Shown piece by piece: positions 1 through 30,239 of a stretch of DNA of 30,239 nucleotides. The stretch is taken from the IMG/VR virus record IMGVR_UViG_3300019886_000019, positions 1-30,239 of that record; one strand, written 5' to 3'. Made by a program: the position numbers and the translations under genes. Source of the DNA: a virus. Positions within the stretch are counted from its first letter, which is position 1. The number at the start of each line of letters is the position of its first letter. A model generated the notes under the pieces. It was not told the origin of the DNA. It made no database searches and was given only the letters and a program-made list of their open reading frames with translations.

Positions 1-162
1 TCCCGTGCCGACGGAAACGTCCCAGGCGAGGTTCTTTCCCATGCCGGCCTGTTTGGCGATGAGATTGGTGCTAACAATACTACGGTTGTATTGCTTCACG
101 ACCGACTCTCTGATAAATTGTTCCAGAGCCGGATTTAGTGTAGCTGCGTCGGTGGCGGCCAT
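1..162 (-). CDS. Probable major capsid protein, N-terminus (runs off the left edge)
   Basis: The first 54 codons of a minus-strand gene are visible, starting at ATG 162 behind a strong GAGGAG ribosome site about 9 nt upstream. The peptide begins MAATDAATLN and continues with a soluble helical stretch, the kind of N-terminus seen on HK97-type capsid subunits. The call rests mainly on order: terminase, portal, minor head and scaffold lie upstream on the same strand, and capsid normally follows scaffold. It also has its own promoter-like element and a leader of roughly 170 nt, which fits a protein needed in hundreds of copies. No fold-defining motif is visible in so short a piece; another abundant virion protein is possible. 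Confidence 0.6.
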   Translation of the reverse strand, partial: MAATDAATLNPALEQFIRESVVKQYNRSIVSTNLIAKQAGMGKNLAWDVSVGTG

Positions 163-295
163 AGCAACGGTCTCCTCAAGCGCGAGAGCCACCGAAACGG
201 GGCTCGATCATTTATCATCCATGTCGCTGGACGACTTGCGAGGAGTCTTCGATGTCGCAGAAGACGAGAGCGAGCACACCCTCTCAGGTAGACGT

Positions 296-329
296 CCGAG
301 CGATCACTGATCCACCATGGATCGCTCGG
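296..329 (-). other. Perfect 10-bp inverted repeat in the capsid leader
   Basis: CCGAGCGATC at 296-305 is repeated as its exact reverse complement at 320-329, with a 14-nt spacer. If transcription starts from the promoter-like element at 339-367, the hairpin would form within the first few nucleotides of the capsid mRNA. 5' stem-loops of this kind are known to protect mRNAs from decay. No T-run follows on the minus strand, so it does not look like an intrinsic terminator. An operator for a dimeric regulator is the alternative. The remaining leader, 163-295, has no ORF or motif I can support. Confidence 0.55.
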
Positions 330-338
330 CTATGTGAT

Positions 339-367
339 GAATTGGCACGTTATTTGTGCCGTTGCAA
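339..367 (-). promoter_or_regulatory. Promoter-like element upstream of the capsid gene
   Basis: On the minus strand TTGCAA (367-362) is followed by a 17-nt spacer ending in TGC and then CAATTC (344-339). This is the -35, 17-bp, extended TG layout shared with elements at 11995-12023, 12389-12417 and 19765-19793. The -10 hexamer is a poor sigma70 match, so a phage factor or modified polymerase may be needed. Upstream CACTCC and spacer ACGTGCCA are shared only with the element before the small terminase gene, which suggests a late-promoter class. Confidence 0.4.
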
Positions 368-374
368 GGAGTGA
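343..374 (-). repeat. 32-bp conserved intergenic motif, copy 1
   Basis: TCACTCCTTGCAA, 11 unconserved bases, then ACGTGCCA on the minus strand. Both blocks recur at identical spacing at 11999-12030. Both copies lie upstream of leftward structural genes in the same orientation, so they look like a shared regulatory site. The copy overlaps the promoter-like element at 339-367. Confidence 0.6.
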
Positions 375-380
375 ATTGAT

Positions 381-872
381 TTATTTTGAATCTTTTTGAC
401 TTGGTGAATGGCTCAGCTCGATCAGTCGATTGACCGAGTCCAGCTCGCTCATCAATCGTCGATTCTGCTCGAGCGTCAGCTCCGGAGGAAGACGCTTCCC
501 GAGCCACGTCAGGTCGAGGATGTGAAGACCGACTCGCCGAACGCGAGGAATCTCCGCCCTGATGTGAGGCGACATCCAGCTCGTGACGACGTAGATGTCG
601 CAGCGATGGATCTGCTCGGTCTGGTCGACCAGCGTCCTCGGCCGGAACGCCTCGTCCTCGAGCGAGAGCACGTACGCGAACCACGAACACTCGATCACCC
701 ACTTCGTGGAGCTGACGAGCAGCTTGATCCACGACAGAGCGTCGGCGATGTTGTCCTGTCGCGCGATCGGGCCCTCGCCGTTCTTGGGTCCCAGAGGGTG
801 CGCGAGGTACGCGACCACGCGAGCGCGCGTGCGAACTCGCTGATCTATCGTGGTTCGTCTTGATCTTGCCAT
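381..872 (-). CDS. Nucleoside 2-deoxyribosyltransferase-like protein (DUF4406-like)
   Basis: A 163-aa protein from ATG 872 with a GGAGGG ribosome site upstream. The central part resembles the Rossmann-like deoxyribosyltransferase/DUF4406 family: a YLAHPLG strand and loop near residues 22-28, an Asn-Ile segment after it, then an Arg...Asp...HRCDIYVV strand and an S-x-H-I-R-A-E segment where the family keeps its catalytic Glu. Family members cleave the N-glycosidic bond of deoxynucleosides or nucleoside monophosphates, so a part in nucleotide salvage is possible, but this is inferred from pattern alone. Its place between head genes is unusual for a metabolic enzyme. It ends just upstream of the capsid promoter-like element. 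Activity is uncertain. Confidence 0.6.
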   Translation of the reverse strand: MARSRRTTIDQRVRTRARVVAYLAHPLGPKNGEGPIARQDNIADALSWIKLLVSSTKWVIECSWFAYVLSLEDEAFRPRTLVDQTEQIHRCDIYVVTSWMSPHIRAEIPRVRRVGLHILDLTWLGKRLPPELTLEQNRRLMSELDSVNRLIELSHSPSQKDSK

Positions 873-918
873 ACTTCTTATCCCGCCCTCCGCGCGCGAT
901 ACTTAGTGACTCGCGACG

Positions 919-1188
919 CTAGTAGACTCGACAACCGACCGCTCGATCGTCGACGACGACCGGATGCTCGCCTATCGAGATGTCGCAGTGAATCCGTCCC
1001 GCGATTCGCCCAGGTGGCTGACACGAGTCGTCGACGAGAATTCCTCGCGCGTTGCGGTGATCGTCACCGATCGGTCGCGGACGACACTCGAACGCGCCGT
1101 CGCGACGGACGCCGTCGTTGTGCCAGTTGATCGGACACTGACCGCGGATCAATTCGAGGACGATCACCGTAATTTTGATCACGTCCAT
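919..1188 (-). CDS. Hypothetical protein, 89 aa
   Basis: The ATG at 1188 overlaps the stop of the upstream gene as TGATG, the coupling used throughout this operon, which is the main reason to accept this ORF. The protein begins with a hydrophobic strand (MDVIKITVIVLELI), then an Asn-Trp-His-Asn segment, and is rich in Arg, Asp and His with three Cys. No family is recognised. The plus strand here also carries open frames (906-1130 and 964-1275), but they would oppose the operon. A spurious ORF cannot be excluded. Confidence 0.5.
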   Translation of the reverse strand: MDVIKITVIVLELIRGQCPINWHNDGVRRDGAFECRPRPIGDDHRNARGILVDDSCQPPGRIAGRIHCDISIGEHPVVVDDRAVGCRVY

Positions 1189-1829
1189 CAACGAAATAGT
1201 TCCTTCTTCGCCGCCTTGACCCCGAGCTTTTCAGCTTTTTCATCATGCTTCGCCGCCATCGCTTCGTGGTGCTGAGCCTTGTCGTGGCCAGATCCTCCCG
1301 CATGTCGTTGAGCCGCTGCTGCGCTCATGTGAGCGCTTGCTGCTGCACGATGAGCCTGCTCAGTGTTGTCTCTTCTAGCGACTCTTGAGGCACCATTCGC
1401 CTCATTAGATCTCCTAGTCGCCTCAGAAATCTGCTTTGGCGGACCTGAAGAGCCAATCTTCGTCGGCTTCTCGTCCTGACCCGCTCTCGCGAACTTCTCA
1501 TCGTTTGCGGCCGTTCCAGTCTTGCGGTCAGGGCCGATCTTCGTCTGCGCGTCTGCGTGAGCGTCCGACATCTTCTGGTGATGCTCGGCCGCAACTTCGT
1601 GAGCAGAAATTCCACTGCCGACTACCTCACCGCCGGTGCGAAGCGACGATGGAGCTGACATGCGAGCTTGATTCTTGATGTCGCTCGCTGCGCTCTGATG
1701 AGCGATCACTGCCTGAGAGTGCGCCTCTTCGGCCTTCTGGTGATTCTCCTTCGTTGGCTCCTTCTTCGCCTTCGCTGATGCTCTGCGCGCTTCCGCGGAT
1801 GCTTCTCTCGCTGCGTCGCTCCATGCCAT
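1188..1829 (-). CDS. Ala/His-rich helical repeat protein, paralogue of the 7723-8349 product
   Basis: A 213-aa protein dominated by Ala, His, Lys, Glu and Gln. Histidines recur every 7-11 residues inside Ala-rich helices (AHSQA, AHQSAA, AAEHHQK, AASAHMSAAAAQRHA, AQHHEAMAAKHDEKA), with a disordered Gly/Ser/Pro centre. The N-terminus, WSDAAR-x-AS-x-EARRAS, is nearly identical to the start of the 208-aa protein at 7723-8349, so the two are paralogues. There is no signal peptide or membrane segment. Sitting in the head operon, these are probably virion or head-assembly proteins. The specific role is unknown. Confidence 0.8.
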   Translation of the reverse strand: MAWSDAAREASAEARRASAKAKKEPTKENHQKAEEAHSQAVIAHQSAASDIKNQARMSAPSSLRTGGEVVGSGISAHEVAAEHHQKMSDAHADAQTKIGPDRKTGTAANDEKFARAGQDEKPTKIGSSGPPKQISEATRRSNEANGASRVARRDNTEQAHRAAASAHMSAAAAQRHAGGSGHDKAQHHEAMAAKHDEKAEKLGVKAAKKELFR

Positions 1830-1832
1830 GAA

Positions 1833-2342
1833 TCACTCTCCGGTAATTTGTAGAACGTAGAACTTGTCGTCGGGACCGCGCCATCGCTCCGTCAGCTCTT
1901 TCTCATCGAGCACGTGAACGGTGTTCGCCTGGATATTCTCGGCAGTGTTCGCCGGATCTCGCATCACGACACGACTGCCGACGACGCCGATGATGGCGAC
2001 CCAGTGCTCCCAGTCGTCCACGCAGAGGAGACACGGATTGCCGTCGCCGACGCAGTCGAGCAGAGCCGTGAACGTCGCGTCCTTGTCCTCCTCGTACTCG
2101 ACGCCGATCTCCTCGAGCGCGGAGCCGAGCTGATACTCGTCGGCTCCGTCCTTCGTCGTGTCGGAGAGATTGCGAAGCATCTCCTCGTCGGCCTCCACGC
2201 CGATCGCCTTCAGCGCGTAGCAGAGCGACGCTGCTCCGCACGAGTACGGAGTCTCCTGATGACCCGGAGCAGACTTCTTTGGCGCGACCTTGTCCATCGC
2301 GGCGAGAGCCTTCTTCCGGTTGATTATGACGGGAGGCGTCAC
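1833..2342 (-). CDS. C39-like (papain-fold) cysteine peptidase
   Basis: A 169-aa protein. It carries the C39/papain signature: Gln29 and Cys35 in QETPYSCGAASL (oxyanion Gln and nucleophile), His113 in WEHWVAIIGV and Asp128 in RDPA, completing a Cys-His-Asp arrangement. Known relatives cleave leader peptides or other proteins and are often fused to transporters; this one is a free, soluble single domain. It lies in the head operon a few genes after scaffold, so it could process a head protein, act as a virion protease, or act on the host. The GTG start at 2342 overlaps the upstream stop as GTGA. The family call is good; the target is not known. Confidence 0.8.
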   Translation of the reverse strand: MTPPVIINRKKALAAMDKVAPKKSAPGHQETPYSCGAASLCYALKAIGVEADEEMLRNLSDTTKDGADEYQLGSALEEIGVEYEEDKDATFTALLDCVGDGNPCLLCVDDWEHWVAIIGVVGSRVVMRDPANTAENIQANTVHVLDEKELTERWRGPDDKFYVLQITGE

Positions 2343-2521
2343 TTCTTCCCCTTACGACTGAGCAGAGCATCTTTCATCGCCTGCTTCTGCTCGTCTGTCA
2401 GACCGCTGGACGATGGCGTCATGGGATCGCTCTCGGCAGTCCGCATCTCCGGAAGAACGCCGTTCTCCTCGAACACGAGATCGTCCTCGTCGACCGACAG
2501 TCTGTCGATTTTCTTCGCCAT
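2339..2521 (-). CDS. Small acidic/Lys-tailed hypothetical protein, 60 aa
   Basis: Starts at ATG 2521, one base past the stop of the ADP-ribosyltransferase-like fragment, and overlaps the C39-like peptidase gene by GTGA. The sequence is acidic in the first half (VDEDDLVFEEN), then has a short helix LTDEQKQAMKDALLSRKGKK with a basic end. No domain is recognised. Coupling on both sides supports a real gene. Confidence 0.65.
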   Translation of the reverse strand: MAKKIDRLSVDEDDLVFEENGVLPEMRTAESDPMTPSSSGLTDEQKQAMKDALLSRKGKK

Positions 2522-2961
2522 ACTAGAAGACCTCGCAGTGAATGACCATCTGTCTCGTACCCTTCTTGCTCCCGAAGGTGAATTTCTTCCCCTCCGTGAT
2601 TTTCGTCACGCGGAACTGACTGCCTCTGGGCAGAAGAATCTCCTTCTCGCTCTCGACCTGCGAGTGATTCTCCACGGACGTGACGCTCGGCATGCTTCTG
2701 CGACACCGCGGCCGCGAGAGCCCACTTCTTGCGATCCATGTCGCTCGTCGCCGCGGCCGCTTTCTCCGCGTGCGTCTTCGCGCGAGCCGCGTGATACTTC
2801 GCTCGCTCGAGCGAGTGATCCACGTCGTTCGTGGTCCCGGTTAGCTCGAACTTCTTCTTGGACGCAGATCCAGCCTTCGGCTCCTTCGGCGAATTATCTC
2901 CCGCAGACTCGGCGAACTTGCCGTGATCTCTCGGATGCTTTGACTCGTCGAAGGAACCCAC
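2419..2961 (-). CDS. Ala/His-rich protein, possibly frameshifted into the ADP-ribosyltransferase-like fragment
   Basis: The reading frame starts at GTG 2961. Residues 1-20 contain HPRDHGKFA, the same R-D-x-H-G-[KR]-F-A motif that opens the protein at 5090-5557. Residues 45-95 are Ala/His/Lys helices (YHAARAKTHAEKAAAA). After about residue 95 the frame turns into low-quality Arg/Ser-rich sequence and overlaps the next gene by 103 nt, whereas a +1 frame from about 2693 encodes a sensible domain ending just before that gene. Either the two parts are one protein joined by a frameshift or sequencing indel, or the first gene overlaps an independent second one. Trust the N-terminal 95 residues; the annotated tail is doubtful. 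Confidence 0.5.
   Translation of the reverse strand: MGSFDESKHPRDHGKFAESAGDNSPKEPKAGSASKKKFELTGTTNDVDHSLERAKYHAARAKTHAEKAAAATSDMDRKKWALAAAVSQKHAERHVRGESLAGREREGDSSAQRQSVPRDENHGGEEIHLREQEGYETDGHSLRGLLVWRRKSTDCRSTRTISCSRRTAFFRRCGLPRAIP
2523..2693 (-). CDS. ADP-ribosyltransferase-like C-terminal fragment (56 aa)
   Basis: From ATG 2693 the frame encodes 56 residues with ESEKEILLPRGSQFRV, closely resembling the last conserved block of phage and toxin arginine ADP-ribosyltransferases, where the E-x-E pair carries the catalytic Glu and is followed by a Leu-Leu-Pro-Arg-Gly strand. The earlier Arg and Ser-Thr-Ser motifs are not encoded nearby, so this is not a complete transferase. There is no clear ribosome site before the ATG, which favours expression as a frameshifted extension of the 2961 frame or a decayed remnant. 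It ends one base before the next start. The similarity is from memory of the family pattern. Confidence 0.5.
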   Translation of the reverse strand: MPSVTSVENHSQVESEKEILLPRGSQFRVTKITEGKKFTFGSKKGTRQMVIHCEVF

Positions 2962-2968
2962 GCTGGAT

Positions 2969-3175
2969 CTACCTGTGTCCCGAGGCCTTGGGAATCTGCA
3001 GTCCTCGCAGAGCGTCGATCACGCCAAACGCCTCGAGGCACCACACCACGAGCACGAGGATGACGACGATGTTCAGGATCTTCTTGACGCTTCCCTCCAT
3101 CGGCACGAACTTGTTGATGCAGAACAGGAGAATCCCGACCGCGGCGATCGCGACGATGAGACTGAGCAGATCCAT
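2969..3175 (-). CDS. Two-helix small membrane protein (Thivi_2564-like)
   Basis: A 68-aa protein starting at ATG 3175, just after the scaffold stop. It has two hydrophobic helices (about residues 2-20 and 30-50) joined by a short loop containing FVPMEGSVKKIL. The spacing and the P-M-x-x-x-x-K-K-I-L loop match the small phage membrane proteins annotated as Thivi_2564 family. Function is unknown. A holin or an inner-membrane head-assembly factor is conceivable, but nothing here decides it. Confidence 0.75.
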   Translation of the reverse strand: MDLLSLIVAIAAVGILLFCINKFVPMEGSVKKILNIVVILVLVVWCLEAFGVIDALRGLQIPKASGHR

Positions 3176-3177
3176 GA

Positions 3178-3894
3178 CTATCGCTGTCCCGGAATGGAGC
3201 CGAGAACGATGTTCCCGAGCTTCTCCATGTCCATCGGTCCGGTGCGCGTCGCCGGATCGTCTCCGCCGCCGGACGGACCACGGCTTCCCGTGCCGCTGAC
3301 GCTGCGAGGCGGAGCGAACTCCTTGCCGACGTCGCTCTTGGACCACGCGGCGATCGCCTCCTTGAGCGGAAGCGTCGCGCCGTCCTCGTCCTTCCACAGG
3401 ATCGCGCCGGAGTCCTGATCGCGGGTCAGGTGCTTCGCGTGAAGTTGATCCACGACCATGTCCAGCAGAGCCGGCTTCACCTTGCCGTTCAACTGAGACA
3501 CGAGCGCCTGACGCTCCTCGTTCTTGGAGGCGCGGACCTTCTCCGCAGTGGCCTCGGCCTGCCACTTGTCGGCGAGCTGCTTCGCCTCCTTCGCGTCCTG
3601 CTTCGCCTGACGGATGCTCGCCTCGGCCTCGGCCGAGAGCTTGCCGGTTCCAGGACGCTCGTCGCGTTCGCGTCCGGCGTTTGGGTCGTCGCCGCTCGGC
3701 GAGTCGACCAGAAGCTGACGAAGCTCGTCGAACTTCGTGCCGAACTTCGTCTCGAGAAGATTCTCGACGTCCTTCAGCAGCGACGTCTTGAATCGCTTCT
3801 CGCGCTCGGTGCTTCCCTTGTGGAACCGCTCGTTCCATGTCGTCTCGTCGGCCTTCGCCTTCTCCTCCGCTTCCAGCTCTTCCTTCGTCGGCAT
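3178..3894 (-). CDS. Capsid scaffolding protein
   Basis: A 238-aa highly charged protein from ATG 3894. It is mostly predicted helix, with a long coiled coil around residues 85-135 rich in Ala, Lys, Glu and Gln, and a Gly/Ser/Pro-rich linker near 195-220 before a short C-terminal helix (MDMEKLGNIVLGS). Scaffolds have this make-up and bind the shell through a short C-terminal helix. Position supports it: after the minor head protein and upstream of the capsid gene. It directs procapsid assembly and leaves before or during packaging. The C39-like peptidase downstream might remove it, though no cleavage site is evident. Confidence 0.75.
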   Translation of the reverse strand: MPTKEELEAEEKAKADETTWNERFHKGSTEREKRFKTSLLKDVENLLETKFGTKFDELRQLLVDSPSGDDPNAGRERDERPGTGKLSAEAEASIRQAKQDAKEAKQLADKWQAEATAEKVRASKNEERQALVSQLNGKVKPALLDMVVDQLHAKHLTRDQDSGAILWKDEDGATLPLKEAIAAWSKSDVGKEFAPPRSVSGTGSRGPSGGGDDPATRTGPMDMEKLGNIVLGSIPGQR

Positions 3895-3897
3895 GTC

Positions 3898-4125
3898 CTA
3901 CTCCTTCTCTTCCTTGTCTCGTTGTTGATCGTTGTCCACCACCGATCGACTCAGAGGACGATCAGCGTTTCGAATCTTAAGTGCGATGCCGTGCATGTCC
4001 AGGAGATCTTCGTCGATCGCGTGATCGCGATGAATCGCGTGGTCGTAGTGCGCGTCCGTGAGCAGCTTGCGAATCTCCTCGTGCGTCTCGCGGGAGACCT
4101 CCATGACGACGTACGTGCGGGTCAT
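3898..4125 (-). CDS. Conserved small phage protein, 75 aa
   Basis: Starts at ATG 4125, overlapping the stop of the minor head gene by 4 nt. The peptide opens with a beta strand (TRTYVVMEV), then a helix E-E-I-R-K-L-L-T-D-A with YDHAIHRD, then LLDMHGIAL, and ends in a charged tail. The combination of D-H-A and D-M-H-G-I-A-L is one I associate with small proteins near phage head genes, but no function is established. Probably a head-assembly accessory. Confidence 0.65.
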   Translation of the reverse strand: MTRTYVVMEVSRETHEEIRKLLTDAHYDHAIHRDHAIDEDLLDMHGIALKIRNADRPLSRSVVDNDQQRDKEEKE

Positions 4126-5093
4126 ACGGTTAGATCCCATCCCTCTCGCCACGGAGTGACCGCGCATCTGCAGTTCGGGTGAAGCGGAGGATGCTGAACG
4201 TCGTCGTCGTAGTCCGTGTCGAACGCCTCGTCGGCACCGACGATCTGACCGTCCAGGTCCGCGCAGTACTCGCACGTGAGACGATCGAACGTCGCGTCCC
4301 ATCGCTTCTGCCATCCGCCCTCGGAGCCGCTGGTATCTTCCGGAGGAATCTCGTTCCCGTCCTCGTCGACCTCGGGCTCGGCGTCCGGATCGCGCTCGGC
4401 TCGCTCGTTGTCGTCGTTCAGCGCGTCCACCTGGGCGGAGTTCGCGGCGTGAATGTTCTCCGTCCGCACGAGACGCTCGGCGTCCGCACGGCTCTTGAAG
4501 AATCGGTTCTCTGCGATCGCGTCGGCGACGTCGCCGTCCTTCATGCGATCCGTGCGGATCATCGGCATGCTCGACAGGCGACTGACCAGCGAGCCGACGG
4601 ACTCGCCGCGCAGTAGAGCAATGGCGAGCTGCTTCTTGACGTCGTCGCCCTGACGACCGGCGTATCGCGCCGCACTCTTCTCGTGGCGCCCGAGAAGATT
4701 GCGCGTGTTGTCCAGGACGAGACGAGCCTTGTCCAGACCGAGCGTCGTCGCCGCGTCGTCGAACTTCTTCGCTCCCGCGACAGCTGCTTTCCGGAGTGCT
4801 GCGACCGCCTTGAGTCCGGAGTTCTTCGCCTCCGTCTGCAGATCCTCCTTGGTCGCGTAGAACAGACGCTTCTTCATCTCGACCAGCGACTGATCCATCG
4901 TGCTGACGAGCTGACGATGCATCGCCGTCGTGTACTTGTCCTCGCGATCGACCTTGGAGAGCCACTTGGCGAGATCGCGTGCCTGAGCGTCGCGCGCCTC
5001 CGCCAGAATCGGCAGGAGCTGCTCCAGCTCGGCGTCGCTGAGACGAGCGACTACGCGCGCGTTGTTCGCAATTGCGTCCATGAAGCTGCTCAC
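4122..5093 (-). CDS. Minor head / head morphogenesis protein (SPP1 gp7, Mu F-like)
   Basis: A 323-aa protein. The N-terminal 150 residues are helical and charged. The C-terminal part has the diagnostic block of the SPP1 gp7/Mu F family: FDRLTCEYCADLDGQ followed by HPPLHPNCRCAVTP, with four Cys and two His that probably bind a metal. Members bind portal or scaffold and are packaged in a few copies. The GTG start at 5093 overlaps the upstream stop as GTGA; an ATG four codons further in is the alternative. Location between portal and scaffold is standard. Confidence 0.88.
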   Translation of the reverse strand: MSSFMDAIANNARVVARLSDAELEQLLPILAEARDAQARDLAKWLSKVDREDKYTTAMHRQLVSTMDQSLVEMKKRLFYATKEDLQTEAKNSGLKAVAALRKAAVAGAKKFDDAATTLGLDKARLVLDNTRNLLGRHEKSAARYAGRQGDDVKKQLAIALLRGESVGSLVSRLSSMPMIRTDRMKDGDVADAIAENRFFKSRADAERLVRTENIHAANSAQVDALNDDNERAERDPDAEPEVDEDGNEIPPEDTSGSEGGWQKRWDATFDRLTCEYCADLDGQIVGADEAFDTDYDDDVQHPPLHPNCRCAVTPWREGWDLTV

Positions 5094-5557
5094 TCGGGAG
5101 GTCCTCCGCTGCCCAGGGATCCCGAGTTGCCGGCCTCCATGATCATCTCGCGCGCTCCGGCGAGCATCTCGCCGGCGTTGAGCAGACCCTCCTCGGCCGC
5201 GTGAGCGTGAATCTGCTCGCCTCCGTGCTCGGCCTTCGCGTGAGCAGCGTGACCGTGAGCCGATCCCTCGGCGTGATGATCGGCCGCGTGTCCCGCATGC
5301 TCCTCCGCCTTGCCGTGATGATGCTCGGCCTTGTCGTGCTCCGCGTGAGCCTTCGCGTGCTCTCCCTGATTGGAGTGCGTCGTGCTCTGCTTCGCGTGAG
5401 CGGTCGCCTTGCGAGCGTGATCCTTGGCCATCTCCGAGTGAGCCTTGGACGTCGCCGCGTGCTCGGTCGCCTTCGCGGCGTGCTCCTTGGAGGACGCTCC
5501 GCTGGACGCGATCGACGCGAACCGACCGTGATCGTCTCTCGAGTAGTCTCTGCTCAC
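5090..5557 (-). CDS. His/Ala-rich repeat protein with RDDHGRFA N-terminus
   Basis: A 155-aa protein. I chose GTG 5557 because GAGGAG lies 5 nt upstream and the protein then starts with SRDYSRDDHGRFA, the same motif as the 2961 gene. Residues 20-120 are an almost unbroken run of A-x-x-H-x-x-x and H-A-x-x-H units with over 20 histidines, then a short helix (LNAGEMLAGAREMI) and a Gly/Pro tail. The composition suggests a helical, possibly metal-binding or pH-sensitive rod. It lies directly before the minor head gene (GTGA overlap) and may interact with it. No catalytic motif is visible. Confidence 0.75.
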   Translation of the reverse strand: MSRDYSRDDHGRFASIASSGASSKEHAAKATEHAATSKAHSEMAKDHARKATAHAKQSTTHSNQGEHAKAHAEHDKAEHHHGKAEEHAGHAADHHAEGSAHGHAAHAKAEHGGEQIHAHAAEEGLLNAGEMLAGAREMIMEAGNSGSLGSGGPPE

Positions 5558-5613
5558 GTTGTCTCCTCGTTGTCCGCTAGGATCATCGCCTCGGTTCCGC
5601 TCGACGACGCGGC

Positions 5614-5883
5614 CTATCCGTTGCACTTCGCTCGGTTGTGTCCCGTTCGTCCGCACTGACCGCACGTCTTCTGACGACGACCGTTCATGCTCGCCTTGTG
5701 TCCCTTGTTCGGCGGAGCGTTGGTGACCGACTCGTGGTCCGTGCCTCGCATCTGCACGTGACCGTCGACGCGAAGCTCCCGAGTCGCCGGATCAAACGTG
5801 ACCGATCGCGCCTGAGCGCCGATGCACAGAGTGCAGGTCAGCGGATTGGCGTCGAATCTACTGGAGTGGGGACATCCGTTCAT
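5614..5883 (-). CDS. Small CCHC zinc-knuckle protein, 89 aa
   Basis: Starts at ATG 5883, just after the portal stop. The C-terminus is a perfect retroviral-type zinc knuckle, C-x2-C-x4-H-x4-C (Cys74, Cys77, His82, Cys87; CGQCGRTGHNRAKC). A second Cys/His set near the N-terminus (Cys4, His6, Cys17, Cys20) could form another site. The middle has a beta pair (ARSVTFDPATRELRVDG). Knuckles of this type bind single-stranded nucleic acid or protein. Near-identical knuckles occur in the homing-endonuclease-like proteins of the right arm, including H-N-R-[AR]-[KR]-C. The role next to the portal is unknown. Confidence 0.75.
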   Translation of the reverse strand: MNGCPHSSRFDANPLTCTLCIGAQARSVTFDPATRELRVDGHVQMRGTDHESVTNAPPNKGHKASMNGRRQKTCGQCGRTGHNRAKCNG

Positions 5884-5886
5884 GCG

Positions 5887-7722
5887 CTACTTCTTGGGGA
5901 ACGGGAATTTCTTCTTCGGTGCTCCGCCGCCGAACGGCTTCGCGCCTCCGCCGAACGGTGATCCTCCAGGCTTCGCTCCGGCCGCGGGCTTCCCGCCGAA
6001 CGGATTCGGCTTCCCGGCCGGCTGAGCCGGAGTGCCGTCTGGATTCTTCGCGGGGTCCGGGTCGACGCCAGCGAGCGCGGCGAGTTCCGGCGGCATCGGC
6101 GGATTCTCGATCTGGTCCTGAGTGATCGCGGACTCGAGCTGCTGACGGATCTCCGCGAGGACGTCCTGATCCGCGTTGTCGCCCAGGTGAGCGGCCGCGA
6201 CGCGGAACTTCGCCTCGACCTGATAGCGAGCCGACGGGATGTCGACGGCGTCGAGCAGAACCGTGTCGTTGATCAGATTGCTCGCGTCGTCGACGTCGAA
6301 GCGCTCGTAGCCCTCCAGCTCGGGAGCCGCGTCGGGATCGTCGCCTCGGCCGATCGCGCATAGCTTGGCGACCTGGTTTGCGTGGATCAGCAGACGCTTG
6401 CCGACTGCTCCGAGAACAATCTCCTGCGGGATGCTGTCCTGAGCCTTGGAGTCGGCAGAGCGACGGAGCATCGCTCCGGACGTGTCCTGCGCGAGCGCCA
6501 TCTGCGCCGTGATCCGCAGAACCGCGTCGCGGAGATTCTGCGTCGCCTGAGCGCCGACGTCCGCTCCGTCCATCATGGGAGCGACGTACATCGCCTTATC
6601 GTTTTCACCTCGCTCGTGCACGACGCCGGGAGCGCGTCGCTGCTTCCTGGCTCGTCCCGGATCCATCTGCGCGTTGCTGATCGGCGCGTCGATGCCGGCC
6701 ATCTCGGGAGCCAGGAACTCGTAGAGCTGCTGAAAGCAGTTCTGCGTCCACTGCCACGACTCGCCGTTCGTGCGGTTGAAGTAGACGCGACAAAGCGACT
6801 CTATCAGGTCTCCCACGTGGAGATACGTCCCGGACGAGCACAGGTCGAGCCTGATCCACGGAACGCGCTCAAACGAGTGAGTCCCGCTCTTCGCGACCGG
6901 GACTTCTCGCTCATCGTTCCACGCGGACAGCGGACTCTCCAGCGACTCCTCGATCTCGTAGCGAGTCCAGCCGTCGACCGTCCAGATCGTCCACCGATGC
7001 GTCCGCACGCCTCCGCGATCCGGCCAGCGAGGAGACGCCGGATTCAGCGACTGAACGATCGTCTCGTACGTGCGAACCCAGATCAGACGACCGGAGATCT
7101 CCTCCCAGTCGGTGACGGCGTCCGTCGGCCACGTGACGACGTAGGCGCGAAGACCGCCGGACTGCTCCTGCTCGTTGAGCGAGTTCGGCGCGTCGTTGTC
7201 CGGATCGTCCGGACTCGGCGTCTGCGGAAGATCCACCTGACTCCAGGACCATCCGCACGTCAGCGCCTCGACGACCGTGTCTCGCTCTATCTGGTCGAAC
7301 GTTCGCTGCTCGCTCCCGTCGTCGTCGTTGACGGAGGCGTTCTTCATGAAGTCCGGCCAGTAGTCGTCCAGGACTTCCGCCGCGTCGTCCGGCTTTCCCG
7401 TCTTCGCCTGAGCGATTCGACAGGGATCCTGCGCGAGTCCCGCGCTGATCTGGTTGACGACCATGGCGAACAGATTCTCGTAGAACGCGCGACGCTTGCG
7501 CTCGTTGTAGATCGTGTCGCTCTCGTCGCCGATCTTCCCGAACACGAAGTCCATCACCGCGTCGTCACCGAGCAGATGATAGCCTCCGCGGTAGAGCGCG
7601 TGAAGAATCCGGATCCGTCCCAGATTCAGTCGCGGATGACAGCGCTTGAGACGACCGTACGGGATTCCGTTGGTCGCCTGCTTCGGTGCGGCTGGATCGT
7701 TGGTAGGAAGCTGATCGGACAC
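5887..7722 (-). CDS. Portal protein
   Basis: A 611-aa protein of the size and position expected for a portal, the dodecameric ring at the packaging vertex. It begins with a charged segment with KRCHPRLNLGRIRILHALYRGGYHLL, a long central region with strands of the wing, and a helical stem/crown with QMALAQDTSGAMLRRSADSK. The last 60 residues are Gly/Pro/Lys-rich repeats (PFGGG, KPFGGG) ending KKKFPFPKK, a disordered tail not typical of portals. Start is GTG 7722 immediately after the previous stop. The call rests on size, gene order and overall pattern, not on one motif. Confidence 0.82.
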   Translation of the reverse strand: MSDQLPTNDPAAPKQATNGIPYGRLKRCHPRLNLGRIRILHALYRGGYHLLGDDAVMDFVFGKIGDESDTIYNERKRRAFYENLFAMVVNQISAGLAQDPCRIAQAKTGKPDDAAEVLDDYWPDFMKNASVNDDDGSEQRTFDQIERDTVVEALTCGWSWSQVDLPQTPSPDDPDNDAPNSLNEQEQSGGLRAYVVTWPTDAVTDWEEISGRLIWVRTYETIVQSLNPASPRWPDRGGVRTHRWTIWTVDGWTRYEIEESLESPLSAWNDEREVPVAKSGTHSFERVPWIRLDLCSSGTYLHVGDLIESLCRVYFNRTNGESWQWTQNCFQQLYEFLAPEMAGIDAPISNAQMDPGRARKQRRAPGVVHERGENDKAMYVAPMMDGADVGAQATQNLRDAVLRITAQMALAQDTSGAMLRRSADSKAQDSIPQEIVLGAVGKRLLIHANQVAKLCAIGRGDDPDAAPELEGYERFDVDDASNLINDTVLLDAVDIPSARYQVEAKFRVAAAHLGDNADQDVLAEIRQQLESAITQDQIENPPMPPELAALAGVDPDPAKNPDGTPAQPAGKPNPFGGKPAAGAKPGGSPFGGGAKPFGGGAPKKKFPFPKK

Positions 7723-8349
7723 TTACTCACCGCCTTTGGACAGAGACTTCGCCTTGGACGACGCCTCCCTCGCACTCTTCAGGGCTTCCCGATGCGCTCC
7801 GACATCCGTGTCCGTCCCGTGATCGTAGCTCGCGAGATGCGACACTGCCTCGCGATGATACGTCGCCGCATCGCGATGAGCCTGAGCTGCCTCGTGATTA
7901 CCGATTGCCTCCTGAGCAGTCGCAGCTTTCTCGTGCGCGCTCATCGCCGCTCCGTGCTGATTGGGCGCGTCGCCGACGAACTTGCTGGAGACTTTCTCGA
8001 ACCTTCCTTGCGACTTCTTGTCGGCCATCGACGAAGCAAGAGCGGCCTTCTGCTCGGGGAAACTCTTCGTCTTCTCTTCGGAGATCTTTTGATTCCATGA
8101 GCTGACCTTGCGATAGGTCTCGTCCGAGTGACCACCATCTTTCGCAGTCTGGCTTCGTTCCGAATGAAGAGTTGACATCGCGCTGTGGTGATCCGCAGCT
8201 GCTTGATTTCCCTCGGCCACGTGGGCACCAGATGCTTTCGCATGTGCCTCCGCGGCCTTCGCGTGATCCTCGACTGATCCAGTCTCCTTCGCCTTCTTGG
8301 AGGCTCTGCGAGCTTCGATAGATGCCTGTCTAGCTGCGTCACTCCACAT
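7723..8349 (-). CDS. Ala/His-rich helical repeat protein, paralogue of the 1188-1829 product
   Basis: A 208-aa protein from ATG 8349. The first 20 residues (MWSDAARQASIEARRASKKAK) repeat the start of the protein at 1188-1829. It contains two clusters of Ala/His helices, residues 30-65 (HAKAAEAHAKASGAH) and 140-180 (MSAHEKAATAQ, AAQAHRDAATYHREA), separated by a Lys/Ser-rich link. Codons are less C/G-ending than in the adjacent portal gene. Located directly upstream of the portal, it is likely a virion or assembly factor. No enzymatic motif is seen. Confidence 0.78.
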   Translation of the reverse strand: MWSDAARQASIEARRASKKAKETGSVEDHAKAAEAHAKASGAHVAEGNQAAADHHSAMSTLHSERSQTAKDGGHSDETYRKVSSWNQKISEEKTKSFPEQKAALASSMADKKSQGRFEKVSSKFVGDAPNQHGAAMSAHEKAATAQEAIGNHEAAQAHRDAATYHREAVSHLASYDHGTDTDVGAHREALKSAREASSKAKSLSKGGE

Positions 8350-8350
8350 G

Positions 8351-8854
8351 TTATCCCTGATCCCTGAGGAAGCTCAGCTTCCCGTTGTGAGCCGCGACGC
8401 GAAGACTTCCCGCCTGACGTCTGTCGATCTGCATACTCTCCGGGATCTTGTCGATCGGCAAGATCCAGAGCTGATCGTCCCTGACCTTGCACCGAACAGC
8501 GATCGGGATGTTCTGCCACCATCCGACGATGTCGGCGTCGGCGACTGTCCGTCCGCGATCCGATCGGGACTGAGCGATGACCATGGCTCGCTGAAGCCGG
8601 ATGACGCTGGTCAGTCCGGAATTGACGCCGAGGTCCACGAGCAGCTGAAGAAGCACTCGCGGTCTGGCGACGAACGCGAATCCTCCCGCTCCCATGCCGC
8701 GAGGATCGCGTCCGTAGATCGCCTTCGCCTCCTCGCACAGGAGAGCGAGCTTGATCTCCGGACGGAGCTTCTGGCGATCGAGTCCGTCCATGCGATCGAC
8801 GCCGACGACGGAGCCGATCTGGCGCGGAGTCTCGGGCTTGATGGGATCGGTCAT
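8351..8854 (-). CDS. Hypothetical protein, 167 aa
   Basis: Starts at ATG 8854 directly after the preceding stop. A soluble alpha/beta protein with a helix PEIKLALLCEEAKAIYG, a Gly-rich turn DPRGMGAGGFAFV, a Leu-rich helix PRVLLQLLVDLGV, and a C-terminal beta region (VRCKVRDDQLWILPID). No family is recognised. Its place between terminase and portal suggests a packaging or head-completion accessory. Confidence 0.7.
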   Translation of the reverse strand: MTDPIKPETPRQIGSVVGVDRMDGLDRQKLRPEIKLALLCEEAKAIYGRDPRGMGAGGFAFVARPRVLLQLLVDLGVNSGLTSVIRLQRAMVIAQSRSDRGRTVADADIVGWWQNIPIAVRCKVRDDQLWILPIDKIPESMQIDRRQAGSLRVAAHNGKLSFLRDQG

Positions 8855-9103
8855 CTACTCGGCTCCCACGTACTGATCGTCCGTCGACTCGGCGTCGGGC
8901 TGAGACGTCTCGCGCAGGAGATTGGCGATGCACTCGTCCTCCGTGTGATCGCCGAGGTACGTCGACTGGCAGTTGTCGCAGACTTGCTCGGCGGTCACGT
9001 CTTCGGGAAGAAGATTCTCCGGACTCGGCCGAGGAACCGCCATCATGTGATGCTCGTTCCCGTGATGATCGCGCCACTGATATCCTGCCCAATATCTCGA
9101 CAT
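8855..9103 (-). CDS. Small Cys/His protein, 82 aa
   Basis: Starts at ATG 9103, two bases after the preceding stop codon ends. N-terminal aromatic/His-rich segment (YWAGYQWRDHHGNEHHMM), then CDNCQSTYLGDHTEDEC, a C-x2-C...H-x4-C set that could bind zinc, and an acidic tail. No known family. Several small proteins of this operon share such Cys/His sets. Confidence 0.65.
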   Translation of the reverse strand: MSRYWAGYQWRDHHGNEHHMMAVPRPSPENLLPEDVTAEQVCDNCQSTYLGDHTEDECIANLLRETSQPDAESTDDQYVGAE

Positions 9104-9346
9104 CTAGGACTCCTTCTCGATCGCTGCTTCGAGCAACGGTTCGGCACTCGCCTCGAGCGCCGTCACGCTCAGAGTCCAGTCGCATCCGGTGCAGGTGAAC
9201 TCGTAGAACGGACCGATCTTCTGCGTGATCAGTGTCAGCAGATGACCGGACCGGACGGTCTCCAGGTGAAATCCGTCGTGTGATCGTCGCCCGATCTTGC
9301 AGGCTCCGTCGAGCTGATCCATCATCTCGGTTCGAACGCAGTCCAT
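9104..9346 (-). CDS. Hypothetical protein, 80 aa
   Basis: Starts at ATG 9346, two bases after the upstream stop. It has a beta-rich middle with FYEFTCTGCDWTLSVT, where Cys-x2-Cys could be half of a zinc site with an upstream Cys/His, and an acidic helical end. No family is recognised. Tight packing on both sides supports it as a gene. Confidence 0.62.
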   Translation of the reverse strand: MDCVRTEMMDQLDGACKIGRRSHDGFHLETVRSGHLLTLITQKIGPFYEFTCTGCDWTLSVTALEASAEPLLEAAIEKES

Positions 9347-9348
9347 GA

Positions 9349-9543
9349 CTACTCCTTCGGCTCCGGCTTCTTGCGCGGATGACTCTTCGCTAGGATGTTG
9401 TCCATCCAGTGACTGGGATCCTGAGCATGAACCGACTTCAAGTGGACGTCAATCGGCCGCTTGTCGAGCGCTCGTCCGATGAAAATCACGCCGACTGACG
9501 TCAGCGCGGAGACGACCACGGACATGAGCATCACGTAGAGCAT
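9349..9543 (-). CDS. Small single-pass membrane protein, 64 aa
   Basis: The start ATG 9543 overlaps the large terminase stop as TGATG. Residues 1-23 form one hydrophobic helix (MLYVMLMSVVVSALTSVGVIF), followed by a hydrophilic, Lys/Pro-rich cytoplasmic tail with HWMDNILAKSHPRKKPEPKE. There is no cleavable-signal pattern. It could be a membrane anchor or a lysis helper such as a holin-like protein, but nothing in the sequence fixes this. Confidence 0.65.
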   Translation of the reverse strand: MLYVMLMSVVVSALTSVGVIFIGRALDKRPIDVHLKSVHAQDPSHWMDNILAKSHPRKKPEPKE

Positions 9544-11132
9544 CACATCGCCCCCTCGTGCGAAGCTCGGCGATCGATGCCGCGCTCGCGATACAGTAGA
9601 TTCCAGCCCTGACCGACGGCGTCGATCTCGTCGTCCTCCTGTCCGCCGACTCCCGTGAAGCGCTGAAAGCGCTCGATGACTCCGTCGGCCCAGTCCGTGT
9701 CCATCGGGACGAGAATCCTGGAGTCGTTCCACGCCGCGGCGCTCGGCTGCGCTCTGGTGAACTTGTCTCGCGATCCGGGGACGACGTCGATGACGCGAAG
9801 CGTGCCCAGGGGTCGTCCGTCCGTGTCTCGCGCCGCGATCATGCGAAGTGACTGACCGACTCCCTTGAAGCCGGAGACCGCCTCGCACGCGACGAGCAAC
9901 TTCGTCATCAGCTGGATGCGTCTGGCGCGGCTGACGAGATCCGGAATCTCCACCTGAATCCTGATCATGTCCACGAGCCACATGCGAGCGTCGAGTCCGT
10001 ATCCGTCCATCGCCAGCAGAGCGATCGCTGAGAAGTCCGCGGACGTCTTGGCGGTCGCCGCGGGATCGATGCTGATGACTCCTCTCTTGCCGACCCACGA
10101 GAACTCGCTCGGCTCTCCGTTCGGTCCCTTGTTGAGACGATAGCGAGCAGGCTCGTGGAAGATGAGCTGTCCCTCGGGACGCGGCTTCCCCTGATACATC
10201 GCCGCCCAGAAGTTCTCGCCGACCGTCTTGCGAATCTCCTTGAGGTGACCGTCGTGTCCGCAGATCTTCCGGGTCTTCCTGTCTGACTCGAGACAGATCT
10301 CGTACGGATACTTCTCGGGCCACGCGGCCTCTCCGAGCTTCCGGCCGAGTCCGTCGGTCCCGTTCTTCGCGTCTCCCGCTCCTCCGGGAACGGACTCGCC
10401 GACCTGATCGCACAGCGTCGGGACGCTGATCTGGTCCCACTTCAGGTGTCGCAGGATGTACCCGATCAAGTCGTCGACGGCCCATCTCGTGTGAAGCACG
10501 ATGATTGATCCGCCCTGAAGACGAGTGAACGCCGCTGCCTTGAATCGCTCGATGACTTTCGTGTTGATGGCGATCGACCGAGCCTCGCTCATGTCCTTGT
10601 ACGGATCGTCGTAGACCAGAAGACCCGGGATGCGCTTGCCCATGATGCCGGCTCCGGCACCCTTGGCGATCAGTCCGCCTCCCCACGACGTCTTCCAGAA
10701 CCCCTCCGTGTTCTTGTCCGCGTCGAGCGATCCGCCCGACTTCTCCAGCGCCGCGCGAGCGATGCCGGACTTCTCTCGGGCCTGAGCGTCCGAGTAGGTG
10801 ATGTATCCGCAGAGATCTCCCGGACTCTTCGTCGGGGAGAGCCACCATGCTATTGCTCTGAGGAGAGTCGTCGTCTTCGCGTGTCCCGGACCGTAGTCCA
10901 TGACGACGCGCATCGGTCGCAGACGCGCCTGCTCGATGACGTCGATGATCGGCATCACGTGCTTCGGCGGAGGCTCGTCCGGAAAGATTCTCGCGATGTA
11001 GTCTCGCAGGGACTCTCCGCCGACGAGCATCTCCATGGAGTTGACGAACTCCTTCTGCTCATCCTCCGGCAGAAGCTTGATCCACTCTGGATCGAATCCG
11101 TCGAGCTGACCGTTCGGCTTCGGAAGAGCCAT
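9543..11132 (-). CDS. terL: Terminase large subunit
   Basis: A 529-aa packaging ATPase-nuclease. Near residues 81-87 is a variant Walker A, GPGHAKT, and further on a Walker B strand LLVYDDP, then the TRW segment VLHTRWAVDDLIG typical of the ATPase-to-nuclease region. The C-terminal RNase H-like nuclease domain starts with VISIDPAAT and ends with DEIDAVGQGWNLL, supplying the acidic metal ligands. It cuts concatemeric DNA and drives it through the portal. The ATG at 11132 overlaps the upstream stop as TGATG; a GTG one codon earlier is possible. Downstream of the small terminase candidate, as usual. Confidence 0.93.
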   Translation of the reverse strand: MALPKPNGQLDGFDPEWIKLLPEDEQKEFVNSMEMLVGGESLRDYIARIFPDEPPPKHVMPIIDVIEQARLRPMRVVMDYGPGHAKTTTLLRAIAWWLSPTKSPGDLCGYITYSDAQAREKSGIARAALEKSGGSLDADKNTEGFWKTSWGGGLIAKGAGAGIMGKRIPGLLVYDDPYKDMSEARSIAINTKVIERFKAAAFTRLQGGSIIVLHTRWAVDDLIGYILRHLKWDQISVPTLCDQVGESVPGGAGDAKNGTDGLGRKLGEAAWPEKYPYEICLESDRKTRKICGHDGHLKEIRKTVGENFWAAMYQGKPRPEGQLIFHEPARYRLNKGPNGEPSEFSWVGKRGVISIDPAATAKTSADFSAIALLAMDGYGLDARMWLVDMIRIQVEIPDLVSRARRIQLMTKLLVACEAVSGFKGVGQSLRMIAARDTDGRPLGTLRVIDVVPGSRDKFTRAQPSAAAWNDSRILVPMDTDWADGVIERFQRFTGVGGQEDDEIDAVGQGWNLLYRERGIDRRASHEGAM

Positions 11133-11350
11133 CACTCGTCCTCCGTCTCGGCCCGAGCTTTCTCGAACCTGTCGGTGACGGACTCGGTCTCGTCCGTCGT
11201 CTTGGCGACCAGGAAGCGATCCGCGTGTTCGCTCAGCTCCGCATCACCGTAGAGTAGAGCGCCGCACGAGCACGCGTAGATCGGCTCGGGCGTCGCGTCC
11301 TTTGCGAGGACGCCGATCTGCTTGGTGACGTGCTTCGCACCCGTGCTCAC
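11132..11350 (-). CDS. Small Cys/His protein, 72 aa
   Basis: Lies between the small and large terminase genes, with GTGA overlap upstream and TGATG downstream. It contains YACSCGALLYGDAELSEHADRF, a C-x-C plus His arrangement reminiscent of a short zinc finger, followed by an acidic helical tail. Unknown function. Position hints at a packaging or DNA-binding helper. Confidence 0.65.
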   Translation of the reverse strand: MSTGAKHVTKQIGVLAKDATPEPIYACSCGALLYGDAELSEHADRFLVAKTTDETESVTDRFEKARAETEDE

Positions 11351-11979
11351 GAGAGATCCTCGTCGTCCTTATCACCCACGTCGATCACGGCGGCGTTGCG
11401 CGGATCGTGACCGTTGGATCCGTTCGGCTTGCCGTTCACGTGACCGTCGTTGATCGCGCGAACCTTGTCCTGCAGAGTGTCGAGCGACTCCGTCAGCTGA
11501 CGGTCAATCACTCCGGCCTGCTTCGCGGCAAGCATTCGCATTTTCTCGACCAGCGACGCGACCTGCTCTCTCGCCAGGTTGGTGATCGACCCCTGCGCTC
11601 CGCCCAGGGTGTGGTTGATCTGGATCGGCTGCTCGAGTCCGTCGAGCTCGACCATCTTCTCCACTGCCTTGAGAGCAGTCGCGAGATTCGACTGCTTCAT
11701 CGCCTTGCGGTAGATGAGCATGTAGCGAGCGCGAGCTTCGTCGCGTCTCTCGCAGATGTCTGCGTAGGTGTCGCCCTTGGTCGTCCACGAGAGCTTGATT
11801 CCGCGATACGCCTCAGCGAACGTCTGCTCCGGAACGCCGAGTTCCATCGCCCACGTGAGAAGAACGTCGCGCTGCCTACCCTCGAGCATCTTTTCCTCTA
11901 GCAGACGCATGAATCGCCTGACCGCTGACTCCCGAGTCGGCTCCGGCTGTTCATCGTCTTCCGTCGGCGTCTCATCCAT
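11347..11979 (-). CDS. Probable terminase small subunit
   Basis: A 210-aa protein, first in the leftward operon. Residues 18-70 are helical with a helix-turn-helix look (GRQRDVLLTWAMELGVPEQTFAEAYRG), then a long helical middle (DEARARYMLIYRKAMKQSNLATALKAVEKM) suited to oligomer formation, and an acidic, Gly/Asn-rich C-terminal tail ending DKDDEDLS. Small terminases bind the packaging site and present DNA to the large subunit with just such a layout. Position before the large terminase is the strongest argument. The promoter-like element lies unusually close to its ATG. Confidence 0.7.
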   Translation of the reverse strand: MDETPTEDDEQPEPTRESAVRRFMRLLEEKMLEGRQRDVLLTWAMELGVPEQTFAEAYRGIKLSWTTKGDTYADICERRDEARARYMLIYRKAMKQSNLATALKAVEKMVELDGLEQPIQINHTLGGAQGSITNLAREQVASLVEKMRMLAAKQAGVIDRQLTESLDTLQDKVRAINDGHVNGKPNGSNGHDPRNAAVIDVGDKDDEDLS

Positions 11980-11994
11980 AAACGCTCTGCGGAG

Positions 11995-12023
11995 GAAATG
12001 GCACGTCTAAAATCGCTTTGCAA
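11995..12023 (-). promoter_or_regulatory. Promoter-like element before the leftward head operon
   Basis: Minus strand TTGCAA (12023-12018), 17-nt spacer ending TGC, then CATTTC (12000-11995). Same architecture as the element before the capsid gene, including upstream CACTCC and spacer ACGTGCCA. Only 15 nt separate the -10 hexamer from ATG 11979, so the leader would be under about 10 nt, lacking a ribosome site. This weakens the promoter reading; a regulator or packaging-protein binding site is an alternative. Confidence 0.35.
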
Positions 12024-12030
12024 GGAGTGA
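11999..12030 (-). repeat. 32-bp conserved intergenic motif, copy 2
   Basis: Minus-strand TCACTCCTTGCAA-N11-ACGTGCCA, matching the copy at 343-374 in both conserved blocks and exact spacing, while the 11-nt spacer differs. Conservation of two blocks with a variable middle is the mark of a bound site rather than a recent duplication. Confidence 0.6.
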
Positions 12031-12129
12031 TCAGTGAAATCTTGAGCACGCGGTGGGCTATGAACAACCGAGGTTGATTCTGATATCTATCGCTCTTGCC
12101 CAGGTGACTACGCTCGCGGGACTGAGTGA

Positions 12130-12157
12130 GTGATCGCTCACGAGCGAGCGTGATCAC
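12130..12157. repeat. Imperfect inverted repeat in the divergent region
   Basis: GTGATCGCTC at 12130-12139 pairs with GAGCGTGATCAC at 12146-12157 through GTGATC and GCTC arms with a 2-nt bulge. It lies between the leftward and rightward promoters, a natural place for an operator controlling both. Confidence 0.45.
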
Positions 12158-12263
12158 GTGCGCGTCTTTAGTCATCCACCTCGCAGGCGCCGCTTGCTTG
12201 GCTTACTTAACTTGGTACCCCACCCTGATTGCTATATATAAATCACAATGCCTATACCATTCA

Positions 12264-12292
12264 TTGACTTTCTACCTATGTATTATTATTAT
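12264..12292 (+). promoter_or_regulatory. Near-consensus sigma70-like promoter for the replication arm
   Basis: TTGACT (12264-12269; 5/6 match), 17-bp AT-rich spacer, TATTAT (12287-12292; 5/6 match). This is the best match to a host housekeeping promoter that I found in the window and reads toward the primase-helicase gene. It would suit early transcription by unmodified host polymerase. Confidence 0.6.
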
Positions 12293-12293
12293 T

Positions 12294-12345
12294 AAGGTAA
12301 GTAAGTAAGGTAAGAAGTGACCTGACCAATTTGGCCACCTTACCT
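12294..12345 (+). repeat. AAGGTAAG repeats and leader hairpin
   Basis: AAGGTAAG occurs at 12294-12301 and 12307-12314, and its reverse complement within ACCTTACCT at 12337-12345. AGGTAAG (12308-12314) can pair with CTTACCT (12339-12345), and inside it GTGACC with GGCCAC with one mismatch, giving a long leader hairpin just downstream of the promoter at 12264-12292. It could be an operator, an attenuator or an origin repeat. Confidence 0.5.
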
Positions 12346-12388
12346 GGGCTCACCAATCATTTTCTCGTAACTTAATTGCTTCTCATAA

Positions 12389-12417
12389 TTGCAATTGAGC
12401 GCAACACCTGTTACGAT
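12389..12417 (+). promoter_or_regulatory. TTGCAA-type extended -10 promoter before the primase-helicase
   Basis: TTGCAA (12389-12394), 17-nt spacer ending TGT, then TACGAT (12412-12417), giving TG-n-TACGAT. It shares the exact -35 and spacing with three other elements in the window. The start codon at 12461 lies 43 nt downstream. Confidence 0.5.
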
Positions 12418-12460
12418 GCGTCTTCGTCAGTGAATCTTGCCCTCAACCGACGGACAATTG

Positions 12461-14839
12461 ATGACAAAGCTTGAGCAAAATTTTAGTGAGTCGCTTCGGT
12501 TTCTGAAGTGGCTCTACCCCAACGGTCCGTGGTTCCTCGTGGCCATCAGATACTCGAAGACCGGTGCTCTGCCGAGCAGGAAGTTCCGTCCCGGACAGGA
12601 GGGAGAGATGCTCGCGTGGCTCGACGAACACTCCGACAAGAATCTCTACTATCACGTCAATCTCGCCGCAGATCATGTCAGCGATAAGCACGCCGCGAAG
12701 TCCGAGATCGCTCAGGTCCGCTTTCTCCAGATAGATTGCGACCTGCGAGTCGGCGAGGATCCGGAGACTGGCAGAGCCAGAGTCACCGCGGCCGTCGAGA
12801 AGTACACGCGAAGACCGTCCGCGCTGATCTACTCCGGCGGAGGAGTCAACGCGCTCTGGCGTCTGGATCGCGAGATCGAGATGATCGCGGGCGCGGAGGG
12901 CGAACCTCTCCTCGAGAACATCGAGGGACGGAACAAGCAGCTCGCCGCTGATCTCGAGGGCGACAACTGTCACGACATCAGCCGTATCCTGCGACTCCCG
13001 GGCACGATCAATCGCCTGAACAAGGATAAAGTCTCCAGGGGACGAGTCCCCAGCGAGTCTTCCATCATCTGGCTCGAGCCAACGACCTATGACTTCGTTA
13101 CGTTCGCGTGCTCTCCTCTGTCGCCGAGGAATCAGACGACGTCGTCCTCGCGAGTCAGCACCGACGTCGAGCGGACCGAGTCCATCGACTCTTTGTCCGG
13201 AAAGGGCGGAGACGTCCCGGAGCGAGTGAAGATCATCATCAGTCAGGGCCACGACCCGGACAAGGCGTGGAACGGCGATCGCTCGAGCGCTCTGCACTTC
13301 GTCTGCTGCGAGCTGATCCGCTGCGGAGTGCCGGACCGCGTGATTCTGGGAATCATCACGGACTCCCGCTATCGCATCAGCGAGTCCGTTCTGGACAAGG
13401 GCTCGCGCGTAAGCGCGTACGCGCTTCGACAGATTCAGCGAGCGAAGGAGAAAGCTTTCGACCCGAAGCTTCTCGAGATGAACGATCGCTACGCCGTAAT
13501 CGAGGACTACGGCGGTCACTGCATGGTGATGATCACGGATCGCGACAATCCCAGGAAGTTTCGGTTTCAGCGACCGCGCGAGTTCGCCATGGGTCGCGAC
13601 AACGAGAAGAAGGTCTGGAAGCATCCGCTCAAGCCGGACAAGGACGTCATCCTCGGCGTCGGCTCGTGGTGGCTGGATCAGCGAATGCGTCGTCAGTACG
13701 AGCACGTCGTGTTCGAGCCTGGAGTCGACACACCAGGCGACCTGAATCTGTGGCAGGGATTCGCCGTCGAGCCGCGTCTCGGAGATCTGCATCGCGGATA
13801 TCTCGACCACGTCTTCGTGAATATTTGTTGCGGAAACCAGGAGCGATACGAGTATCTCGTCAAGTGGATGGCTCGCGTGGTTCAGCACCCTAACACTCAG
13901 TCGGGCGTCGCCGTGGTCCTCCTGGGCTCGCGCGGAACGGGCAAGAGCTTCTTCGCCAATCAGTTCGCGAAGATCTTCGGGATTGGACAGCACGCGTTTG
14001 TGGCGAGCGACGACAGGCTAATCACCGGACGGTTCAACTCTCACTTGTCGGCGATAGTTCTGCTCCTTGCCGAGGAGGCCTTCGACATCCGCGACAAGCG
14101 ACACGAGTCCGTGCTCAAGGAGCTGATCACCGGCGAGGCGCTCGCTGTCGAGCGAAAGGGCGTGGACGTCAGTCAGATGCGGAACTACGTCCACCTGATC
14201 ATGACCTCGAACAACGAGAAGGTGATTCCCGCTGGAGATCACGAGCGTCGGTTCCTCGTGCTGCGAGTCGGGGAGTCGGTCAGGCAGTCGACGGAGTACT
14301 TCGGTCAACTAGCTCAGAGCATGAAGTCCGGTGGTCTGGAGAATCTGCTTCACCATCTGCTCAGCATCGACCTGACGGGCTTCGACGTCTTCAAGATCCC
14401 GACGACCGCGGAGCTGCGCGAGCAGCAGGATCACAACCTGTCGCGCGAGGACGACTGGCTCTGGTCGCGTCTGGAGGCCGGCAGCTGGTTGTCGTCGAGC
14501 TTTGACTCGTCAATGAGAGCGCGAACCGCTCGGATCTCGTGGACAGGGCCGGTGATCAAGGAGATTCTGTATCAGGAGTACCTCGGCGCCATGACTTCGC
14601 TCAACGTCGGGAGACCGATGAGCTCTCGTCAGTTCACCAAGTGGCTCAAGCGAGCGCTTCCCGGCACGACGGACAAGCAGATGTCTCCGCTGCCTGACGG
14701 CTCTCGTCCGTGGATGTTCGTGTTTCAGGATCTGGAGAAGTGCCGAAGCGCGTTCGCGGCTCAGCGCGGAAGACTGGACTACGAGTGGCCCGAGACCATC
14801 GAGGATGACGGAGTGCGCAATCCGGAGATCTTCTCGTGA
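12461..14839 (+). CDS. Primase-helicase (AEP-type primase fused to D5-like SF3 helicase)
   Basis: A 792-aa replication protein. The N-terminal part is an archaeo-eukaryotic-type primase: metal-binding Asp92-x-Asp94 in FLQIDCDL, the SGGGVNALWRL strand near 125, and DISRILRLPGTIN near 175. The C-terminal part is a superfamily 3 helicase: Walker A GSRGTGKS near 488-496, Walker B LLLAEEAFD near 535, and motif C MTSNNEKV near 578, followed by an Arg finger candidate HERRFLVLRV. Such fusions open the origin and lay primers. I prefer ATG 12461 to an in-frame TTG at 12437. It is the first gene behind two promoter-like elements. Confidence 0.88.
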   Translation: MTKLEQNFSESLRFLKWLYPNGPWFLVAIRYSKTGALPSRKFRPGQEGEMLAWLDEHSDKNLYYHVNLAADHVSDKHAAKSEIAQVRFLQIDCDLRVGEDPETGRARVTAAVEKYTRRPSALIYSGGGVNALWRLDREIEMIAGAEGEPLLENIEGRNKQLAADLEGDNCHDISRILRLPGTINRLNKDKVSRGRVPSESSIIWLEPTTYDFVTFACSPLSPRNQTTSSSRVSTDVERTESIDSLSGKGGDVPERVKIIISQGHDPDKAWNGDRSSALHFVCCELIRCGVPDRVILGIITDSRYRISESVLDKGSRVSAYALRQIQRAKEKAFDPKLLEMNDRYAVIEDYGGHCMVMITDRDNPRKFRFQRPREFAMGRDNEKKVWKHPLKPDKDVILGVGSWWLDQRMRRQYEHVVFEPGVDTPGDLNLWQGFAVEPRLGDLHRGYLDHVFVNICCGNQERYEYLVKWMARVVQHPNTQSGVAVVLLGSRGTGKSFFANQFAKIFGIGQHAFVASDDRLITGRFNSHLSAIVLLLAEEAFDIRDKRHESVLKELITGEALAVERKGVDVSQMRNYVHLIMTSNNEKVIPAGDHERRFLVLRVGESVRQSTEYFGQLAQSMKSGGLENLLHHLLSIDLTGFDVFKIPTTAELREQQDHNLSREDDWLWSRLEAGSWLSSSFDSSMRARTARISWTGPVIKEILYQEYLGAMTSLNVGRPMSSRQFTKWLKRALPGTTDKQMSPLPDGSRPWMFVFQDLEKCRSAFAAQRGRLDYEWPETIEDDGVRNPEIFS

Positions 14840-15012
14840 GTCCGCTGGCTCGTCAGGGCATCGCGCAGATGCTTCCACTGATCAAGACTCTCGCGGATCA
14901 GAGAAGCGTGGACTCTCCCGCGAAGCAAGCGATGCTGGAGTGGCTCCTGGATCAACTTCGCAAGGACGACAAGCGACGAGGTCCTCGCGGTCTGAGGTAT
15001 CCTCGTGGCTAA
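14836..15012 (+). CDS. Small hypothetical protein, 58 aa
   Basis: GTG 14836 overlaps the primase-helicase stop as GTGA, and the end overlaps the next start by 8 nt. The peptide is one or two amphipathic helices (IAQMLPLIKTLADQ, KQAMLEWLLDQLRKDDKRR) with a basic Arg/Gly end. No family is recognised. Codon use matches neighbouring real genes. It could be a helper that binds the helicase or DNA. Confidence 0.6.
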   Translation: MSPLARQGIAQMLPLIKTLADQRSVDSPAKQAMLEWLLDQLRKDDKRRGPRGLRYPRG

Positions 15013-15319
15013 GTCGAGCCTCAGCGAGGACTTCTATCGCGTCCCGGACTCGTGGCTGATCGCTTTGCACATTCGCGGAACCGTGAGGTACGGACGCGGG
15101 AAAACTTTGATGACGAACAGCACGGAGACGCTCTGGCGGAACGGACGTCGCGACGACGATCCGGACCTCTGGTTCTGGGCGAACGGCGTCCGTCCCTGCA
15201 CGATGCTTCCGGGATACGGATGCGGCCGAAGAGATCAGTGCGTCTGCACGAAGGAGTCGTGCGACGCGTTGCTGAAGCTGAGAACGATGGAGCAAGAAAT
15301 GGAGAACAAGAAATCATGA
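15005..15319 (+). CDS. Hypothetical Cys-rich protein, 104 aa
   Basis: Starts at GTG 15005 overlapping the previous gene by 8 nt and ends with ATGA overlap into the next. The first half is mixed alpha/beta with several Trp; residues 70-88 contain CTMLPGYGCGRRDQCVCTKESC, five Cys likely to hold a zinc ion or form a compact Cys cluster. A Lys/Glu/Met tail follows. No family recognised; sequence and coupling support a real gene. Confidence 0.65.
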   Translation: MAKSSLSEDFYRVPDSWLIALHIRGTVRYGRGKTLMTNSTETLWRNGRRDDDPDLWFWANGVRPCTMLPGYGCGRRDQCVCTKESCDALLKLRTMEQEMENKKS

Positions 15320-15534
15320 TCTACGAGCACTTTCGATCCAGAGAGAGATACAGGGTCGTCTGGTCGGCCACCGACGCGACGAACGACAGCGACAGATCGC
15401 AGTACGTCGTCTACATGTCGATGAAGACCGGCGAAGTCTACGTCAGGAGAGCGAACGAGTTCCACGGAGACGTCGTGGTCTCGCTCGGCGCTCGTCAGAC
15501 TACGGTGAAGCGGTTCGCCCAGGTGACGCCGTGA
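15316..15534 (+). CDS. DUF1653-like small protein, 72 aa
   Basis: ATG 15316 overlaps the previous stop as ATGA. The pattern IYEHFRSRERYRVV...ATDATNDSDRSQYVVYMSMKTGEVYVR...F...V with a final RF pair follows the DUF1653 layout: Y-x-H/F-x-x-x-x-Y-x-V, an acidic segment, VVY, then V-R-x-x-x-x-F. DUF1653 proteins are short beta-barrel-like proteins of unknown biochemical role found in bacteria and phages. Length fits the family. Confidence 0.65.
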   Translation: MIYEHFRSRERYRVVWSATDATNDSDRSQYVVYMSMKTGEVYVRRANEFHGDVVVSLGARQTTVKRFAQVTP

Positions 15535-16139
15535 GCGCTCGCATCGACATATCAGGCCAGACATTCGGGCGTCTTAGGACCATAGAGCATGTCGAAAAAT
15601 CGCTCTGGGCTTTTGAGTGCGAATGTGGGGGAATGATAATCACTAGGAGCGAGTACGTTCGTAGTGGTCACACGAAGTCGTGCGGATGTCTGCGACGTGA
15701 GATGATCACAGCGTCCAGCACAACTCACGGTATGTCTCACTATCCGGGATATTGGCGATGGAAGAATGTGATCAATAGGTGCTTCAACGAAAAGGATCCT
15801 GATTATCCTAACTACGGCGGACGCGGAATCACGGTCTGCGAACGGTGGAAGTCATTTCCGCTCTACTGGGAGGACATGGGAGCGCCTCCTGAGGGAATGC
15901 AGCTCGAGCGCGAGGACAACGATGGAAACTACGAGCCGGGAAACGTCGTCTGGGCGACGCCGCTCGAGCAGGCGCAGAACCGTAGACCAAAGTACAATCA
16001 GTTTGGAACCAACGATCTAATTCAGGAGATTCGTGGTCGGCACGAGCATGGTGAGTCGTACAAGTCGATCGCAGCGCGGGTAGACTTAACGTATCACTAC
16101 GTCTACAAGGTCGTGAAGAACGCGAGGTGGCGCGAATGA
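15531..16139 (+). CDS. HNH-like homing endonuclease family protein 1, with C-terminal helix-turn-helix
   Basis: A 202-aa member of the phage family defined by YGGRGI-x-VCERW and DNDGNYEPGN-x-x-WAT-x-x-EQ. Residues 8-58 form a Cys-containing module (GQTFGRLR; ECECGG; SCGCL) common at the N-terminus of these proteins. The core is residues 68-152. A C-terminal segment, SYKSIAARVDLTYHYVYKVVKN, looks like a helix-turn-helix that could give site specificity. The start GTG overlaps the DUF1653 stop, and the stop overlaps the SNF2 helicase ATG, so it was inserted without breaking either. Codons are more AT-rich than neighbours. Nuclease activity is inferred from the family. Confidence 0.8.
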   Translation: MSARIDISGQTFGRLRTIEHVEKSLWAFECECGGMIITRSEYVRSGHTKSCGCLRREMITASSTTHGMSHYPGYWRWKNVINRCFNEKDPDYPNYGGRGITVCERWKSFPLYWEDMGAPPEGMQLEREDNDGNYEPGNVVWATPLEQAQNRRPKYNQFGTNDLIQEIRGRHEHGESYKSIAARVDLTYHYVYKVVKNARWRE

Positions 16140-17968
16140 TTGACGGTGATCCAGCAATTAAGACTCCGCAGTTTCCGCATCAGCGGGATATTTATCTTGA
16201 GCATCGTGACGATCAACCTGGTCATTCTCTTTTCCTCGAGATGGGCCTCGGGAAAACAAAGATAGTTTTGGACGTCGCGTCTCATCTCTTTCTCCAGAAG
16301 CGGATCGATGCTCTCCTCGTCGTCGCCCCGAAGTCCGTCTACAGGAACTGGCTCACACAGGAGATTCCTCCGCATCTGGCGGTTCCCATGGCGGGGATGG
16401 CCTATCACACGAAGGGATCGCGCAGCGAGCGAGCGAACGTCAAGTCGCTGATCATGCTTGACCCGGACAACTGGCAGGGAAGACTTCGCGTGGTCGTCAT
16501 CAGCTACCCGAGTCTTCTCACGACGCTGGGAGCCGAGTTCTGTCGTCAGTTCTGCACGATCTACCGGACCATGATGATGGTCGACGAGAGCACGGCGATC
16601 AAGAACCCGAAGACCGAGACGTCGAAGATCGTCAAGAAGATCGGCGCGATTTGTCACTACAGATGGATCGGGACGGGAACGCCGGTCGCTCAGTCGCCGT
16701 TCGACGTTCACTCGCAGATCGAGTTCGTGTCGCCGGATCACTGGCGGAATATCGGCATGCGGAACCGGGAGTCGTTCAAGAATCAGTTCGGCCAGTTCCG
16801 GACGGAGCGGATGGGTCGTCAGGTGTTCAACCGATGCGTCGGCTACCGAAACCTGGACAAGTTGAACCTGGCGATCAGCACGGTGTCCACTCGTTTGCTG
16901 AAGGAGGACAGCTCCGTCAAGCTTCCGCCGAAGATCTACACAACCCGAACGTTCAGGCTTCTGCCGGCTCAGCGGAAGGCGTACGAGAGTCTGCGGCGAA
17001 GCTTCGAGGCGGAGCTGGACGACGGAGTCACCGTCGAGGCGAGTCTGGCGATCACGCGCCTCATGCGTCTCCAGCAGATCTGCTCGGGCTTCGTGTCCGC
17101 GCAGGAGACCGTGTCGTCGAGCGCGGAGGATCTGGGCGTGCCCGAGCTTGGAACGGGACTGCTGACGTCGTCCGGCGACTCGTCTGATGACTACTCTGAC
17201 GCTAGAGAGATTCTCGGCGACGCGCTGGAGGAGAGTCACTCGGCGTTCGGCGAGGCTCGGGCGACTCCGGACGGATACGCTCAGATCTATGCTCGCGCTC
17301 AGTTCGAGATCAAGCGAGCGTCGGAGTTCGCCCAGCGAACCCTGGGCGACGACGCGACGCCGGATCTCGTCGCGAAGATCAACGAGGAACTTGCGGCTCA
17401 GCAGCAGATTCGCGTGACGCGAAGCGTGATACACGACGTCGTCTCGCCGAAGGAGAACCCGAGGCTTCTGCTTCTTCAGGGACTTCTGGACGAAGCTCTG
17501 CCGGCTCACAAGGTCATCGTCTGGTGTCGCTTCACGCGCGACGTGGAGATGATCTGCGCCATGCTCAACACGGTGGGAGAGACGCCGATCGCTCTCCGGT
17601 ACGACGGCTCCGTCGCCCAGGTGGATCGCGAGCTGATCCTCGATCGCTTCAGGGATCCGGAGGATCCGGGACGAGTCCTGGTCGTCAACCTCTACGCGAT
17701 GTCTCAGGGCGTGACGCTCACGATAGCGAAGACGAGCATCTACTACACGAACTCGTCGTCGCTCGAGAAGCGTCTTCAGTCGGAGGATCGCTCGCATCGC
17801 ATCGGACAGGACGTCAGCGTCAACATCATCGACATCGCGGCCGAGGGAACGGTGGACGTCAAGCTCATCGAGAACCTGAAGTCGAAGTTCGAGATAGCTG
17901 CGTCGGTGACCGGCGACAGATTCCGGGACTGGATCCTGCCGTACGAGAGGATGGACGACGATGAGTAG
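16136..17968 (+). CDS. SNF2-family (superfamily 2) DNA helicase/translocase
   Basis: A 610-aa protein. Motif I GLGKT is at residues 37-41, Ia at LLVVAPKSVYRNW, motif II is DEST followed by AIKNP near 150, motif III is GTGTP. The C-terminal domain has VIVWCRF, NLYAMSQGVTL, and QSEDRSHRIGQ, the classic SNF2 motif VI. Between the lobes is an acidic, Ser-rich insert. Phage SNF2 proteins help replication or recombination and remove bound proteins. I chose ATG 16136, which overlaps the HNH stop, over a GTG three codons earlier. The first 150 bp, including the Walker A codons, are lower in GC than the rest. Confidence 0.92.
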   Translation: MIDGDPAIKTPQFPHQRDIYLEHRDDQPGHSLFLEMGLGKTKIVLDVASHLFLQKRIDALLVVAPKSVYRNWLTQEIPPHLAVPMAGMAYHTKGSRSERANVKSLIMLDPDNWQGRLRVVVISYPSLLTTLGAEFCRQFCTIYRTMMMVDESTAIKNPKTETSKIVKKIGAICHYRWIGTGTPVAQSPFDVHSQIEFVSPDHWRNIGMRNRESFKNQFGQFRTERMGRQVFNRCVGYRNLDKLNLAISTVSTRLLKEDSSVKLPPKIYTTRTFRLLPAQRKAYESLRRSFEAELDDGVTVEASLAITRLMRLQQICSGFVSAQETVSSSAEDLGVPELGTGLLTSSGDSSDDYSDAREILGDALEESHSAFGEARATPDGYAQIYARAQFEIKRASEFAQRTLGDDATPDLVAKINEELAAQQQIRVTRSVIHDVVSPKENPRLLLLQGLLDEALPAHKVIVWCRFTRDVEMICAMLNTVGETPIALRYDGSVAQVDRELILDRFRDPEDPGRVLVVNLYAMSQGVTLTIAKTSIYYTNSSSLEKRLQSEDRSHRIGQDVSVNIIDIAAEGTVDVKLIENLKSKFEIAASVTGDRFRDWILPYERMDDDE

Positions 17969-18803
17969 GTCGCCCGCCGATCGCCAGGTGCAGAAGGAGA
18001 TGGAGCGGAGGAGGAAGGAGCTTGAGAAGAGTCAGCGTCCGCCGAAGAGATGGGAGACGAAGGAGGACAAGCGGATGCGCAAGGAGCACGAGAAGGGTCT
18101 GTTTCCGAACAACACTGCCGACACGCCGAACGGATCGAGGAAAGAGTCGTTCTACGGCATCGACCGCGGAGTCTGCGAGTACGATCCGCGAGCGAATCCA
18201 CATCCGTCGTGCAGGTGCGCGATTCACGCGTGGACTCAGCAGTACCAGAATCCCGACTATCGGTGGTATCACGGCTTCATCGTTCCGACGTTTCCCACGG
18301 ATCCGATCGGCTACTTCGCTCCCAAGGGAGGACGATCGGTCTCACACGAACTGAGGGTCACGGGCGTTCGCTCGGACAGTCTGCTGCCGGATCGAGTCGA
18401 GTCACTCTACTGCGACAACTGTCGACTCGCGATCTCCAGCCGAGGTCTGCTTGATCCAAGGAAGAATTCGTGGAGCACTCCAGACGTCTGGTTCGGCTTC
18501 CCTCGTCCGTCGGCGAGATCGCCAGAGAGTTCCGCCGAGCTGGACGCGCATCGCTCGTTCGATCTGCAGACGCAGAGATTCCACACGACGCGACGAGTGA
18601 TCGTCAGCGAGACCACGAACTCCAGGGTCTATAGCAAGAAGCCGAAACAATTCGAGCAGGAGCCGGACTGGTGTCAGTCGCTCGGCTGGTGTCTCTTCAA
18701 CGTCTGCGCTCTCGCCGCGGTGCTCGCGGACAAGGACGCGCGCGATCACTGGTGGAACGCGATGTCCGTGTGGCTCGATCAATGGGAGGTGACGTATGGT
18801 TGA
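17961..18803 (+). CDS. Hypothetical Cys/His/Trp-rich protein, 280 aa
   Basis: Overlaps the SNF2 stop by 8 nt. The N-terminal 45 residues are a basic, charged helix (KEMERRRKELEKSQRPPKRW). Then follow a Cys/His segment CEYDPRANPHPSCRCAIH, LYCDNCRLAI as a second possible zinc pair, and a C-terminal Trp-rich helical region (WCQSLGWCLFNVCALAAVL). No family is recognised. Its coupling to the helicase suggests joint expression. The two Cys/His sets suggest metal binding. Confidence 0.7.
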   Translation: MSRSPADRQVQKEMERRRKELEKSQRPPKRWETKEDKRMRKEHEKGLFPNNTADTPNGSRKESFYGIDRGVCEYDPRANPHPSCRCAIHAWTQQYQNPDYRWYHGFIVPTFPTDPIGYFAPKGGRSVSHELRVTGVRSDSLLPDRVESLYCDNCRLAISSRGLLDPRKNSWSTPDVWFGFPRPSARSPESSAELDAHRSFDLQTQRFHTTRRVIVSETTNSRVYSKKPKQFEQEPDWCQSLGWCLFNVCALAAVLADKDARDHWWNAMSVWLDQWEVTYG

Positions 18804-19371
18804 TATCACTGGACGACGATACAATCTGCTCGTCGCGTTGTCTCACGATCAAGGGACTCACTGGTTCTTCCAGTGCGACTGTGGGAACGTAAAATCCATC
18901 AACGCGAAGAACGTGACGAGATCCAATCCAGGAACGAAGAGTTGCGGATGCGTCGGTAGCGCGATTTCCTCCGCGAGGATGACTGAATACGCTTCTACAC
19001 ACAAACCAGCGCTGAAGCATGGATGGGTTGGAACACTTGTCTACGCTCGATGGAACGCGATGATGTGCCGATCTGGACGATCCCTGAGCGTGAACAATCC
19101 ATACTACGCGGGTCGAGGTATTGTCGTGTGTGAGCGATGGAAGATCTTTGAGAATTTCTTGGAGGACGTGTTGCGTGAAATCGGAGACTGTCCTGGTGAT
19201 GGGTACACACTGGATCGCAAGGAGAACGACGGAAACTATGAACCAGGAAATATTCGATGGGCGACGATGAAAGAACAGAGAACGCATCAGCGAGCACGAT
19301 GCTGCACGAATTGCGGATCTGTTGATCACGTTCGCAGTAATCCAAACTGTCCGCTCTATGGAGCTACGTGA
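18796..19371 (+). CDS. HNH-like homing endonuclease family protein 2, with C-terminal zinc knuckle
   Basis: A 191-aa protein of the same family as that at 15531. The N-terminal module has FFQCDCGN and SCGCV. The core carries YYAGRGIVVCERW and ENDGNYEPGNIRWAT. The C-terminus adds CTNCGSVDHVRSNPNC, a C-x2-C-x4-H-x6-C variant of a zinc knuckle. ATG 18796 overlaps the previous stop by 8 nt, and its TGA abuts the next ATG by one base. GC falls relative to neighbours and the start of the next gene is also AT-shifted. Nuclease function is inferred. Confidence 0.8.
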   Translation: MVDITGRRYNLLVALSHDQGTHWFFQCDCGNVKSINAKNVTRSNPGTKSCGCVGSAISSARMTEYASTHKPALKHGWVGTLVYARWNAMMCRSGRSLSVNNPYYAGRGIVVCERWKIFENFLEDVLREIGDCPGDGYTLDRKENDGNYEPGNIRWATMKEQRTHQRARCCTNCGSVDHVRSNPNCPLYGAT

Positions 19372-19745
19372 TGGCACGCGTGTTCATCATTCAAAACCAG
19401 CATAGATTGAATGATCGTTCGGGAAATTTGGAACCTAAATTCGACTTCAGCAGTGCCGAGAAGTACGGAACGCTGAGCTATCTGCTCAGCCCGACGGCGC
19501 GACCATTCCAGTCGGAGCACGTGATATCGCAGCTGAAGGAGAAGCTGATCGACTTCCGCGACGACGACGCTCTGCTTCTCATCGGCAATCCGTGTCTCAT
19601 CGGCTTCGCCGTCGCGATCGCCTCCTGGGCGAACGGCGGACGAGTGCGAGTGCTTCAGTGGGACGGACGACGACGCGAGTACGTGATCGTCGAGGCTCTG
19701 CTCCCGATGATCAGCTACGCGATGGAGATCCAAAAGCCGCGCTGA
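19371..19745 (+). CDS. Conserved phage protein of unknown function, 124 aa
   Basis: Starts at ATG 19371 sharing one base with the HNH stop. It opens with a VFIIQNQ strand, then GNLEPKFDFSSAEKYGTLSYLLSP, a helix and a DDALLLIGNPCLIGFAVAIA hydrophobic stretch, and a closing beta pair GRVRVLQWDGRRREYVIV. I associate this pattern with a small conserved protein of phage replication modules, but no function is known to me. The hydrophobic segment looks like a buried helix rather than a membrane span. It ends the first rightward run; a promoter-like site follows. Confidence 0.65.
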   Translation: MARVFIIQNQHRLNDRSGNLEPKFDFSSAEKYGTLSYLLSPTARPFQSEHVISQLKEKLIDFRDDDALLLIGNPCLIGFAVAIASWANGGRVRVLQWDGRRREYVIVEALLPMISYAMEIQKPR

Positions 19746-19764
19746 AGATTTCCGGTTCGCGAGC

Positions 19765-19793
19765 TTGCAACGTGGCCCAACCTATGGTAATTT
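19765..19793 (+). promoter_or_regulatory. TTGCAA-type extended -10 promoter inside the right arm
   Basis: TTGCAA (19765-19770), 17-nt spacer ending TGG, TAATTT (19788-19793), in a 102-nt gap. It precedes a small gene with a good AAAGGAG ribosome site. It is one of the four elements of this architecture and would start a second rightward operon. Confidence 0.5.
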
Positions 19794-19847
19794 GACTGCC
19801 ACTCGCGTTCGTTTGACGGCGAGCAACGAGAAAAGGAGACGTCTGTG

Positions 19848-20018
19848 ATGAAGAAGCATCTCATTCTGCCTGTCCTGAAACTGCTCAAGTCTTCGTGGAC
19901 GGACATCAAGTTCGATTACGGTGCGCTGACACCTGAGGAGCGAGCCTGCATCGCGGAGGACGACTTCTTAGAACTGGTTGACATGATTCGTCGGGAAGAG
20001 ATGGAGGGAAGACTGTGA
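19848..20018 (+). CDS. Small helical protein, 56 aa
   Basis: ATG 19848 lies behind AAAAGGAG with 8-nt spacing, and the stop overlaps the next GTG as GTGA. The peptide begins MKKHLILPVLKLLKSSW and continues with acidic helices (LTPEERACIAEDDFLELVDMIRREEMEG). It is too short for most gene finders, but the promoter, ribosome site and coupling make a good case. No family is recognised. Confidence 0.7.
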   Translation: MKKHLILPVLKLLKSSWTDIKFDYGALTPEERACIAEDDFLELVDMIRREEMEGRL

Positions 20019-20974
20019 GCGATCCGCACAACGGTGAGGAGAGCGACGGCGTCGGATACGGCGACGGAGCGCTTGACGATCAGCCGGCTCGCCGTTCCGA
20101 TCCTCGCAACAACGCTGACGACGCGTACACGGCGTTCATGAGCATGGGCGGCGACGAGTGGCAGGGTCTGCTCAAGTCGCTGATGGGCGGCGGAGTGCTC
20201 CAGGTCGAGGAGAAGAAGGGCTTCGACCGCGCTCTGCAGGAGCGTACGACGCTGAAGTCGGTCGCTGATGCGCGCGAGGCTGTGAAGCCGTTTGACTTCG
20301 CTCCTAGTCCGGTCGGCGTCGGGCCTCTGCCTCGCGACGAGAATGGTCGTCTCGTTTCGTCAATCAGTGAGTCTCAGCAGGAAGCTCGCGTTCACACCGA
20401 GGTCATGAAGCGAATGGTTCCTCGCTACGACGAGGAGGTCGCTCCCCGCGAGGACGGCATGAGGCGTCTCCAGGCGCTCGTCCTCCAGATGTCCGTACTC
20501 GAGCTGAAGAAGCTGGATCTCGAGGCCGACTTGGAGAAGACGCAGAAGGAGCTTCGCGTCTACTCCGAGAGTCTCGTCCCGGAGATGATGAGCGAGCTGG
20601 GCGTGACTCTCATGCGGACAGCCGGAGGCGCCGAGGTCGAGCTGAAGGAGGATCTCCGCGCGAGCTTCCCCAAGGACGAGGGACGACAGGCTCAGGCGTT
20701 CGCGTGGCTTCGTCAGTCAGGTAACGACGGCATCATCAAACGGGAGATCACCGTTCAGTACGGGCGGGACTCCACGGAGTGGGCCGATCAGCTCGTGCTC
20801 GCGCTCGAGAAGATGGGCGTCTCGGAGCATGGTGTCGTCACGCAGGAGTGGAACATCCATCATCAGACTCTGCTTTCGTTCCTCCGGACCGAGATCAAGG
20901 AGGGACGTCCGGTGCCGATGGAGGCGTTCGGGGCCGTGATTCAACGAATGGCGAAGATTAAGCGACGAAAATGA
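20015..20974 (+). CDS. Coiled-coil phage protein of the replication module, 319 aa
   Basis: GTG 20015 overlaps the 56-aa gene. The first 100 residues are acidic and Gly-rich; residues 150-195 form a coiled coil (LVLQMSVLELKKLDLEADLEKTQKEL). Then comes MMSELGVTLMRTAGGAEVELKEDLRASFPKDEGRQAQAFAWLRQSGNDGIIKREI, a pattern common in phage proteins next to single-strand-binding proteins, where a short beta segment is followed by a helical hairpin. Biochemical role is unknown; recombination or replication accessory is my inference from context. Confidence 0.7.
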   Translation: MSDPHNGEESDGVGYGDGALDDQPARRSDPRNNADDAYTAFMSMGGDEWQGLLKSLMGGGVLQVEEKKGFDRALQERTTLKSVADAREAVKPFDFAPSPVGVGPLPRDENGRLVSSISESQQEARVHTEVMKRMVPRYDEEVAPREDGMRRLQALVLQMSVLELKKLDLEADLEKTQKELRVYSESLVPEMMSELGVTLMRTAGGAEVELKEDLRASFPKDEGRQAQAFAWLRQSGNDGIIKREITVQYGRDSTEWADQLVLALEKMGVSEHGVVTQEWNIHHQTLLSFLRTEIKEGRPVPMEAFGAVIQRMAKIKRRK

Positions 20975-21555
20975 ATACTCCAGTTCACATCGCGGAACAG
21001 CAGTTTGGTCGACTACTCGTCTTAGGCCGAGCAGGGACACGAACGTGGTTCTGCTTCTGTGACTGCGGAGAAATCACGGAAGTTGCGACATCGAATTTGC
21101 TCAGTGGAAAGACCAAGAGCTGCGGATGTCTTCGTAGCGAGATGGTCGCCGCTAAGAACTTTAAGCACGGACATTCTCTTCTGAGTTCAGGAGCATACCG
21201 CTCTTGGACCGCAATGTGGCATCGCATACGGAATTTCGAGGAATACTCACATCTCACGGTTTGCGAACGCTGGCTCTTATTTGAGAATTTCTACAGAGAT
21301 ATGGGAGATCGACCAGAAGGTCTCACTATCGAACGAAACAACAACGACCTCGGCTACGAGCCGACGAACTGCCGATGGGCAACGCGTGTCGAGCAGAGAG
21401 CGAATCAGCGACCACGGCGCTGTTCTATCTGCGACTCGCTCACTCACACGGCGAATCACTGCAACGTCACTCACCCTGGGCATTCCGCCCAGGGAACCAA
21501 GAAAACCGAAGAAGAAGAAGCGAAGGAAACTCAAGATGGCAAAAGCGAAGACTGA
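20971..21555 (+). CDS. HNH-like homing endonuclease family protein 3, with C-terminal zinc knuckle
   Basis: A 194-aa member of the local HNH-like family. It has the N-terminal Cys module (CFCDCGE; SCGCL), a core with LTVCERW and ERNNNDLGYEPTNCRWAT, and a perfect C-x2-C-x4-H-x4-C knuckle at Cys151, Cys154, His159 and Cys164. The usual YGGRGI block is shortened to FEEYSHL here. A Lys/Glu-rich tail follows, encoded over the start of the next gene (20-nt overlap), perhaps an artefact of insertion. ATG overlaps the previous stop. Confidence 0.78.
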   Translation: MNTPVHIAEQQFGRLLVLGRAGTRTWFCFCDCGEITEVATSNLLSGKTKSCGCLRSEMVAAKNFKHGHSLLSSGAYRSWTAMWHRIRNFEEYSHLTVCERWLLFENFYRDMGDRPEGLTIERNNNDLGYEPTNCRWATRVEQRANQRPRRCSICDSLTHTANHCNVTHPGHSAQGTKKTEEEEAKETQDGKSED

Positions 21556-22384
21556 GGAAGAGACGAAGGTCGCGACTACACCTCCGCAGACCGGCGGAGC
21601 GATGGTCGTCCACGACTACGGCGACGACGCCGGCAAGGGATACGAGCATCAGTCCAAGGCGGACTCGAGCATCCCGATCATCAACCTGCTTCAAGCTCTC
21701 AGCCCGATCGTCGTGGCGGAGAAGGCGAAGGCCGGTCAGTTCTACAACACGGTGACCGAGCAGGTCTGGGATCGCGAGAAGGGCTTCCTCTTCCTCCCGG
21801 CCACGACCCGCCACGTCTACGCCGAGTGGGTTCCGCGCAATGAGGGCGGAGGCGGCGGAGGGTATCGCGGTCAGCACGAGGTCGAATCCACGATCGTCGC
21901 GAAGGCGATCAAGGAGTCGGTGAAGTTCGGCAAGTTCAAGACGGATGAGGGGAACAACCTCGTCGAGACGTTCTACGTCTACGGCGTCATCTGCGGCGAC
22001 GACGGTCGTCCGGAGTCCATGGCGCTCCTGCCGTTCTGGTCCACGAAGATCAAGCCGTATCGAGCCTGGATGACTCGGCTTCGCGGATTCAACGGCGCGA
22101 ACGGCGGGAAGATTCCGCTCTACGCGAACCTGACGAAGATCACGTCGATGCTGACGCACAACAAGGAGAATAAGCAGTTCTACATTCCGCAGATCGGCTC
22201 CGGCGATCCGCGCGGTCTCCTGCAGAGTCTCCTCGCGCAGGACGACGAGCGCTTCCTGATGGCGAAGGCGTGCAATCTTCTGGTCGACAGCGACATGGCG
22301 AAGGTCGACTTCTCCAAGCAGAACGACGGCGGAGGAGACGATGAGGGCGACGACTTTGTGAAGGACGGCAAGCCTCTGTTCTGA
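21536..22384 (+). CDS. Candidate single-stranded DNA-binding protein
   Basis: A 282-aa protein from ATG 21536. After a short disordered start it has IPIINLLQALSPIV, a middle beta-rich domain with a Gly-rich loop (NEGGGGGGYRGQ), and FYVYGVICGDDGRPESMALLPFWSTKIKPYRAWMTRLR. The last 20 residues are acidic and end in a hydrophobic residue (DDEGDDFVKDGKPLF), the tail type that SSB and T7 gp2.5 use to recruit replication partners. No OB-fold motif can be proven by eye. It lies between a coiled-coil accessory and the Dda-like helicase, a setting common for phage SSBs. Confidence 0.6.
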   Translation: MAKAKTEEETKVATTPPQTGGAMVVHDYGDDAGKGYEHQSKADSSIPIINLLQALSPIVVAEKAKAGQFYNTVTEQVWDREKGFLFLPATTRHVYAEWVPRNEGGGGGGYRGQHEVESTIVAKAIKESVKFGKFKTDEGNNLVETFYVYGVICGDDGRPESMALLPFWSTKIKPYRAWMTRLRGFNGANGGKIPLYANLTKITSMLTHNKENKQFYIPQIGSGDPRGLLQSLLAQDDERFLMAKACNLLVDSDMAKVDFSKQNDGGGDDEGDDFVKDGKPLF

Positions 22385-22391
22385 GTTTCTC

Positions 22392-22410
22392 GCTCCGGGA
22401 GTTCCGGAGC
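22392..22410 (+). other. Short perfect hairpin after the SSB-like gene
   Basis: GCTCCGG (22392-22398), 5-nt loop, CCGGAGC (22404-22410), directly after the stop at 22384 and just before the tRNA-like element. There is no T-run, so intrinsic termination is unlikely. An RNA-processing or stability hairpin fits better. Confidence 0.45.
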
Positions 22411-22414
22411 AACG

Positions 22415-22511
22415 GATCCTCTCCTCTAACTGGCAAGAGCAGAAGCGGAGTGTCGCCGCTCGCGGCGATGCAGGACGCACCTGAATCCTGGTTCAACTCC
22501 AGGGAGGATCA
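22415..22511 (+). tRNA. tRNA-like element with aberrant anticodon region (possible tRNA pseudogene)
   Basis: A 97-nt element. Acceptor arms GATCCTC (22415-22421) and GAGGATC (22504-22510) pair over 7 of 7 positions. The D-arm (22424-22439) has a 4-bp stem and loop AACTGGCA with A14, purine 15, G18-G19 and A21. The T-arm (22487-22503) is CCTGG-TTCAACT-CCAGG, matching TTCRANY. A discriminator A is followed by CCG rather than CCA. Between D- and T-arms are 47 nt forming TCGCCG/CGGCGA and CAGG/CCTG hairpins; no anticodon arm with a paired 5-bp stem and a CT-NNN-R loop exists. CTCGCGG offers an imperfect arm (anticodon CGC), with CAGGACGCACCTGAAT as a class II-like variable arm and 13 extra nt. 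Function as a tRNA is doubtful. Confidence 0.55.
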
Positions 22512-22521
22512 CCGAAAGGCT

Positions 22522-22860
22522 ATGAGCACGCTTTCCTCCATACGAGAAGTTCTCGAGCGCTTTCAGCAGGCGTCCGGCGTGGATCCTCACGTCGGTCACA
22601 CGCTCATCGTGGACGTCTCGGGCGCGAACTACATCCTGAGGGAATTCTTCTTCGGGAAGCTTCCTCAGGGCGTCGTTGTCACGAGCGAGCCGGACGAGCT
22701 GGTCTGCGTCGACGGCATTCCGGTGAAGCTTCGCTACGAGTCACCGGTGTACGGACACGCGTTCATCATCCCGAATTCTCACGTACCTGCGCGCACGTGC
22801 TGCGACTGCGCGAGCATGGCGACGCTGATGTGCACGTTCGCGAGGGGAGCGACGGGATGA
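22522..22860 (+). CDS. Hypothetical protein, 112 aa
   Basis: I chose ATG 22522 because the frame upstream runs through the tRNA-like element and GAAAGG lies just before this ATG. The protein starts with an amphipathic helix (MSTLSSIREVLERFQQA), then beta-rich sequence (HTLIVDVSGANYILREFFFG, GVVVTSEPDELVCVDGIPVKL), and ends with a Cys-rich helix TCCDCASMATLMCTF. No family recognised. The stop overlaps the GIY-YIG gene as ATGA. Confidence 0.62.
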   Translation: MSTLSSIREVLERFQQASGVDPHVGHTLIVDVSGANYILREFFFGKLPQGVVVTSEPDELVCVDGIPVKLRYESPVYGHAFIIPNSHVPARTCCDCASMATLMCTFARGATG

Positions 22861-23579
22861 AGCTAGAATTATCAAACCATGATATGAGATTGACGCAGTT
22901 ATTCATTCGATACGTGATACTTCGTCAGTGGGGCGAGCATGAGCAGGCAGACCTGATTCGGGATTATCTAGACGCCGAGTACTGCCAAGACGACGACTGG
23001 TACGATCTGGTAGATCCAAGAACTTCACTAGTGCGATACATTGGTCTCGCTATTAGTGATAAGCGTCCTCGCCAGCACCGTGCCTGTCTGAATCCACTGT
23101 GGAATAGACAAGCGACGCATAAGACGAACTGGATTCAGGAGCTTGCGAATGCGGGATTCGACTATGAAATCTGTGTTCTTGAAGAGTGCGAAGAACATGA
23201 GTTGCGTGAAAAAGAAATCTGGTGGATCGCGTACGGCCGCGCTTGCGGATGGCCACTGACGAATCTCACAGACGGCGGCGATGGACTACTGAATCCATCC
23301 GAAGAAACTCGAGCCAAACTCAGCCAAGCCGCGAGCAATCGCAAGCTTTCTGAAGAAACTAAGGCAAGGATCGGTGCCGCCGGAATCGGCAACACTCATC
23401 TTACTGGTCACAAGCATTCGGATGAAACTCGCGATCGAATGAGCGTCGCCGCGATGGGCAAGAAGCTTTCTCCAGAGCATAGAGCTAAGATCGCGATTGC
23501 TTCTACCGGTCGGCGACACTCAGTGGAAACGAAGTTGAAGATCGGTGAGGCTTCGAAGAAGCGAATGGTGACGTCTTGA
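22857..23579 (+). CDS. GIY-YIG homing endonuclease with NUMOD3 repeats
   Basis: A 240-aa protein from ATG 22857. The GIY-YIG nuclease domain is about residues 55-140: RYIGLAISD replaces the usual second half of the motif, followed by an R-x-x-H segment and the catalytic-Glu helix LREKEIWWIAYGR. From residue 150 come four NUMOD3-like DNA-binding repeats of the type S-E-E-T-[RK]-A-[KR]-[LI]-x-x-A. This is the SegA/I-TevI-like layout of free-standing phage homing endonucleases. It overlaps the upstream gene by ATGA and the helicase downstream by TTGA. The first 120 bp of that helicase share its low GC. Confidence 0.88.
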   Translation: MKLELSNHDMRLTQLFIRYVILRQWGEHEQADLIRDYLDAEYCQDDDWYDLVDPRTSLVRYIGLAISDKRPRQHRACLNPLWNRQATHKTNWIQELANAGFDYEICVLEECEEHELREKEIWWIAYGRACGWPLTNLTDGGDGLLNPSEETRAKLSQAASNRKLSEETKARIGAAGIGNTHLTGHKHSDETRDRMSVAAMGKKLSPEHRAKIAIASTGRRHSVETKLKIGEASKKRMVTS

Positions 23580-24898
23580 ACTGGAGTCCTCAACAGGATC
23601 AAGCTCTGGTTCTGGTCGCTGATTGGATGAAGTCTTCTAGTCAAACTTTTTTCCTTAGTGGCTTTGCTGGTACTGGAAAATCAACGCTCGCAAAGTATCT
23701 CGCTGATCCGTTAAGGTGGAGATACGCGAGCTACACTGGCAAGGCGAGCCACGTTATGCGCCAGAAGGGATGCGCGGACGCGACGACAATTCACAGTTTG
23801 ATCTACCGGCCGGCCGGCGAGTCGAAGTCGAGCGAGATTGCTCTACTCACACAGCGAATCGAGCAGCTGGAGCGCAAGGAGCGCTCACTTCATCACGGGC
23901 TCGTCGAGCGGAACGTAGTTCTTCTCTCCCCGAAGGACGCCGAGGAGCTAAAGACGCGTCGCGCTCAGCTCGCCAAGGTATCGGCGGATAATCAACCTCG
24001 CTTCCAGCTCTGGGCGAACAGTCCGCTGGCGGATCCGAACATCGACGGCATTGTCATCGACGAGTGCTCGATGATCGACCAGTATCTCGGTCGCGACCTG
24101 GAGAGCTTCGGGAAGAAGATTCTGGTGCTCGGTGATCCCGCTCAGCTTCCTCCGGTCGGCGCGGGAGGATACTTTACGAATCGAGATCCAGATTTTCATT
24201 TGTCTGAGATTCATCGTCACGCGCGCGAGTCCGGAATTCTCAGGCTCGCCACCGAAATTCGCGAGGGCAAGAGCATTCGCACCTGGGCGGACCGGGGACG
24301 CGACCCTCAGGTGAGAGAGTGGGAGGACTCCGGACAGGCCGACGTCGTCGTCAGGCGACGCGGCGACTGGGACATCCAGGACCTGCAGATGTGCGTCCTC
24401 GCGGCAGACCAGGTTCTCGTGGGTCGCAACGCGACCCGCCGGACGGCGAATCGCCGTCACAGAGAGATGCTCGGTCGCACGGACCCCATGCCGGTGCCCG
24501 GGGATCGGCTCGTCTGTCTTCGCAACGACCGCGAGCTGGGTCTCTTCAACGGTGCTCAATTCGTCGTCCTCGCCGCGGACTGCGATCCCGGCTCCAGGAC
24601 CGCCGAGCTGAGGCTCGTGGACGAGGACGGTCGCGAGCTGTCCGTGTGCTCCTGGCTTCATCATCTCATCGGCGGCGACGACGCGATTCGTGACCTGACG
24701 GACATGGGTCCGCGTCGTCGCGATCTCGCTGAGATGGACTATGCGTATGCCCTCACCGTCCATAAATCGCAAGGTTCGCAGTGGAAAGATGTTCTGGTTT
24801 TTGATGAAAGCGCTGCTTTTGGTTCTGAAGTTGGTCGGCGTTGGATCTATACAGCTATTACTCGTGCTTCTGAAAAACTAACTGTGGTGATTCCTTGA
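23576..24898 (+). CDS. RecD/Dda-like superfamily 1B DNA helicase
   Basis: A 440-aa protein starting at TTG 23576 overlapping the GIY-YIG stop. Walker A GFAGTGKST is residues 29-37, then TGKAS (Ia), Walker B GIVIDECSMID near 160, motif III LVLGDPAQLPPV, and C-terminal motifs YALTVHKSQGSQWKDVLVFDE and RRWIYTAITRASEKL (V-VI). This matches T4 Dda and RecD-like helicases, 5'-to-3' motors used at phage forks and in recombination. Both gene ends are less GC-rich than the middle (40-50% and about 42% against 68% by hand count of short stretches), next to homing-endonuclease genes on both sides. Confidence 0.92.
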   Translation: MNWSPQQDQALVLVADWMKSSSQTFFLSGFAGTGKSTLAKYLADPLRWRYASYTGKASHVMRQKGCADATTIHSLIYRPAGESKSSEIALLTQRIEQLERKERSLHHGLVERNVVLLSPKDAEELKTRRAQLAKVSADNQPRFQLWANSPLADPNIDGIVIDECSMIDQYLGRDLESFGKKILVLGDPAQLPPVGAGGYFTNRDPDFHLSEIHRHARESGILRLATEIREGKSIRTWADRGRDPQVREWEDSGQADVVVRRRGDWDIQDLQMCVLAADQVLVGRNATRRTANRRHREMLGRTDPMPVPGDRLVCLRNDRELGLFNGAQFVVLAADCDPGSRTAELRLVDEDGRELSVCSWLHHLIGGDDAIRDLTDMGPRRRDLAEMDYAYALTVHKSQGSQWKDVLVFDESAAFGSEVGRRWIYTAITRASEKLTVVIP

Positions 24899-25449
24899 GT
24901 GGCGATAGCAACAGATGCTCCTCATGCGGTGAAATAGGACATAATCGTCGTAGATGTGTTGATCTCGCGTGCCTTGTAATTGGAACCAGATTTGGTGAAT
25001 GGACTCTTCAGTCTCTTCCAGAAAACGGGCGTGATCTATTTTGGGACGTACGTTGTGACTGCGGTACTGAAGCCTTTGTTAACAGAAAGAATTTAATGAT
25101 TGGAGTCAGCGCTTCATGTGGGAAGTGTCTGCATACTGGAGATCAATATCTTCCAATCAAGAAACCGCAGTTCATTCATGGAATGACTGGAACACCGACG
25201 TGGAATAGTTGGAACAGTATGCTTCGTCGTGCTGGAAAGCATCCCAGATATTTGACCATAGGTGTGTATGAACCGTGGCGAGCCGAATTTCTTAAGTTCC
25301 TTAAGGATATGGGTGAACGACCTGAAGGAACCTCTATAGATCGCTATCCTGATGAATTTGGCGACTATCTGCCGTGGAACTGTCGATGGGCGACGCCAGT
25401 CGAGCAGCAGAACAACCGACGACCAAATGGATTCTGGAGGCAATCGTGA
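24895..25449 (+). CDS. HNH-like homing endonuclease family protein 4, with N-terminal zinc knuckle
   Basis: A 184-aa protein from TTG 24895 (TTGA overlap). Here the knuckle is at the N-terminus: Cys8, Cys11, His16, Cys21 in CSSCGEIGHNRRRC, perfect C-x2-C-x4-H-x4-C. Next is the Cys module (VRCDCGT; SCGKC) and the core with VYEPWRAEFLKFLKDMGERPEG and DEFGDYLPWNCRWATPVEQQNNRR; the usual GGRGI-x-VCERW is diverged. The gene has about 47% GC in a counted 60-nt stretch, far below neighbours, indicating recent arrival. The stop overlaps the next GTG. Confidence 0.78.
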   Translation: MSGDSNRCSSCGEIGHNRRRCVDLACLVIGTRFGEWTLQSLPENGRDLFWDVRCDCGTEAFVNRKNLMIGVSASCGKCLHTGDQYLPIKKPQFIHGMTGTPTWNSWNSMLRRAGKHPRYLTIGVYEPWRAEFLKFLKDMGERPEGTSIDRYPDEFGDYLPWNCRWATPVEQQNNRRPNGFWRQS

Positions 25450-26357
25450 AACTTCTCAACGAATTCTACGCGTTCATGCGCGAGCGGGAGACCATCAGGC
25501 TGCGACGTCGCGCCGGTCTGCCCAGGGATCAGTGGACGACCGACCCAATCATGAGGACGTATAGCTTCACGAACGTGAAGCGGGAGCACGATCGGACGAC
25601 CGTTGGCCTGCTTCCGTTGTACCGCGCGCATTTGTGGATTCACGCCGAGCGATCGCCGGAGACGATGCGAGCACTCATGCTCAACTGCGCTCTGTATCGT
25701 TACTTCGGCACCGTCGAGATGGCGACGGCGATCGGATGGGTCCAGGAGTGGACCGAGGAGCAGTCGTCGCGGATTCAGCAGCTCGCGGACGACCGCATGC
25801 TCCTGGGCGAGACGGTCTTCACGAGCGCGTACATCGTCCCGAACTGCGGAAGCACGCTCCCGAAGCATACGATCGTCTGCCAGATCATGGGAGAGCTGTG
25901 GGACGCGCTTCCGGAGGTACTGAGCTTCGGGAGCTGGAAGCTCATGTGCGATCGCCTGTGCGAGATCTGGGGCGTCGGTCCGTTCATGGCGAAGGAGATT
26001 CTGCTGGACTACATCCTGGCGACCGAGTGGGAGCCGAACGACTGGCTCTACTGGACGCCGGTCGGTCCCGGAGGCAAGCGCGGCGCCTCGCGCGTCGCCT
26101 ACGGAGCGATCGAGAACGTGACGCCGGACGAGGCCATCGGAATCATCAGGGAGATCTACGCTGTCTGCGCCGATCACTGGCGACACGATCTGTTCGACCA
26201 GAGTGTCGTCGGCGCCGAACCGATAGTCGAATTGGCGTTGACGGACATCCAGTTTCAGCTCTGCGAGTTCGACAAGTACTCGCGCGTCGCCGAGGGACGG
26301 AAGCCGAAGCGAAACTTCCGGCCGACCGTGGACAACGTGACGCGGGACGCGAAGTGA
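25446..26357 (+). CDS. 5-hmdU DNA kinase helical-domain / aGPT-pyrophosphorylase-like protein
   Basis: A 303-aa protein from GTG 25446. Residues 7-52 hold the signature of the helical family named for thymine hypermodification (HMUDK_hel, alpha-glutamyl/putrescinyl-thymine pyrophosphorylase): FYAFMRERE, LRRRAG, WTTDP at 30-34, and FTNVKREHDRTT at 41-52. Further on are a helix-hairpin-helix-like WGVGPFMAKEILLDYIL and GPGGKRGASRV, as in other members. Family proteins are known or proposed to act on 5-hydroxymethyl-dU in DNA after kinase activation, swapping pyrophosphate for an amine or amino acid. Two P-loop kinases lie downstream. The family call is from remembered motifs; the exact modification is unknown. 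Confidence 0.78.
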   Translation: MKLLNEFYAFMRERETIRLRRRAGLPRDQWTTDPIMRTYSFTNVKREHDRTTVGLLPLYRAHLWIHAERSPETMRALMLNCALYRYFGTVEMATAIGWVQEWTEEQSSRIQQLADDRMLLGETVFTSAYIVPNCGSTLPKHTIVCQIMGELWDALPEVLSFGSWKLMCDRLCEIWGVGPFMAKEILLDYILATEWEPNDWLYWTPVGPGGKRGASRVAYGAIENVTPDEAIGIIREIYAVCADHWRHDLFDQSVVGAEPIVELALTDIQFQLCEFDKYSRVAEGRKPKRNFRPTVDNVTRDAK

Positions 26358-26797
26358 ACAAGTCGCTGATGATCAAGCAGGGATACGTTCCCTCGACGTG
26401 TGTCCTCCACGAGGATCTCGCGGGCGTTCTGATCTGGGCGGAGATTCTCATGGGTCGCGATCCGTGCGCCGGATGCAATCACGATCGCGCGGTCTGTCGC
26501 GGACGACCGAACACGGTCGCGCTGAAGAAAAGCTTCGGTCCGGGTCCGGAGAACGATCTCGCTCGCCTCGGGCGAGAGGACGCGAATCGCGAGGAGATCC
26601 GGAAGCACGAGGAGCGACTCGCCGAGGATCGCGAGAGGCTGAGGCGCGAGGACGAGGTCTACGGAAAGATCCACGGACTTCACGAGGTGATCAATGAGGA
26701 GTCACGACATGCCGAGACGCGTTATTGCTGGAAAGAAGAAATTCATCCTTCGTTATCGCGTCGGCGCGAAGCTGAGGCGCACGATATACCGCGATGA
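26354..26797 (+). CDS. Hypothetical Cys-cluster / coiled-coil protein, 147 aa
   Basis: GTG 26354 overlaps the previous stop by GTGA. Residues 38-49 contain CAGCNHDRAVC, a possible metal site, followed by a charged coiled coil (EEIRKHEERLAEDRERLRREDEVYGKIHGL). The last 35 residues overlap the next gene by 89 nt, unlike the 4-nt overlaps around it. A frame change near 26690 would end the protein at TGA 26695-26697, so an indel or frameshift is possible. No family is recognised. Confidence 0.6.
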   Translation: MNKSLMIKQGYVPSTCVLHEDLAGVLIWAEILMGRDPCAGCNHDRAVCRGRPNTVALKKSFGPGPENDLARLGREDANREEIRKHEERLAEDRERLRREDEVYGKIHGLHEVINEESRHAETRYCWKEEIHPSLSRRREAEAHDIPR

Positions 26798-26876
26798 GAT
26801 CTTCATCGGCATCATGGACAGTGCGACCGAGGCGCAGAAGGTCGTGGATCTTCTGAATCTGTACGGAGGGAGGTAG
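26709..26876 (+). CDS. Small basic protein, 55 aa
   Basis: I chose ATG 26709 because TGAGGAG lies 7 nt upstream; an in-frame ATG at 26694 is the alternative. The peptide is basic at the start (MPRRVIAGKKKFILRYRVGAKLRRTIYRDE) and ends in a helix (SATEAQKVVDLLNLYGGR), a beta-then-helix layout like small DNA-binding proteins. No family is recognised. Confidence 0.58.
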   Translation: MPRRVIAGKKKFILRYRVGAKLRRTIYRDEIFIGIMDSATEAQKVVDLLNLYGGR

Positions 26877-26878
26877 TC

Positions 26879-27103
26879 ATGGCGACGAAGATGAGCGAGC
26901 AGGACCTCATCGACTGTCTGCCGATCGCCGACGCGATCGTCGCGACCGTCGCCACCGACAACGTCCGTCCGCCGTGTGCAGTCGCCGCCGTGGCCCGAGC
27001 GCTCGCGGCGGTCGCAATTCTCGCCGAGTGCTCGGATCAGGCTGCGATTGATCTCTTTAAGCATTTTCACAAGGAACTGTCGCGGCGAGGGACGATCTCG
27101 TGA
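26879..27103 (+). CDS. Small Ala-rich helical protein, 74 aa
   Basis: ATG 26879 follows GGAGGGAGG, a strong ribosome site. The product is largely helical with an Ala/Val-rich middle (AVAAVARALAAVAILAECSDQAAIDLFKHFHKEL) that is only moderately hydrophobic. The stop overlaps the T5orf172 gene by GTGA. No family is recognised. Confidence 0.65.
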   Translation: MATKMSEQDLIDCLPIADAIVATVATDNVRPPCAVAAVARALAAVAILAECSDQAAIDLFKHFHKELSRRGTIS

Positions 27104-27504
27104 TCGTAGTTTCAGTTTATTTCATCGCGACCAAGACCATGTCGCATGTGAAAATCGGACAGACAACGAGTCTTCCAAACCGATTCAGGGAATTAGCGAA
27201 CTCACAGCCGACAACTGACGCTCTTGTTCTGCTGTTTGCGGTTGAAGCCCCAAGAGCGCTGGAGCAGTATTTCCATGATAAGTGGAAGAAGTTCCGAACA
27301 CACGGTGAGTGGTTCGTATTGGACGAGTCGATCATCAAGTGGATAGAATCCGCGAAGGAAGATCTAGGCCACCTATTGGCTGAGTTGTCTAGCGACAAAG
27401 AAGTTGATCTAAGTCAGTGTCGATATTGTCTCGTAACTAGGCCGAAACGTTACAAGCCGAAGCATCACAGGTGGTGTCCTGACTACCCAACTGGGAGGCG
27501 CTAG
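27100..27504 (+). CDS. T5orf172 / MUG113-type (GIY-YIG-like) nuclease domain protein
   Basis: A 134-aa protein from GTG 27100. It shows the T5orf172 pattern: VYFIATK, HVKIGQT, LPNRFREL, LLFAVEAPRALEQYFHDKWKKFRTHGEWFVL. This is a compact relative of the GIY-YIG nuclease fold, found in phage T5 and in mobile genes. The C-terminus adds CRYCLVTRPKRYKPKHHRWC, a possible zinc finger. Composition is AT-shifted like the other homing-type genes, and it sits before a structured non-coding stretch. Probably a mobile endonuclease; no target is known. Confidence 0.78.
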   Translation: MIVVSVYFIATKTMSHVKIGQTTSLPNRFRELANSQPTTDALVLLFAVEAPRALEQYFHDKWKKFRTHGEWFVLDESIIKWIESAKEDLGHLLAELSSDKEVDLSQCRYCLVTRPKRYKPKHHRWCPDYPTGRR

Positions 27505-27635
27505 GTGGCGCCTGGTAAGTGCGCGGCTGGGGGTGCCACCACACTGCACCCCACCCGGTTTAACGCAGCCTCGGGCAAGCCAGAGGCCTTACAGCGCACG
27601 CCACGGGTACGCGGCGTGGTGGCTGGGGGTGCGGC
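27505..27635 (+). other. GC-rich, highly folded intergenic region
   Basis: 131 nt without a convincing gene. Possible stems: GGGGTGC/GCACCCC (27530-27536 with 27546-27552), GCCTC/GAGGC (27568-27572 with 27583-27587), CACGCC/GGCGTG (27597-27602 with 27613-27618), and GTGCGC/GCGCAC (27519-27524 with 27594-27599), which competes with the third. A direct repeat GGCTGGGGGTGC lies at 27525-27536 and 27621-27632. It may be a leader RNA for the phosphatase-kinase genes or a small non-coding RNA. No tRNA or known riboswitch pattern is seen. Confidence 0.4.
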
Positions 27636-28094
27636 GTGAAAGTCCTCTTCGTCTGCCACGGAAACATCAATCGCTCGGCCGCTGCGGAGATCATTCTTCG
27701 CCAGACGCGTCCCGAGATTGAGGTCGCCTCGTGCGGATTCGCCAGGGACGGAGCGATCACGGCGCGACGCATGAGAGAGGCTCTCAGGATCTCCGGATAC
27801 GAGCAGACGAGCCTGGTCTCGCGCAAGATCTCGAGCGAGCTGGTCCACTGGGCGGACGTCGTCTACTACATGGACAACGGGAACCAGATTCGCCTGATTC
27901 GCCAGTTCGGCCAGAACCCGAAGTTCGTGCGGATCACCACGCTCTGTCCGGATCTCGGGTTAGACAGGGTGCCGGATCCACACTTCTATCGCGGAACCAA
28001 CGGAGTCGCCACTGCTCACAACGACTACGTGATGCATCTGCGGGTCATAGAGATTCTCGAGCACTGTCTGTCGCAGATACCGGAGTCAACGTGA
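27636..28094 (+). CDS. Low-molecular-weight protein tyrosine phosphatase-like protein
   Basis: A 152-aa protein from GTG 27636. MKVLFVCHGNINRSAAAE is the LMW-PTP P-loop: Cys7-x5-Arg13-Ser14. A C-terminal D-P segment (DPHFYRG near residue 113) matches the general-acid loop. The fold also includes arsenate reductases, and typical members hydrolyse phosphotyrosine through a Cys-phosphate intermediate. Length is normal for the family (about 150). The stop overlaps the kinase start by GTGA, so phosphatase and kinase are translated together. The substrate could be a protein or a phosphorylated nucleotide; nothing in the sequence decides. Confidence 0.85.
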   Translation: MKVLFVCHGNINRSAAAEIILRQTRPEIEVASCGFARDGAITARRMREALRISGYEQTSLVSRKISSELVHWADVVYYMDNGNQIRLIRQFGQNPKFVRITTLCPDLGLDRVPDPHFYRGTNGVATAHNDYVMHLRVIEILEHCLSQIPEST

Positions 28095-28744
28095 CCAAGC
28101 AGATTCTTCACATCTTCGGCGAGCCGGGAGCCGGCAAGTCCACTCTCGTTCGCCGCCTCATCGCCGACACCGGCGGAATCGGAAAGTGGATCGCGTGCGA
28201 GCCGGGACCGCTCGTGCGCGGTCACTTCAACGACGAGCACAAGATCTTCCTGCTGGGTCGCTACGACGAGGAGCAGAATCCGTATCCCGGACTCGACCGT
28301 CTCGCGCAGAACTGTCAGCCGAACGTCGAGATCTTCGTGCGAGACACTCCGTACTCCGTGCTCGTCGAGGGCGACAAGCTGAGCAACGCGAAGTTCCTGC
28401 GACATCTGCAGTCGTTCACGCAGCACTTCAGACTCCTGGGCGACTCGCGTGAAATGACTGGTCACGCCGCGCAGCGACACGGCGACCGAGTGCCGGATGT
28501 CAACCAACACGCGCATCTCTGGATTCTCCATCTCACAGTCTCGCAGACGGCTCTGGGTGAGCGTCGCCGAGCGCGAGGCGACGACCGCGCGAACTCGTTC
28601 TACAAAGGTCGGGCGACGAAATACGCGAACATGCTTCGGGAGTTTCGCGTTCAGTCGTGGCCGAACGAGACGTACGAGCAGCAGTCGAGGACGTACGCGA
28701 ACATTCGCGCATTCCTCGGGATTCCACCGTCGGAGGGACAGTAA
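28091..28744 (+). CDS. P-loop kinase, candidate 5-hmdU DNA kinase
   Basis: A 217-aa protein from GTG 28091. Walker A GEPGAGKST is at residues 10-18. Further along are IFLLGRYDEEQNPYPGLDRLAQNCQP, VLVEGDKLSNAKFL near 96-109, and an Arg-rich lid-like segment ERRRARGDDR followed by SFYKGRATKYANML. The E-G-D-[KR]-L and K-G-R-x-T-K motifs are those I associate with phage P-loop kinases in DNA-hypermodification clusters. In such pathways the kinase phosphorylates 5-hydroxymethyl-dU in DNA to an activated pyrophosphate. Presence of the helical-domain protein 2 kb upstream supports this. Nucleotide or other small-molecule kinase is the alternative. Confidence 0.68.
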   Translation: MTKQILHIFGEPGAGKSTLVRRLIADTGGIGKWIACEPGPLVRGHFNDEHKIFLLGRYDEEQNPYPGLDRLAQNCQPNVEIFVRDTPYSVLVEGDKLSNAKFLRHLQSFTQHFRLLGDSREMTGHAAQRHGDRVPDVNQHAHLWILHLTVSQTALGERRRARGDDRANSFYKGRATKYANMLREFRVQSWPNETYEQQSRTYANIRAFLGIPPSEGQ

Positions 28745-28745
28745 C

Positions 28746-29414
28746 ATGAATCAAGATACTGAGTTGGCAGAAATTCGCGCGTCCATCGAGTGGCTCTCGG
28801 GAGGCGGCAAGAAGCTCGCCCCTGGAGCCCGATACAACGGCATCTACGGAACGATGACGCTTTCCGGACTGGACGACATGGTCGCCGTCCGCGACACTAG
28901 ACAGCGATTCGCGGACTTCGGCGTTCCCGAGGATCTGTGGGGCAAGACGTGGATCGACGTCGGCGCCAACGTCGGGGCATGCGCGCTCGAGGCCGCGCGT
29001 CGTGGAGCGACGACGGTCGGCGTCGAGTACCGACAGGATCGGGTCGATCTCTGCAATCGCATCGCCGCGTCGCCCAGGTGGAGGATCGGGTCGTCCCGAT
29101 TCTTTCAGGCCGACCTGAATCATCTCGACGCGACGCCGAATACTTGGAGGACGCCGACGTACGACTACGTCTGGTCCACAGCGGTTGACAATTACTTAGA
29201 CTGCAGACCGAACTACTATCAACTCTTGAAATCACTGATGTCTCCAGACTCCGGCGTACTCTTTTATGAGTGCAACGTGCGTCGTGGGGGAGCTACCGAG
29301 GCCGAGGCTCGGGGATGGTTAGGTGAAGCCGGGTTCGCGCAAGAGAAGATAGAGTTTCTAGGAACAGGCTCCTGTCCGTTCCTAAAACGAAAGATCTATA
29401 GAGTCACGGTATGA
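28746..29414 (+). CDS. Class I SAM-dependent methyltransferase
   Basis: A 222-aa protein from ATG 28746, one base after the kinase stop. Motif I is WIDVGANVGACALEAARRG (Asp71 to Gly77), with Glu94 in VGVEY binding the SAM ribose, then a motif IV-like segment YDYVWSTAVDNYL and strand VLFYECNV. It lacks the N/D-P-P-Y/F motif of N6-adenine and N4-cytosine methylases and the Pro-Cys of C5-cytosine methylases, so it is not an ordinary restriction-type DNA methylase. The target may be a small molecule, RNA or a modified base. About the last 250 bp are low in GC, next to an HNH-like gene. Confidence 0.8.
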   Translation: MNQDTELAEIRASIEWLSGGGKKLAPGARYNGIYGTMTLSGLDDMVAVRDTRQRFADFGVPEDLWGKTWIDVGANVGACALEAARRGATTVGVEYRQDRVDLCNRIAASPRWRIGSSRFFQADLNHLDATPNTWRTPTYDYVWSTAVDNYLDCRPNYYQLLKSLMSPDSGVLFYECNVRRGGATEAEARGWLGEAGFAQEKIEFLGTGSCPFLKRKIYRVTV

Positions 29415-29818
29415 TTCCTAATCACGCTGGCACGCACAACGGTAGATATCGTCACGGCATGGCAGGGACCAGAATCTATCAAGTCTGGGCGACCATGATT
29501 CAGCGTTGCCAGAATCCGCTTGCCGTTTCGTACAAGAACTACGGAGGCAGAGGCATCGCAGTCTGCGAACGCTGGCGTGATTTCATTAATTTCTACGCCG
29601 ACATGGGAGATCCTCCGGAAGGAAAGACGCTGGATCGTTTCCCAGACAACGATGGAAACTACGAGCCAGAAAACTGCCGATGGGCGACTCGGGAGGAACA
29701 GATGGAAAATCGTCGTAAATCAGTTCACTCATGCAGCAACTGCGGGTCTACTGAACACATGGCTTGTGGAGCCACACATTGGAAATTCGCAGGTGGAAGA
29801 GCAAGGGATCACGCATGA
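29411..29818 (+). CDS. HNH-like homing endonuclease family protein 5 (minimal form with Cys tail)
   Basis: A 135-aa protein from ATG 29411 (ATGA overlaps at both ends). It lacks the N-terminal Cys module of its four relatives and consists of the core only: NYGGRGIAVCERW, FYADMGDPPEG, DNDGNYEPENCRWAT, EEQMENRR. The C-terminus has CSNCGSTEHMAC, a C-x2-C-x4-H-x2-C near-knuckle. It sits between the methyltransferase and the second kinase without disrupting either. Endonuclease function is inferred from the family. Confidence 0.78.
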   Translation: MIPNHAGTHNGRYRHGMAGTRIYQVWATMIQRCQNPLAVSYKNYGGRGIAVCERWRDFINFYADMGDPPEGKTLDRFPDNDGNYEPENCRWATREEQMENRRKSVHSCSNCGSTEHMACGATHWKFAGGRARDHA

Positions 29819-30239
29819 TCATCAACATCCGAGGCACTCACGGCTCAGGCAAGTCGACGCTGGTGCGACGCGTGCGGGATCTCTACGACGGTCAGCGACC
29901 GATGATGATCCCGAAGCGTCAGCGACCCCTGGGCTACGCCTGCACATCGTCGATGGTTGGTCCGAATCCGCGTCTTCCACCACTGTTCGTCGTCGGCTCG
30001 TATGAGACGCCGACGGGAGGATGCGACACCATCGGAAGCATCGAGCAGATCTTCGAGCTGGTGACGACGATGGCCGAGCACTCGCACGTCCTGTTCGAGG
30101 GAATCGTGGCTCAGCACTCGGCCGGACGTCTGCTCGACGTCGCGCTCGCTCGCCCCGGCGAGGTGACGGTGATCGCGCTGAGCACGCCGTCCGAGATCTG
30201 CGTCTCGTCCGTCGAGCATCGACGGCTGGAGCGCGGCGA
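29815..30239 (+). CDS. P-loop kinase-like ATPase, partial at the right edge
   Basis: The first 141 codons of a gene from ATG 29815. Walker A GTHGSGKST is residues 7-15. Then VVGSYETPTGGCDTIGSIEQIF and a Walker B-like strand HVLFEGIV follow. The GSY-x-x-x-x-GGCDTI pattern defines a family of phage P-loop proteins resembling small kinases. With the kinase at 28091 it makes two distinct P-loop kinases in one cluster. It may act on modified bases or nucleotides. The C-terminal lid is outside the window. Confidence 0.7.
   Translation, partial: MIINIRGTHGSGKSTLVRRVRDLYDGQRPMMIPKRQRPLGYACTSSMVGPNPRLPPLFVVGSYETPTGGCDTIGSIEQIFELVTTMAEHSHVLFEGIVAQHSAGRLLDVALARPGEVTVIALSTPSEICVSSVEHRRLERG

Follow-up and report, generated by a model that had tools for sequence, protein, structure and literature searches.

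A candidate thymidine-hypermodification cluster with a recurrent phosphatase at the end of a viral genome fragment

Hypermodified thymidines protect the DNA of phages, and the chemistry behind them comes from interchangeable tailoring genes. In M6-type DNA, 5-hmdU is phosphorylated by a DNA kinase and then altered (PMC6449724; PMC9476957), and the SN1/M6 orthologues of the genes described here are part of a cassette in phages whose thymidine is hypermodified (PMC9476957). The window analyzed here is an entire 30 kb IMG/VR fragment (30,239 nt, record IMGVR_UViG_3300019886_000019). An earlier note on this DNA proposed a cluster for 5-hmdU-type base hypermodification, and this proposal is supported, with the cluster incomplete since the contig ends. 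Our best reading, at a probability of about 0.7, is that the cluster forms the 5' part of an operon for thymidine hypermodification in a tailed phage, in which a low-molecular-weight phosphatase would act on phospho-intermediates.

Layout of the cluster

The five ORFs named earlier are all present, each on the + strand: HMUDK_hel (HEL, 25446..26357), the phosphatase LMWP (27636..28094), the P-loop kinase KIN1 (28091..28744), the Rossmann-fold SAM methyltransferase MT (28746..29414) and a second P-loop kinase, KIN2 (29815..30239), which is truncated at the contig end. The kinases and MT score below the Pfam cut-offs. LMWP, KIN1 and MT are packed translationally, with a 4-nt overlap between LMWP and KIN1 and a 1-nt gap between KIN1 and MT.

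Four further ORFs on the + strand were missing from the earlier note. Between MT and KIN2, and overlapping each by 4 nt, lies a gene for an HNH endonuclease with a zinc knuckle (29411..29818; phrog_374, 1e-42), which is probably an inserted homing endonuclease. Three small ORFs separate HEL from LMWP: two of 146 and 74 aa (26357..27103), with no family found for the 146-aa ORF, and one encoding a MUG113/T5orf172 (GIY-YIG-like) protein (27100..27504; PF13455 7.7e-11, PF10544 5.4e-8) that is probably a mobile insertion.

The mobile-type genes on both flanks would fit a degenerate or captured patchwork, in which HMUDK_hel and KIN2 are functional and LMWP, KIN1 and MT are recent passengers without a role. 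An insert of about 30 residues in KIN1 (about 20 of these at low confidence) points the same way, as does the absence of LMWP from the viral contigs L097, L002 and L003, which have no close KIN1 either. We consider a patchwork quite unlikely, however: no catalytic motif is lost, reading frames share 4 nt, LMWP is long-diverged yet intact (end branch of 1.19 in its tree), and a relative of MT is found at the same place in L097.

HMUDK_hel, the kinases and the methyltransferase

HMUDK_hel matches PF18723 with an E-value of 8.2e-38 and 130.8 bits (cut-off 25), which confirms its family membership. The earlier label, "5-hmdU DNA kinase / aGPT-pyrophosphorylase family", is right as to HMUDK_hel but merges two families that Pfam now splits, HMUDK_hel (older name aGPT-Pplase1) and ADDT, the amino acid:DNA transferase (aGPT-Pplase2); only HMUDK_hel is in the window. 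Orthologues carry the annotation aGPT-Pplase1 in phages SN1 and Pam3, and relatives occur in 37 viral loci with a best identity of 47%. The family is the helical partner of 5-hmdU DNA kinases and probably serves in DNA or base recognition.

No TS-family hydroxymethylase is encoded in the 30 kb fragment, so the description of the system as lacking its dUMP hydroxymethylase in the window is borne out. The gene appears to be missing by truncation, since 24 of the 25 contigs with an HMUDK_hel relative encode a TS-family protein, just downstream and with the dUMP-type Asn. Of the 47 TS proteins compared, 46 retain this Asn (uracil type) in the motif RSND.xWGxxGANAVH, and a dCMP-hydroxymethylase reading was rejected on that ground. 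The relatives' TS-family proteins resemble a pyrimidine hydroxymethylase of known structure more than they do TS itself, and the one in L003 is closest to the MilA hydroxymethylase (9e-13, versus 4e-7 for E. coli TS). HMUDK_hel alone was dropped as proof of a kinase pathway, because a glycosyltransferase intervenes between HEL and TS in 30 of the 34 relatives with both called, and a Walker A kinase in only two.

KIN2, cut by the contig end, gives 15.9 bits against HMUDK_HMUD1, below the cut-off of 27. Its best isolate match is gp49 of PaMx11 (46% identity), a kinase beside HMUDK_hel-TS. The three genes KIN2-HMUDK_hel-TS are adjacent in PaMx11 and Ab18, and keep this order with one small gene interposed in Pam3 and RHph_I65. 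By sequence comparison, KIN2 appears to be an orthologue of the kinase that precedes HMUDK_hel-TS in PaMx11-like phages and is a candidate 5-hmdU DNA kinase. Among the kinase comparisons, a weak match to the kinase of Caulobacter phage Cr30, with no modification context seen, was set aside.

KIN1 has Ploopntkinase3 (PF18751) as its best specific match, with 18.8 bits and a curated cut-off of 27; its relative in viral contig L061 passes with 27.7 bits. It shares 31-36% identity with the kinases of TET/ADDT clusters and keeps the Walker A and EGD motifs. Loci of this kinase type contain TET, ADDT, GATase or amidoligase in 69 of 80 cases. These relatives came only through profiles and the KIN2 neighborhood, and a single-protein scan of viral contigs returned none. 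The fold of its AlphaFold model (pLDDT 80.6) weakly resembles those of chloramphenicol phosphotransferase and phosphoseryl-tRNA kinase. On sequence grounds KIN1 is a candidate 5-hydroxymethyl-pyrimidine DNA kinase.

The resemblance of the KIN1 model to small-molecule kinases, and the equally good matches of KIN1 and KIN2 to general AAA/kinase models, could suggest that the genes serve nucleotide-pool metabolism instead of modification in DNA, acting as deoxynucleotide kinases, a phosphatase and a small-molecule methyltransferase. This seems very improbable, since KIN2-type loci contain HMUDK_hel in 80 of 91 cases and ADDT in 63 of 91, both families named for action on DNA, and the SN1/M6 orthologues lie in the cassette of hypermodified-thymidine phages (PMC9476957).

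MT scores 25.0 bits against Methyltransf_23 (cut-off 27) and 23.7 against NCBIfam TIGR04290 (cut-off 300). Single-protein scans of viral contigs and isolate phages found no relatives; the single one known to us, about 50% identical and located between HEL and KIN2 in L097, came through profiles or the KIN2 neighborhood. With two sequences as input, the AlphaFold model (pLDDT 53.9) is of too low quality to be interpreted. MT is a probable tailoring enzyme of the Rossmann-fold SAM type.

A phosphatase subfamily of modification clusters

LMWP matches PF01451 (LMWPc) with 54.2 bits (cut-off 23.2), and its catalytic residues are intact, with the CX5R loop CHGNINRSA and the general-acid motif VPDPHF. 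It belongs to a phage-specific subfamily with CHGNINRS where cellular homologues have CHGNICRS, and this Cys-to-Asn change in the catalytic loop is a simple marker for finding more clusters. The subfamily occurs in 48 other viral loci, with ADDT in 40 and TET in 24. An amidoligase, normally directly upstream of LMWP, is present in 47 of the 48, and the remaining locus is cut at a contig edge. The phosphatase had been noted as having no place in characterised pathways; it is a recurrent cluster member and no odd addition. A match in the Acinetobacter "phage MD-2021a" is an ordinary Wzb on an apparent host contig, and a control search started from it returned no viral relatives.

The closest solved relatives of LMWP are protein phosphatases, including the arginine phosphatase YwlE, so the enzyme might target phosphotyrosine or phosphoarginine of host proteins in infection and merely travel with modification genes. 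We think this unlikely, given the near-constant amidoligase, in operon-like contact with LMWP in clusters of otherwise differing make-up. The phage subfamily is also separate from the cellular ones in the tree (99/98), and none of 80 cellular LMWP loci has amidoligase, ADDT, TET or these kinases nearby (TS in three). Since the same genes recur together in independent phages and these partners other than TS are missing from the cellular loci, the cluster is more than a chance grouping.

Two kinds of cluster contain the subfamily, TET/JBP-GATase-amidoligase-LMWP-ADDT-KIN1 and ADDT-amidoligase-LMWP-KIN2-HEL-(Nmad5)-TS. The window protein groups with the TET type (99/94), and of the TET/JBP-type cluster the window holds only the LMWP and KIN1 types. 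The sequences show the families, the operon packing and the joint recurrence, and also that the window is a hybrid, with an LMWP-KIN1 pair of the TET type within a TS-type cluster. In these searches the subfamily is confined to modification clusters and is present in both the TET-based and the TS-based route, and it marks a missing step.

Amidoligase-LMWP is a constant pair, and the adjoining kinase and ADDT vary between clusters. It is possible, at somewhat less than even odds, that LMWP serves the amidoligase by stripping phosphate from a joined phosphorylated amine or intermediate, unmasking the final group. Our best reading allows two LMWP roles, of which this is one, taken alone. Against it, the window LMWP adjoins KIN1 with no amidoligase seen there, and LMWP is missing from many amidoligase-containing KIN1 clusters and from some of the KIN2 kind. 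Simple reversal of a kinase fits less well, because LMWP is tied to the amidoligase and not to one kinase type.

Proposed pathway and comparison with other clusters

In our best reading, a TS-like dUMP hydroxymethylase, expected just past the contig end, would supply 5-hmdU to replace T in phage DNA. The 5-hydroxymethyl group would then be phosphorylated in DNA by KIN2 together with HMUDK_hel, and also by KIN1. ADDT would swap the phosphate for an amino acid, the amidoligase, paired with a class II glutamine amidotransferase, would amidate the amino-acid carboxylate, and MT would methylate the product. LMWP would take phosphate off unreacted 5-phosphomethyl-dU, whose ring-CH2-phosphate could resemble a phosphoaryl group in the pocket of an LMW-PTP, or off a phospho-intermediate that arises in the amidoligase step. 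We infer each of these catalytic steps, with the LMWP substrate, methyl acceptor and final base, and infer also that this genome carries ADDT, amidoligase, GATase and TS. Several observations count against this reading: TS, ADDT, amidoligase and GATase are absent from the 30 kb seen, L003 shows no ADDT, KIN1 and KIN2 score below the Pfam kinase cut-offs, L097 does without LMWP and KIN1, and LMWP follows the amidoligase and not one kinase type.

To our knowledge, none of the five proteins has been characterised biochemically, and an LMWP phosphatase step has no place in the pathways known to us. The recurrent phosphatase points to a biochemical step that seemingly has not yet been worked out, and a new modified base is possible. 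More specifically, and as a rather doubtful suggestion, LMWP may dephosphorylate a substituent of a nucleobase in DNA, or else a phospho-intermediate linked to the amidoligase, and the TS-based 5-hmdU route, TET-type LMWP-KIN1 and MT may together yield an undescribed base, for example an amidated, methylated amino-acid thymidine.

The Pseudomonas phage M6/SN1 cassette shares with the window HMUDK_hel and a P-loop kinase, and has a TS-type hydroxymethylase near PolA, but it has one kinase, includes ADDT, a radical SAM protein, a PLP enzyme and Nmad5, and lacks LMWP and a methyltransferase of the MT kind. In PaMx11/Ab18 (Abidjanvirus) the KIN2 match is directly followed by HMUDK_hel and TS; KIN2 thus precedes HEL, tailoring is by an FAD oxidoreductase and an acetyltransferase, and LMWP, KIN1 and MT are absent.

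The nearest types to the window LMWP and KIN1 are in viral contigs L060-L087, the TET/JBP clusters, where the 5-hydroxymethyl group presumably comes from TET/JBP oxidation in DNA and not from a TS homologue, and HMUDK_hel is absent. Phage Simon (PQ683277, raw sewage) is a named record with amidoligase-LMWP-KIN2-HMUDK_hel-Nmad5-TS, but its LMWP is of the other branch (29-35% identical) and it lacks KIN1 and MT.

A profile search of the window, which is a fragment, found no TET/JBP dioxygenase, GATase, amidoligase or ADDT in its 30 kb. ADDT was not found in the 68 kb of L003, one of the closest genomes, is weak in L002, and is present after KIN2 in L097. L097 (IMG/VR 3300028812_000008) has the closest layout, HEL-MT-KIN2-GATase-ADDT-amidoligase-TS. 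It differs in lacking LMWP and KIN1, which are therefore optional, since MT and KIN2 are present without them. It shares HEL-MT-KIN2 in the same order and holds the only MT relative found, and by analogy the window probably continues past the contig end as L097 does, where KIN2 is followed by GATase, ADDT, amidoligase and TS.

Gene content of the window

The window comprises the entire IMG/VR record, a linear virus fragment of 30,239 bases. Its minus strand carries portal, terminase and head genes, and its plus strand carries genes for replication: a primase, an SNF2-type helicase and a Dda-like helicase. The five ORFs that the earlier note had assigned to a candidate base hypermodification cluster are all present as described: the helical-domain gene HMUDK_hel (25446-26357), the phosphatase gene LMWP (27636-28094), the P-loop kinase genes KIN1 (28091-28744) and KIN2 (29815-30239, cut by the contig end), and the methyltransferase gene MT (28746-29414). 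The assignment of the first to HMUDK_hel is certain (PF18723, E 8e-38). For KIN1, KIN2 and MT the best specific Pfam matches fall below curated cut-offs, and the fold family alone is recognizable. From LMWP to KIN2 the genes are tightly packed, with 4-nt overlaps or 1-nt gaps, including an HNH gene (29411-29818) that lies between MT and KIN2 and whose homing-type family is represented several times in the same genome.

The window carries a heavy load of homing-type genes (15531-16139, 18796-19371, 20971-21555, 24895-25449, 29411-29818, 22797-23579 and 27100-27504). Four or five belong to one HNH family, several having a terminal zinc knuckle; the others are a GIY-YIG-type homing endonuclease and a MUG113/T5orf172 protein. 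The tRNA-Thr (tgt) called by ARAGORN at 22415-22513 is unusually long (99 bases), and may be spurious or interrupted.

The phosphatase and its neighbors

LMWP is a true LMWPc protein (54 bits), in which the CX5R loop and the general-acid Asp are both present. Searching with a two-sequence alignment (window and phage Simon) gave 34 viral loci (L numbers denote viral loci throughout), and profiles from a few of these, run over all ORFs, revealed two architectures. Type A (28 contigs) encodes a TET/JBP dioxygenase, class II glutamine amidotransferase (GATase), amidoligase, LMWP, amino acid:DNA transferase (ADDT) and KIN1-type kinase, each above its Pfam cut-off in L061 (Tet_JBP 82, GATase_6 45, Amidoligase_2 22.8, LMWPc 61.5, ADDT 71 and Ploopntkinase3 27.7 bits). 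Type B (phage Simon and L088-L093) has ADDT, amidoligase, LMWP, KIN2-type kinase and HMUDK_hel, then a thymidylate-synthase-family gene (TS), preceded in Simon by Nmad5. The KIN2 scan added L114, L126, L132, L134, L135, L137, L139, L148 and L158-L160 to type B.

Besides the window, 48 LMWP loci were gathered, on 46 distinct contigs, a few of which are nearly the same. Amidoligase is encoded in 47 of these loci, normally directly upstream of LMWP; in the sole exception, L114, the contig breaks off at the locus. A cellular control with the same family profile gave 80 LMWPs in 80 loci, most with CHGNICRS, and none of these loci has amidoligase, ADDT, TET, GATase, HMUDK_hel or KIN1/KIN2-type kinases nearby. 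Phage LMWPs stand apart from cellular ones in the tree (support 99/98); there the window protein joins type A (99/94) and has a long branch. Since the loci were found partly via the peptide VCHGNIN, the CHGNIN signature is itself selected; the neighborhoods are not. Phage members, the window protein among them, have Asn (CHGNINRS) in place of the second loop cysteine of the cellular phosphatases and so lack the disulfide that usually gives redox protection.

Kinases, methyltransferase and the missing hydroxymethylase

KIN1 is 31-36% identical to type A kinases and keeps their motifs, and 69 of 80 KIN1-profile loci have TET, ADDT, GATase or amidoligase neighbors. Its AlphaFold model (pLDDT 80.6) has modest PDB matches (E 4e-4 to 8e-4, TM about 0.45), with chloramphenicol phosphotransferase top and phosphoseryl-tRNA kinase third; each of these two enzymes transfers phosphate to an alcohol.

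KIN2 shares 46% identity with PaMx11 gp49, which is encoded directly 5' of HMUDK_hel and TS. The 91 KIN2 loci, profile seeds counted in, include HMUDK_hel (80), TS (76) and ADDT (63). Two kinases per cluster occur in 14 loci including the window, whose pair is thus not unique. PaMx11 gp49, Ab18 ORF12, Cr30 gp114 and others bear the RefSeq label "terminase small subunit", as does phrog_800; these P-loop proteins look like kinases, several in hypermodification clusters.

MT (METHYLTRANSFERASE) has a single relative, about 50% identical, which in locus L097 likewise lies between HMUDK_hel and KIN2. There KIN2 is followed by GATase (25.1 bits, just below cut-off), ADDT (47), amidoligase (31.7) and TS (75), an order that is the best guide to gene content past the window's end.

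The current Pfam names are HMUDK_hel for PF18723 ("5-hmdU DNA kinase, helical domain") and ADDT for PF18724 ("amino acid:DNA transferase"); deposited genomes annotate them as aGPT-Pplase1 and aGPT-Pplase2, respectively. Of the two, the window has HMUDK_hel and not ADDT. In relatives L004-L038, HMUDK_hel occurs with TS and mostly without a kinase; 30 of 34 loci have a glycosyltransferase (TAGT-like PF20691 or GT4-like) between HMUDK_hel and TS, and sometimes radical SAM, FkbM methyltransferase or epimerase genes too. The helical domain may also have a role in 5-hmdU glycosylation, which would make the Pfam name too narrow. L024 has an HMUDK_hel-methyltransferase-KIN2-TS cluster with a sulfotransferase (PF00685, 42 bits) at 13972-14655, shortly after TS, and a sulfated base is conceivable.

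The contig end is the simplest explanation for the absence of TS, the expected dUMP hydroxymethylase, from the window: 24 of 25 viral contigs with an HMUDK_hel relative have a TS-family gene, lying ~2 to 9 kb downstream in mapped loci. The motif RSND.xWGxxGANAVH is kept in 46 of 47 TS-family proteins examined, its Asn aligning with the uracil-reading Asn177 of E. coli TS. Asp occupies this position in dCMP hydroxymethylases and, by alignment, in the CMP enzyme MilA. The L003 TS-family protein matches MilA (9e-13) better than E. coli TS (4e-7).

Proposed pathway and comparison with known systems

5-hmdU would be provided as a nucleotide, incorporated into DNA, and phosphorylated there by a kinase and its helical partner, a DNA kinase step described for M6-type phages (PMC6449724). 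ADDT, judging by its Pfam name, would attach an amino acid, amidoligase and GATase would amidate the carboxylate, and MT would then add a methyl. LMWP most likely acts on a phosphate of this pathway, with two candidate targets, between which sequence does not decide: the amidoligase step, favored by the constant LMWP-amidoligase pairing, or unreacted 5-phosphomethyl-dU, favored by the adjoining KIN1 in the window. Beyond family names, we infer the chemistry throughout.

Thymidine hypermodification by mix-and-match enzymes is already known. A limited literature text search found no earlier mention of the phosphatase or of the hybrid cluster, which does not establish priority. Two features appear new: a specific phosphatase subfamily that recurs alongside amidoligase in two unlike routes, and a hybrid layout in which a TS-type cluster contains an LMWP-KIN1 pair of the TET type together with a methyltransferase.
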